Source: Gemmobacter lanyuensis (GTDB taxonomy: Bacteria > Pseudomonadota > Alphaproteobacteria > Rhodobacterales > Rhodobacteraceae). From it: a stretch of 64,000 nucleotides of DNA. The stretch lies in the NCBI RefSeq assembly GCF_014652355.1, contig NZ_BMYQ01000010.1, positions 1 through 64,000 on the forward strand, read 5' to 3'. Under the pieces are notes generated by a model. It was not told the origin of the DNA and did no database searches. It was given only the letters and a program-made list of their open reading frames with translations. Position 1 is the first letter of the stretch. Each line of letters starts with the position of its first letter. The position numbers and the translations under genes were made by a program. Below are positions 1 to 64,000 of the stretch, one piece after another.

Positions 1-765
1 CTGAAACGCCGACACCCGAAAAACCAAAAAACAGGGAATAACTGTCGAAGTCCGGGGGGCAGGGGGCGTCTCTCCGGTCTTTTTCGCGTGACGGCGGGCC
101 TCCGCGTGACGGGCGCCGCGGACGAGCCCGAGAGCGGCAAAATGTGCTCCTGCCAGATCCTGGGCGTGTTCATAATCTTTGAGGAGCGGCTGGCTGGAGG
201 GCTGCAACACCCGTTGTGCACCTCGGTTCGCCGAAATCTTCGTGTGCCACGGCGCGACGATAAAATGCAGATGGAGGGCCTCTTCGTCGTAGTCCATCCG
301 CGCATGAACAATCGCTGCGCCAAAATACGTGCGCAGGAAGCTGGGGCCGTGATCTCGGAATGCCGCGATTTTTTCCGGATCCCAGTTCGCGTAGCCCGGC
401 GCACCAAACCATGCAGCGTTTACACTCAGGATGCCCTCTCTGAGCGGCCCCTCTTTCGATGGCGCCCATGGATTGACAGGCCCACGTGCGGCGACTTTTG
501 CGGCCTCTGTGGGGCGCTGGCGTTTCAGGCGTGCGGCGATTTCCGCGGCAAGGTTGGCTTCGGCTGCGCTGCGGATCTCGGCACGCAGTTCTGAAAGCCA
601 GTCAGGGCTGCCGATCAGAGTTTCGTTGCGGTGGCTCACGGCAGGATCGATATGATCGAGCGCTCCGCCCGCACGGTCAGCGTGCATCTTGAACTTCCCG
701 AGGTGGCGCGGAAAAAGGCCTTTGAATCTCAAAACGATGGAATATGGGTTTTCTTTCGATGACAT
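1..765 (-). CDS. MobV/Pre-type plasmid mobilisation relaxase, C-terminus outside window
   Basis: I read 255 uninterrupted codons from ATG at 765 to the left edge, so the gene is partial. A strong Shine-Dalgarno (GAGGAGGA) lies 7 bases upstream. The N-terminus (YSIVLRFKGL, then HADRAGG...HID) and the segment HARMDYDEEALHLHFIVAP match the Mob/Pre layout, in which a histidine-x-histidine metal site follows an acidic DE pair. Family members nick a plasmid origin of transfer and stay bound to the DNA end. The position at the edge of an IS-rich zone suggests an integrated or resident mobile element. Family assignment is from motif reading only. The C-terminal half, which would include the usual coiled coil, cannot be seen. 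Confidence 0.7.
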   Translation of the reverse strand, partial: MSSKENPYSIVLRFKGLFPRHLGKFKMHADRAGGALDHIDPAVSHRNETLIGSPDWLSELRAEIRSAAEANLAAEIAARLKRQRPTEAAKVAARGPVNPWAPSKEGPLREGILSVNAAWFGAPGYANWDPEKIAAFRDHGPSFLRTYFGAAIVHARMDYDEEALHLHFIVAPWHTKISANRGAQRVLQPSSQPLLKDYEHAQDLAGAHFAALGLVRGARHAEARRHAKKTGETPPAPRTSTVIPCFLVFRVSAFQ

Positions 766-822
766 GAATTTGTCCTCCTCTTGAGAACAAATTGGCGTCT
801 TCTTGCAATCAACAACTATTTT

Positions 823-860
823 TTGCAGCCTTTTCGTGCGAAAAAATATTTTAGCTGCAA
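823..860. other. Nested inverted repeat upstream of the relaxase gene; possible oriT or promoter element
   Basis: TTGCAGC at 823-829 pairs with GCTGCAA at 854-860. Between them lies a second palindrome, TTTTCG-TG-CGAAAA (831-844). The element sits about 60 bases upstream of the mobilisation gene start in an AT-rich stretch. For MobV plasmids the origin of transfer is normally just upstream of mob, so the position fits. The repeat could equally be a regulatory hairpin. No nic site can be assigned from sequence alone. Confidence 0.35.
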
Positions 861-1070
861 GTGCAGTACTTACTAGGCGTTTTGCGGTAAAAATCTCAAG
901 CTGCATCAAGAGAGAAGGGTGTCTGGCATGGCGGTTGGTTTTCCAATCCAAAGACATGCATCTATTTTACGGTCGATATTCAGGGCAATCCCCAAATATC
1001 TTTTGTGTCTCAAAGTGGCTGCGCGCCAAGGAGCACCATTTTTATCACATGCTCGAGCATTTTTGCAGGA

Positions 1071-1100
1071 ACCGGGCTCTGCTGAAAACGTGAGCCCGGT
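1071..1100. other. 9-bp inverted repeat upstream of hypothetical gene
   Basis: ACCGGGCTC (1071-1079) and GAGCCCGGT (1092-1100) form a perfect 9-bp stem with a 12-base loop, ending 32 bases before the ATG at 1133. No T-run follows on either strand, so an operator or mRNA 5' hairpin is as likely as a terminator. The rest of 766-1132 is AT-rich non-coding sequence with no convincing ORF. Confidence 0.4.
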
Positions 1101-1132
1101 AACTGGAGTTGGCCTCACAATAGGAGCCCACA

Positions 1133-1771
1133 ATGCCCCGCAAACTGAACGAACTCAGCCCCGTCGATGTGGCCGTCATCAATTATTTGTACAGCCTCGT
1201 CGAGCCCCTCGATTTCAACGAATATCTCCGGATAAAATATCACGCTGAACTCGACGCGGCGTTGCTGTTCATGCTGCAAACCCGCAAGCCCGTCGCACCT
1301 GCGTCAACTGTTCTGGAGGAGCTTCTCGTCAAGGCGCTCTCGAAATGGCATCCGAACCCGCGCAGCATCCTCCATCCCGACCTTGCCCACAGAGCCTTCG
1401 CAGGGCTCAAAGGGATTGTCGTCTTCGCCAGCGAAGCACTCGCCCTTCACCCTGGTTCCCTGCATAAGGCGATGGCGGAGGCAGCTGCCCTTCAGAAATC
1501 AACCGAGATTCCCGTAGAATTGCTCCTGCGTTTGTTGATCCGACATGTGATCTTTGAGCCCGAGGTGGCGGGGCTCGCGAACCCCTACCACGCTCCTGCT
1601 GTATGGCGCCCCAAGGATGCTCTCCATGACGAGGATCTCCCCAAGGCGCAGATCTGGGCGTTCGTTCAGGAATCCCTTTGGGACGGGATTGTCGGCATCT
1701 CGGAGCAGATGTCCGACGTCGTTATGCGCGGGCAGTATGCTGTGGCTTGGGCCGGAGCGAGGGACAGGTAG
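1133..1771 (+). CDS. Hypothetical protein, 212 aa
   Basis: The ORF begins at ATG 1133 with AGGAG 7 bases upstream, and it has alphaproteobacterial codon use throughout. The product is a soluble, helix-rich protein with a leucine/alanine-rich middle (around residues 60-150) and no signal peptide or membrane segment. I do not recognise a family or catalytic motif. It stands alone between the relaxase region and a reverse-strand hypothetical gene, so context only says accessory DNA. It could be a plasmid-borne gene of unknown role. Confidence 0.6.
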   Translation: MPRKLNELSPVDVAVINYLYSLVEPLDFNEYLRIKYHAELDAALLFMLQTRKPVAPASTVLEELLVKALSKWHPNPRSILHPDLAHRAFAGLKGIVVFASEALALHPGSLHKAMAEAAALQKSTEIPVELLLRLLIRHVIFEPEVAGLANPYHAPAVWRPKDALHDEDLPKAQIWAFVQESLWDGIVGISEQMSDVVMRGQYAVAWAGARDR

Positions 1772-2161
1772 CGGGTGGTGGCCGACCGATCTGCCACGGA
1801 ACGTTCACGCAGCGGCGATCGAAGCCTGTCCCAGCCCCCCGGTGAGGCCATTTCTTGGGTGTAGCTCCATACTAAGGTCCTGCCCTGAGCAAAGGCTGGG
1901 GATCGGATCACGATCCTCAAGGACTCTCATTGTGGACTAAAGGCAGCCAAGGGGCAGGGGAGTGCCGGAAAGCGCAATCCTCGCGCTATTGCTGCTGGGG
2001 CCAGCATTGAGCGACGAATGATCTTTGTGTCATTCATGCCTCTGCCGACCTCGCAGTGGCAAAAAGAAGCTTCCGGAAACTATGTGAGAGCTATTTAAAA
2101 AAGTTCACGGCGCCATCGAGAAATGCCGCCGTGGTCGCCGAGTGGGCCCGATGCAATCTCT
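1772..2161. other. Intergenic stretch without recognisable gene
   Basis: About 390 bases between two hypothetical genes. Short ORFs exist on both strands but have no ribosome-binding site and no family resemblance. I see no tRNA, terminator with T-run or IS terminus here. Confidence 0.5.
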
Positions 2162-2593
2162 TTAGAATCCAAGCGTGGCCAGGTCCTGCCTGGGTTCAAA
2201 GTGTTCGGCAAAGAGTTCGCTGATATTGTCTTCCGTTGCCAGCCTTAACAGGTGATCAAGCTCTTCTAGGTCCGTTGTTTCGAAAAACTGCTCTGCTGCT
2301 GCCCGATCGAATGTCACCCAGCCGATATGTGAGATATCTGAACTGGCCATGTCGCAGAGATACTCATAACTATGGACCTCGTAGCCTGACACGATGCGGA
2401 CCATATTATGAACGCCGCCGCGGTAAGACTCGAGGTAGATGTGAAAGACGATCGGATCGGTGCCGGTGACTGGATGTTCTCCGCGAGGCAGGCCAGGCGT
2501 CCCTGATTGGGCGGGTCCAAGGCCTTGCAGGAACCTCTGACACGCTTCTTCTGAAATCTTTACTACAAAGGGTAGTGTTTCTTGTTCTTCCAT
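2162..2593 (-). CDS. Hypothetical protein, 143 aa
   Basis: The preferred start is ATG at 2593. AAAAGGT lies about 10 bases upstream. A TTG two codons earlier (2599) is an alternative. The protein is acidic, soluble and rich in aromatic and acidic residues, especially in the C-terminal third (FFETTDLEELDHLLRLATED). It has no signal peptide or transmembrane segment, and I recognise no domain. It is divergent from the MucR-type regulator gene, and the two share an AT-rich 156-base intergenic region typical of regulated promoters. It may therefore be a target of that regulator, but this is inference. Confidence 0.6.
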   Translation of the reverse strand: MEEQETLPFVVKISEEACQRFLQGLGPAQSGTPGLPRGEHPVTGTDPIVFHIYLESYRGGVHNMVRIVSGYEVHSYEYLCDMASSDISHIGWVTFDRAAAEQFFETTDLEELDHLLRLATEDNISELFAEHFEPRQDLATLGF

Positions 2594-2689
2594 TTTCAAT
2601 TTACCTTTTAATATGCAGGCGCCATGATGCCCGCATATTAAATATATGCGATCGCGGTATAAAAATGATTAAAAATTACAAAATAAATA

Positions 2690-2717
2690 TTGACTCATGA
2701 TTATTTTTATATATTAA
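2690..2717 (+). promoter_or_regulatory. Candidate promoter of the MucR-type gene
   Basis: TTGACT at 2690-2695 and TATTAA at 2712-2717 are separated by 16 bases, inside a strongly AT-rich block (2600-2730) that contrasts with the GC-rich surroundings. MucR/Ros proteins bind AT-rich DNA, so autoregulation here is plausible. The -10 match is imperfect. Confidence 0.4.
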
Positions 2718-2749
2718 GGGGGTCATCTTATTTCATAAGGAGATTAAAT

Positions 2750-3175
2750 ATGAAAAATGAGATCACGAAAATTCATGAGTCGGTACGTATTGCAATGCGC
2801 AGTCATTTCGATGCGGGCAGCCTGAATCACGCCCAGGCGATCGATCTGACGCTTGCATTGTTTGAAGAGTTTGCGATGCTTTATGCGCATAAGGAGGAAG
2901 GTGCTTCGGCGTGCCAGCCCGATCTGGAAGAAGCAAAACCAGTTCCTGCGGTCCCGATCGAGGAGTCGGTGAACGATGAGTTCATTGTCTGCCTGAAATG
3001 TGGGGGCCGCTTTCAAATGCTGAAGCGTCATCTGCGTGATGCCTATGCAATGACGCCAGATCAATATCGAAACAAATGGGGGCTCCCGTCAAATTACCCC
3101 ATGACGTCGCCTAACTTTTCGCACAGCAAGGGGCAGACCGCTCGGCGACTTGGTCTGGGGCGGTACAAGAGGTGA
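2750..3175 (+). CDS. MucR/Ros-family transcriptional regulator, 141 aa
   Basis: Start at ATG 2750, with AAGGAG 7 bases upstream. An in-frame extension to 2690 overlaps the promoter and is not favoured. The C-terminal domain carries the Ros/MucR signature: CLKCGGRF, LKRHLRDAYAMTPDQYR, WGLPSNYPM and GLGR. These are H-NS-like or zinc-finger regulators that bind AT-rich promoters and silence horizontally acquired and surface genes. The two cysteines and the RH histidine are present, but the usual final His pair reads AY, so classical four-ligand zinc binding is doubtful, as in several MucR homologues. The N-terminal third (about residues 1-75) would be the oligomerisation part. Confidence 0.85.
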   Translation: MKNEITKIHESVRIAMRSHFDAGSLNHAQAIDLTLALFEEFAMLYAHKEEGASACQPDLEEAKPVPAVPIEESVNDEFIVCLKCGGRFQMLKRHLRDAYAMTPDQYRNKWGLPSNYPMTSPNFSHSKGQTARRLGLGRYKR

Positions 3176-3265
3176 TGTGTAACAGCCCGGTTGGCACCGC
3201 CCGCCTGATGGCAGGGTGATCGTGTAAGGCATGTGCATAACGACTTGTTTTATGCGGGTCTTGTG

Positions 3266-3487
3266 ATGCGTGGGGATATTCTTCGGCTGGAGCGCCGTCG
3301 TCGTTGGTGCGGCGAGGAGCAACTTGAGATCGTTTTGTCGGTTGACGTGGGCGGTGCAACGGTGACGCAGGTTGCACAACGGAATGAGGTGACGCGGCAG
3401 CGGATTTACGCTTGGCGGCATGCGTTGCAGCAGAAGTGCCTGCTTTCGGCCTTGCCCGAATGTGACCCTGCTGGCTGGAGTGTCTGA
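3266..3487 (+). pseudogene. IS66-family TnpA (OrfA) remnant
   Basis: The translation contains RRRRWCGEEQLEIVLSVDV and VTQVAQRNEVTRQRIYAWRH, the helix-turn-helix region of the small first ORF of IS66 elements. It ends at 3487, and the usual second ORF (TnpB) and the start of TnpC do not follow. A piece of TnpC in the same orientation appears 1.6 kb downstream, beyond the fic gene. The intervening IS66 segment has been lost or replaced, so the element is not functional. Confidence 0.65.
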
Positions 3488-3686
3488 ACATCTATATATC
3501 TGAACGGGCCCATGATGCCTCAAGGGTAGACCCGCCTGCCATTCCAGAGCCATCAGCGCCACAAGGAGGTTTGAAATTCAACACTTCGCTGGTGGGTGTC
3601 GTCAGTCCTACTCGTCCAACGTCCGAGCCTGACAGCCAGCAGAGTTTCACAAAGCCTCGGCCGTTCGCGCCGGTGGCTGTTCAAAT

Positions 3687-4886
3687 TTATGGCTCCGGGA
3701 ACAAACCCGGCATCCAGTCGTTCGCCAACCTCGCCGGGAAGCTCAGCCGCAGAGGCGCGCGTTGGGTGTCGGACTTGAGCGCTCCTACCGCCAGCAGTTC
3801 CGCCGTGACCTTTCGCGCCTGGCGGTCGCTGACGCCGAGAAGGCTTGGCACTGCTCTGCGTTCGACCTCGCCGGAGAGTAACGCTTCGCGCATCACGACA
3901 TCTGCGCCCTTGGCCAGCGTGCCCTTTGCCATCTCACCTTTGCACCAGGTCATGATCCGCTCGCGCAGGCGTTGCGGTTGCATCAAGGTTTCCATGAAAC
4001 GGACCTGGTCGATGCAGGCGTCAAGGAAGAAGGTTGCGAATTCGGCCAGGCGCTGTTCGGAGAGGTTGCCTCGGCCGTCAGCACCGCCATGGCGGGGTTC
4101 GTCGGCAGCCATGAGGCGCTGTTTGTATTCGGCGTCCCTGCGGGCGAGGCCCCGGGCAGCGGACCAGAGGCCATCTGAACCGACGGTATCGCGCAGCATG
4201 GCATGTGCGACCATGCGCGAGACGCGGCCGTTCAGGTCAATGAACGGATGGACCCAGACAAGGCGATGGTGGGCGCAGGCTGTGGCGATGATTGCGCCGC
4301 TTCGGCCTTGAAGCCCGTACATCTTGCGCATGTGCGCCAGAAGGCGCGGCACAGCGCCGGGGCTGGGGGCGACGTGCTTGCCGACCTGAACGAAGTCTGT
4401 ACGGAATTCGCCGGGGACAATCGGGATCTCCGTGCCGTCCGGTCTGTGCACGACGAGCAATTCCGGGGGCAGGTTCTGGCAGAAGCGGCGATGGATTTCG
4501 CGCAGGCTTTCCAGGGCCAGCGGGTGGTCGGTCAGGCCGCCCGTGTCGATCCAGCTTTGCACCTCGATGTGGGCGACGGCTTCAAGCTGCAGGTTCCGCT
4601 TCTCGGTATCGGCGCTGAAATCCTTGTTGAGGGCGCGCTCGATGTCGATCGGGTGGGTGTTGTGGCCCTCGATCAGGTTTGAATAGTAGCAGTTCATCGA
4701 TCGGACGAGATCGGCCAGCGGCGCGCGGATGCCTTCCGGCAAAGACGATCGCAGCCCTGACGACAGGCTGGCCAGCTCTACGGCCAGGTCGTTCAGAGGG
4801 GCCCGATGCTTTGACGCGTCCTCAGGTATTAGCGGCTCTACGATGGTGATCGCTTCGCCCTTGTCTGTTATGGTATCGGTCGACAT
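3687..4886 (-). CDS. Fic-domain protein, probable class II AMP-transferase, 399 aa
   Basis: Start chosen at ATG 4886 (AGAGG upstream). A longer frame to 5078 runs into IS-derived sequence. Residues about 69-74 read SNLIEG, the class II inhibitory motif whose glutamate blocks ATP. At about 213-221 the catalytic loop reads HPFIDLNGR, with the essential His and final Arg kept but Leu replacing the usual glycine. Downstream residues look like a C-terminal winged helix (LLGVSDRQARKVTAELLAVG). Fic proteins transfer AMP or other nucleotides to target hydroxyls and often self-regulate. The gene sits alone and reversed between two IS66 fragments. No antitoxin-like partner is visible, and the inhibitory helix is intramolecular. 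Confidence 0.88.
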   Translation of the reverse strand: MSTDTITDKGEAITIVEPLIPEDASKHRAPLNDLAVELASLSSGLRSSLPEGIRAPLADLVRSMNCYYSNLIEGHNTHPIDIERALNKDFSADTEKRNLQLEAVAHIEVQSWIDTGGLTDHPLALESLREIHRRFCQNLPPELLVVHRPDGTEIPIVPGEFRTDFVQVGKHVAPSPGAVPRLLAHMRKMYGLQGRSGAIIATACAHHRLVWVHPFIDLNGRVSRMVAHAMLRDTVGSDGLWSAARGLARRDAEYKQRLMAADEPRHGGADGRGNLSEQRLAEFATFFLDACIDQVRFMETLMQPQRLRERIMTWCKGEMAKGTLAKGADVVMREALLSGEVERRAVPSLLGVSDRQARKVTAELLAVGALKSDTQRAPLRLSFPARLANDWMPGLFPEP

Positions 4887-5112
4887 GGTGCCTCTTGATG
4901 CAAGGCTTGTTGGCCCTGTGCGAGTTCCGGTTTGCTTTCCGGATTCGAAAGGGAGTTTATTGCACTTAACCACAGAAAAGTAGATAGAAAATCTCTGAAC
5001 TTGCCTCAGAGAAAGCCCACTCTGTTCCGCTATAAGTTCCGTTTCGAGTTCCGGTTCTGGAGTGACCCGAAAGCTCATGCCTCTAGTCCAGCTCCCTCAG
5101 CGTCGCCTCGTC

Positions 5113-5502
5113 CGTTCTTCGGCGCAGCACGCGAGGCGCAATCCGCCCTGTTGGTCTTTGCGCTGGAACACTGGCTGCGGGACCAAAGAGCGCTTCTGTC
5201 GAAGCACGCCAAGGTCGGCAAGGCGATCGACTATCTGTTGTCGCCCGATCATTGGCCGGGCTTTACGCGGTTCCTCGACGACGGGCGGATCTGCCTTACG
5301 AACAATTCCGCCGAACGATCCCTGCGCGGCGGACACCGTGCAGCCTTCAAATCTTCCATGATCGGCACCGAAAAATTGAACAACATCGATCCACAGGCTT
5401 GGCTCGCTGATGTCATCGCATTGATATCCGACCTACCAGTATCGCGCTTGCCTGAGTTGCTGCCGTGGCAGTGGACGTCGCAACAGAAAGCCAAGGTCAA
5501 CG
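5113..5502 (+). pseudogene. IS66-family TnpC transposase, C-terminal remnant
   Basis: The frame encodes LRDQRALLSKHAKVGKAIDY, FLDDGRICLTNNSAERSLRG and LNNIDPQAWLADVIALISD, the conserved end of IS66 DDE transposases. The stretch that normally joins AERALRG to the RAAA/TLIGTAKLN block is missing and replaced by unrelated residues, so there is an internal deletion as well as loss of the N-terminus. The 3' end is fused at about 5500 to an IS3-type element. It pairs with the TnpA remnant at 3266-3487. Confidence 0.75.
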
Positions 5503-5821
5503 CTATCCGCGGATGATCCGCGTCGATCAGGGCAGCGAGTTCGTCTCACGCGACATGGACCTCTGGGCCTACCAGCGCGGCGGCGTGCTCGACTTCTCGC
5601 GTCCAGGCAAACCCACCGACAATGCCTTCATTGAGGCATTCAACGGCTGGTTCAGGGCCGAATGCCTGAACCAGCACTGGTTCCTGACCCTTGCGGATGC
5701 AGCGGAAAAGTTGGAGGCTTGGCGTAGATACTACAACGCAGAACGGCCACACGGCGCGATCGGGAATAAGGTGCCGATCGCGCTGACGAAATCGGGGGAT
5801 GCCACCACCCCGTCACCCTGA
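5503..5821 (+). pseudogene. IS3-family OrfB integrase-core fragment
   Basis: The frame reads RVDQGSEFVSRDMDLWAYQR, GGVLDFSRPGKPTDNAFIEA and WRRYYNAERPHGAIGNK, the second half of the rve/DDE domain, including the conserved glutamate in the IEAFNG segment. The first catalytic aspartate region is missing, so the protein cannot be active. The frame can be extended upstream into IS66-derived DNA to an ATG at 5465, which creates a chimeric ORF of no likely function. Confidence 0.8.
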
Positions 5822-5873
5822 GCGAAGCGGCAAAACTCTGGCCAGCAGTGGTCCAAGGTTGGGGGGCAGATCA
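5503..5873 (+). mobile_element. 5'-truncated IS3-family element with intact right end
   Basis: The fragment contains the last third of OrfB and its downstream terminal repeat. The right terminus ends ...GGGGGGCAGATCA at 5873, i.e. TGATCTGCCCCCC read inward, the TGA-start expected of IS3-family ends. At 5874 the sequence changes abruptly to IS21 istA codons. No left end or OrfA is present. Confidence 0.6.
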
Positions 5874-6611
5874 GTCGGGCTGGCAGGATCGCCGTGCCGT
5901 AATGTTCCGCCATCTCGGCATAGGTCCGGTTCAGTCCGGGATCGTAGCGGTCGGGCTTCAGCACGGTCGACTTCAGGTTGTCGGGCACCACCACCTTGGG
6001 CACGCCACCCAAGAAGGTGAACAGCCTCACATGGGCACTGATCCAGTCTTCAAGGCCCTCCGAGGCGACCGCTTCGGCATAGGTGTAGTTCGATGCGCCC
6101 ATCGCGGCGACGAACAGCTTCATGGGCTGCACTTCACCGCTTGCCGGGTCTATGACGTCGATCGTGTCGCCGGCAAAGTCGACGAAGACCTTCTCGCGCC
6201 AACATGCGTCTGCCGCATCGTCGGGCGAACCCGCCCTTTCCAGGCGTCGAAATGGGTGCAGAACCATGTGTAGCCAAAGCCTGCCGGATGGGCCGCACGG
6301 TATTCTTCCCACAGCAGCATCCGGGTCACCCCGGGACGGCGCAGCTCTCGGTCGATGCTGATCCAATCCGGAACCGGCCGCTCGGGGTCGGGCACGGTTG
6401 GCGCTGCGGGAAACAGCAAAAGCTCCAGCCCGTCATCATCGAGACCCTGTGGCAAAGGCCAGGTCAGACCCGCCTGCCGCGCCCGGTGCAGATAAGTCCC
6501 CACGCTCGTTTTGCTCAGCCCCAGCGAGGCGGCAACCTGCCGCTCGCTCAGGCCCTGGCCAAACTTCAATGGTAAAACATCGCGTATCCGCCGCATGTTC
6601 AGTCGTCCCAT
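5874..6611 (-). pseudogene. istA: IS21 transposase IstA, frameshifted and 3'-truncated
   Basis: From ATG 6611 the frame reads MRRIRDVLPLKFGQGLSERQ and SLGLSKTSVGTYLHRA, the IstA helix-turn-helix. It then runs through RPTMRQTHVG at about 6200. The continuation (REKVFVDFAGDTIDVID and the integrase core to YGTAILPAR) is in another frame, so one frameshift lies near 6192-6198. The reading stops at 5874, where IS3 sequence begins, so the C-terminus and the partner ATPase istB are missing. IS21 does not need frameshifting to make IstA, so this copy is dead. Confidence 0.8.
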
Positions 6612-6762
6612 CGGTATCCTGCCCCCCTCTCTTCAAGGAGCACAGCTCTATCCTCTCTTTGCCGACCAAGCCTGCCCGCGATGACGCGAAATCGCTGCCC
6701 GCGATCGCGCGAAACGGGCGCCCGCCATCATCGGAAATTACTGCCCGCCATCACGCGAAACA
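5874..6762 (-). mobile_element. IS21-family element, truncated and inserted in the CRISPR array edge
   Basis: The piece holds the outer terminus and most of istA. Between 6673 and 6760 there are four copies of a motif close to TGCCCGC(G/C)ATNNCGCGAAA, spaced about 22-23 bases apart, like the multiple terminal IstA-binding repeats of IS21 elements. The terminus ends in CA at 6762, immediately followed by the last 21 bases of a CRISPR repeat. The other end, the rest of istA and istB are gone, cut at 5873/5874 by the IS3-type right end. Confidence 0.7.
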
Positions 6763-8722
6763 CGCACCCGGGTAGGGGGCGACTTCACCCTTGGCGCGAC
6801 ATTGACGGACCACGGACCGTTTCGATCCACGCCCCCGGGTAGGGGGCGACATGACGGCCAGTACTTCTTCGATACGGATCACCCGGTGGTTTCGATCCAC
6901 GCCCCCGGGTAGGGGGCGACTATGTCTATGTCGGCCAGTCCGACCGTGGCTGTGAAGTCGTTTCGATCCACGCCCCCGGGTAGGGGGCGACATGGCAGGC
7001 CGATCAGCTCAGCCCCATTGACGGTGTTTCGATCCACGCCCCCGGGTAGGGGGCGACTAACCGACACGACCGCAGCGTCAAGGCAATTCAAGGTTTCGAT
7101 CCACGCCCCCGGGTAGGGGGCGACCCGGCGGCTGCAATCCCCTCCTGCACCATGATGATGTTTCGATCCACGCCCCCGGGTAGGGGGCGACGTTCCGGTT
7201 TGGTATGGATTGCCGTGGGTCGGGTCCGTTTCGATCCACGCCCCCGGGTAGGGGGCGACAACAGCTTCCTGCCGCGCTTCGTCCGACATACACAGTTTCG
7301 ATCCACGCCCCCGGGTAGGGGGCGACCGTTGTGGGGTGGGCTTGGGTTGCCCGCGTTTGCGTTTCGATCCACGCCCCCGGGTAGGGGGCGACACGGCGGG
7401 ATATTCGCGGGCAGCAAGCACCCCGGTTTCGATCCACGCCCCCGGGTAGGGGGCGACCGGGCAAGATCGGCAAGTCGGCGACCGATCTGGGCGTTTCGAT
7501 CCACGCCCCCGGGTAGGGGGCGACCGGATCGTCCAGCCGCGCTGTGCCTGTAGGGTTTTGTTTCGATCCACGCCCCCGGGTAGGGGGCGACGATTGCCTC
7601 CTGTTAGCCTTTGGGCAGGCTTTAGTGTTTCGATCCACGCCCCCGGGTAGGGGGCGACCGGCCGTCCTGGCCGTAGATATGCGGACTGGCGAGTTTCGAT
7701 CCACGCCCCCGGGTAGGGGGCGACCAACCACACCATCATCGTCTCGCACACGTTCACCGTTTCGATCCACGCCCCCGGGTAGGGGGCGACCGGGTGTCGT
7801 GGACAGTCCCATCGACTGCCGACCGCGTTTCGATCCACGCCCCCGGGTAGGGGGCGACCTGCGGAAATCTTTAGATACGCGCTGAGGTTTGTTTCGATCC
7901 ACGCCCCCGGGTAGGGGGCGACCGGTCAGGAACGCACCGCCAGCGGCAATGTCTATGTTTCGATCCACGCCCCCGGGTAGGGGGCGACCACTGCGCTGGA
8001 GGCGCGATTACATGGCTTTCGATGTTTCGATCCACGCCCCCGGGTAGGGGGCGACGGCCGGGGGGCATAATGGACAAGCAATGGGCACAAGTTTCGATCC
8101 ACGCCCCCGGGTAGGGGGCGACTGCGCAGCTGGAATTCGTGCGCTTTGCCGTCGCGGTTTCGATCCACGCCCCCGGGTAGGGGGCGACGGCGCGGGCCAA
8201 AAGCTTGGCCTCTTCCATGTCGAAGTTTCGATCCACGCCCCCGGGTAGGGGGCGACCGGGGCCGCCGCGCGCGCCGCCGCCCATTATCAGTTTCGATCCA
8301 CGCCCCCGGGTAGGGGGCGACTGCCGTACTCCGTGCGGATCAGCACAGCATCGGCAGTTTCGATCCACGCCCCCGGGTAGGGGGCGACCAACGCGCCCCT
8401 ACGAAACCATTACCCGATCTAAGTTTCGATCCACGCCCCCGGGTAGGGGGCGACATCCGTCCGTATCGCGTGGCCCTGACGTGACCGCGTTTCGATCCAC
8501 GCCCCCGGGTAGGGGGCGACATCGCAGGCGTTATTGGCTTTTCCCGGTCATCGCAGTTTCGATCCACGCCCCCGGGTAGGGGGCGACGGCTGGTGGCCGC
8601 CAGACCCAAGGGCTTTCGCAAAGTTTCGATCCACGCCCCCGGGTAGGGGGCGACACCCCAAGATTTCAACTGATCCCTGACTTCATTGGTGTTTCGATCC
8701 ACGCCCCCGGGTAGGGGGCGAC
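6763..8722 (-). CRISPR. Type I-C CRISPR array, 29 intact 32-bp repeats plus one truncated repeat
   Basis: I located repeats starting at 6819, 6889, 6960, 7026, 7093, 7160, 7228, 7295, 7361, 7426, 7493, 7560, 7627, 7693, 7759, 7827, 7891, 7957, 8024, 8091, 8157, 8225, 8290, 8357, 8423, 8489, 8556, 8623 and 8691. All appear identical. Read in the cas direction the repeat begins GTCGCCCCCTACCCGGGGGC and ends GTGGATCGAAAC, a typical I-C repeat. Spacers are 32-39 bases. Transcription should be on the minus strand from the cas2 side, so 8691 is leader-proximal and 6783 is the old end. There only 21 bases of repeat, with one mismatch, remain next to the IS21 terminus. Confidence 0.97.
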
Positions 8723-8900
8723 CGCCTGTGTCTAGAGGTTTGTTTTCGCATCACAAAGCACTTTCGGAATGCGAAAGTACTCGAGACTGGAGGTACACGC
8801 CGGACAGGCCATGGTCCGGCTTGAGAAAATCCTACGATTTCAAAGAACTGGCGCGATGCGAACCTCGGCGGGTTCTCAAGCACGATGCAGGTTCGCAGGA
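8723..8900 (-). promoter_or_regulatory. CRISPR leader between cas2 and the array
   Basis: The 178 bases between the cas2 stop (8901) and the first repeat (8722) contain no ORF of their own. They include a hairpin, ACTTTCG (8760-8766) with CGAAAGT (8772-8778), about 40 bases from the first repeat. The position and lack of coding signal make this the leader that guides spacer insertion and may hold the array promoter. No clear -10/-35 pair stood out. Confidence 0.65.
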
Positions 8901-9191
8901 CTAGATGATCAGCGGACCATTCAGGTCTGTTGCGGGTTTGGCCCCAACGTGTTCGATCTTCCGGGTCCAGTTTGCCCCGAGGTAGTAATAACGCAGGCTA
9001 TCGACCTCGGGTCTGATGGCGGTCTCGAGACGGTTCTTGAGCTTGGCCCATTGGCCGGGATCAACCTCGATCTCGAACACCGAAAACTGCACACGCTGAC
9101 CATAATCTTCGCAGGCCTGGGCCACCTTGCGCAAGCGCTTCTTGCCGCCCTCGTCGAGGGTGTTCACGTCATAGGTGACCAAGACCAGCAT
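8901..9191 (-). CDS. cas2: CRISPR-associated endonuclease Cas2, 96 aa
   Basis: Start at ATG 9191 (MLVLVTYDVNT), one base after the cas1 stop. The extended frame to 9224 lies inside cas1 and is rejected. The LVTYDVNT strand with its aspartate is the Cas2 beta-1 metal-site motif, and YGQRVQFSVFE is the conserved second strand. Length fits the family. Cas2 is the dimeric core of the Cas1-Cas2 integrase that inserts new spacers at the leader end. It is the last gene before the array in the standard I-C order. Confidence 0.97.
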   Translation of the reverse strand: MLVLVTYDVNTLDEGGKKRLRKVAQACEDYGQRVQFSVFEIEVDPGQWAKLKNRLETAIRPEVDSLRYYYLGANWTRKIEHVGAKPATDLNGPLII

Positions 9192-9192
9192 C

Positions 9193-10227
9193 TCAGCTCC
9201 AGTACCATGGGGGATAGGCGTCAATGTCGCCGCGCAGATGGCGGGCCAGCATCTGGGCCTGAAGGTAGGGCACCAGACCGAAAGGAGCCTTCTCTTGCAG
9301 GAAAGGATGGAGGCGTTCTTCGCGTTTGCGGTCTTGCCAGGCGGTCAGCACGAGTTTGCGGGCGTCATCGGTCAGCAGGACGGCCCCGCTTTCGACCCTG
9401 CGAAAGTCGGCGGCGCGCAATTGGCGTCGGTTGACCAAAGAAAGTGCCAGACGATCGGCCACGGGCGCGCGCAATTCCTCCATCAGATCCAGTGCAAGGC
9501 TTGGACGGCCAGGGCGGTCACGATGCAGGAAACCCACAGCGGGGTCGAGTCCCACGGCCTCTGCGGCCGACCGGCAGTCATGGGTGAGGAGGGTGTACAG
9601 AAAGGACAAGAGCGCATTCATCGCATCCAGGGGCGGGCGGCGCGAACGGGTGGTCCAGCGCAGCTCCGGGTCTGGACTGCGGATCAGATGATCGAAAACG
9701 GCGAAGTAGAGGTTGGCAGCCTCACCCTCTGACCCGCGCATTTCATCGATGCTTGTATCGGAAAGCTGCACCCTGCGCAGGATCATCGCCATGCGGTCAG
9801 TGGCGGTTTCCAGCGCGGCACGGGCTGGCGCATCCATGTCATCGCTATAGTCGCGCAAAGTTCTGCGGATGACGGCGCGCTGGTTGGCCACCTTGCCCAG
9901 CACAAGCGACCGCACAATGTCCTCGGCGCTGTCGGCAAGCCGGTACTGGGCGCGGCGCAGCAGCACATTTCCTGAAACTGGCCCTTCAATGCGCGCCTGA
10001 AATCGGCCCATCCGGTCCAGAAGGGCGATGGTAATGCCCCGTTCTGCGCATACCCCCATCAAGGCGGGGGAGATGAGGATCGGGCCGAAGGCGACGACCG
10101 AGGCCAGCATGTGCAGGGGCACACGGACCTTTTCGGAGCCCTCCACCTCAGCCACCAGGTTTTCGCCGTCTTTCTTCAGCGCGGCGCCTTCTGTGGTGAC
10201 ATAGACGGTGTTCAGAAGCTTTTTCAT
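9193..10227 (-). CDS. cas1: CRISPR-associated integrase Cas1 (type I-C), 344 aa
   Basis: Start at ATG 10227 (MKKLLNTVYVTTEG), overlapping the cas4 stop by four bases. The expected metal ligands are visible: glutamate in RGSEGEAANLYF, histidine in GFLHRDRPGRP and aspartate in LALDLMEELR. Length is normal and the ORF is intact. Cas1 catalyses the two transesterifications of spacer integration together with Cas2. In I-C systems Cas4 selects PAM-bearing prespacers. The tight cas4-cas1-cas2 coupling argues that adaptation is intact. Confidence 0.97.
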   Translation of the reverse strand: MKKLLNTVYVTTEGAALKKDGENLVAEVEGSEKVRVPLHMLASVVAFGPILISPALMGVCAERGITIALLDRMGRFQARIEGPVSGNVLLRRAQYRLADSAEDIVRSLVLGKVANQRAVIRRTLRDYSDDMDAPARAALETATDRMAMILRRVQLSDTSIDEMRGSEGEAANLYFAVFDHLIRSPDPELRWTTRSRRPPLDAMNALLSFLYTLLTHDCRSAAEAVGLDPAVGFLHRDRPGRPSLALDLMEELRAPVADRLALSLVNRRQLRAADFRRVESGAVLLTDDARKLVLTAWQDRKREERLHPFLQEKAPFGLVPYLQAQMLARHLRGDIDAYPPWYWS

Positions 10228-10871
10228 GGTCCGCCCAAAGATTGGGAAAGCATGCGATCGCGCCAAGCCTTGACCGGGCGGGCAAAGGTTTCCGGGCGGC
10301 AGAGTTCATGCAAGGAACAGCCCCGGCAGCGGGATTTGTGCGGGGTTGGGGCGGGGGTCTGGAGCGTGGCGAATACCTGCGCCAAGGCTGCGACCGTCGC
10401 TTCCGTCAAACTGCGCAGGTCGGCGTCAAACGGCACCGTTACCCGGCGATGGGTTTCGGCATAGTAGAGCGCACCTTCGGGCACCGGCTGGCCGGTCATC
10501 TCTTCAAGACACAAGGCTTGGGCGCAAAGCTGCACTTCATCGGCGCGGTGCAGCTTGGGCTTGCCGCGCTTGTATTCGACCGGAAACGCGCGCTCCCCGG
10601 TCGGACCGGGCGAAAACTCCACCAGATCAGCCATGCCTGTCAGGTTGAGCCGGGTCGAGGCAAGCGGCAAAGACATCGCCCGCCGCACCCCGCGACCGCG
10701 CCGGGTGCCGCCCTTGTCGGCCACCGCATGCAGGACATCGCCTTCGGCGGTAAAGCGGTTCTCGGCCCAAAGCCGTTCCAGATGGATCAAGGCTGCCTGC
10801 CGCAAACAATAAACCGCATGCTGCACCGCCGAGAGGGGGATGGGCTCCGTTTCGGCGGGCAGGTGTGGCAT
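10224..10871 (-). CDS. cas4: CRISPR-associated exonuclease Cas4, 215 aa
   Basis: The protein has a RecB-type nuclease core, with GMADLVEF and FPVEYKRGK supplying the D...E-x-K catalytic residues. An iron-sulfur cysteine set is formed by CLRQ near residue 22 and CRGCSLHELC near the C-terminus. It starts three bases after cas7 ends and overlaps cas1 by four bases. Cas4 trims prespacers and fixes their PAM orientation before Cas1-Cas2 integration. All key residues are present. Confidence 0.95.
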   Translation of the reverse strand: MPHLPAETEPIPLSAVQHAVYCLRQAALIHLERLWAENRFTAEGDVLHAVADKGGTRRGRGVRRAMSLPLASTRLNLTGMADLVEFSPGPTGERAFPVEYKRGKPKLHRADEVQLCAQALCLEEMTGQPVPEGALYYAETHRRVTVPFDADLRSLTEATVAALAQVFATLQTPAPTPHKSRCRGCSLHELCRPETFARPVKAWRDRMLSQSLGGP

Positions 10872-10874
10872 GGC

Positions 10875-11828
10875 TCAGATCAGGTCAAGGATTTCGACGC
10901 CGACGGGCAGGCCCTCGCGGTCGATGGTCACGATATAATCGCTGAACTTGCGGGCAGGGGGAAGGTTGCCCAAACCCTTGTCACCGAGGGAGCGGAAGTC
11001 GCCGTCGACATTGCGGCCCACCTTCACCCGATCGAACAGGGCATGGGCAGGGGCATTGCCAAGGGCGTTGTCGTGGCTGAACACGATCAGCTTGCGGGTG
11101 GTCATTTCGCCCCGCGCGGCCGAGCGGTCATGTTCGAACATGTTCTTCAGGGCTTCGAACAGCAATTCAAGATCAGCATCGGAAAAGCCGGTGCGTTCGG
11201 CGAACTTGGCCGAGATGAAGCCATGCGCCACATAAAGCCCATAGGGCACGATATGCTTGCGACCCATAGTGCGGTTGTCGCTGCGCTGGTCGGTGTCGCC
11301 GCCTTCAGCGGCTTTCTTCTTTTCCGCCTCATTGGTGGCGGCCATGCGGGTAACGGTGATTTCCACCGGCAGGATGGGTTCGACCGAATTGGCAAAGGTG
11401 ATCTGCACCGGGCCCTTGACCTGACCGCAATTGATGCCGGTCGACATCACTGCCCCAAACGTGCGCACGTCGAAGAAGTTCTTGCACATCCAGTCACGCA
11501 AAGCATGGGCTTCCGTGTCGTCCTTCGGGTTCAGCTTGGCGTCCTTGGCCGCCTTGGCATCATCGGGGCGCAGGGCCACATAGGCCTGCCGATGCTTTTC
11601 GTTCAGGATCGCACCCTCCTGAACATAGATATGATGCCCTGCCTGAGCCTCGCGCGCCAAGTCCACGTAGTTCCTGATCTTGCGCTTCAGGCTGACATCA
11701 CTGACCAGCCCGTGGTTGGTTTCGGGGTCCAGCCGGGGCAGGTTGCCGGCGTCTGGGTCGCCGTTTGGGTTGCCGTTTGTCACATCGAAAATCAGCACGA
11801 AGTCATGGCGGCGGGAAAGCGTAGTCAT
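10875..11828 (-). CDS. cas7: Type I-C Cascade backbone protein Cas7 (Csd2), 317 aa
   Basis: The N-terminus RRHDFVLIFDVTNGNPNGDP is the Csd2/Cas7 hallmark, and GAVMSTGINCGQVKGPVQ and GRKHIVPYGLYVAHGF match the RAMP core and finger regions. It overlaps the cas8c stop by four bases, indicating translational coupling. Several Cas7 copies bind along the crRNA spacer to make the Cascade filament. The ORF is complete and of family length. Confidence 0.96.
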   Translation of the reverse strand: MTTLSRRHDFVLIFDVTNGNPNGDPDAGNLPRLDPETNHGLVSDVSLKRKIRNYVDLAREAQAGHHIYVQEGAILNEKHRQAYVALRPDDAKAAKDAKLNPKDDTEAHALRDWMCKNFFDVRTFGAVMSTGINCGQVKGPVQITFANSVEPILPVEITVTRMAATNEAEKKKAAEGGDTDQRSDNRTMGRKHIVPYGLYVAHGFISAKFAERTGFSDADLELLFEALKNMFEHDRSAARGEMTTRKLIVFSHDNALGNAPAHALFDRVKVGRNVDGDFRSLGDKGLGNLPPARKFSDYIVTIDREGLPVGVEILDLI

Positions 11829-12232
11829 TGGGCGGACTCCGTCACATTGGGTTCACTGTCATCATGTTTGCGGAAGAAATCGCTGCGTTGATGGTAATAG
11901 CCGATGCCGAATAGCGCCTGCTCGTGCGAGGCAAGCGATACCGGAATCGGATCATCGCCGGGTGCCATCAGATCGGTGATGGTCATCAGCAGTTTCTCAA
12001 GATTCACCGCCCGACCGGGGCTTTGCTTTTTCAGCTTGGAAAAGTGGTTCTGTGACCCTGAACTGAGGGCGGCAAACACCTTTTGCGGCGTGGCCGAGGC
12101 CGAACCATAGAATTTGTCCTTGATCGTGGCGTTGACGTTTCCGCCCAGGGCCGCGCGCTGTACCTCTTCATACACGGCGAACAGCCGCCCAAGGATATAC
12201 CCCTTGTTGGTATTGGACGGATCAAGCGCCAC
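11825..12232 (-). CDS. cas11c: Cas11c small subunit from internal start in cas8c, about 135 aa
   Basis: Inside cas8c, GGAGGT (12237-12242) lies four bases before an in-frame GTG (12230-12232). Translation from there gives a product starting ALDPSNTNKGYILGRLFAVY after the initiator and ending with Cas8c. Internal translation of cas8c to make Cas11c is established for I-C systems (for example Desulfovibrio vulgaris), and the N-terminus falls near the expected boundary of the helical C-terminal domain. The spacing is slightly short. An ATG at 12316 is an alternative but has no clear Shine-Dalgarno. Confidence 0.6.
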   Translation of the reverse strand: MALDPSNTNKGYILGRLFAVYEEVQRAALGGNVNATIKDKFYGSASATPQKVFAALSSGSQNHFSKLKKQSPGRAVNLEKLLMTITDLMAPGDDPIPVSLASHEQALFGIGYYHQRSDFFRKHDDSEPNVTESAQ

Positions 12233-13567
12233 GGGAACCTCCACTTTCAGATTTCGGATCAGGACAGATTTGACGATGGCCGCGCGCAGCGCGTTGATTT
12301 CGCCGTCCGAGCGCATCCGCATCAGCGCGGTTGACAAAAGCGTCATCGGATAGGGCGTGCCGGTCAGGATGGCACGCATCCAGTCGCCGGCGAGATTGGG
12401 CGGCACGTTTTCCGATTTGCCCAGGACCGCCAGTTCCCGCAGATAGCGCCACAAGGGCGGCCAGCCCTCGCGCGGGGGCGGGTCCAGTCGGGTATCCTCC
12501 ACGTAACGCTGATAGTTGGTGGCCACTTGGCCGAAATCGCTTTCCCAATAAAACCGGACCGACAGCCGCGCGGCATTGGGCGCAAGGCCCAGCACATGAA
12601 ACCGCACGCCTTCGTTCAGGTCGGGGGCAACCTTGGCCAGAGGTTTGCCGCTGCGAATATCCTCCAGCCGCGCGCCGATGGCGCTGGCCGCCAGCTTTTC
12701 CTCGGTTTGCTCGTCGAAAAACGCACTGAACAGGCTTTCCGCCGCAAGCGCCTCGGCCTCGGTCGCCTCCGCCCAGAACACGGTTGAGGCATCGCCGATC
12801 TGAATGCGGTGGCCGCTGCCCTTCTCCAAGAAGCGATTCAGGGTGGTGGTATAGGCGAAGGTTGCCGCTTCGGACACTGGGGCATTGTCGCCCTGGTCGT
12901 GGCCGTAAGAGGTGAAGGCGTCGAGGTTAAAGGACACAAGGCTTGCGCCAGAAGATTGCGCGCCCCAGACGCCCTTGATGGAAGGATGCAGGCGGGCAAC
13001 CGGTCCGGATTGGCCTGACACCAGACAGATTTTCGCCCCTGACGCCCCTGCAGCACCGATCCTCTGCCACGCTTCACGCGCGGCGGGGCGGTCATGCAGA
13101 TATCGGTCTCGGTATTCGGTCGACAGGGCGAAAATCAGGTTCTGATCGCGCATATCATCGGGCCAGAGCGGCGGGGTGAAGGCCTCGGGCGTCCAGCTTT
13201 GCAGGAAATGGGTCAGGGCCAGAAGGCCTTCGTCTTCGGCGCCCTCCAGCCATTCCAGATGCCGGGCGCTAAAGGTTGCGTGCTCTTCGGCGGTGCGCTT
13301 ACCTTCGCCTGCAGTCACGCCCAGAACATAGGCGGTCTTGTCCCACAAGAAGTTCGGGGCGATGCCGACGGTGCGTTTCACCGCCTGCGGCACCAGCAGC
13401 ATACGCGGGCTGCGCTTCTTGTCCGTATTCCGCAAATCCACCACTTCCGCCACCGAACCATCCGGGTTCAGCAGTACGCAGAAGCCGATTTTCTCGGTGG
13501 AGAACCCATAGGGCGGGGCGTCGGGCAGGCGGTCATAGGCGCGGGCCAGGGCGGCGAGCAGGCTCAT
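11825..13567 (-). CDS. cas8c: Type I-C Cascade large subunit Cas8c (Csd1), 580 aa
   Basis: The start MSLLAALARAYDRL and the DAPPYGFSTEKIGFCVLLN segment are typical of Csd1. Length is as expected and the frame is unbroken. Cas8c recognises the PAM and opens the target DNA. It overlaps cas5 upstream and cas7 downstream by four bases each. The C-terminal about 135 residues form the region that in type I-C is also made separately as the small subunit Cas11c. A good internal start for that product is listed as its own feature. Confidence 0.96.
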   Translation of the reverse strand: MSLLAALARAYDRLPDAPPYGFSTEKIGFCVLLNPDGSVAEVVDLRNTDKKRSPRMLLVPQAVKRTVGIAPNFLWDKTAYVLGVTAGEGKRTAEEHATFSARHLEWLEGAEDEGLLALTHFLQSWTPEAFTPPLWPDDMRDQNLIFALSTEYRDRYLHDRPAAREAWQRIGAAGASGAKICLVSGQSGPVARLHPSIKGVWGAQSSGASLVSFNLDAFTSYGHDQGDNAPVSEAATFAYTTTLNRFLEKGSGHRIQIGDASTVFWAEATEAEALAAESLFSAFFDEQTEEKLAASAIGARLEDIRSGKPLAKVAPDLNEGVRFHVLGLAPNAARLSVRFYWESDFGQVATNYQRYVEDTRLDPPPREGWPPLWRYLRELAVLGKSENVPPNLAGDWMRAILTGTPYPMTLLSTALMRMRSDGEINALRAAIVKSVLIRNLKVEVPVALDPSNTNKGYILGRLFAVYEEVQRAALGGNVNATIKDKFYGSASATPQKVFAALSSGSQNHFSKLKKQSPGRAVNLEKLLMTITDLMAPGDDPIPVSLASHEQALFGIGYYHQRSDFFRKHDDSEPNVTESAQ

Positions 13568-14262
13568 CTGCGTACCTCGGGGCTATCCACGGCGGGCACC
13601 TCCATCACGCCGTCGCGCAGGGTGGCGCGGAAGAACAGCGAGGGACGGCCGGGGGCGGCGTGGTCGATGTCCCACAGCATGAAGCCCAGATCGCGCGGGG
13701 TGCCAAAGCCGTGCTCGGCGTTGCGTGTGGCCTCGTCGCGGTCGGGTAGGGGGGCACCGGGGGGCACGAGTTCAAAATGCGCGGCGAATTCGCGGGTGCC
13801 AAGACAGGGCTGGTGAAAGCATTGCCCGCGTTCGGCCCGGCGCTTGAAGATATCCAGATGCTTGCCTTCGCTATCCTCGGCCCCAGCCTTTGGCGTCAGC
13901 TCAAAATGCGCCTCGATCAGATAACGGGGCTGCACCAGTACGGTCGAGGCGCGCTGCTGGCGGTCCTCATCGACCAAAAGTTGCAGGCCTTCCAGATCGC
14001 CCCGGTTCATCGCCTGCTTGATCTTGCCTGCCGGGGCCTTGTGGCCCACCTCATTGCGGCGGATCGACTGAAAGCGGATCGGATTCAGCACATGGATACG
14101 GTCGATGCGCCAGACAATCGCCGGTTTCCAGTGGATCGCCTCAAGAATGCCCCGCGCGGCGGACGGAGTCATCAGATCATAGGAAACCCGTTCAACCTTC
14201 ATTTCAGGTCGGGTGAACAGCCCATGCTGCCCCCAGACCTTTAATCGAACACCGTAAGCCAT
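13564..14262 (-). CDS. cas5: Type I-C crRNA-processing protein Cas5 (Cas5d/Cas5c), 232 aa
   Basis: The N-terminus AYGVRLKVWGQHGLFTRPEMKVERVSYD is the Cas5d RAMP start, followed by the conserved TPSAARGILEAIHWKPAI segment. In I-C systems, which lack Cas6, this protein cleaves the pre-crRNA repeats and caps the crRNA 5' handle. The C-terminus overlaps cas8c by four bases. Upstream, 105 bases separate it from the cas3 stop, so the Cascade genes may have a secondary promoter. Confidence 0.95.
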   Translation of the reverse strand: MAYGVRLKVWGQHGLFTRPEMKVERVSYDLMTPSAARGILEAIHWKPAIVWRIDRIHVLNPIRFQSIRRNEVGHKAPAGKIKQAMNRGDLEGLQLLVDEDRQQRASTVLVQPRYLIEAHFELTPKAGAEDSEGKHLDIFKRRAERGQCFHQPCLGTREFAAHFELVPPGAPLPDRDEATRNAEHGFGTPRDLGFMLWDIDHAAPGRPSLFFRATLRDGVMEVPAVDSPEVRR

Positions 14263-14367
14263 TCTTACACCTCAATATCAGGCCAGATTAATCTTCCAGT
14301 AGAATCTGGCAAGAGTAATATTCCCTTGGATTGTGTGTCCTGCCCGATCGAAAGATTGGGCGCCGCT

Positions 14368-16596
14368 TCAGATCACCCAATTCTCCGCCGCCAGAAACTC
14401 GGCCTCTTCCCAGTGCAGGCCGGTGTCGTCGTGATAAAGCGATGGCTCGTCCAGCACGAAGAACTGATCGCAGCGCTGTCTGGGGTCGTGGAAACTGCCC
14501 TTGCCGTTCTCGCGCATGAGGTCGCGGGCCTTGAGCGGGATTTGTACGGTGTAAAGCTGCAAGTCGCGGGCGAGTTTACCAGAGGGGATATGTTCAAACC
14601 GAAGTTGGCGTACCGATTCTGCCGCCTTGTCATCCTGCGGGATGATCACCGGAACCATCGGGCTGTCGATCATGCGATAGGCCTCAGCGACCGTGCGGAA
14701 GGGGAAATCGGTGCTGCGCCCCAGCACGAAACTCTCCGCCATCTTGGCTCCCAGCCGTGCGGGCTGCGCCTTCCAATAGACTTCCTCAAACCAGTCCTGA
14801 ATCGCGTTGGGGGAGAGCACATCGTCGAACTTGCCCGCCGTTGATCGCATCGCTTTGGCCAGTTGCGCCACCTCGGTCGGGGCTGGGTTGTCGGGAGCTG
14901 TGAAGACGGTCAGGGTGCTGTCTTGCCAAGCGCGCTTACCTTCGCGGTTGATGCGGCCTGCGGCCTGCACCACGGAATCCAGGCCAGCCTCGGCCCGCCA
15001 CCCGATGGGAAAATCGACATCGACCCCAGCCTCCACCAAACTTGTCGCAATCAGGCGGCAGGGTAGGCCAGCCTTCAACCGCTCTTTCACCATCGCCAGA
15101 ATCCGCCGTCGATGGGCCGGGAATTGCCGTGTGGTCAAGTGAACCAGCCCCTCCAGCCCTTCGGCCTGCGCTTGGCTGTAAAGTGCCAGCGCGTGTTTGC
15201 GGCTGTTGACGATCACCAAAGCTTGTGGCTGCGGGCGCAGTGCGGCGATCAGGGCGGGATCGTCCATCATATCGCCCTGCACGATCCGCGCCCGGCGCAG
15301 GCGTTTGGCCAACCCGGCAGGGTCCGGTGCCAATTCCCGCCCCTCAAGGGCCAGACCGCCACCTTTCAACTGACGGCTGTCAAAGGCGGGCTGGGTGGCG
15401 GTGCAAAGCACGATGCTGCAGCCATAGTGATGCGCCAGCGTGTCGATCATCCGCAGGGTTGGCAGCAAAAGATTGCGCGGCAGGGCCTGCGCCTCGTCCA
15501 ACACGATCACGCTGCCTGCGATATTGTGCAACTTGCGGCAACGCGAGGGGCGGGCGGCGAACAGGCTTTCGAACAGTTGCACATTGGTGGTGACCACAAT
15601 CGGCGCGGCCCAGTCCTCCATGGCCAGCCGCAGCTTGTCACGGCCTGCGGCACCGGGCTGTTCCGGCTCGATGGCGGAATGATGTTCCAGCACTATATCT
15701 CCGAACATGTCGCGGAACTGCTTGGCGGTCTGGTCGATGATCGAGGTATAGGGGATGGCGTAGATGATGCGGCGATGGCCGTACACGGCGGCATGATCCA
15801 GCGCAAAGCCCATCGAGGCCAGCGTCTTGCCGCCGCCGGTGGGCACGGTCAGGGTGAACAGGCCGGGTGGAAGCGGGGCCCGAGCGCGCACGTGAGCCAG
15901 GATCTGTGACCGCAGGCGGTTCAGCTCATTGGCATCCGTGAACAGGGCGATGCTGCTGTCAAAGGCCGCTCGGAGTTGCGGCAGCAGTGTGGGCAGGTCA
16001 GGCCAGACCCGGTCCGGTTCAGTGCCCTTGAGCCGGGCATAAAACGCCTCGGTATCGCGGAAGTCGGCATCGACCAAGCATGAAAAGACCATGCGAGCGA
16101 CAACTGACGCGTCAAAGCCGCAGGGGGCCCCATCTCGGATCAATGCCCGAACTTCGCGCGCTGCTGCGGTGAAGTCAGGCTGGCAGGCGTCTTGCACCCA
16201 CTGCGGGATACGATAATTGTGGTTCGCCAAGCGCTCGGCCATGGAGCTTTCGCCCCTCTGGCGGTCGGGCAAGCCCGCGTGGTGGCCGAGAATGGCGTAG
16301 GCCAGCATTTCGGCTGCAGGCCTGAGGGCCTGCGGCGCGCGATCTAGCAGCAGTTTCGCCCCGGCCGTCGAGTGATCCACGCGCTCTTTGGCCCCAGTCA
16401 GCATCCGATCAAAGGCCGGGTCATACTTGCCAAGATCGTGATAGGCGCCCGCCATCGCCGCCATTGCCGACAATCTCAGCGGCCGGCCACGCGCATCCGC
16501 CAGCGCCGCGGTGCTGGCCAGATGATCTGGCAAGAGCTGCCAGTCCCCTCGATCCTCCTTGATGCCAGAATGGGCGTAGAACCGCTGCTCAGTCAA
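14368..16596 (-). CDS. cas3: CRISPR-associated nuclease/helicase Cas3, 742 aa
   Basis: HD nuclease residues appear early (YAHSG, AYHDLGKYDP, LGHHAGLPD). The SF2 helicase part has TVPTGGGKTLAS (Walker A), VLDEAQALPR (motif II), a CTATQPAFD segment and QAAGRINREGKR (motif VI). Cas3 unwinds and degrades DNA marked by Cascade. I prefer a TTG start at 16596 because AGGTG lies six bases upstream and the product begins TEQRFYAHS. An upstream ATG at 16638 adds 14 residues but has no ribosome-binding site. The ORF is intact and first in the cas operon. Confidence 0.93.
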   Translation of the reverse strand: MTEQRFYAHSGIKEDRGDWQLLPDHLASTAALADARGRPLRLSAMAAMAGAYHDLGKYDPAFDRMLTGAKERVDHSTAGAKLLLDRAPQALRPAAEMLAYAILGHHAGLPDRQRGESSMAERLANHNYRIPQWVQDACQPDFTAAAREVRALIRDGAPCGFDASVVARMVFSCLVDADFRDTEAFYARLKGTEPDRVWPDLPTLLPQLRAAFDSSIALFTDANELNRLRSQILAHVRARAPLPPGLFTLTVPTGGGKTLASMGFALDHAAVYGHRRIIYAIPYTSIIDQTAKQFRDMFGDIVLEHHSAIEPEQPGAAGRDKLRLAMEDWAAPIVVTTNVQLFESLFAARPSRCRKLHNIAGSVIVLDEAQALPRNLLLPTLRMIDTLAHHYGCSIVLCTATQPAFDSRQLKGGGLALEGRELAPDPAGLAKRLRRARIVQGDMMDDPALIAALRPQPQALVIVNSRKHALALYSQAQAEGLEGLVHLTTRQFPAHRRRILAMVKERLKAGLPCRLIATSLVEAGVDVDFPIGWRAEAGLDSVVQAAGRINREGKRAWQDSTLTVFTAPDNPAPTEVAQLAKAMRSTAGKFDDVLSPNAIQDWFEEVYWKAQPARLGAKMAESFVLGRSTDFPFRTVAEAYRMIDSPMVPVIIPQDDKAAESVRQLRFEHIPSGKLARDLQLYTVQIPLKARDLMRENGKGSFHDPRQRCDQFFVLDEPSLYHDDTGLHWEEAEFLAAENWVI

Positions 16597-16720
16597 TTGC
16601 TGCACCTGATGATGGCGATGTAAGATTATGAAATACAATCAAAGGATGATTTTCGCGCAAAGGCAACGGGAATACTTCGGCACAATTATAATACATAATC
16701 TTCATTCTCCGCTTTTCACG
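16597..16720 (-). promoter_or_regulatory. AT-rich region upstream of cas3, probable cas promoter
   Basis: Immediately upstream of cas3 the composition becomes AT-rich, with a TATAAT hexamer on the minus strand near 16688-16693. I could not find a convincing -35 at the right spacing, so the exact promoter is open. This is the only non-coding space before the cas operon. Confidence 0.35.
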
Positions 16721-16778
16721 TGTAGGCGGGGCACATTCTATTTTTACTTGCGACAAACGTGTAACATCAGAGGGTTAT

Positions 16779-17117
16779 ATGGAGGTTTCCGTGCCCCGCT
16801 CACACGTCGAACTGAGTCTCGAAGAGCGCAAGATTCTAGGACGCCTGCTCCACCACAAGACTCGCGTTGCCGCAATCGCCCATGTGCTGTCAGGGCATCG
16901 CTCGACGATTTATCGCGAGATCCGGTGCAACTGGTGGCACGATGCCGAGGTCCCGCAGGCCGATGGTTATCGGTCGCTGACGGCGCAGAAATTGGCGGCA
17001 GATCGTCGCGATCGCAAGCTTATCCGCCATCCCGACCTTCTGGAGGCTGTCGTCGACCGCTTTAAGACGGGCTGGTCACCCGAGGAGATAGCCGGCCGGA
17101 TGAATGCCGAACCAGGG
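16779..17117 (+). pseudogene. IS30-family transposase, N-terminal remnant
   Basis: The frame reads SHVELSLEERKILGRLLHHK, HVLSGHRSTIYREIRCNWWH and HPDLLEAVVDRFKTGWSPEE, the helix-turn-helix portion of IS30 transposases. Similarity ends near 17117 and the DDE catalytic domain is absent. The frame happens to stay open into unrelated sequence until 17321. The preceding segment (about 16721-16778) probably holds the left terminus of the element, but the other end is missing. Confidence 0.75.
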
Positions 17118-17186
17118 TCGACGCACCATCTGTGCCAACCTCGTACACTTGGGGTAAAACTCTGCCTCCTCCCGGATTCTCCTGCC

Positions 17187-17321
17187 ATGGCCCGCCCGCA
17201 CAAACCTGAGCATGAACTGCGAAAAGTCTGGGATGAGCTGCATGTCCCCCCGGCTGAACGCGCCAAGGTAACGGCGACGGCAGTGGCGGCGGGTCATTGC
17301 CTTGCAGCACCAGCAGCTTGA
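17187..17321 (+). pseudogene. Possible N-terminal fragment of a MobC-like mobilisation protein
   Basis: After the IS30 remnant the same open frame has an ATG at 17187 followed by RPHKPEHELRKVWDELHVPP and AERAKVTATAVAAGH. The pattern (basic start, hydrophobic strand, TPAER-like helix) resembles the ribbon-helix-helix start of MobC-type accessory proteins, but it ends after 44 codons with no ribosome-binding site. This is a weak assignment. It could be chance coding. The rest of 17118-17502 shows no other gene. Confidence 0.25.
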
Positions 17322-17502
17322 GGTCCGGCACGAACTCCGCTGTCTAGCTTCCAGCCACGCCCCGACAAATGACACTGCAGGATGCGTCCGTTTGGACAGT
17401 TTGACCCTGACCTCCTTTTTGCAGGACGCTTGTCTATGGATGTCAGCCCGGGCCATTGCGGCCAGGCCCGCACCAAAGCTTTTAAGCAGGAGCACTTTTG
17501 TC

Positions 17503-19113
17503 ATGGCGACCGTCACATTCACTGAATCTTTCACCTATTTTCAGGATTGGCCCGGGCAGCTTTTCCGCGGCGATGCACATGCAACAGTCACAACTCGGAC
17601 CAGCACGCGGTTCGTTTACGAGTTTGGTGCTGGCGCAGGGGAGTTTGCCGACTACCGGGTCGAAGTGACCGGCACAGAGTTCACCTACAACCGCGACGAG
17701 CCAATTGGCGGCACCATGAACCGGGTTCGAGTGTTGGATCCGTCAGGAACGGCAATCCTGACCTACAGCAATCTTGGATCGCATCCGATTTCGCGCGACC
17801 TCGACCAATTCTACGCCAGCATCTTCGGGACGATGGCGGATGACGGCCAAGGCATCGAGGCCAATCCTTATGTCGCCGCCAGCTTGCTGATGGCTGGAAA
17901 TGATACGATCACCGGATCGGAGGGCGAGGATGGTCAGGGTGTCATCGGCTTTGACCTTGGTGATGACGTCTACTTCATGCGGGGTGGTGACGATTGGCTC
18001 ACCGCGGGGATGGGGAATGACACGCTCGACGGAGGGGATGGCTTCGACACCTATACCCTGACGGAAAGCAACTACATCATGGGGGGCGTCGCTTTTCGCG
18101 GGGCCACCGTAAACCTGCAGACAGGCATTGCACAAGATCCATGGGGCGGGACAGACACCCTGTCGAATATCGAAGCCGCACGAGGATCGCGTTTTGGGGA
18201 TGTTCTCATTGGTCAAAACTGGGATCGTTCGAGCCTGATGGGGCTTAGGGGGCGCGACACGCTAGATGGTGGGGCGAATACCTATACGCTATCCGGGGAC
18301 ATCGACGACGATCGTCGTGATGAAGTGCGCTATGATCGCGATGCCAAGGATGGCGGGCGGCGCGGGATTGTCGTCGACCTCGAAACCAATTTTGACAACA
18401 ACTCGATCACCGGCACGATCCGTGACGGGTTTGGCAATGTGGACAGGGTGCGGGATGTCGAACGTGTCATCGGTACGCGCTTCAACGACAGCTTTGTCGG
18501 CTCTCAGGTCGGGAATGTTTTTGCCGGAGGTGAAGGGATCGACAGTTACGACGGGCAGGCCGGGTTCGACAGCCTCAACTTCGATCGGAATACCGGCGAC
18601 GCCGGGCCGGGCAGCGGGATCGTTGTAAACTTTACCCTGACCTCGGGGCAGATCAGGAACGACGGTTATGGAAATATTGAAACGGCGCGAAACATCGAGA
18701 GTATCTGGGGTACCGCGTTGAATGATTGGGTCAAGGGCAACGCCCGCGCAGAGGAATTCTGGCTTTCAGAAGGGCGAGATACCATGATCGGTGGTGACGG
18801 CAGTGACCGCTTCGTTTGGGAGTCGACCACCGAGTTCGGCGACGGCGACCGCATCGCCGATTTTCAGGCCACCGGGGCCGGAGCGGACCGCCTGGCATTC
18901 GACACCCCAGGGATTGACGCGATGACCACCGAGCTGACGCTGGTCAATGGGCCTGCAGCGGTGGAAGCTGGGGTGGGGACGTTCATCTTTAATAGGGCAA
19001 ATGACACGCTGTTCTGGGATGCGGATGGCGCAGGCGGCGCCGCGCAGGTCGCGATTGTGGTCTTGCCGGGGGTCAACAGCCTGACATCAGCCAATTTTGA
19101 CCTCTGGGGATGA
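17503..19113 (+). CDS. RTX-like calcium-binding protein, 536 aa
   Basis: Start at ATG 17503, with AGGAG about 11 bases upstream. The first 120 residues (MATVTFTESFTYFQDWPGQL onward) are unlike known enzymes. From about residue 125 glycine/aspartate-rich segments recur (AGNDTITGSEG, GGDDWLTAGMGNDTLDGGDG, GRDTLDGG), degenerate RTX nonapeptides that fold on calcium. There is no N-terminal signal peptide. The C-terminus (IVVLPGVNSLTSANFDLWG) has the hydrophobic end typical of type I secretion substrates. No type I transporter genes are nearby, so export machinery must be elsewhere. It lies amid mobile-element debris, so it may have been acquired. Confidence 0.75.
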   Translation: MATVTFTESFTYFQDWPGQLFRGDAHATVTTRTSTRFVYEFGAGAGEFADYRVEVTGTEFTYNRDEPIGGTMNRVRVLDPSGTAILTYSNLGSHPISRDLDQFYASIFGTMADDGQGIEANPYVAASLLMAGNDTITGSEGEDGQGVIGFDLGDDVYFMRGGDDWLTAGMGNDTLDGGDGFDTYTLTESNYIMGGVAFRGATVNLQTGIAQDPWGGTDTLSNIEAARGSRFGDVLIGQNWDRSSLMGLRGRDTLDGGANTYTLSGDIDDDRRDEVRYDRDAKDGGRRGIVVDLETNFDNNSITGTIRDGFGNVDRVRDVERVIGTRFNDSFVGSQVGNVFAGGEGIDSYDGQAGFDSLNFDRNTGDAGPGSGIVVNFTLTSGQIRNDGYGNIETARNIESIWGTALNDWVKGNARAEEFWLSEGRDTMIGGDGSDRFVWESTTEFGDGDRIADFQATGAGADRLAFDTPGIDAMTTELTLVNGPAAVEAGVGTFIFNRANDTLFWDADGAGGAAQVAIVVLPGVNSLTSANFDLWG

Positions 19114-19537
19114 TACGAGGCATCTGGGCTTTTCAAAAACCGCCATCCATTGACCCAGGTTTGACCCACGCAACAGCGTCCCTGGGGGATACTTGAGGCC
19201 ATAGGCCGTCGTTGATCTGGGTTATTTCCTGAACACCAAAAAGGAACGTGGCCTGAAGTGCATCGTTGGAATACTCGGCAATTGCCGAAGCTGCGGGCCG
19301 TCTTGTTTCCTTCGGGGAATAGGTCGTTGTGTGTCTTGATGGTCTGACAGTCCACGCGGTCCTGCATATGGCGACCATCGAAGCGCTCGATCGAATTTGC
19401 ATGGCCAATCCGTCTGATGGCTGGTTCACCGCTGTGGATTGCGCCATGAGATCCGTGAGTTCTGTCATGGATTGCTCCAAGCGGACGGACAAAAGCGGAC
19501 TGGGGGGGTCGCGCGATGCCGCAGCAGCTGACCGGGT
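19114..19537. other. Intergenic stretch without supported gene
   Basis: About 420 bases between the RTX-like gene and vapC. Reverse-strand ORFs of about 110-160 codons exist, but they have no ribosome-binding site and read as low-confidence sequence. I recognise no RNA gene or IS end. Confidence 0.45.
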
Positions 19538-19966
19538 TCAGTGATCCGGCTTGACGCCAAGAAGCTCCATCCCCGGCACCGAGGCGGCCTTTCGGTCAAA
19601 GGTGGCCGTGGCGCGGCAGCCTGCTGCATGACCGGCCAATGCGACCATCTGGTCGGCAAAGCCCGGACCGCCCTTGCGATAACGGTCGGCGGCAAGCGAG
19701 ACCCGGTCTGCCGCCTCGATCTGCAATTCCCGCGCCTCCAGCAACCCGTCCAGCGCCCGCGCGATATCGGCCCGTCCCAGATGATAGGCGCGCTCCAACA
19801 CCCAGACCAACTCGACCAGCACTTCCCGGCTGACAAAGCCAGGCGCGGACTCGGTCAAGCTGCCAATCAGCGCGGTGGCAGCCTCGGCCTGCCCCGCATC
19901 GTCCTGCACCAGAAAGCGGACCAGAACATTTGTGTCGAGCCCGAGGGCAGCAGCCGTCGTGGTCAT
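19538..19966 (-). CDS. vapC: VapC-type PIN-domain RNase toxin, 142 aa
   Basis: The PIN-domain acidic residues are visible: aspartate in LGLDTNVLVRFLVQDD, glutamate in LVELVWVLERAY and aspartates in the FADQMVALAG and ATATFDRKAA segments. The family cleaves tRNA or other RNA in a metal-dependent way and is neutralised by its partner antitoxin. The ATG overlaps the vapB stop (ATGA), so the pair is translationally coupled. The gene is intact and of normal length. Confidence 0.93.
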   Translation of the reverse strand: MTTTAAALGLDTNVLVRFLVQDDAGQAEAATALIGSLTESAPGFVSREVLVELVWVLERAYHLGRADIARALDGLLEARELQIEAADRVSLAADRYRKGGPGFADQMVALAGHAAGCRATATFDRKAASVPGMELLGVKPDH

Positions 19967-20202
19967 TCCCCGGTCGCACCGCCTGCGATGGCTGCCTCCA
20001 TCTCGTCCAAAGTGACCACCCGATCGCTCCGTCCCTTGAGAAGCCCGGCCAAGCCCGATACCGGGACACTGCGCACCAGCCGCACCTCACCCCCATCGAG
20101 AATGAGATAGCGCACCCGATCACCCGGCGCGAGCTGCAACGCCGCGCGCACATCCTTGGGCAGCGTGGTCTGACCCTTGATCGTTACGGTGGATTCCTGC
20201 AT
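19963..20202 (-). CDS. vapB: VapB-type AbrB/MazE-fold antitoxin, 79 aa
   Basis: Start at ATG 20202, with GGAGGG five bases upstream. A TTG four codons earlier would overlap that site. The first half (ESTVTIKGQTTLPKDVRAAL, then GDRVRYLI) is a SpoVT/AbrB swapped-hairpin DNA-binding fold. The C-terminal tail (VTLDEMEAAIAGGATGE) would embrace the VapC active site. The pair should repress its own promoter. Confidence 0.92.
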   Translation of the reverse strand: MQESTVTIKGQTTLPKDVRAALQLAPGDRVRYLILDGGEVRLVRSVPVSGLAGLLKGRSDRVVTLDEMEAAIAGGATGE

Positions 20203-20230
20203 CGCGCCCTCCAATTCAAAATGGGTCCGT

Positions 20231-20265
20231 GCATTACATATTGGATAAACGCATTACAATTTCAA
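20231..20265 (-). promoter_or_regulatory. vapBC promoter with paired direct repeats (operator)
   Basis: GCATTACA occurs at 20231-20238 and again at 20251-20258, exactly 20 bases (two helical turns) apart, just upstream of vapB. On the minus strand TTGAAA (20260-20265) and AATATG (20237-20242), 17 bases apart, make a plausible promoter that the repeats overlap. That layout fits autorepression by a VapBC complex. Confidence 0.55.
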
Positions 20266-20941
20266 GCCGCCGCAGATGGGTGGCGGGACAGTCAAGACCG
20301 GTATCACGGAGCGTTAGCGTTTCGAGGCAGGGCCAGAAATCTGTTGGAAAGCCTCTGCCTGGCCACCGCTGGATATCGCTCTGCTGGGGTTGCGGTGCGA
20401 TTGTCCGACGACTGTCATGCAAGATTTCGGGCAATGCACTGCAGAGAAAACGCGTGGGAACGGAATTTTCGGCGAGCGCACCAAGCATGGTGCTTCTGTC
20501 AAAGGGCCTCCAAGGTCGCGCAGAATCCTGCAGCGTGTCCGAACGCGGAGCTGACATGCCTTTTGCCGGATCGGAGTGCCAGACTGACCAAGAATATCGC
20601 AGGCCCTGATCCGCGGCCCCTCCTGCTTGGACTGTTTCCGGTCAGGTCAAAGCGGAAGGCGGCCGGGATTTCGGCATCGAGCCGGAGGGCGGATGGGCGT
20701 GCCCGATCAGGGTGGCCGCAAAGCCGCGCACGGCCCAGATGCCATCCGTTTGGATGGATAAAATCTTTATATACTCGGCCGTTGGCAGTTTTGACCACTT
20801 GGGAAAAAGTTTACCCTGCGGTTGCTGTGGCAGGTGGTTGACACATCTTGGCCCCGCCACGCCCCGCAGCTTCATCCCGGACGGGTACCCTGAGTGGAAC
20901 TGAAACCTCCGTGCACCTGCGACGGAAAAAGGAACATCTTT
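20266..20941. other. Intergenic stretch without supported gene
   Basis: About 675 bases between vapBC and the chemoreceptor gene. Overlapping ORFs occur on both strands but none has a ribosome-binding site or a recognisable family. The last 60 bases hold the chemoreceptor leader. Confidence 0.45.
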
Positions 20942-22522
20942 GTGGGCATTTCGATAAAATTGAAGCTGATCGCGACCTTCCTTCTGACCTTTGTTTTGGG
21001 GGGCGTGGCGCTGTATGTCGCCTTCAGCAACATGGAACACTACAATGCGGCACTCGACGATATCATCGACCATGACATGCACCGGGTGCTGCTGGTCGAA
21101 GATCTGCTGACGCAAGAGCTTATTGTCCAGACGCATGCGCGCGAGGCTCTGATGGAAACCGCGCTGCCGGATTCGGACCGCTTGCCGCATCTGACCGAGG
21201 CGATGCAAACCGCCGGGGCCGCCGTATTGGCAAATATCGAAGCACTGCGCCCGATTACTGCATCCGAGGATCTGGATCTGGTTGATGAACTCCAAGCCAG
21301 CCACCATGAGCTGGAAGGCATCATCACCCAAGCCATTGCCCTGCGCGCGGCCGGGCAGCGTGCAGCCGCCGGGGACCTGATGCTTCTGGAAGGAAATACA
21401 GCCTACGAACATGTGCTGACCGCCGCCCAAGACCTTCGCAAGATCGCGGGTGACGATGTGGAGTCTGCAGAGCTTGTGGTCGATCAGGAATTTGGTGCGG
21501 CGCAGCGTGAACTGATCCTGATCAGCCTTGCCGCGGTCACGCTCTCGGCGCTGTTTGCGGGGCTCTTGGTACGCTCCATCGTGCGGCGCCTGTCGCGGAC
21601 GGTTGCGCTGGCACGCAATGTGGCCGGGGGCGATCTGCGGCAGGTGATCGCGGTGCAAGGCCGAGACGAGATCTCTGACCTGCAACGTGCCGTGAACGAG
21701 ATGGTGGTCCAACTGCGTGGCATCGCAGGCAGCGTGGCCGAAAGTGTTCGCAGTGTGGCCGCAGGGGCCACGCAGACCGCTGCCACGTCGGAGGAGATGT
21801 CGCAGGGTGTGACAGAGCAGGCGTCCTTCTCGGAGGAGGCCTCGGCATCGGTCGAACAGATGGCGGCGGGCCTTCGGCAAGGCGCACAGGACGCGGCCGA
21901 GACGGAACGTCTGGCGACCCGGTCGGCCGAGGATGCCCGCGTGGGCGGTGCCGCCGTGGCCGAGGCGGTGGCGGCCATGCAGTTGATTGCTGAACGCATC
22001 CAGATCGTGCAGGAAATTGCCCGGCAAACCGACCTGCTGGCCCTGAACGCCGCCGTCGAGGCCGCCCGGGCCGGTGAGCATGGTCGGGGCTTCGCCGTGG
22101 TGGCCGATGAGGTGCGCAAACTGGCGGAACGCAGCCAGGTGGCCGCTGTCGAGATTGCCCAGATGTCGACAGCGACTGTGCAATCGGCAGCGCGCGCGGG
22201 CAACCTGCTGGAAGGGTTAGTGCCCAATATCGCCGAAACCTCGGGCCTCGTGGCGCGGATCGCTGCGATGATGCAAGAATTGTCGACCGGATCTTCGCAG
22301 ATTTCGGCAGCGATCCAGCAGCTGGACAAGGTCACACAACAGAACAGTTCTGCGGCCGAGGAGCTTTCGGCGGGGGCCGTGCAATTGGCGGGGCTGGCGG
22401 ATGAACTGACCGAGGTGGTGGACTTCTTCAAGGTCGATGTCGAGAGCGCGGCACCCGAACCCGCGTCCAGTCACGTTCGTCAAAGTGACCTCGATCCAAA
22501 TCTGCAGTTGCTTGCTGCATGA
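20942..22522 (+). CDS. Methyl-accepting chemotaxis protein, 526 aa
   Basis: I choose GTG at 20942 because AAAAAGGA lies about seven bases upstream and the protein then begins [20 protein letters not shown], a membrane helix. An ATG at 20894 would add hydrophilic residues before it. Order: TM1 (5-30), a periplasmic four-helix-type sensor (about 30-195), TM2 ([20 protein letters not shown]), HAMP (about 215-270) and a signalling domain with the hairpin tip [20 protein letters not shown]. It would sense a small ligand and control CheA. No C-terminal CheR-binding pentapeptide is evident. No che genes are adjacent, so this is an orphan receptor. Confidence 0.93.
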
Positions 22523-22543
22523 CACCCGGCACGGGGGCGGGGA

Positions 22544-22800
22544 TCAATCGGCTTTGCCCCTCCCCCGCAGAGGCTGGAACAGCTTTGCAATCGTGTCCTG
22601 ATCCATGACGAAGCCGTCGGCGGATCGACCTTCAAAAAGAGTATCCGCCAGCGCTTGCTTATGGGCCTGGAGGCGAAGGATGGCCTCCTCGACCGTGCCT
22701 TCAGCGACAAGGCGGTAAACGAAGACAGCCTTGGTCTGACCGATACGATGGGCCCGATCCATGGCTTGGCGTTCGACGGCAGGGCTCCACCATGGGCCAT
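22544..22800 (-). pseudogene. SNF2-family helicase, C-terminal remnant
   Basis: The frame contains PWWSPAVERQAMDRAHRIGQ followed by VFVYRLVAEGTVEEAILRLQ, which are motifs V-VI and the closing helix of SNF2/Rad54-type ATPases. Similarity begins abruptly near 22800, and nothing upstream encodes the rest of the roughly 1000-residue protein. The ORF continues in frame into unrelated sequence to 22966. It is a decayed fragment left by a rearrangement. The following 22801-23045 shows no gene. Confidence 0.7.
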
Positions 22801-23045
22801 AGAGGTGTTGATTTCCACTGCGAAATGATCTGCGGGAAAGGGGCGGTGCACTGGCCCCTGTTTCGACCGGACACCGGAGCAAGACCAGGGAGGCTGATGG
22901 CGAGCCGGATACAATTTGCATTCTCAAGCATCTTGTTGGCCAGCGCCAAAGCGTTGCACAGGCCACCCACGACCTAACACCGCCCCCGCCAAACCAAGGG
23001 TCACCGCCGCGAGGAGAACATCACCCAGCGTGCAGTGGATAACCG

Positions 23046-23081
23046 CAAAGCAATCAGGCCAACCGTTCCGGCTGGCCTGAT
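23046..23081 (-). terminator. Terminator hairpin of the copper operon
   Basis: ATCAGGCCA (23053-23061) pairs with TGGCCTGAT (23073-23081), with further near-pairing inside. Read on the minus strand the stem is followed by TGCTTTGCGG. It lies about 120 bases downstream of the last gene of the minus-strand copper operon. The T-run is short. Confidence 0.55.
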
Positions 23082-23199
23082 CGTGTAAAGCGGGACATGC
23101 GCGCCTTCCTGTAGCAGAGTGTCCACCGCCATGACTGCGCGGTCGCGCAGGGCGGCGCGTCTTCGCGGCGGCAGAGCGGGGGCCGCAGTCATATTGGCG

Positions 23200-24051
23200 T
23201 CAATCTGTTGCGGCGTTTGTCCATGTAGCGCCGCCATCGTCAGAAAAGATCAGCTGTCCCTTCGCGGAAAGCGCCGAAAGGCGGTGCGGGTCGGCATGGG
23301 TCGACGCTAGGAACAACAGATAGCCGTCGGGCAGCTCTGGCGACAGCACCGACACCGTGCCCTTCGCATCGATGGACAACAACCCGCGTCCAAGCTCTGC
23401 CGCACGCAAAAGACCATCTGCGCCGACATCGACCGACGTGACCGGCGCGCCTGCCGTCACGCCCTGCCACGTCGCGCCCTTGTCCGGGCTTACGAAAAGA
23501 CCCGCCTCCGTTGCCGCGTAGATCGTGTCGGAATCGGTGTAAGAGGTCGCGATGTCGATCAACTCTCCGGGCGCTTGTCCGGAAACCTCCCAGGTCACGC
23601 CGCTGTCGGCACTCCGCTGGACCGTGCCATCATGAATGATGCCGTAGATCACTGCAGGGTCGGCGCGGCTGACCTCCAAATTGTGAAAATCGACAGGCCC
23701 GTCGAGACCATCCGAGACATGGGTCCAAGTCGCACCACCGTCATCCGTGCGGATGATGCCGATATTGCCGCCCATCGCCGGATGCCCGCTGGCAAAAGCC
23801 TGGCCTGCGTCGCCCGACACGACCGAATACCCCATGAAATCATCCGCAGAGGTGCCTATCCTCGTCGCAGTCCCCGTTGCCAGATCGACGGACCAGAGCC
23901 CGTGATGGGAGGCAAGGGTGACACTATCAAGGCCACCCGTTCCCCCGGCAATGCCATGGACATGCGTTGCGTCCAACAAATCGCGCAGCGGGATGGCTTC
24001 CTGTCCGATGGCGGGAGAGGCCGCCAGGGCGAGAAGTGCAAAGCGAAGCAT
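23200..24051 (-). CDS. Secreted BNR/Asp-box beta-propeller protein, 283 aa
   Basis: Start at ATG 24051, which gives a signal peptide (MLRFALLALAASPAIGQ). Three repeats of the Asp-box type occur (TDDGGATWTHV, SADSGVTWEV, SDDGGATWTN), plus a SPDKGATW segment, as in sialidase-like or photosystem-assembly-like propellers. Homologous exo-alpha-sialidase-like proteins are often found next to multicopper oxidases in copper resistance loci. It follows the oxidase by 14 bases in the same operon. A periplasmic structural or copper-related role is inferred. No sialidase catalytic residues can be assigned. Confidence 0.82.
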   Translation of the reverse strand: MLRFALLALAASPAIGQEAIPLRDLLDATHVHGIAGGTGGLDSVTLASHHGLWSVDLATGTATRIGTSADDFMGYSVVSGDAGQAFASGHPAMGGNIGIIRTDDGGATWTHVSDGLDGPVDFHNLEVSRADPAVIYGIIHDGTVQRSADSGVTWEVSGQAPGELIDIATSYTDSDTIYAATEAGLFVSPDKGATWQGVTAGAPVTSVDVGADGLLRAAELGRGLLSIDAKGTVSVLSPELPDGYLLFLASTHADPHRLSALSAKGQLIFSDDGGATWTNAATD

Positions 24052-24065
24052 GACGGTGTCCTTCC

Positions 24066-25478
24066 TTAGGCCGAGATAACGAATTCGGTCATCATACCGG
24101 TGGCGAGATGCGGCATGTGGTGACAATGAAGCATCCAGCGCGCTGCCTCGCCTGCATCCAGCGCGATACTGACCATGCTCATGGGTGGGATGTGAACGGT
24201 ATCGCGGATGGCGCCGCTGACCTTGCGCCCATTCAGGGCAACAACCTGGAAATGATGTCCGTGCAGATGCATCGGATGGGCCATCATTGACATGTTGTGA
24301 AAGGTCAGCACGACCCGTTCGCCGACGCGCGCCTCGACAGGACGATGGCGGCCCCAGCCCTGACCGTCGATCGTCCAGCGATAGGGCATCATCGAACCGC
24401 CGAGCATGAGGTTGTCGATCCGGTCGCTGTTGCGATCAGGCAGCGGCGAAACGGCGCTGAACTTCGCCTCTTGCGACAGGTCTGCCGAGAAAGCGGGATG
24501 GGGATCAACCGCCGTATTCGCAAGACGATCCACCCTTGCACCCGGCGTGGCCAGGATGAGCCCCGTGCGTTCGACCGCACCTTCGCGCAGGGCGAGGATC
24601 GGAAAGGCGCCACCTTCGGGCGGCAGGTCGAGTTCGAGGTCAAGCCGTTGGCCCATCGCAAGACCGAAGCGCATGCCGCTGACCGGCCGGATCGGATTCC
24701 CGTCTGTCGCCACGGCGCGCGCTGACAGCGCCCCGGTATCAAGCCAGAAGACGGTCGCAGCAGCGCCGTTGATGACCCGCAGCAGAACGCGCCCGCCCTT
24801 TTCGACGCGCACCACCTCGGGGTCATCCAGTGTTCGGTCATTGGCCAGATAGGCGTCAAAAGCGAAATCGTTCAGGTCCATCATCCCCGTTGGGGCCATA
24901 TCATGCCCCGACATGTCATGGCCCATGCCTTCCATTGCCGCCCCGCCGGTCATGTCGGCCAGAACCTCTGCGGCGGGACGGAAACTGAGGTCGTGCAGCA
25001 TGAGCGTCACCTCTTGCCGGTCGGCCGTGAGGTCCTCGGTCCGCCGCACGATCAACGGCGCAGCAAGAAGCTCCATCTCTTGCGCGGGGATATGCGCGTG
25101 CATCCAGTGTGTGCCGGGCGTGGCGGCAAAATCATAGGTCCGCCGTTCGCCAACTTGCATGACGGGCCGCGGAGAGTCCGGCACCCCGTCTTGCAGGTTC
25201 GGGGGGATCTGCCCGTGCCAATGCAGGATGGTTTCCGTCTCGAGGCCGTTTTCAAGCTCGACGTAGAAGCGTTCGTCAGGATTGAGAAACAAGCCGCTCC
25301 GCCCGTTTTCGTCGAGAATGCCTTTCACGGTGATAGCCCGGCCCGCGATGTCGAGTGTCCGCGTCGTCGCCCGCAGGCGCAGGGCGGGCTGGGCTGCAAG
25401 CGACCGATGGGGAAGAAGGAGGGCTGCAGCTGATACTGCGCTGGCGCCAAGAAAACCGCGCCTGGATAGAAGTGCCAT
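24066..25478 (-). CDS. Periplasmic multicopper oxidase (CopA/CueO-like), 470 aa
   Basis: A twin-arginine signal (SRRGFLGASAVSAAALLLP) precedes three cupredoxin domains. All four copper motifs are seen: ILHWHGQ, THWMHAHI, HPMHLHGHHF and MLHCHHMPHLATGM, giving T1, T2 and T3 sites. A methionine/histidine-rich insert (GMGHDMSGHDMAPTGM, about residues 185-200) resembles the Cu(I)-binding loops of CueO and CopA. The enzyme would oxidise Cu(I) to less toxic Cu(II) in the periplasm after Tat export. It shares an operon with a CopZ-like chaperone under a CueR-type promoter, which supports copper tolerance over laccase metabolism. Confidence 0.93.
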   Translation of the reverse strand: MALLSRRGFLGASAVSAAALLLPHRSLAAQPALRLRATTRTLDIAGRAITVKGILDENGRSGLFLNPDERFYVELENGLETETILHWHGQIPPNLQDGVPDSPRPVMQVGERRTYDFAATPGTHWMHAHIPAQEMELLAAPLIVRRTEDLTADRQEVTLMLHDLSFRPAAEVLADMTGGAAMEGMGHDMSGHDMAPTGMMDLNDFAFDAYLANDRTLDDPEVVRVEKGGRVLLRVINGAAATVFWLDTGALSARAVATDGNPIRPVSGMRFGLAMGQRLDLELDLPPEGGAFPILALREGAVERTGLILATPGARVDRLANTAVDPHPAFSADLSQEAKFSAVSPLPDRNSDRIDNLMLGGSMMPYRWTIDGQGWGRHRPVEARVGERVVLTFHNMSMMAHPMHLHGHHFQVVALNGRKVSGAIRDTVHIPPMSMVSIALDAGEAARWMLHCHHMPHLATGMMTEFVISA

Positions 25479-25534
25479 GGGATTGCTCCGAAAAGATGCG
25501 CTGGCGCACCTTGTGAACCTGAAGGGCGAAGGGA

Positions 25535-25942
25535 TCAGGCCAGATATTTCGGAGGTCTTTCATCCGGCGCGGTTGGCCGCGAGGGGGAAAGATGGGCCGC
25601 GGTGTCGGGAACCGCAAGCCGGGGTTCGGATACGTCGGTCACGACCAGGGGCGGCAACAGCGCCAAAAGGGCAGTGCAGCCATGTTTGCAAGGTCCGGGC
25701 ATCGCATCATGGCCGTGATGTGCGATACGAACGCTGGTGTTGGTATCCGCCGCCGCGCCTTGGCGTTCGTGAGACGCCTGTACAAGGTGCGGGACCGGCG
25801 CGGAGGAACAAGCTGCCCTCGCATCAAGGCGCAGGCCAAGGCCAAGCGTCATCACCACGATGACAACGAGGCCGAAGACGAGACGTGCGATGATGTCGAA
25901 CATCTGCCTGGCGCTTTCCTTTCGCACGAACCCGAAGATCAC
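25535..25942 (-). CDS. Small membrane-anchored protein of the copper operon, 135 aa
   Basis: The start ATG at 25942 overlaps the stop of the copZ-like gene (ATGA), suggesting coupling. An internal ATG at 25903 is the alternative. One transmembrane helix (IIARLVFGLVVIVVMTLGLGL) is followed by a periplasmic region rich in His and Cys (VRIAHHGHDAMPGPCKHGC) and a proline-rich tail. I do not recognise a named family. The His/Cys cluster and operon position suggest a metal-binding accessory protein, by inference only. Confidence 0.7.
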   Translation of the reverse strand: MIFGFVRKESARQMFDIIARLVFGLVVIVVMTLGLGLRLDARAACSSAPVPHLVQASHERQGAAADTNTSVRIAHHGHDAMPGPCKHGCTALLALLPPLVVTDVSEPRLAVPDTAAHLSPSRPTAPDERPPKYLA

Positions 25943-26130
25943 GCCGGAGAGAAACCGGCCTCGGCCAATGCCTTGCGCAACGCTGCTTCGGCAGCCACGG
26001 ATTCAACTGTGACGAAACCTGCGTTCAAGTCCGCCTCAACCTTGGCAGCGCCATCGACCTCACGAATCGCGGCGACGACACCACGGGCGCAGCCGCCGCA
26101 CGTCATATTAGGGATATGGAACGCGATCAT
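25939..26130 (-). CDS. CopZ-like heavy-metal-associated (HMA) protein, 63 aa
   Basis: Start at ATG 26130, with GGAGAT upstream. The longer frame to 26202 enters the promoter. The product is a single ferredoxin-like HMA domain with MTCGGCARGV, the CxxC copper site, in place near residue 10. Such proteins carry Cu(I) in the cytoplasm to exporters or regulators. It is the first gene of the copper operon. No copper ATPase is encoded next to it in this window. Confidence 0.88.
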   Translation of the reverse strand: MIAFHIPNMTCGGCARGVVAAIREVDGAAKVEADLNAGFVTVESVAAEAALRKALAEAGFSPA

Positions 26131-26171
26131 GGTTATCTCCAATTTCCGGCGCATCTGCTGCGCTATTCCCG

Positions 26172-26202
26172 AACATGGGGTTTCCACCTGCTGGAAGGTC
26201 AA
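26172..26202 (-). promoter_or_regulatory. CueR/MerR-type copper-responsive promoter
   Basis: On the minus strand TTGACC (26197-26202) and CATGTT (26172-26177) are separated by 19 bases instead of 17. The spacer holds CTTCCAGCAGGTGGAAA, an imperfect dyad like known CueR boxes. Over-long spacers twisted into shape by a MerR-family activator are characteristic of this class. It lies 42 bases upstream of the copZ-like gene. The regulator gene is not in this window. Confidence 0.7.
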
Positions 26203-26432
26203 GGGCCGCGGAACAACGCTTCGTGATCGATAACTTTCCCCAAGTCAGGAGGAGTGAGGCGGATTCGTGGGCGAAAAGCATTGACGCAAATCATGTGTGG
26301 CGACAGCCGCCGCCGAAGAGGTCGAAATGACGCAGGACAGTCGCCGCAATTAATCAGGTCGGCGCCCCGTCGTTTCGGGAACAGCGATGCAGATCGCGGT
26401 CGTCGCAGCAGGCTTACCACCTTGAAACGGAT

Positions 26433-26457
26433 GGGCGCCATCAGGGCGCCCTTTCTT
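26433..26457 (+). terminator. Rho-independent terminator without an assigned gene
   Basis: GGGCGCC (26433-26439), loop ATCAG, GGCGCCC (26445-26451), then TTTCTTT. This is a clean plus-strand terminator, yet no plus-strand protein gene ends here. The 26203-26603 interval otherwise has no supported ORF. It may end a small RNA (see findings). Confidence 0.6.
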
Positions 26458-26603
26458 TGTCTGGCACCGATGGCGCGACGGGGCCGAAACGCGTCTTCAT
26501 GACCGGCCGGGATAAGCACCCGGGCCGGTCAGCGGTGCGGGGCGGGCCATCTCCCAGCCGCGATTTCCGTTGAAGTGGCTGGCACCGTTGCAACCGCCAC
26601 TAT

Positions 26604-27605
26604 TCACCAAAGCTGGTGAACATGGGGCGCGATCCGCGCCTGATAAAGTCGGCGCAACTCGGCCATGACTTCGGGCGGCAGGGGGGCCAGATCGGCGGCT
26701 TGCGCGTTTGCCGTGGCCTGCGCTGCCGTCTTCGCCCCCGGAATGACAACGCTGACCGCCTCTTCCATCAGGATCCAGCGCAGCGCGAATTGCGCCATCG
26801 GCAGGCCCTGCGGAACCAGCGCCCGGATCTCATCGACAACCGCCAGCGCAAGGTCGTAGGGCACGCCCGCAAAGGTTTCCCCCTTGTCGAAAGCCTCGCC
26901 GTTGCGGTTGAAGGCGCGGTGGTCATCCGGGGCAAAGGCGGTGGCCGCGGTCATCTTGCCGGTCAGCAGCCCCGAGGCCAGCGGCACCCGCACGATCACC
27001 GCAATATCCCTGGCCTTTGCTTCGCGGAAGAACAGCCCTGCGGGACGCTGCCGGAAGATATTGTAGATGATCTGCACCGAAACGACACCGGGGTATTCGA
27101 TCGCCTTCAGCGCCTCTTCGACCTTTTCGACCGAAACACCATAATGCCGGATCTTGCCCGCCTGTACGAGCGCCTCCATCGCCTCGAAAACCTCGGGGCG
27201 GTAATAGACATCGGTCGGCGGGCAATGCAGCTGCACCAGATCGAGGCAATCGGTTTCCAGATTGCGGAGCGAACGGTCCACGAAGACCGTCAGGTTTTCT
27301 GCATTATAGCCCTCGGCCACATGCGGCGACAGCCGCCGCCCGGCCTTGGTCGCCACGAAGGGGCGCGGGCCACCACGGGTCTTCAAGACTTCGGCGATGA
27401 TCCGTTCGGACCGCCCATCCCCATAGACATCTGCGGTGTCGATGAAATCGGTCCCCGCATCCAGCGCCGCATGAAGGGCGGCGCGGGCATCGCCTTCGGA
27501 TACCTCGCCCCAAGACCCACCAATGGCCCAAGCGCCAAAACCGATTTCCGAAACGCTGCGCCCGGTGTGACCAAATTTGCGATGCTTCATCTCTCGACAC
27601 TCCAT
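26604..27605 (-). CDS. Aldo/keto reductase, 333 aa
   Basis: Start at ATG 27605, with AAGGGG seven bases upstream. ATG 27590 (MKHRKFGHTG) is possible. The AKR barrel has GFGAWAIGG, the catalytic set DTADVYGDGRSE (Asp, Tyr), lysine in FVATKAGR and histidine in DLVQLHCPP, then the NADPH-binding VVIPGAKT. It resembles the YdjG/IolS-like branch acting on sugars or carbonyls. The LysR gene is divergent across a 97-base region carrying a palindrome, the usual arrangement for a regulator and its target. Confidence 0.9.
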   Translation of the reverse strand: MECREMKHRKFGHTGRSVSEIGFGAWAIGGSWGEVSEGDARAALHAALDAGTDFIDTADVYGDGRSERIIAEVLKTRGGPRPFVATKAGRRLSPHVAEGYNAENLTVFVDRSLRNLETDCLDLVQLHCPPTDVYYRPEVFEAMEALVQAGKIRHYGVSVEKVEEALKAIEYPGVVSVQIIYNIFRQRPAGLFFREAKARDIAVIVRVPLASGLLTGKMTAATAFAPDDHRAFNRNGEAFDKGETFAGVPYDLALAVVDEIRALVPQGLPMAQFALRWILMEEAVSVVIPGAKTAAQATANAQAADLAPLPPEVMAELRRLYQARIAPHVHQLW

Positions 27606-27667
27606 CAGGTATCCCCTTGCCGAAACTGATAGCGGTTGCCGGGGCGGAAGGGGCATGGTTTATGATG

Positions 27668-27682
27668 AGATTGAATCAATCT
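27668..27682. promoter_or_regulatory. LysR-type operator between the reductase and regulator genes
   Basis: AGATTGAATCAATCT is a perfect 15-bp palindrome (7-bp arms, central A) located 20 bases upstream of the LysR gene and about 60 bases upstream of the aldo/keto reductase gene. The size and position fit a LysR-type regulatory binding site controlling both genes. Confidence 0.65.
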
Positions 27683-27702
27683 TGATGTGAACCAAGTTCA
27701 TA

Positions 27703-28608
27703 ATGGATCGTGCCGACCTTGCCGACCTGCGACTGTTTCTGGCCATCGTGCGGCGGCGCAGCTTCACCGCCGCCGCCATCGAATTCGGCCTGACCCCCTC
27801 GGCCGCAAGCCATGCTGTCCGGCGGCTGGAAGGGCGGTTGGGCATCAAGCTGCTGAACCGCACCAACCGGGCCATCACACCGACCGATCTGGGCCGCGAT
27901 CTGGCCGACAGGCTGGCGCAGGGGTTCGATGCCATTGATGCTGCGGTGCAGGCGCTCGATACCCCCGGGGCGGCAAGCTTTGGCACCCTCCGCATCAACG
28001 CTTTCGCCGATGCGGCCCATCTGCTGCTGGCCCCTGCCCTGCCCGATTTTGCGCGGATCTGCCCGCAGGTGAAGCTGACCCTTGTGGTCGAGGATCGCCC
28101 CATCGACATCGTGGCCGAGGGGTATGATGCAGGGATCCGCTATGGCCATCTTGTACCCGAAGATATGGTGGCCGTTGCACTGACCGGGCCGCAACGCTGG
28201 GTCGTGGTGGCTGCACCGAGCTATCTTGCAGCGCGGGGCATGCCGCGCACCCCCGCCGATTTGCGCGATCACACCTGCCTGCAACTGCTGCTTGGCGATA
28301 ACTCCAGCTTTCGCTGGGAGCTTGGGGAAGGCGCCGATCAAAAAGCATGGCGCGTGCCCGGCCTGATCACCATCAACGATACGGCCACCACCATCACGGC
28401 AGCAAAGGCCGGGCTGGGGTTGGCCTATGTCCTTGAGGCACGCGTCGCCACCGAACTGGCAGACGGCAGCCTGCAACGGGTGCTGGAGGCTTATGCAGCC
28501 CCCGGCGATCCGTTCCACATTTACTATGGCAGCCGCCGCCACACTCACCCCGGCCTGCGCGCGCTTATCAACCTGATCCGATCCCGGAACGGTTTGACGC
28601 GCCTTTGA
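27703..28608 (+). CDS. LysR-family transcriptional regulator, 301 aa
   Basis: An N-terminal winged helix (LRLFLAIVRRRSFTAAAIEF, then TPSAASHAVRRLEGRLGIKL) is followed by a periplasmic-binding-like effector domain (about 90-295). Length and order are standard. The gene is divergent from the aldo/keto reductase and should control it, probably in response to a carbonyl or sugar-derived effector. The sugar operon downstream in the same direction is separated by 330 bases and could also be a target, but no matching palindrome was seen there. Confidence 0.93.
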   Translation: MDRADLADLRLFLAIVRRRSFTAAAIEFGLTPSAASHAVRRLEGRLGIKLLNRTNRAITPTDLGRDLADRLAQGFDAIDAAVQALDTPGAASFGTLRINAFADAAHLLLAPALPDFARICPQVKLTLVVEDRPIDIVAEGYDAGIRYGHLVPEDMVAVALTGPQRWVVVAAPSYLAARGMPRTPADLRDHTCLQLLLGDNSSFRWELGEGADQKAWRVPGLITINDTATTITAAKAGLGLAYVLEARVATELADGSLQRVLEAYAAPGDPFHIYYGSRRHTHPGLRALINLIRSRNGLTRL

Positions 28609-28938
28609 CAGTCCATCTTGCACCCGTTGCGCCGGAACAGGGTGCTGCCGGCGCTGCGAGATGTGGCGCCCGTCATGCAGATGCACGGCGCACAACAGCG
28701 CAACCCCGCGCCAACAGCGGCTGACCCAAGGTTGATTCCCAGCCATCGGAGGCCGGCCTGAACGATTGGGCTGCCGCGAATCAAATTTATAATAGTGATT
28801 GAAAATAATGACTTGACGATAGCCATGCGTCCAGAAAATCAAAATTCATAACATCGTTGACAAAGTTCAAATCCCAACTAACTTACATTTGTCGATCAAT
28901 TCCTGAATATTGATAGATGCCTGTGGGAGGGAGCGAGA
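28609..28938. other. Intergenic region upstream of the sugar ABC operon
   Basis: About 330 bases with an AT-rich second half (28780-28900) that probably contains the operon promoter and the SorC-type regulator's binding site. I could not pick a single -35/-10 pair or palindrome with confidence. No gene is supported on either strand. Confidence 0.4.
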
Positions 28939-30417
28939 ATGTCGGCACTGCTGGAGGTCACGGATCTCGTCAAAAGCTTTTCAGGCGTGCCGGCTCTGCG
29001 GGACGGCCGGTTCCGCTTGGAACCGGGATCGGTCCATGCGCTTTGCGGCGGGAACGGTGCCGGGAAATCGACCTTCCTCAAGATTGTCATGGGCATCCAA
29101 CCGCGCGACGGCGGCATGATCCGCAGACGGGGCCAGGAGGTCAGCTTTGCCAGCCCGGCCGAGGCACTTCAGAACGGCATTGCCATCGTCGAACAGGAAC
29201 TCTCGCCCGTTCCGGCCATGTCGGTGGCCGAGAATATCTATCTGGGCCGCGAACCCGTGGGGCGCTTTGGCCGCATTGATTTCGCCACGCTGAACCGCCA
29301 GACGCAGAACTTGCTGGATGGCTTCGGCTTTGCAATCCGGGCCACCGATCTGATGATGGACCTGACCGTCGCGCAGACCCAGTTGGTCGAGATCGCCAAG
29401 GCGCTGAGCTATGACGCCGAGGTCATCATTCTGGATGAACCCACCTCGGCCCTGGGCGAGGCCGAGGCCGAACACCTCTTTGCCGCCATCGCCACCCTGA
29501 AGGCGCGCGGCAAGGGCGTGATCTATGTCAGCCACCGCCTGTCCGAGATCTTTTCCATCGCAGACAGCTATACCGTGTTCCGCGACGGTCGCTTCGTCCA
29601 GACCGGCGCCATGGCCGACGTCACCAAGGATCAGCTGATCCAGCTCATCGTCGGCCGCCCCCTGACCGAGGAATTCATCAAGGAAAACACCCCAGGAACG
29701 GAAATCGTGCTTGAGGTGCGCGGCCTGTCTGCGGCGCGCGGAGTGCGGGATGTGTCTTTCACGGCACGACGCGGCGAAATCCTGGGCCTTTACGGCCTGA
29801 TGGGCGCGGGCCGGACCGAGATTTTTGATCGCCTCTTTGGCCTTTCAGATGTGACCGGGGGCGAAATTTTTGTGGAAGGCGCCCCCGTCGCGCTCCGCAG
29901 CCCGGCCGAGGCGATTGCCGCAGGCATCGCCTATGTGACGGAAGACCGCAAAGGCTCGGGCCTCGTGCTGTCAGGCAGCGTGCGCGACAACCTGTGTCTG
30001 GCCACGCTGGGGGCATTGTCCCGGGCGGGCGTGATGAATGGCACCGCGGAAGGGGGCGCCGCCGCGCGCATGATTGAGGCACTGAAGATCAAGACGGCAG
30101 GCGACGCACTGGGTGTGGCCCAGCTCTCGGGCGGCAATCAGCAGAAGGTCGTCTTGGGCAAATGGTTTCTGACCGCGCCACGCATTCTTCTGCTGGATGA
30201 GCCGACGCGCGGGGTCGATGTGGGCGCCAAGCGGGAAATCTACCGCGTGATGTCGGACTTCGCGCGGGGCGGAGGGACGGTGCTGATGGTGTCATCGGAA
30301 ACCGATGAAATGCTGGGCATGGCGGATCGGGTCATCGTGCTGAAGAACGGCCGGCTGGCCGGCGAACTGGGCCGGGACGCGCTCTCGGCGGAAGGATTGC
30401 TGCATCTGGCCGCATGA
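28939..30417 (+). CDS. Sugar ABC transporter ATP-binding protein (RbsA/XylG type), 492 aa
   Basis: Two fused ABC domains: the first has GGNGAGKSTF and LDEPTSALGEAE. The second has an altered P-loop region (LYGLMGAGRTEIF), QLSGGNQQKVVLGKW and LLLDEPTRGVDVG. This two-headed design is specific to CUT2 transporters of ribose-, xylose- or polyol-type sugars. The start has GGGAGG upstream. It is followed 21-27 bases later by the permease and then the binding protein, so the uptake system is complete. Confidence 0.95.
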   Translation: MSALLEVTDLVKSFSGVPALRDGRFRLEPGSVHALCGGNGAGKSTFLKIVMGIQPRDGGMIRRRGQEVSFASPAEALQNGIAIVEQELSPVPAMSVAENIYLGREPVGRFGRIDFATLNRQTQNLLDGFGFAIRATDLMMDLTVAQTQLVEIAKALSYDAEVIILDEPTSALGEAEAEHLFAAIATLKARGKGVIYVSHRLSEIFSIADSYTVFRDGRFVQTGAMADVTKDQLIQLIVGRPLTEEFIKENTPGTEIVLEVRGLSAARGVRDVSFTARRGEILGLYGLMGAGRTEIFDRLFGLSDVTGGEIFVEGAPVALRSPAEAIAAGIAYVTEDRKGSGLVLSGSVRDNLCLATLGALSRAGVMNGTAEGGAAARMIEALKIKTAGDALGVAQLSGGNQQKVVLGKWFLTAPRILLLDEPTRGVDVGAKREIYRVMSDFARGGGTVLMVSSETDEMLGMADRVIVLKNGRLAGELGRDALSAEGLLHLAA

Positions 30418-30444
30418 CGCCAGAGGCAGGGGGAGGATATGGAT

Positions 30445-31440
30445 ATGGAACTGAAGGCTAAGACACCGGCGGGCGGCAGCCTGTCGGGCGGGCAGATCGT
30501 GCAAAGATACGGCATCGTCATCGCACTTCTGCTGGCCTGCCTGACGCTGACCCTGATCAGCGACAACTTTCTGACCACGCGCAACGTGCTGAACGTGCTG
30601 CGGCAGACCTCGATCAACGGGGTTCTGGCCATTGGCATGACCTTTGTCATCCTGACGCGGGGCATTGATCTGTCGGTGGGATCGGTCGTGGCGCTGAGCG
30701 GGGTGGTCGCGGCCTCATTCGCCACCACATCATCAGCGGGCTTCATTCCCGGCGCCCCCTGGCCTGCGGGCATCGCCATTCTGATCGGGCTTGCCGTGGG
30801 GATGGGCTGCGGTGCGGTGTCGGGCGTGATCGTGGCACGCTATCGGGTTCCGGCCTTTGTCGCCACCCTGGGCATGCTGTCGGCCGCGCGCGGGCTGACG
30901 CTGCTCTATTCCGGGGGCCGTCCGATCCCCGCGCTGAGCGAGACCTTCCGCTGGATCGGAACCGGCAGCATCCTGGGCATTCCCGTGCCGATCTTCCTGC
31001 TGCTGGGCACCTTCGCGCTGGCGCATTTCGTGCTGACCCAGACCCGCTTTGGCCGCCATGTCTATGCCGTGGGCGGCAACCCGCATGCAGCCAAGGTATC
31101 GGGGCTGCCCGTGAACCGGATCCGGTTCCTCGTCTATGTGATCTCGGGGGCGCTGGCGGGGCTTGCGGGGATGATCCTTGCCGCGCGGACTGGGTCGGCG
31201 CTGCCGCAGGCGGGCATAGCCTATGAACTGGATGCCATCGCCGCAGTGGTGATCGGCGGCACCAGCCTTGCAGGCGGTGTGGGGCGGGTTTCCGGCACGC
31301 TGATCGGGGCGCTGCTCATTGGCGTGATGAACAACGGGCTCGATCTGATGGGGGTCGAATCCTACTACCAGCAGGTGATCAAGGGCTTCCTGATCGTGGC
31401 GGCCGTGATGCTGGACCAATCCAAGAACAAGCAGGACTGA
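30445..31440 (+). CDS. Sugar ABC transporter permease (RbsC type), 331 aa
   Basis: The ATG at 30445 is favoured because GGGAGG is eight bases upstream. ATG 30439 is only two bases from it. The protein is very hydrophobic with about 8-10 transmembrane segments and the CUT2 signatures ILTRGIDLSVGSVVALSG and YAVGGNPHAAKVSGL. Two copies would form the membrane channel driven by the upstream ATPase. Confidence 0.94.
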   Translation: MELKAKTPAGGSLSGGQIVQRYGIVIALLLACLTLTLISDNFLTTRNVLNVLRQTSINGVLAIGMTFVILTRGIDLSVGSVVALSGVVAASFATTSSAGFIPGAPWPAGIAILIGLAVGMGCGAVSGVIVARYRVPAFVATLGMLSAARGLTLLYSGGRPIPALSETFRWIGTGSILGIPVPIFLLLGTFALAHFVLTQTRFGRHVYAVGGNPHAAKVSGLPVNRIRFLVYVISGALAGLAGMILAARTGSALPQAGIAYELDAIAAVVIGGTSLAGGVGRVSGTLIGALLIGVMNNGLDLMGVESYYQQVIKGFLIVAAVMLDQSKNKQD

Positions 31441-31514
31441 CGTCCCCGGCTTGCCGGCGCGGGCCTGTCGCCCGCTGCCAAAACCACGCGTGATCCATGG
31501 GAGGAAAGACGCAA

Positions 31515-32498
31515 ATGACCAAGACGATGTTGATGATGGCAACCGCCTTGACGATGGTGGCCGGCGTTGCGGGCGCACAGGACAAGCCCAAGATCGGGGC
31601 GGCTGTCTATGGCCTGAATGCAGAATTCATGCAGATCTGGGCCGAGGCCGCCGAAAACCACCCCGCCGTGAAACAGGGGCTGGTGGAACTGACCGTCTTT
31701 GACGGCCGCTATGACGCGCTGGTCCAGCAGGAACAGTTCGAAACGATGATCACCGAGGGCTACAAGGCCATCGTCTTCGTGCCGATCGACATTGAAGCGG
31801 GCGCCGCCGCCGTCGATGCCGCCGCTGCCGCGGGCATCCCGGTCTTCGGGTCGAACACCCGCGTGAACAGCGACAAGCTGACGGCCTATGTCGGGTCAGA
31901 TGATGTGCAGTCGGGCTATATGGAAGCCAAGCATGTGCTGGACAAGATCGGCTGCAAGGGGAATGTCGTCATCATCGAAGGGCCCATCGGCCAGTCGGCG
32001 CAGATCCAGCGTCTGGAAGGCAATATGAAGGCGCTGGCCGAATGCCCCGATGTGAAGGTGCTGGAACAGCAGACCGCGAACTGGAGCCGCGCCGAGGCCC
32101 AAACCCTGATGGAAAACTGGCTGACCGCCCATCCGGGCGAGATTCAGGGGATCATCGGCCAGAATGATGAAATGGCCCTTGGTGCCATCGAAGCGGTCAA
32201 GGCCGCGGGTCTAAAGCCCACCGACTTTGCCATTGCGGGCATCGACGGCGTGACCGACGCGCTGCTGGCGGTCAAGGCGGGCGACATGGCCTCGATCCTG
32301 CAGGACGGTCATGCCCAGGCACAGGGCGCGCTGGATCTGGCGATTGCCGCCGTCCTGCCCGACTATCAGCCGATGTCCGAAATCTGGACCCAATACCCGG
32401 ACATGCCCTGGGCCGACGGCAAGGCCAAGGAATACAACGTGCCGTGGACGCCGGTGACGGCTGAAAACGTGGATGCGCTGCTGGCCACCCGCCAGTAA
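31515..32498 (+). CDS. Sugar ABC transporter periplasmic binding protein, 327 aa
   Basis: Start at ATG 31515, with GGAGGAAAG upstream. A signal peptide (MTKTMLMMATALTMVAGVAGA) precedes a type I periplasmic-binding fold with VFVPIDIEAGAAAVDAAAAA, GQNDEMALGAIEAVKAAG and IAGIDGVTDAL. It is of the ribose/rhizopine/erythritol class by layout, and the ligand cannot be read from sequence. A strong GC hairpin follows the gene, as is common where the binding protein is made in excess. Confidence 0.94.
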   Translation: MTKTMLMMATALTMVAGVAGAQDKPKIGAAVYGLNAEFMQIWAEAAENHPAVKQGLVELTVFDGRYDALVQQEQFETMITEGYKAIVFVPIDIEAGAAAVDAAAAAGIPVFGSNTRVNSDKLTAYVGSDDVQSGYMEAKHVLDKIGCKGNVVIIEGPIGQSAQIQRLEGNMKALAECPDVKVLEQQTANWSRAEAQTLMENWLTAHPGEIQGIIGQNDEMALGAIEAVKAAGLKPTDFAIAGIDGVTDALLAVKAGDMASILQDGHAQAQGALDLAIAAVLPDYQPMSEIWTQYPDMPWADGKAKEYNVPWTPVTAENVDALLATRQ

Positions 32499-32514
32499 CC
32501 GCCACCAACGGCAA

Positions 32515-32559
32515 CCCCCGGGGCCGGGATCCTCCTCGCTCCCGTCCCGGCCCCGGGGG
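32515..32559 (+). terminator. Long GC hairpin after the binding-protein gene
   Basis: CCCCCGGGGCCGGGA (32515-32529) pairs perfectly over 15 bp with TCCCGGCCCCGGGGG (32545-32559), loop 15 bases, then CCTTCCCTT. It sits between the binding-protein gene and the SDR gene. It could attenuate transcription or protect the upstream mRNA, uncoupling transporter levels from the catabolic genes. Confidence 0.65.
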
Positions 32560-32595
32560 CCTTCCCTTGGGGCAGCAATTTAAAGGAACAGGAAC

Positions 32596-33357
32596 ATGGT
32601 CACTCCGACTTTCGACTTTTCACTTGCCGGCAAGGTGGCCGTTGTGACCGGCGCGGCCTCGGGCATTGGCGCGGCGATTGCTGCGGCCTTTGCCGCCAAG
32701 GGCGCGCGCGTGGCGCTGCTGGACATGAACGGAGATGCCGCCGCTGCCCATGCGGCCACCCTGCCGGGCGCAGCAGGCGCCTTTGCCTGCGACGTGACCG
32801 ATGCGGCCAGCGTGGCCGGGGCCGTGCAGTCGGTGCAGGCGGCCTTCGGTGCGATCGACATTCTTGTGAACAGCGCAGGCATCGTGGACCTTGCCCCGGC
32901 CGAGGATCTGGGCGCCACCGCCTGGAACCGCACCCTTGCCGTGAACCTGACCGGCAGCTTCCTGATGGCGCAGGCCGTGGGTCGCGTGATGATCGCGGCC
33001 GGCAAGGGCGGGCGGATCGTCAACCTTGCCTCGCAGGCCGGGTCGGTGGCGATTGAGGGCCATGTCGCCTATTGCGCGTCAAAATTCGGGATCATCGGGG
33101 TGACCAAGACCCTGGCGCTGGAATGGGGGCGCCACGGGATCACGGTCAATTCGATCTCGCCCACGGTGGTGCTGACCGATCTGGGCCGCAAGGCCTGGGA
33201 CGGGCCGAAGGGCGAAGCGATGAAGGCGCAGATCCCCACGGGCCGCTTTGCCGAACCCCATGAAATCGCCTCGGCAGCGGTGTTCCTGGCCTCGGACGAG
33301 GCCGCAATGATCAATGGCGCCGACCTGCTGGTCGATGGCGGCTATACGGTGAAGTGA
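32596..33357 (+). CDS. SDR-family sugar/polyol dehydrogenase, 253 aa
   Basis: Classical short-chain dehydrogenase: TGAASGIG cofactor loop, NSAG, the serine in LASQAGS, and YCASK with catalytic Tyr and Lys. AAGGAAC precedes the ATG. NAD(P)-linked oxidation of a polyol or reduced sugar to a ketose is the likely reaction, because kinases of the dihydroxyacetone family follow directly (8 bases to dhaK). The exact substrate is unknown. Confidence 0.92.
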   Translation: MVTPTFDFSLAGKVAVVTGAASGIGAAIAAAFAAKGARVALLDMNGDAAAAHAATLPGAAGAFACDVTDAASVAGAVQSVQAAFGAIDILVNSAGIVDLAPAEDLGATAWNRTLAVNLTGSFLMAQAVGRVMIAAGKGGRIVNLASQAGSVAIEGHVAYCASKFGIIGVTKTLALEWGRHGITVNSISPTVVLTDLGRKAWDGPKGEAMKAQIPTGRFAEPHEIASAAVFLASDEAAMINGADLLVDGGYTVK

Positions 33358-33364
33358 GACGGAT

Positions 33365-34357
33365 ATGCAAAGATTCATCAACAACCCCGACGATCTGGTC
33401 GATGAAACCGTGGCTGGTTTCGTCAAGGCGCACCGGGATCTGGTGCATCTGGACCCGGCCAATCCGCGTGTCGTGGTGTCTAACGCAGCACCGCAACCGG
33501 GCCGCGTCGGCATTGTGACCGGCGGCGGATCTGGGCATGAGCCAGCCTTCATCGGCTATGCCGGGCGCAACATGGTCGATGCAGTGGCGGTGGGCGAGCT
33601 GTTTTCGTCCCCCACGGCCAAAAGCTTTGCCGATGCGATCCGGGCGGCCGATGGCGGGGCCGGGGTTGCGGTGCTTTACGGCAATTACGCGGGCGACAAC
33701 ATGAACGTCAAAATGGCGGCGCGCATGGTGGCCAAGGACGGGATCGAGGTGGCCACCGTCGTCGCCAATGATGATGTCTGTTCTGCCCCGGCCGCGGAGC
33801 GCGCCAAACGCCGCGGCGTCGCGGGCGAGATCTTCATGTGGAAGATCGGTGGCGCCAAGGCGGCCCAGGGCGCGCCCCTGTCCGAGGTTCAGGCCGCCGC
33901 GCAAAAGGCGATCGACGCCTGCCGGTCGGTCGGGGTCGGGCTTGGCCCCTGCACCCTGCCCGGCGTGGGGCATCCGAACTTTCAGATCGAACCGGGCACG
34001 ATGGAGGTGGGTATCGGCCACCACGGCGAACCGGGCACGCGGGTCGAGGCGCTGAAGACCGCAAGTGAGGTGGCCGACGACATGCTCCGCATCGTGATGG
34101 AGGATCACGCCCTGCCGCCGGGGTCGGAGGTTGCGGTGCTGGTCTCGGGTCTTGGGGCCACGCCGGTGAACGAACTTTATGTGCTTTACGACCGGATCGA
34201 GGCCGGGCTGACCGCCAAGGGCATGACGGTCCACAAGGCGCTGGTCGGCAATTACTTCACCTCGCTGGAAATGGTCGGGGCAACGCTGACCGTCATGGCG
34301 CTGGATGGGGAACTGAAGGCGTTGCTCGATCTTGAAACTGCATCCCCCGCATTGTGA
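33365..34357 (+). CDS. dhaK: Dihydroxyacetone-kinase-family subunit DhaK, 330 aa
   Basis: The substrate-binding subunit is recognisable from GGGSGHEPAFIGYAGRNMVD, LYGNYAGDNMNVKMA, DDVCSAP and the catalytic histidine in EVGIGHHGEPG, which binds the ketose carbonyl covalently. Length is standard. It needs a DhaL partner, which follows 10 bases later. Homologues phosphorylate dihydroxyacetone or four-carbon ketoses such as erythruloses, so the substrate should not be assumed to be dihydroxyacetone. Confidence 0.94.
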   Translation: MQRFINNPDDLVDETVAGFVKAHRDLVHLDPANPRVVVSNAAPQPGRVGIVTGGGSGHEPAFIGYAGRNMVDAVAVGELFSSPTAKSFADAIRAADGGAGVAVLYGNYAGDNMNVKMAARMVAKDGIEVATVVANDDVCSAPAAERAKRRGVAGEIFMWKIGGAKAAQGAPLSEVQAAAQKAIDACRSVGVGLGPCTLPGVGHPNFQIEPGTMEVGIGHHGEPGTRVEALKTASEVADDMLRIVMEDHALPPGSEVAVLVSGLGATPVNELYVLYDRIEAGLTAKGMTVHKALVGNYFTSLEMVGATLTVMALDGELKALLDLETASPAL

Positions 34358-34367
34358 GAGGGCGAAG

Positions 34368-35003
34368 ATGACCGCAATCCAGACCGCAAATCAGGCCAGC
34401 ATCGTCGAAGAGCTGGCCGAGGTGATCGTCGCCAACAAGGCCTATCTGTCTGAAATTGATGGCAAGATCGGCGACGGTGACCACGGCATCAATATGGCCA
34501 AGGGCTTTGGCCGCGCGGCGGAACGCATCCACGGCAAGGAGATGACGCTGGATGCTGCGCTGCTGGTGCTGTCGGATGTGCTGATGTCTGAAATCGGCGG
34601 GTCGATGGGGCCGCTGTATGGCCTGATGTTTGAAGACATGGCCGGGGCGCTGGCCGGGCGCGACACGCTGGATGCGGCGGCCTTTTCCGCCATGCTGAAC
34701 GCGGGTCTGGAAGGCGTGCGCGGCGTCGGCTCGGCCGAGGTGGGCGACAAGACGCTGATGGACACGCTGGTCCCTGCAGTTGGCGCCTTTGACGCGGCGC
34801 AGGATCAGGGTTTTGCCGCCGCCCTTCAGGCCATGGTGGCGGCGGCAGAGGCAGGGCGCGACAGCACCCTCGATCTGGTCGCGCGGATCGGCCGTGCCAG
34901 CCGTCTGGGCGAACGGTCGCGCGGGGTGCTGGATGCGGGCGCGACCTCCTGCTGCCTGATCCTGACGACCCTTGCCGGGTCGATCCAGCGCCGCATGGCA
35001 TGA
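34368..35003 (+). CDS. dhaL: Dihydroxyacetone-kinase-family subunit DhaL, 211 aa
   Basis: Start at ATG 34368 after the dhaK stop. The nucleotide/metal motif KIGDGDHGINMAKG supplies the aspartates that hold two Mg ions, and GGSMGPLYGLMF and GDKTLMDTLVPA complete the ATP-binding barrel. It could accept phosphate from ATP directly or via a PTS protein; no PTS gene is nearby, which favours ATP. It overlaps the next gene by four bases (ATGA). Confidence 0.94.
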   Translation: MTAIQTANQASIVEELAEVIVANKAYLSEIDGKIGDGDHGINMAKGFGRAAERIHGKEMTLDAALLVLSDVLMSEIGGSMGPLYGLMFEDMAGALAGRDTLDAAAFSAMLNAGLEGVRGVGSAEVGDKTLMDTLVPAVGAFDAAQDQGFAAALQAMVAAAEAGRDSTLDLVARIGRASRLGERSRGVLDAGATSCCLILTTLAGSIQRRMA

Positions 35004-35716
35004 CCGCCCTGCACCCGCCCGCTTCGGCCCTTGCGTCGGGGCGGGCTTTGGGGCCAATTGATGGGATGACCGCATTGGACAGCCATCAGATCGTTGATCT
35101 TTTCCGCGTGATCGCCCGCCGCCTGGCCGAGGCGCGGGCCGAGCTTGGCGCGCTGGACGGCGCCATCGGCGATGCCGACCACGGCAATTCCATGGCCGAT
35201 GGCTTTGCCGCCGTGGTGCGCGCCAGCGCCGAGGCCGCGACGCGCGGCAGCGATGTCGGCGATCTTTTCGTCGTGGCAGGCCGGTCGTTTCTGAATGCGG
35301 TGGGGGCCACCACAGGCCCGCTTTATGCCAGCGCCCTGTTGCGCGCGGGCCAAAGGTTCGCGGGGCAGAAGACACTGGCCATTGCGGATCTGCCCGACCT
35401 GCTGGCCGCCTTTGCCGCCGGAATCTCCGACCGCGGCAAGGCGCGCCCCGGTGACAAGACGATGATGGATGTCTGGGGCCCCGCCGCCCGCGCCGCCGAA
35501 CAGCCCGGCCCGCCGCGCGACCGGATGGCGCGCGCCTTGCGCGCCGCCGAAGATGGGCGCGATGCGACGCGGACCATGGTCGCCTCGGTCGGGCGGGCCG
35601 CGCGTCTGGGCGAACGCAGCCTTGGCCATGTCGATCCCGGCGCCGCTTCGGCGGTGATCGTGATTGCCGCCCTGCAAGAGGGGCTGGCCCATCATCTCGC
35701 GCAGGATCGCCCCTGA
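35000..35716 (+). CDS. Second DhaL-like subunit, 238 aa
   Basis: The frame begins at ATG 35000 overlapping the previous stop. A second ATG at 35066 is a possible start of the conserved part. The DhaL motifs recur (AIGDADHGNSMADG, VGATTGPLYASAL, GDKTMMDVWGPA) but with clear divergence from the upstream copy, so this is not a recent duplication. With the DhaK domain in the next gene it probably forms a second kinase, or it serves as a sensor partner for the fused regulator. Confidence 0.9.
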   Translation: MTALHPPASALASGRALGPIDGMTALDSHQIVDLFRVIARRLAEARAELGALDGAIGDADHGNSMADGFAAVVRASAEAATRGSDVGDLFVVAGRSFLNAVGATTGPLYASALLRAGQRFAGQKTLAIADLPDLLAAFAAGISDRGKARPGDKTMMDVWGPAARAAEQPGPPRDRMARALRAAEDGRDATRTMVASVGRAARLGERSLGHVDPGAASAVIVIAALQEGLAHHLAQDRP

Positions 35717-37770
35717 TGGCGCCGCGTCAACCCCACAAGACAGCCGACGCGGACACCCTAACCCCCATGCCGCTGCGCTATGGGGATGATCCGCTGCTTT
35801 GGGCGGCTTGGCTTTATTATGAAGAGGGCCTGACCCAAAGCGACATCGCCGAGAAGATGGGCCTGTCGCGCGCCTCGGTGAATGCCTATCTGGCCGATGC
35901 CCGCACCCGCGGGATCGTCAATATCGAAATCGCACCGGAAAAGTTCCGCGCCCTGTCAATTGCCCAGGCGCTGCGCGATCATTTCAACCTGCAAGACTGC
36001 CTCATCATCCCGACCGAGGGGGATGAACGTCCGCTGATCGCGCGCCTTGGCGCGGCGGGGGCGCAGGTGCTGCGCCGCTTTGTGAAATCGGGCGATACGC
36101 TGGCGGTAACCTGGGGGCGCACGGTGCTGGCCCTGGCCGAAGCGTTGGATCATCCGGGGTTGCAGGATGTGCGCGTGGTGCAGGCCACCGGCGGCACAAC
36201 CGCGAAAATCCCCTGGACGCCCGAGGCCTGCGCTTCGCGTCTGGCCGATGCGCTGAAGGCGCGCAGCATCCCGATTTCTGCGCCGGCCATCGTCACCTCG
36301 GCCGAGATGCGTGCCATGCTGATGCAGGAACCCGTGCTGGCCGAACAGCTGGCCATTCTGGCGGAGGCCGACCGCATCGTCATGGGCATCTCCTCGCTGC
36401 GGCCGGAAAGCACCATCCACAGCAGCGGCTTTCTGGATGGCGGGGTGCAGCATGCGCATTATCAGGATGCTGTCGGCAGCATCGTGGGCCGCTTTATCGG
36501 CGCCCGCGGCGAACCCGTGATCGGCCCGATGCAGGAACGCACCATCGGGATCGAGCTGGAGGCCCTGCGCCGCATCCCCCAGCGCATCGCGGTGGCGGGG
36601 GGCGTGGACAAGGTTCCCGCCATTCTGGCCGCGCTGCGCGGGGGCTATGTCAATGTACTGGTGACCGATGTGGTCACCGGGCGGGGCATCCTGACCGCCG
36701 AAGGCTATCGTGACACTCCGCGCCGGTCGCCGCCTGCCGACCCAGCACCGCTGACCGCGCGCAGCCATGTGAAAAAGCTCATCAACGCCCCGCAGGATGC
36801 GGTGGATGAGGCGCTTCGCGGTGCGCTTCTGGCGCATGAGGATCTGATTGCCGCCCTGCCCGACAGCCCGCGCGCCATCCGCGCGCTGGACGGGCCACGC
36901 CCCGGCAAGGTGGGCCTCGTGATTGGCGGCGGCGCCGGGCATGAGCCGGGCTTCTGGGGCTATGTCGGGCGCGGTCTCGCCGATGCGGCAGCAGTGGGGA
37001 ACCTCTTCGCCTCGCCGCCGCCGGGGCCGATTTTGGCCGCGACGCAGGCGGTGCAGGGGGGCGCCGGGGTTCTTTACATCTATGGGAACTTCTCTGGCGA
37101 CGTGATGAATTTCGATATGGCCGCCGAGATTGCCAATGCCGAGGGCATTCCGGTGCGATCGGTGGTGACGACGGACGATATCGCCTCCTCGCCGATCGAA
37201 TCCCGGGCCGCGCGGCGCGGGGTGGCGGGCAATGTGTTCATCTTCAAGATCGCGGGCGCCGCGGCAGATCGCATGATGCCGCTTGAGGCCTGCGAGGCCG
37301 TGGTGCGCCGCGCCAATGCCCGCACCTATACGATGGGCCTTGCGCTGGAACCCGGAAGCCTTCTGGAAACGCGCCGCCCCAGCTTTGATCTGGGCCCACA
37401 TGACATGGAGCTGGGCGTAGGCGTGCATGGCGAACCCGGGGTGGTGCGCCAAAAGCTCGCCTCGGCCGATGAAAGCGCAGATCTGCTGCTGGACCGGATT
37501 CTGACAGAGATGGCCCCGCAAGAGGGCGACAGGGTCGCGGTTCTGGTCAATTCGCTGGGCAGCACCCCGGCGATGGAGCTTTACATCATCCTGCGGCGCG
37601 TACGCCAAAGGCTGAAGGCGCGCGGGATCATCGTCCACAAAAGCCTGGTCGGGCCGTATTACACCTCGCTCGACATGGCGGGGGTGTCGCTCAGCCTGCT
37701 GCATCTGGATGCGGAACTTGCGACCCTGCTGGATGCCCCCTGTCGGTCGGCGGCCCTGACCTTACCCTGA
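35716..37770 (+). CDS. SorC-type sugar-responsive regulator fused to a DhaK domain, 684 aa
   Basis: Residues about 25-70 are a DNA-binding head (GLTQSDIAEKMGLSRASVNA). Residues 75-335 match the SorC/DeoR-like sugar-phosphate sensor (TWGRTVLALAEAL, VTDVVTGRGIL). After a proline-rich linker, residues about 350-680 are a full DhaK (GGGAGHEPGFWGYVGRG, YGNFSGDVMNFDMA, and catalytic-type His in LGVGVHGEPG). The gene overlaps the second dhaL stop by one base. The fusion could couple kinase state or ketose binding to control of the operon. Fusions of this kind are annotated in other alphaproteobacteria, but the mechanism is not established as far as I know. Confidence 0.92.
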   Translation: MAPRQPHKTADADTLTPMPLRYGDDPLLWAAWLYYEEGLTQSDIAEKMGLSRASVNAYLADARTRGIVNIEIAPEKFRALSIAQALRDHFNLQDCLIIPTEGDERPLIARLGAAGAQVLRRFVKSGDTLAVTWGRTVLALAEALDHPGLQDVRVVQATGGTTAKIPWTPEACASRLADALKARSIPISAPAIVTSAEMRAMLMQEPVLAEQLAILAEADRIVMGISSLRPESTIHSSGFLDGGVQHAHYQDAVGSIVGRFIGARGEPVIGPMQERTIGIELEALRRIPQRIAVAGGVDKVPAILAALRGGYVNVLVTDVVTGRGILTAEGYRDTPRRSPPADPAPLTARSHVKKLINAPQDAVDEALRGALLAHEDLIAALPDSPRAIRALDGPRPGKVGLVIGGGAGHEPGFWGYVGRGLADAAAVGNLFASPPPGPILAATQAVQGGAGVLYIYGNFSGDVMNFDMAAEIANAEGIPVRSVVTTDDIASSPIESRAARRGVAGNVFIFKIAGAAADRMMPLEACEAVVRRANARTYTMGLALEPGSLLETRRPSFDLGPHDMELGVGVHGEPGVVRQKLASADESADLLLDRILTEMAPQEGDRVAVLVNSLGSTPAMELYIILRRVRQRLKARGIIVHKSLVGPYYTSLDMAGVSLSLLHLDAELATLLDAPCRSAALTLP

Positions 37771-40700
37771 CGCGGCGAGGATTTTCTTCACCAGTCCTGC
37801 CAGCAGGGGCACGATCTCGGCCGAGAAATACTGGCCGTGGCCGCAGGGCAGCGTATCGACACTATGGGCAGGGTACATCTTTTCCCAGTCCGCATGCGGA
37901 TCACAACCCGGGCGCAGAAAAGGGTTGCGGTGGCTTGAGGCGCCGAAGATATGGGCCACCGGCACCGCAAGGGGGCCGTGGAAATCCGGGTCGACCGCCA
38001 AAAGGACGGGCACCTCACGGCCGCGGGCCAAAAGCCTGCGCGCGACGCCCTTGGCGATATCGGCCCCCTGACAATTCCCCGCAAGCCGGATGGCGCCCTC
38101 GGGCCAAAGGGTGTCGATCCGGTCGGCATAGGCATCAGCCAGGTCCTCGATCGCCCGGTCATAGCGGCTTGCCAGAAGGTTGCCCGAACGCAAGGCATGC
38201 AAGGACACCCCGGGCGCGCCCAGAATGTCCAATGCCCGCGCCAGGGCAACAGGTTCATGGATGCTCTGACAGATCCACAAGAGCGGGGGCGCATCCGTCT
38301 CGGGCCGGAAGGTATGGATCAGATCCCCCAGCGGGCTGCCATGTTCAGACCACGGGCGCACCATCTCGCGCTGCGCCGCAATGATCGGGGCGGGATCCTT
38401 GCGACCGGGTTTCTGATAGCCGAACCGCGCAGCCAGCACGGCGGTTTCCGGCGCGATCGCTGCATCTGCGGGCAGACCATGGCCAAGCCCTGCCCGGCCT
38501 GGATCAATGCCTTTGCCGCGCCAGAAACTCGGATCGCCCGCGCCGCGACGGCTGCCACGCAGCCCCGTCGACATCCGTTTTTCAGGCTGGTCATGAACAT
38601 CGAGCATGGCGGGAACGAAGGGCCGCTTGGCAAATTTGCACAGGCGGGTAAGCCACTCGTCCGGGTCAATGACCAGATCTTCGAAATGGATCGTCAGAAC
38701 CCGGCGGGGGTCAATGTTCTGAACAAACGCCGAAATATTGCAGTAGCTCTCGGTCCAGACGGCCTCGGCAAGGGCGCGCGGGTGATCTACCCTGCCCTGC
38801 ATCCAGACCTGATCCAATCCCGCCGCGACATGGGACCGGATCGACTCGACCGGATTGCGGCGCAACACGACGTAAAGGGGTTTGCGAAACCGGGTCTCAA
38901 GCGCCCCGAGCGCCGAAGGCGACAGGGCGGTATGGGGCGATTTCTCGACGATCCGGCGATCTCCGACCGCATGCTGCAGGTGGTCATAGACCCGCTCTAC
39001 CGACAGGCGCGCGGCGATGGCGCGGTCAATCCACGCGCGGGCGCTGCCCTCATCCTCGCCGGTCGCTGACATGATCGCCTGCACCAGACCATCCTGAAAG
39101 AACCGGAATTTCCCGGAATGGACGCGGGCCCAATCGTCCATCCGCTCATGTGTCAGCAGCCGCAGTTCGGGTGGCGAGAAAAATCCCGGATGCCCCGCAA
39201 GGGCCGTGCGCAACAGGGTGGACCCGGCACGCGGCGCACTGAGAATGATTAATGGGCTCGTGTCGCTGCGATCCTGGGTGCGGGGGGCGATCACCGGACC
39301 ACGCACATCCATCATCTGTGCATCGCGGGCAGCGGCGGGTCGGGCTGCTGCCACCGCCAGGGGGAAAAGGCGGATCGTCATATCGGGAAAGCGTTCGCGG
39401 ATCGCCAAAGCAAGGCCCGTGGCCGTCGGCGCATCAAAGAGAAGCGGCAGGTGAACCGTGACGCCCAGATGCTGTTCGATACGCAGCATGGTTTCGGTGG
39501 CATCAAGGCTTGTTCCACCAGCATCAAAGAAATTCTCAGCCGGGCCAAGGTCGGGGCGGCGCAGCATGCTGCGGAACAACTCCAGCATCCAAGCTTCGAA
39601 GGGGTCGAGGGCGACATCGTCGGGGCCACTGGAATGGGACAGCTTGGCCGCGAGGGTGGACGCAAGGTGGCGGCGATTGATCTTGCCGTTCGCGTCCAGA
39701 GGCAACTTCTCCATCAGGAAAATCTTTGCCGGCACCTTGGCGCGCGGCAGATGCCGTGCCGCTTCGGCACGAATATCCTCGGGTCGCAAGGGTGCGCCCT
39801 CATCCGGCACAACGGCCGCGGCGATGGTTTCGCCCAGAGTGTCATGCGGCAGACCAAAGCACAGACAGGCCTGAACGCCCGGAATACGGCGGATGGCGGC
39901 CTCGATCTCGGCCGGGGCGACCGTCTCGCCGCCCATGTTGATCCGGTCGCCGATCCGGCCAAGGACATGCAGGAAGCCATCGGCATCGATCCGCCCCATG
40001 TCCCCCGTCCGGAACCAACCGTCATGAAAGACAACGGATCCCGCCGCGTCGCCCACATAGCCTGGCATCACAGTCCGACCGCGGACCCGGATTTCACCGG
40101 CCCCGTCCGGGGCGCAGGGCTGATTATCCGGGCCAAAGACCGCAAGCTCATCGGCCACGGGTCGACCGACGGTGCCCTGCCGGGGGTCGCGCGCAGGCAC
40201 ACCCGCGATGATCAGCGCCTCTGACATGCCATAGGCTTCCAGCAGGGGGGCGCCGAAGGCCGTACTGATTTCGGCGCGCAGGCCATCATCCAGCGCGGCA
40301 GATCCACAACGCAGGAACCGCAGCCGGGGCTGGTGCAACGAGAGACCACCTTGCCGCGCACGACGCAGGACATCTGCGTAAATCGCAGGAGAGGTCGACA
40401 CCCAAGTTGGCTGTGCCGCCCGATACCAATCGACAAAATCGGCAGCCGTATATTCCCCCGGCATGATGCTGCAGGCCGCCGCGACCCAAGGTAGATACAC
40501 CCCCGACACCAACCCATGCACGTGGTTCAGCTGCATGACATTCAGCGTCGCTTCGCCCGGCGCAAGGTCAAGTCCCCGTGCAGCCCGAGAGGTGGCAAGG
40601 GCCACCGCCTGATGCCGCACCGGCACGATCTTGGGCAGGCCGGTCGAGCCGCTGGTCGTCAGGTAGAATGCCACATCCTCGGCTTCGGCATGGCGATGCC

Positions 40701-41166
40701 GCGGCGCAACCGGCCCGGCGCGGCCCTCAATTTCCCACGCCCATGGCCCGACAGACTGGGGCGTCAGCACGGCCGCTCCCGTGGCCGCAATTGCTTCGGC
40801 ACAGTTGCCAAGGCCTTGGGCATCCGCAATTACCGCCCGAACATCCAGGGCCCGGAAGGCCATGGTGACGACGCCCGCCGACATTGACGGCGCGATGGGA
40901 AGGCAACGACAGCTGCCTGCCAAAGCCGTGATCCAGATCGCCGCATCGGCCCGGTTGGAGATCGAAATGGCCAACGCCTCACCCGCCGCGACCCCTGCGG
41001 CTGCAACCTGTCGGCGCAACCGCTCGGATAGCGCGTGCAACGCAGCAAAGGTCAGGTGCGGCCGGGACAGATCCCTGACTGCGGCACGTCCACCATGGTG
41101 ATCAGCCATGCTTTCCAGCTGGTCCAGCGGCAGAAGCTGTTCGGCGGGGGCGAACTCGTCGGTCAT
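37762..41166 (-). CDS. NRPS-like protein: adenylation, carrier, sulfotransferase, Cys-type hydrolase, 1134 aa
   Basis: Start at ATG 41166 (MTDEFAPAEQ). ATG 41178 is possible. An AMP-binding domain (about 1-500) has LTTSGSTGLPKIV, EAYGMSE, GWFRTGDMG and PLDANGKINRR. A carrier domain has FFDAGGTSLD with the phosphopantetheine serine near residue 550. From about 645, LSAPRAGSTLLRTAL and VVLRRNPVESIRSHV are the PAPS-binding parts of a sulfotransferase. The end (about 945-1134) is alpha/beta-hydrolase-like with Cys in AGNCQGAD where serine is usual, Asp in AVDPDFHG and His in CGHGQYFS. It would activate an acid, tether it, sulfonate it and release it. There is no condensation domain. The product is unknown. 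Confidence 0.85.
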   Translation of the reverse strand: MTDEFAPAEQLLPLDQLESMADHHGGRAAVRDLSRPHLTFAALHALSERLRRQVAAAGVAAGEALAISISNRADAAIWITALAGSCRCLPIAPSMSAGVVTMAFRALDVRAVIADAQGLGNCAEAIAATGAAVLTPQSVGPWAWEIEGRAGPVAPRHRHAEAEDVAFYLTTSGSTGLPKIVPVRHQAVALATSRAARGLDLAPGEATLNVMQLNHVHGLVSGVYLPWVAAACSIMPGEYTAADFVDWYRAAQPTWVSTSPAIYADVLRRARQGGLSLHQPRLRFLRCGSAALDDGLRAEISTAFGAPLLEAYGMSEALIIAGVPARDPRQGTVGRPVADELAVFGPDNQPCAPDGAGEIRVRGRTVMPGYVGDAAGSVVFHDGWFRTGDMGRIDADGFLHVLGRIGDRINMGGETVAPAEIEAAIRRIPGVQACLCFGLPHDTLGETIAAAVVPDEGAPLRPEDIRAEAARHLPRAKVPAKIFLMEKLPLDANGKINRRHLASTLAAKLSHSSGPDDVALDPFEAWMLELFRSMLRRPDLGPAENFFDAGGTSLDATETMLRIEQHLGVTVHLPLLFDAPTATGLALAIRERFPDMTIRLFPLAVAAARPAAARDAQMMDVRGPVIAPRTQDRSDTSPLIILSAPRAGSTLLRTALAGHPGFFSPPELRLLTHERMDDWARVHSGKFRFFQDGLVQAIMSATGEDEGSARAWIDRAIAARLSVERVYDHLQHAVGDRRIVEKSPHTALSPSALGALETRFRKPLYVVLRRNPVESIRSHVAAGLDQVWMQGRVDHPRALAEAVWTESYCNISAFVQNIDPRRVLTIHFEDLVIDPDEWLTRLCKFAKRPFVPAMLDVHDQPEKRMSTGLRGSRRGAGDPSFWRGKGIDPGRAGLGHGLPADAAIAPETAVLAARFGYQKPGRKDPAPIIAAQREMVRPWSEHGSPLGDLIHTFRPETDAPPLLWICQSIHEPVALARALDILGAPGVSLHALRSGNLLASRYDRAIEDLADAYADRIDTLWPEGAIRLAGNCQGADIAKGVARRLLARGREVPVLLAVDPDFHGPLAVPVAHIFGASSHRNPFLRPGCDPHADWEKMYPAHSVDTLPCGHGQYFSAEIVPLLAGLVKKILAASG

Positions 41167-41188
41167 GTCAGGTCTCATCCAGAATGCG

Positions 41189-42775
41189 TCAGGCAGCACC
41201 CGCAGCCAGAGGCGGCAGATGCACGTCGATCACGAAAGGGCCGGACCCGGAACAGGCATCTTGCAGCGCAGGACCAAGCGCATCGGTCCTGTCCACACGG
41301 CACCCCCGCGCGCCAAGAACGCGGGCAAAGGCAGACCAGTCCAGCCGGTCATCCTCACCAAAATGCCCCATCATCATCGGGTCGTCTGCCAGCCGCGCGA
41401 GGCTGGCAAAACCGGCATTGTTCGCCACAAGGTAGATCACCTGTGCCCCAAACCGGACCGCCGTCGCGATTTCCTGTGCCATTTGGCGCATGCAACCATC
41501 GCCGGTCACACAGAGGACAGGACGGCCCAGTGTCAACGCAGCCCCGATTGCCGCCGCGATGGCCCACCCCATCGGTGCATGTTCCGCACTTGAATGCACC
41601 ATCCCGCCGTGGCCCCCCTCCCAAAGACGCGCCAGGCTGCGCCGATGCGTCCCCGCATCCACAAAGACCGGCACCGCTGCGGGCAGATGTTGCTGTGCCG
41701 CAGCAATGAAGGCTTCAAACGGGTATGCAGGGTCCGGGCCGGGACGGTGGCAGGCCCCCCGTGGCTGTGAAGATGTCGGATGGGTCTGTAGACGGTCGGC
41801 CAATCCATTAAGGGCGCTGTCAAGATCGGGGGTCAGCACCTCTGGGCCGATCCATCGGGGGTCCGCGGCCCCCGGAACGTCGAGGCGCGCAAGGGCCCCG
41901 GCCCTTGCCGCCCAATCCACCCCGTCGCGTTGCCCGGGTGCGCCCCCGATGAACAGGATCAGCCCGGCTTCTGCCACCACGCGGTCTGCCGCCGCCAGAC
42001 CGCCAAGGCCGAAGTGACCCAGATAGTTCGGGGTGCGATCCGGCAAAAGCGCAGATGCCGCAACCGTGGCCACGATGGGGCCGTTCCACCCGTCCAAGAG
42101 GCGCAAAAACCCCGGCTTTTCACGCAGCAAGGCAGCGCGGGGTCCAAGCGCCAGGACCGGCACCTCGGCCTTGGCGTGAAGGGCCGCGATCAGGTCAAGG
42201 TCAGCATCCATATTCTGATCAAGGCGGAGGCAGAGGTCGCCACCGGGCAGGTCCGTGAAGCGTCTGGCCTGTAGGTCAGCGGGTACCATCAGATGGGCCG
42301 GAAGGCCGCGAGCCAGACGATCACGGGCTGCCCACCAGCCCGCGCCATCGGGATCATCCTTCAAGACCCGGCTGTCGCCGCAGGCAAGGGCCATCATCGC
42401 GCCATCGCGCGACCCCTCGGGGCCAGTGTCCTGAAACTGGGAAAAGGTCGAGGCCACGGACGATGGCGTGCCGGTCAGGTAGAGGACCGGGGTCCGCTCC
42501 AACCGGGCATTGATCGCAGAAGGCAGGGCCTGGGCCATCCCCGGCCCACCGCCTGCCAGGAAGACGGCCGGGCCACCCGTCACACGCGCTGCTCCTTCCG
42601 CCATGAACCCGGCGCCAATCTCGGAGACCGTGACGACCGCGCGGGGCATCTGGCGTGCCGACAGGGCGCGGCACAATCCTTCGACCTGGCCCGCCGGCAC
42701 CGTAAAGACATGCCGCACGCCCAGATCCTGCAGCCGGTCCCATAACCAGTCCGACAGGGTTGCGCCCGTCATGCG
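41189..42775 (-). CDS. ThDP-dependent decarboxylase/acetolactate-synthase-like enzyme, 528 aa
   Basis: Start at ATG 42775, overlapping the SDR stop by seven bases. The much longer frame is out-of-frame SDR sequence. The N-terminal part has VTVSEIGAGFMAEGAARVTG, with the glutamate that activates the cofactor. The C-terminal part has VTGDGCMRQMAQE and NNAGFASL, the GDG...NN thiamine-diphosphate/Mg motif. Three-domain order is normal. It would decarboxylate a 2-oxo acid or form a C-C bond. Lying between an SDR and an NRPS-like gene, it probably makes or trims the building block that the NRPS-like enzyme loads. Confidence 0.9.
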   Translation of the reverse strand, partial: RMTGATLSDWLWDRLQDLGVRHVFTVPAGQVEGLCRALSARQMPRAVVTVSEIGAGFMAEGAARVTGGPAVFLAGGGPGMAQALPSAINARLERTPVLYLTGTPSSVASTFSQFQDTGPEGSRDGAMMALACGDSRVLKDDPDGAGWWAARDRLARGLPAHLMVPADLQARRFTDLPGGDLCLRLDQNMDADLDLIAALHAKAEVPVLALGPRAALLREKPGFLRLLDGWNGPIVATVAASALLPDRTPNYLGHFGLGGLAAADRVVAEAGLILFIGGAPGQRDGVDWAARAGALARLDVPGAADPRWIGPEVLTPDLDSALNGLADRLQTHPTSSQPRGACHRPGPDPAYPFEAFIAAAQQHLPAAVPVFVDAGTHRRSLARLWEGGHGGMVHSSAEHAPMGWAIAAAIGAALTLGRPVLCVTGDGCMRQMAQEIATAVRFGAQVIYLVANNAGFASLARLADDPMMMGHFGEDDRLDWSAFARVLGARGCRVDRTDALGPALQDACSGSGPFVIDVHLPPLAAGAA

Positions 42776-43527
42776 CGAAAGCTTCCGCCATTCACGTCGA
42801 GGCAGGCGCCAGAGACATAGCCGCTCCCGTCTTGCGCGAAGAAGCACACCGCATCGGCCACCTCTTGCGGCGTGCCGAAACGGCCCACGGGGACATCTTG
42901 CAACAAGGTGCGTTGCTCTTCGGGACTGCGCGCATCCCATTTCTGACGGATCCGATCCGTCAGGATCACGCCGGGTGCGACCGTGTTGACGGTAATGCCA
43001 GAAGGCCCAAGTTCGCGGGAGAGTTGCCGCCCGAGACCGATCAACCCGGCCTTTGCAGCGGCATAATGGGGGCCGGACAGCCGGCCGGCATCGCGGCCCG
43101 CAATCGAAGCGATATTGATGATGCGGCCGAATCCGGCAGCTTTCATCATCGGGACTACGGCGCGGCACAGCGCAAAGGCCGCCTGCAGATTGACATCAAC
43201 CACCCGCGCCAGATCGGCATCCTCCACATCCTCAAGCCGGTAGGCCTGACTGCCACCCCCTGCATTGTTGACAAGGATGTCGACCGTGCCAAAGCGGTCC
43301 GTCACCGCAGCAACCAGGGCCTTGCGGGCATCGGGATCGGTCACATCGCCGCCCAGACCAAGGGTCAGACCCGGCCAGCGATCTTCCAGCTGGCGCTGCG
43401 CGGCGACAAGACGGTCCGGGTTTCGCCCCAGAAAGCCTACCGCCACGCCGCGCTCCGCAAAAGCCTCGACACAGGCCAAGCCAATACCTGCCGTGCCCCC
43501 GGTCACAATCGCCGTCCGCCTCTGCAT
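42769..43527 (-). CDS. SDR-family oxidoreductase, 252 aa
   Basis: TGGTAGIG cofactor loop, NNAGGG, serine in IASIAGRD and the YAAAK catalytic pair (HYAAAKAGLIG) are all present, and the C-terminal GGDVTDPDAR and VNGGSFRA segments are typical. It is the first gene of the three-gene minus-strand set and is coupled to the ThDP enzyme. It likely reduces or oxidises a carbonyl in the same pathway. It resembles FabG-type reductases, but a fatty-acid role is unlikely given its neighbours. Confidence 0.92.
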   Translation of the reverse strand: MQRRTAIVTGGTAGIGLACVEAFAERGVAVGFLGRNPDRLVAAQRQLEDRWPGLTLGLGGDVTDPDARKALVAAVTDRFGTVDILVNNAGGGSQAYRLEDVEDADLARVVDVNLQAAFALCRAVVPMMKAAGFGRIINIASIAGRDAGRLSGPHYAAAKAGLIGLGRQLSRELGPSGITVNTVAPGVILTDRIRQKWDARSPEEQRTLLQDVPVGRFGTPQEVADAVCFFAQDGSGYVSGACLDVNGGSFRA

Positions 43528-43657
43528 CCTTCACCCCGCCTGACCGATGGTCCCTCGACGACATCCATCGCGCCGCGATCCCGACGGCGAGCTAAACGCA
43601 ACGGGGCCAGTATAGCAGGCTTCGAGACCCCGCAAGCGTCCGTTGACCGCGCGCAGG

Positions 43658-44002
43658 TCAGCTTTCCGCCTGCGCTGGCCCGTTCCGGTTATCCGTCGCT
43701 ACGGGCGGGTGATCGGGCGCAGTGACCAACGCGCAGGAAGGATGCGCCCTGCCCCAGATACGAACTGCATCGCGGGCCAGCGTCTTGCGCGCCGATCTGT
43801 CAACCACGGCCAGCGCGGCCGCGGGATCGCCGCCGCTTTGCACAAGTGCGCGCGTCCAGATCTTGCGCACGGATCGCGGGCTCCATGGTAGGTCGGCGGC
43901 GGCCAGCCAGCGGCGCAAGGATGGTGGCAGGGAATCATAATCGGCCATCGGATTGGCGCGGACCCGTCCGCGGAGGGTAGTATTGAGGTTTCGCCGCATC
44001 AT
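43658..44002 (-). CDS. DUF6525-family protein, 114 aa
   Basis: Start at ATG 44002, with GGTGGG upstream. The next codon is also ATG. The product reads MMRRNLNTTLRGRVRANPMA, then LPPSLRRWLAAADLPWSPRS and LARDAVRIWG, a small basic protein type I know mainly from Rhodobacteraceae. Function is unknown. It lies 31 bases behind the CobW gene and may be co-transcribed. Confidence 0.75.
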   Translation of the reverse strand: MMRRNLNTTLRGRVRANPMADYDSLPPSLRRWLAAADLPWSPRSVRKIWTRALVQSGGDPAAALAVVDRSARKTLARDAVRIWGRAHPSCALVTAPDHPPVATDNRNGPAQAES

Positions 44003-44033
44003 AAGGCAGCCCACCGGCACAGGAAGATGCGTC

Positions 44034-45236
<1,203 letters not shown>

Positions 45237-45252
45237 GGCTTCGATTCGTTAT

Positions 45253-45267
45253 GTGATAATATATCAC
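45253..45267 (-). promoter_or_regulatory. Zur-like palindrome upstream of the CobW gene
   Basis: GTGATA-ATA-TATCAC is a perfect palindrome within an AT-rich 25 bases, ending 17 bases before the CobW start codon. The composition and position resemble alphaproteobacterial Zur boxes (GTTATnnnATAAC-like). Repression by zinc-loaded Zur is the likely meaning. Confidence 0.65.
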
Positions 45268-45340
45268 TCTTAGCCCGAAATGACCCAGCTGACAATCCGG
45301 GGAAACACTGCCCAAGGCAGACCATGACACGCGCATGTCA

Positions 45341-45370
45341 CAGGCCCCGAACCGACAAGTCCGGGGCCTG
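45341..45370 (-). terminator. Hairpin downstream of the desaturase gene
   Basis: CAGGCCCCG (45341-45349) pairs with CGGGGCCTG (45362-45370), 12-base loop, lying 26 bases past the desaturase stop. No T-run follows, so termination strength is uncertain. Confidence 0.45.
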
Positions 45371-45395
45371 CAACAGACGTTCGACGCTGGCGCCC

Positions 45396-46427
45396 TCAGG
45401 CCCAGTTGTAACGCTGCTTTGCCTCTTTGATCGAAATCAGCTTGCCCTGCACCTCGTCCCAGAGATGCAGCCCGACGGTGCGCAGGCTGTCACGGATCGT
45501 CAGGCGCTGGATGCTGGCCAATTCCGCATGATGGCGGATGACCTCGGGCAGGCGGTAGAACGGGATGCGGCTATAGAGGTGATGGACATGATGGATGCCG
45601 ATATTGCCCGACAGCCAGCGCAAGGGTTGCGGCAGCACATAATGCGAGCTGCCCTCAAGCGCCGCATTGTGCAGATCCCAGTCAGCGCCCTTGGACCAAT
45701 GCGTTTCCTCAAACTGGTGCTGCACATAGAATAGCCAAACCCCGATGGTTGCGGCGACCACCGATGACGGGAAAAACACCAGCAGCACCGGCCAGATACC
45801 GCCGAACCAGACGATCAGCCCCAGCGCGAGCAGGATCACCGCATTGGTGCCCATGGCCGAAGCCCAATAGCGCCAGCCCTGATTCATCAGCCCAAGGGGC
45901 AAACGGTTCTGCAGCAGGAACAGATAGCTCGGCCCCACGACGAACAGCACAAGCGGATGCCGGTACAGCCGGTAGAGGAAGCGCCCGAATGTGCTGCGGG
46001 CCCGATATTCTTCGACCGTCAGGGTCGTCACATCCCCGATGCCGCGATGATCCAGATCGCCATGATGGGCATGGTGAATGGCATGGGTGCGACGCCAGAC
46101 AGCATAGGGTGTGAGGGTCAGAACGCCCAGAATGCGCCCGATCCAGTCCTGTGCCCTGCGGTTACGCAGGAATGACCCATGCCCACAATCATGCTGGATA
46201 ATGAAGATCCGGACCAGAAAGCCCCCGTTCAACGCCCCTAATGCCAAAGCAAGCCACGGGCTGATCCCAATGGCCGCCCAGGCAAGCGCCCAAAGCGCCA
46301 GAAACGGCAGCAGCGTCGCGGCCAGTTCGAACAGGCTGCGCGCGGTCGAGGGATCACGGTAACGGGCTAGGACGGAAAGCCATTGGCGCGCCGTACGGGT
46401 GACGGCAGGGTCGGTCAGGTCGGTCAT
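45396..46427 (-). CDS. Membrane fatty-acid desaturase (delta-12/omega-6-like), 343 aa
   Basis: Three histidine boxes that bind the di-iron centre are present: HDCGHGSF, HAIHHAHHG and HHVHHLYSRIP. Hydrophobic segments around residues 35-85 and 155-225 give about four membrane helices. It would use O2 and electrons from a ferredoxin or cytochrome to insert a double bond in membrane acyl chains. It stands alone in its transcription unit. Related carotenoid ketolases/hydroxylases share the boxes, but the overall layout favours acyl-lipid desaturase. Confidence 0.9.
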   Translation of the reverse strand: MTDLTDPAVTRTARQWLSVLARYRDPSTARSLFELAATLLPFLALWALAWAAIGISPWLALALGALNGGFLVRIFIIQHDCGHGSFLRNRRAQDWIGRILGVLTLTPYAVWRRTHAIHHAHHGDLDHRGIGDVTTLTVEEYRARSTFGRFLYRLYRHPLVLFVVGPSYLFLLQNRLPLGLMNQGWRYWASAMGTNAVILLALGLIVWFGGIWPVLLVFFPSSVVAATIGVWLFYVQHQFEETHWSKGADWDLHNAALEGSSHYVLPQPLRWLSGNIGIHHVHHLYSRIPFYRLPEVIRHHAELASIQRLTIRDSLRTVGLHLWDEVQGKLISIKEAKQRYNWA

Positions 46428-46686
46428 CTCGGCTTACAAACTTGGGCCGGAGCACCGGCACGGTGGCAACGAACGGGTGGCGATGGCCATCCGCCTCCAT
46501 AGCGGCGGGTAACGCGTCGCGCCAAAGTTTGCAACGGTTCAGACGTGCTTGCGATGCCATAAATTGCCGCGCCCCTGCGCCACACCCCCTGTCGGGGCGG
46601 AAAGAAGGCCCTGGAGGCGGAAGACCGGACCCCAGGGCATCATGCGACCCACGGCTTTGGGCGCAGCGGCGTCAGGCGCGCCGTGA

Positions 46687-46983
46687 TCAATCGTGGTGTT
46701 CGGGCAGCGCTTCGAGCTGGTCTTTCGTCCAGGACGTGACCCCATGCACCTTGCCATCCTCATCGCGCATCAGGTTCAGCTGGTCGATGCTGACAAGGAC
46801 AGGTTTGGCGCCGATCCCCAGAATGCCGCCAACATCGATCACCACATCGGTGATCGCCCCGGACCCATGCACATGCGACACGGTCCCAATCTTTTCATCC
46901 CCTGCCCCATAGATCGGCGCATCGGCAATGATGTCGGCGGTCAGCTCTTGCCGGGTCAGCGGGGTGTGCTTGCTGTGATCCAT
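46687..46983 (-). CDS. PRC-barrel-domain protein, 98 aa
   Basis: Residues 15-75 (ADIIADAPIYGAGDEKIGTV, then DVVIDVGGILGIGAKPVLVS) form a PRC barrel, a small beta fold used in RNA processing and photosynthetic reaction centre H subunits and in many stress proteins. The N-terminus is His-rich and hydrophilic with no export signal. The gene stands alone. Small cytoplasmic PRC-barrel proteins are common in Rhodobacterales and Rhizobiales, with no defined role. Confidence 0.82.
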   Translation of the reverse strand: MDHSKHTPLTRQELTADIIADAPIYGAGDEKIGTVSHVHGSGAITDVVIDVGGILGIGAKPVLVSIDQLNLMRDEDGKVHGVTSWTKDQLEALPEHHD

Positions 46984-47146
46984 CAGTCATCCTCCGGTTT
47001 GGAACGGCGGGCCAGAATAGGCCGCCTTAACCGGGTGAAACCGCAAGCCTGCCGCGATGTTCCCGGGCCGCCATCGGCAGACCGGCAGTACCCAAGCGAT
47101 GACGCCGGCTTATGGCTGGACATGGCATCACACTGCCTGTGGTCCC

Positions 47147-47575
47147 TCAGACGACGCGGTTGCCCTCTGCATCGATCAACAAAGTGCCGTCTTCACTCGC
47201 CCAAGGCCCCGGCGGCAGCTGGTCCAGCAGGTCAAGCACCGCCTCTGGCGGACGGCACAGGCGCACCCCCCGCGGGGAGCAGACGATCGGGCGATGAACA
47301 AGAACCGGGTGAGCGACCATCGCGTCCAGCAGCTGATCTTCGGTGACATCGGGCGCCGTCAGGCCCAGTTCCACAGCCGGGCTTCTGACCCTGCGCAATG
47401 CTTCATGCGCCGTCAGCCCTGCGGCTGCAAAGAGGGCCTGCAACTGCGGACGCGTCCAGCCGGTCGCCAGATAATCAATCACGACGGGTTCATATCCGGC
47501 GGCACGGATGATGGACATAACCTTCCGCGATGTTCCGCAGGCGGGATTGTGGTGGAGAACGATCGGGAAGGTCAT
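47147..47575 (-). CDS. arsC: Arsenate reductase, glutaredoxin-coupled ArsC type, 142 aa
   Basis: Start at ATG 47575 (MTFPIVLHHNPACGTSRKVM). The extension to 47650 lacks a ribosome-binding site. HNPACGTSR contains the nucleophilic cysteine, and the arginines in LRRVRSPA and HPVLVHRPIV correspond to the oxyanion-binding residues. It would reduce arsenate to arsenite using glutathione and glutaredoxin. No arsB/acr3 or arsR gene is adjacent, so it is an isolated copy. Confidence 0.92.
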   Translation of the reverse strand: MTFPIVLHHNPACGTSRKVMSIIRAAGYEPVVIDYLATGWTRPQLQALFAAAGLTAHEALRRVRSPAVELGLTAPDVTEDQLLDAMVAHPVLVHRPIVCSPRGVRLCRPPEAVLDLLDQLPPGPWASEDGTLLIDAEGNRVV

Positions 47576-47732
47576 GGAAATGCTCCATAAAACGGCGATT
47601 TTGGCATAACGGGCCATACCCCTTTCAGCGTAGCACAGCCGCGGGGGCAACTGAACAGGCGCCAGCCGCCGACTGTTGCGCGTCCCTTGCCGCCGGGCGA
47701 TTTTGGCATAGATGCGGGAAAAAGGGCGGGCT

Positions 47733-48383
47733 ATGCTGCTACATCTGCAAGACGTGACAAAGATCTATCCCTCGGCCGAGCTGCCGGTCCTGCGGGGTGT
47801 CACGCTGGATGTGGCGGCGGGCGAAATGCTGGCGCTGACCGGGGAATCCGGATCGGGCAAAAGTACGCTTCTGCATCTGATCGGCGGATTGGACAGTGCG
47901 AGCAGCGGGACCGTTGCGGTGAACGGGGTCGATCTGACACCGCTGGACGATGCCGGGCGGGCCGCGGTTCGGCGCGGCACGGTGGGGGTGATCTTTCAAC
48001 AGTTCAACCTGATCCCTTCGCTGACGGTGGCGGGGAATATCGCCTTTCAGGCGCGGCTCGCCGGGTGCCATGATGCGGGGTTTGCCCATGACCTTGCGCT
48101 GCGGCTGGGGCTTGTGGACCATCTGACGCGCTATCCCGAACAACTTTCGGGCGGGCAACAGCAGCGGGTGGCGATTGCCCGCACGCTTGCTGCGCGACCG
48201 AAGCTTGTGCTGGCGGATGAGCCGACAGGCAATCTGGACGAGGCGACGGCAGACGCGGTTTTTGCCCTAATGTGCGAACTGGTGCGGGACAGCGGGGCCG
48301 CGCTGGTTCTTGTCACCCATTCCGGGCGTCTTGCTGCGCGGCTGGACCGCAGGCTGCATCTGAGCGGAGGGCTCTTGTCGTGA
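47733..48383 (+). CDS. ABC transporter ATPase, LolD/MacB/AttE class, 216 aa
   Basis: Start at ATG 47733. Walker A TGESGSGKST, Q-loop FQQFN, signature LSGGQQQRVAIARTLA and Walker B LVLADEPTGNLDE are intact. Together with the FtsX-type permease that overlaps it (GTGA) and the AttH-like protein that follows, it forms an AttEFGH-type set. This class uses ATP to move lipoprotein- or lipid-like cargo at the outer leaflet rather than to import solutes. Confidence 0.92.
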   Translation: MLLHLQDVTKIYPSAELPVLRGVTLDVAAGEMLALTGESGSGKSTLLHLIGGLDSASSGTVAVNGVDLTPLDDAGRAAVRRGTVGVIFQQFNLIPSLTVAGNIAFQARLAGCHDAGFAHDLALRLGLVDHLTRYPEQLSGGQQQRVAIARTLAARPKLVLADEPTGNLDEATADAVFALMCELVRDSGAALVLVTHSGRLAARLDRRLHLSGGLLS

Positions 48384-50767
48384 CGGCGGCGCTGCTTTCG
48401 GCGCTTCTGAGCCATTGGTGGCGGAACCCGGTACAACTTTTCACGCTGTTGGCAGGGCTGTCTTTGGGCACCGCGCTCTGGACTGGGGTGCAAGCCATCA
48501 ACGCCGAGGCGCGCGCCAGCTATGATGACGCCGCGCGCACCCTGGATGAGGGGCAGCTGGCGCAGCTTGCGACGGCCTCGGGCGCGCCGATTTCGGAACA
48601 GACTTATGTCGCCCTGCGCCGTGCCGGATGGCTTGTGTCGCCGGTGATCGAGGGGCGCCTGGGAAGCGTGCGGATCATCGGGATCGACCCGCTGACCCTG
48701 CCGCGCGATACCGGCGCCGCCCGCATGATGACCGGCGCCGACCTGAGCGGCTTTCTGATCCCACCGGGGCAAATTCTGGCGCAGGCCGAGACATTGAACC
48801 GCCTGCCCGACACGGATGCCGCGCGGATCGCCACGCCGGGCGCCGCGCCAGGCGTGGCGATCACCGATATCGGCGTCGCGCAACTGCTGTTGAACCGCGT
48901 GGGGCAGATCGACCGGCTGATGGTCACACCGGAGCAGCCGCTTGGGCAGCGCCCCTTGGCCGATGTTGCGCCCGATCTGTTGCTGACAGCCGCGCAAGGC
49001 AGCACGGATGTGGCCCGGCTGACCGACAGCTTTCACCTGAACCTGACGGCCTTCGGCCTGCTGTCCTTTGTGGTGGGCCTGTTCATCGTGCACGGGGCCA
49101 TCGGCTTGGCCTTTGAACAGCGCCGCCCCATGCTCCGCAGTCTGCGGGCCCTGGGAGCCCCCCTGAACCGGCTGATCGCGCTGATGGTGCTGGAGTTGGC
49201 AGGCCTGGCGCTTATCGCCGGGGGTGTGGGGATCGCGCTCGGCTATGCCATGGCGGCGGCACTGCTGCCGGATGTGGCAGCAACGCTGCGCGGCCTTTAC
49301 GGGGCCGAGGTGGCCGGGCAGCTTGTCCTGCGCCCCGTCTGGGTGATCTCGGGCCTTGCCATGGCGCTTGGCGGAACCGCGGCGGCAGCGGCCGGGTCGC
49401 TATGGTCGCTGGCGCGGATGCCACTTCTGGCCAGCGCTCTGCCGCAGGCCTGGGGCGCGGCACGCACAGGACGGGCGCAGGTGACATTCGCCTTGGTCTT
49501 GCTCGGTCTGGCGGGCGCGCTGACCCAGTGGGGCCAAGGGTTGCTTGCGGGGTTCGTTTTGCTGGGCGCCTTGCTGATCGGCGGGGCACTGTTGCTGCCA
49601 CCCATCCTGCGCGCCGTCCTGCACTGGGCCGAGGCGCGGGCGCGGGGGCCGCTGGCGCAGTGGTTCTGGGCCGATACGCGCCAGCAGCTGCCGGGGCTGT
49701 CTTTGGCGCTGATGGCGCTGCTGCTGGCCATGGCGGCGAATGTGGGGGTTTCGACAATGGTGTCCTCCTTCCGGCTGACCTTCGTGGCCTTTCTGGATCA
49801 GCGTCTTGCATCCGAGCTTTATGTCACCACGGCCAACCCGGCTGAGGCGGACAGGGTCTTGAACAGCCTTGAGGGCACGGTCGATGCGGTGTTGCCGCTT
49901 TTGTCCATGCGCCAGAGCGTGGCCGGACAGCCGGTGGAGCTTTATGGCGCAAGGGACCATGCGACCTATCGCGACAATTGGCATCTGTTGCAGGCCGTGC
50001 CCGACGCGTGGGATGCGCTGGCGCGGGGCGAAGGTGTCCTGATCAACGAACAGCTCTTTCGCCGCGCCGGCTTGGGGCTGGGTGCGCCCGTGCCGCTGGC
50101 CCAAGGCGGGGCGCTGCCGGTGCTGGGCATCTACGGCGATTACGGTAACCCGATCGGCCAGATCGTTCTGACGGAAGCGGAATTTCGCGCGCGGTACCCC
50201 GAGGTGACAGCCCTGCGTTTCGGTCTGCGGCTTGATCCCGGGCGCGTCCCCGATCTGCGGGCGAAGCTGCAAGCAGATGCCGGGCTGCCCGCCTCCGGTA
50301 TCGTCGATCAGGCGGCGATCAAGGCCCTGTCACTGGACGTTTTTGAACGGACTTTTCTCGTCACCAGTGCGCTGAACATGCTGACCCTGGCGGTGGCGGG
50401 GTTTGCGATCCTGATGGGTCTTCTGACCCTGGCCGCGATGCGCCTGCCACAGATGGCCCCGGTCTGGGCCCTGGGGGTCACGCGCCGCCACCTTGCGCTG
50501 CTGGATCTGGGGCGCGCGCTTCTGCTTGCTGCACTGACAGGCGTGCTGGCGCTGCCGCTCGGGCTGGCGCTGGCTTGGGCGCTTCTGGCGATTGTCAATG
50601 TCGAAGCTTTTGGATGGCGTCTGCCCATGTCACTGTTCTGGATGGATTATCTGCGGCTGGGGGTTTTCGCGCTGCTCGCAGCGGCCGTCGCGGCGGCCTG
50701 GCCCGCATGGCGCCTGTCCCGGATGAAGCCCGCGCGCTTGCTTGGGGTCTTTCGCCATGAGCGTTAG
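48380..50767 (+). CDS. FtsX-type ABC permease (AttF/AttG-like fused), 795 aa
   Basis: The GTG at 48380 overlaps the ATPase stop and gives a product starting VTAALLSALLSHWWRNPVQL; an ATG 108 bases upstream lies inside the ATPase gene. Two FtsX/MacB modules, each with a large extracytoplasmic loop, make about eight transmembrane helices (for example 20-40, 220-245, 275-300, 325-350, 420-440, 685-710, 735-760, 770-790). In some bacteria these modules are two genes (attF, attG). Here they are a single chain. Partner of the preceding ATPase. Confidence 0.9.
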   Translation: MTAALLSALLSHWWRNPVQLFTLLAGLSLGTALWTGVQAINAEARASYDDAARTLDEGQLAQLATASGAPISEQTYVALRRAGWLVSPVIEGRLGSVRIIGIDPLTLPRDTGAARMMTGADLSGFLIPPGQILAQAETLNRLPDTDAARIATPGAAPGVAITDIGVAQLLLNRVGQIDRLMVTPEQPLGQRPLADVAPDLLLTAAQGSTDVARLTDSFHLNLTAFGLLSFVVGLFIVHGAIGLAFEQRRPMLRSLRALGAPLNRLIALMVLELAGLALIAGGVGIALGYAMAAALLPDVAATLRGLYGAEVAGQLVLRPVWVISGLAMALGGTAAAAAGSLWSLARMPLLASALPQAWGAARTGRAQVTFALVLLGLAGALTQWGQGLLAGFVLLGALLIGGALLLPPILRAVLHWAEARARGPLAQWFWADTRQQLPGLSLALMALLLAMAANVGVSTMVSSFRLTFVAFLDQRLASELYVTTANPAEADRVLNSLEGTVDAVLPLLSMRQSVAGQPVELYGARDHATYRDNWHLLQAVPDAWDALARGEGVLINEQLFRRAGLGLGAPVPLAQGGALPVLGIYGDYGNPIGQIVLTEAEFRARYPEVTALRFGLRLDPGRVPDLRAKLQADAGLPASGIVDQAAIKALSLDVFERTFLVTSALNMLTLAVAGFAILMGLLTLAAMRLPQMAPVWALGVTRRHLALLDLGRALLLAALTGVLALPLGLALAWALLAIVNVEAFGWRLPMSLFWMDYLRLGVFALLAAAVAAAWPAWRLSRMKPARLLGVFRHER

Positions 50768-64000: not shown

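Follow-up and report, generated by a model that had tools for sequence, protein, structure and literature searches.

A rare three-gene cassette of Gemmobacter lanyuensis with an A-PCP-sulfotransferase-thioesterase protein, and its candidate pathway to a small sulfated acid

The window (the whole stretch of Gemmobacter lanyuensis DNA that was analysed, 64,000 nt) carries, at 37762-43527 on the minus strand, three coupled genes encoding a FabG-like SDR, a ThDP enzyme and a four-domain protein of 1134 amino acid residues. The cassette is real, apparently intact and very rare, and is plausibly a complete small pathway; its gene set and domain order are far beyond chance. In the preferred reading, to which a probability of about 0.5 was given, the ThDP enzyme and the SDR would make a small (di)hydroxy acid, which would then be attached to the carrier, O-sulfated there and set free by a Cys-thioesterase. 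The genes and domains are as follows.

42769..43527, minus strand: SDR gene (252 aa), FabG-like NAD(P)H-dependent reductase, candidate ketoreductase
41189..42772, minus strand: ThDP-dependent enzyme gene (527 aa), acetolactate-synthase/CsmA type, candidate carboligase
37762..41166, minus strand: A-PCP-ST-TE megaprotein gene (1134 aa), stop at 37762 and ATG at 41166
39682..41109, minus strand: adenylation (A) domain, residues 20-495, acyl/oxalyl-CoA-ligase type
39409..39591, minus strand: carrier (PCP) domain, residues 526-586, Pfam PP-binding 2.5e-11, phosphopantetheine Ser553
38392..39282, minus strand: sulfotransferase (ST) domain, residues 629-925, CurM/olefin-synthase family
37765..38376, minus strand: short Cys-type thioesterase (TE) domain, residues 931-1134, nucleophile Cys1032 (38071-38073) in GNCQG

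The stop codon of the SDR gene and the ATG of the ThDP gene overlap (ATGA), and the ATG of the A-PCP-ST-TE gene lies 22 nt past the ThDP stop, with alternative in-frame starts at 41178 (ATG) and 41199 (GTG); the last 9 nt of this gene are shared with the end of a plus-strand gene (35716-37770) that converges on it. The first-pass annotation had the coordinates and the order of the three genes right, and its succession of adenylation, carrier, PAPS-type sulfotransferase and alpha/beta-hydrolase domains agreed with the Pfam order of the large protein (AMP-binding, AMP-binding_C, PP-binding, Sulfotransfer_3, Thioesterase) and with the motifs present. As it had also claimed, no KS, AT or condensation domain was found by Pfam (E <= 0.001) in the three proteins. 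An A domain, a carrier and a terminal release domain without a condensation domain (Pfam) are the make-up of an NRPS-like single module, and an A domain takes the place of a GA/FkbH loading domain, which was absent from the Pfam matches of the cassette proteins. No transporter or regulator was seen as a visible part of the three-gene set.

Homology with two relatives of the same genus (G297 and G302) covers the convergent SorC-DhaK gene and ends at window positions 37773 and 37758, and neither relative gave an ST-TE match at E <= 1e-15. The other flank, a cobW-like gene and a desaturase, matches 10 of 11 genus genomes, its own genome counted; in the two relatives, both draft genomes, these matches lie on other contigs than the SorC-DhaK gene. 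Because the homology of the two relatives stops beside the cassette and the far flank is widespread in the genus, the three genes are probably accessory. Per kb, the cassette has a GC content of 0.64-0.67, inside the range of its surroundings (0.61-0.69). A role in the adjoining dihydroxyacetone-kinase operon was rejected, as the operon is convergent and the homology with both relatives ends with its last gene.

The rarity of the cassette was assessed in family, order, class, genus and phylum genome samples, which overlap. The full 1134-aa protein had matches in 66 of 295 family genomes (E <= 1e-60), and all four domains were covered in two, its own and that of a different genus (G133); among the matches listed, the remaining genomes matched the adenylation domain and reached into the carrier at most. 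The ST-TE half was matched in 19 of 390 order genomes (E <= 1e-12), where the own genome alone covers the whole query and each of the others matches chiefly one of the two parts, ST or TE; in 9 of 398 phylum genomes (1e-15), again with whole-query coverage in the own genome alone; in 1 of 385 class genomes (1e-22); and in 1 of 11 genus genomes (1e-15). When a collection of genome contigs was scanned with two 8-residue patterns, one locus was found, in the MAG Rhodobacter sp. MASabin.1 (L062), and this locus and the G133 contig have identical sequences; an earlier scan of this collection gave zero relatives. With only two such patterns behind the find, rarity in the collection is poorly bounded. 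In a phage collection, 20 records had matches to the large protein, and none of them covered 80% of it.

The G133 homologue is 51% identical over the four domains. At 1e-45, the ThDP protein was matched in the same two of the 295 family genomes, and in both its gene lies directly upstream of the large gene; in G133 the reading frames of the pair share 8 nt. The 7.8-kb G133 contig ends inside the ThDP gene, short of where an SDR gene would lie; of 16 SDR matches in other parts of the G133 genome, the best is only 41% identical. A search for the four-domain order together with its neighbours, as proposed in the first-pass annotation, thus led to one other genome with a close homologue, with the ThDP gene again in place. 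Loss of the PAPS motif or of the carrier Ser, looked for in this one close homologue, was not observed: it keeps the carrier Ser, the adenylation Lys, the PAPS-type motifs (loop SAPRCGSTLLR) and the TE triad, conservation evidence that is thin because only two members are known. The small number of genomes known to have the protein would suit a degenerate or misassembled fusion without function, which is hardly credible: the two genomes belong to different genera, and at 51% identity both have full-length frames without stops and the motifs intact.

The ThDP protein contains the TPP_enzyme N, M and C domains (Pfam), and its nearest solved relatives are CsmA (8x3z, 6.3e-36) and catabolic acetolactate synthases (1.1e-32). 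Its N-terminal Glu column and a GDG...NN stretch align with CsmA. Among the NCBIfam matches listed (25 of 51) none was above cut-off, and no plasmid match was found at E <= 1e-30. By similarity at the family level, the enzyme is of the acetolactate-synthase type and a candidate carboligase; acetolactate-type carboligases make alpha-hydroxy-beta-keto acids. The SDR matched adh_short_C2 (Pfam, 3.2e-56), with FabG enzymes as its best solved relatives (7.6e-46), and showed only a weak match to the KR profile. Glyoxylate carboligase (Gcl) with tartronate-semialdehyde reductase, leading to glycerate, was an attractive candidate beside the sulfated-glycerate precedents and was rejected: Gcl is absent among the 25 listed of 51 NCBIfam matches, and the ThDP enzyme keeps the N-terminal Glu that Gcl presumably lacks.

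In the adenylation domain, Pfam located AMP-binding at residues 20-370 (1.6e-45) and AMP-binding_C at 420-495, and the adenylation Lys495 is present. The closest solved relative is the oxalate-CoA ligase 5ie0 (6.7e-71), followed by malonyl-CoA synthetase (1e-38); in NCBIfam, the FadD7 family was matched at 5.8e-85, under that family's cut-off. Unlike the oxalyl-CoA synthetase, the A domain is fused to a PCP and has one oxalate-site His replaced. In the alignment, the column of the Asp that binds the alpha-amine in amino-acid-activating domains holds His217 in the 1134-aa protein and the same residue in its homologue, so that this mark of an amino-acid NRPS module is missing, and Asp in the four-domain protein of Agrobacterium vitis. 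Ser289 of the plant oxalyl-CoA synthetase is kept, and the position of its oxalate-binding His319 is Ile in the 1134-aa protein and Gln in the homologue. Oxalate is therefore unlikely as the substrate, and beyond that the comparison favours no single one. To judge from these residues, the acid that the A domain loads is expected to be a small carboxylic one lacking an alpha-amine. The carrier Ser553 is invariant in all three aligned proteins.

For the sulfotransferase domain, Pfam gave Sulfotransfer_3 at residues 638-850 (6.6e-25). Its best PDB matches were the ST domains of olefin synthase (4gox, 2.6e-41) and CurM (4gbm, 1.5e-40), with tyrosine sulfotransferases next (5.6e-06). Both PAPS motifs were found, a 5' PAPS-type loop (SAPRAGSTLLR) and a 3' motif (Arg770/Ser778). 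In a tree of 13 ST domains, the cassette ST and that of the homologue formed a branch of their own (support 0.997), with CurM/OLS, the A. vitis protein, an ST within an NRPS and free carrier-ST-like proteins as neighbours; support at the deep branches was 0.044. As judged by sequence similarity, the domain is a member of the CurM/olefin-synthase ST family. Of what marks a CurM-type terminator, an ST of this family with its PAPS motifs is thus present, and a PKS module delivering a beta-hydroxyacyl chain is not.

The terminal domain matched Pfam Thioesterase at residues 1004-1059 (2.6e-07), with only positions 46-101 of the 226 profile positions matched. By alignment its catalytic residues are Cys1032, Asp1059 and His1110. 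Among nine PDB sequences at E <= 0.01, the TE matches were NocB (5e-4), the surfactin TE (0.0029) and an Acinetobacter NRPS (0.0045), all of them weak. With its Cys nucleophile, its short form and these other relatives, the terminal hydrolase is, on alignment, not of the CurM decarboxylating Ser-TE type, so decarboxylative alkene formation cannot simply be carried over. The earlier comparison with CurM thus stands for the ST (~1e-41) and falls for the hydrolase. Chemistry as in CurM and olefin synthase, in which beta-sulfation, hydrolysis and decarboxylative loss of sulfate would yield a small alkene or enol, would agree with the ST family and with a FabG-like SDR that could provide the beta-hydroxyl, but it is quite unlikely given that the CurM TE is absent from the nine PDB matches, that the nucleophile is Cys and the lid region absent, and that the TEs following a CurM-like ST in two cyanobacterial plasmid PKSs have GHSMGA with a Ser nucleophile.

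Order genomes, plasmids, the cassette's own genome and G133 supplied sequences matching the cassette TE (phmmer, E <= 1e-5), and 20 rows, including the cassette TE and its homologue, were aligned; their likeness is partly due to selection, as they were gathered by similarity. All 20 rows have Asn-Cys-Gln (NCQ) at the nucleophile. Their spacing from the Cys to HG..F is 77-83 residues, too short to hold the lid that usually lies between strands 6 and 7; in the TEs of A. vitis and L097 it is 156 and 158. The cassette TE fits the group pattern, namely NCQ, an acid at about Cys+27 and an HG.(Y/F)F-like stretch at Cys+77 to 83. The acid (D/E) is found in 19 of 20 rows (Asn in L045) and the His in 19 of 20 (Tyr in L064); with one row lacking each, activity is not assumable for the whole group. 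Outside the alignment, L106 has NCQ as well, with a spacing of 78.

An AlphaFold model of ST-TE, built on a two-sequence alignment, was poor (mean pLDDT 41.8, pTM 0.37), and only the order of elements in its better-scored TE core was used, as weak support. In the cassette TE, the triad acid aligns 27 residues past the Cys and, by sequence and this weak model, after beta6. Ring-forming release, in which the Cys-TE would close a beta-lactone or an N-sulfonated lactam, has precedent: the TEs of SulM and ObiF1 have Cys nucleophiles and close four-membered rings, and sulfazecin is N-sulfonated before ring closure (PMC11298585). In those two TEs the triad Asp lies after strand beta7, and the SulM motif is Gln-Cys-Asn (PMC11298585). 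The cassette TE has the Cys nucleophile, but D1059 appears to follow beta6 instead of beta7 and its motif reads Asn-Cys-Gln; as the A domain is of another type than those for amino acids, N-sulfonation would be without an evident amine. We consider such ring closure improbable.

NCQ thioesterases occur in C-A-PCP-TE (L063), C-A-PCP-TE-ST-TPR (L064) and Mur ligase-A-PCP-TE (L066, L106) proteins and free-standing. The ST domain of the Methylomagnum protein L064 gave no match at E <= 1e-5 in the ST comparison; the STs that accompany NCQ thioesterases are therefore not all members of the CurM family. Pfam Thioesterase passed its cut-off in the 1134-aa protein and in L063 and L106, fell short of it in G133, L064 and L066, and gave no match in L065; in NCBIfam, three members scanned as free or excised domains gave no match above cut-off. 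Eight neighbourhoods (L065, L107, L110-L115) were inspected by eye, with some ORFs scanned with Pfam. An AMP-binding protein was near the TE in six of the eight (all six confirmed by Pfam). Other confirmed neighbours were P450s in four loci (L107, L110, L112, L115), with a carrier also in L110 and a carbamoyltransferase also in L112. The L065 neighbourhood has an annotated carrier and carbamoyl transferase; in L111, inspection revealed no AMP-binding protein, P450, carrier or carbamoyltransferase. By sequence and context, the NCQ thioesterases look like enzymes that release activated or carrier-bound groups.

Two other readings were weighed. The TE domain could be an acyltransferase that moves the sulfated acyl group from the carrier to a separate acceptor (a sugar, an amine or a lipid). 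The loci of its relatives contain genes annotated as glycosyltransferases (L063, L064) or, in L107, one for a glycosyltransferase-TylF protein, and AMP-binding proteins, P450s and a carbamoyltransferase are further neighbours; the Cys-type alpha/beta hydrolases SyrC and CmaE, which shuttle aminoacyl groups between carriers, were counted in its favour by analogy. With neither an acceptor gene nor a glycosyltransferase in the three-gene cassette, transfer of this kind is doubtful, while deserving some weight. More speculatively, the cassette may be a minimal but complete pathway in which the sulfate serves as a leaving group instead of a decoration, with the lidless NCQ Cys-TE releasing a small reactive product (an epoxy acid, a beta-lactone or an enol-derived ketone) from a ThDP-made dihydroxy acid; NCQ thioesterases would then be a new class of release enzyme for many unexplored one-module Rhodobacterales pathways, a proposal that we regard as unlikely.

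In the preferred pathway to a released sulfated acid, the ThDP enzyme would join a 2-oxo acid such as pyruvate to a second 2-oxo acid or an aldehyde, giving an alpha-hydroxy-beta-keto acid or an acyloin. The FabG-like SDR would reduce the keto group, free or carrier-bound, to a beta-hydroxyl, and its product could be the beta-hydroxy form accepted by CurM-type STs; by analogy, the two enzymes may fill the roles that a KS and a KR have ahead of the ST in CurM. The A domain would adenylate the resulting small non-amino acid and load it on the PCP, the CurM-type ST would transfer the sulfonate from PAPS to a hydroxyl of the carrier-bound acyl group, and the lidless Cys-TE would take the acyl chain to yield the free sulfated hydroxy acid; alternatively, the sulfate would leave during ring closure or elimination. 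The domain order and motifs, the ST family, the small-acid-ligase type of the A domain and His217 support this pathway, as do the co-occurrence and adjacency of the ThDP and four-domain genes in 2 of 295 family genomes and the overlapping or closely spaced genes. In the same genome, one match to the APS-kinase family and two to the phosphopantetheinyl-transferase family exceed the cut-off; they likewise count for the pathway and could supply PAPS and holo-PCP. The reported association of STs with small hydroxy acids in the dysinosin and cyanopeptolin synthetases points the same way (PMC6520454, PMC2533009).

The proposal that the set makes, loads, sulfonates and releases a single small acid is thus plausible on domains and motifs, with no KS, AT or C domain and a CurM-like ST. 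Among the open-licence papers listed, no description of an A-PCP-ST-TE protein was found and, in line with the first-pass annotation, no named product for this architecture. The cassette suggests carrier-bound sulfation that works apart from polyketide or peptide assembly and has been reduced to three genes, a size small enough for in vitro reconstitution. It also draws attention to a short Cys-thioesterase type, unevenly recognised by Pfam, that is found repeatedly next to AMP-binding proteins and P450s in several genomes of Rhodobacterales.

Among known systems, the ST-TE of CurM (curacin A) and the cyanobacterial olefin synthase share the ST family and its place between a carrier and a terminal alpha/beta hydrolase; the cassette differs in lacking KS and AT, in an A domain that loads the carrier and in its short Cys-type TE. 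In CurM the ST-TE yields a terminal alkene, and the same was proposed for HlaB (PMC6274090). The earlier view that an ST before a terminal hydrolase belongs to polyketide terminators holds for the CurM-like ST and is otherwise too narrow, because carrier-linked STs are reported in NRPSs (cyanopeptolin, dysinosin) and were found within another NRPS (L105) and in the A-PCP-ST-TE protein of the Agrobacterium vitis plasmid pRvVAT039a (L040). The latter has the same four-domain order, but is 28% identical overall, with an amino-acid-type A domain and a Ser TE of usual spacing, and its neighbours are cysDN and an ectB-annotated aminotransferase instead of ThDP and SDR genes; by sequence, it is a case of this order combined with other kinds of A and TE domain. 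The sulfazecin system (SulM/SulN) has a separate ST. As in the reading given for the cassette, sulfonation there precedes release by a Cys-TE (PMC11298585), whereas the substrate is a peptide, the triad acid lies elsewhere and the motif is QCN instead of NCQ. The Planktothrix cyanopeptolin synthetases (Oci) have an ST and a glyceric-acid domain, and in DysB (dysinosin) ST and FkbH domains are assigned to sulfated glyceric acid (PMC2533009, PMC6520454). Both are NRPSs that start with a small hydroxy acid and have an ST associated with it, a likeness to the cassette by description; there the acid comes from a GA/FkbH domain and is extended into a peptide, whereas in the cassette an A domain would load it and a TE would end the chain after one unit.

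A protein with the same domain order as the cassette's megaprotein (adenylation-carrier-sulfotransferase-thioesterase, A-PCP-ST-TE), and separate from it, is encoded on the Agrobacterium vitis plasmid pRvVAT039a, and a split version was found at another comparison locus, L104:

L040:13674-17321, A-PCP-ST-TE protein, pRvVAT039a
L104:5817-8870, carrier-like domain with ST, then TE, then phosphopantetheinyl-transferase-like ORF, in a row (read by eye except the ST)

The A domain of the plasmid protein is of the amino-acid type, and its gene is adjoined by cysDN and an aminotransferase annotated as ectB. Among 72,556 plasmid records (E <= 1e-100), at least 80% of this protein was covered by one only, namely its own. 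At L104, the nucleophile of the TE (annotated by eye) is Cys, in GMCLGG, and exopolysaccharide-export-like ORFs, also read by eye, adjoin the row.

The short TE type with Asn-Cys-Gln (NCQ) at the nucleophile and without the lid region recurs at L063, L064, L065, L066, L106, L107 and L110-L115, either free-standing or joined to NRPS-like proteins; two such fusions also contain Mur ligase domains. AMP-binding proteins and P450s are often close by. One of these loci lies in the organism of the window:

L107:10248-11432, second NCQ thioesterase, own genome, contig C1

Its neighbours are an AMP-binding protein, a P450 and a glycosyltransferase-TylF protein.

Within the window, an apparent operon and a CRISPR region were also recorded:

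28939-37770, apparent operon
6733-8743, CRISPR array, about 30 repeats
about 9200-16640, putative cas genes (ORFs read by eye)

The operon, which is convergent with the cassette and meets it at its end, comprises genes that, read by eye, encode a sugar ABC transporter and an SDR, followed by DhaK/DhaL family genes; the last of these encodes a fusion of DhaK with a SorC-like sugar-binding regulator. The CRISPR array has a 32-nt repeat core with a start-to-start spacing of 64-71 nt, and the ORFs that follow it look, by eye, like type I-C cas genes.
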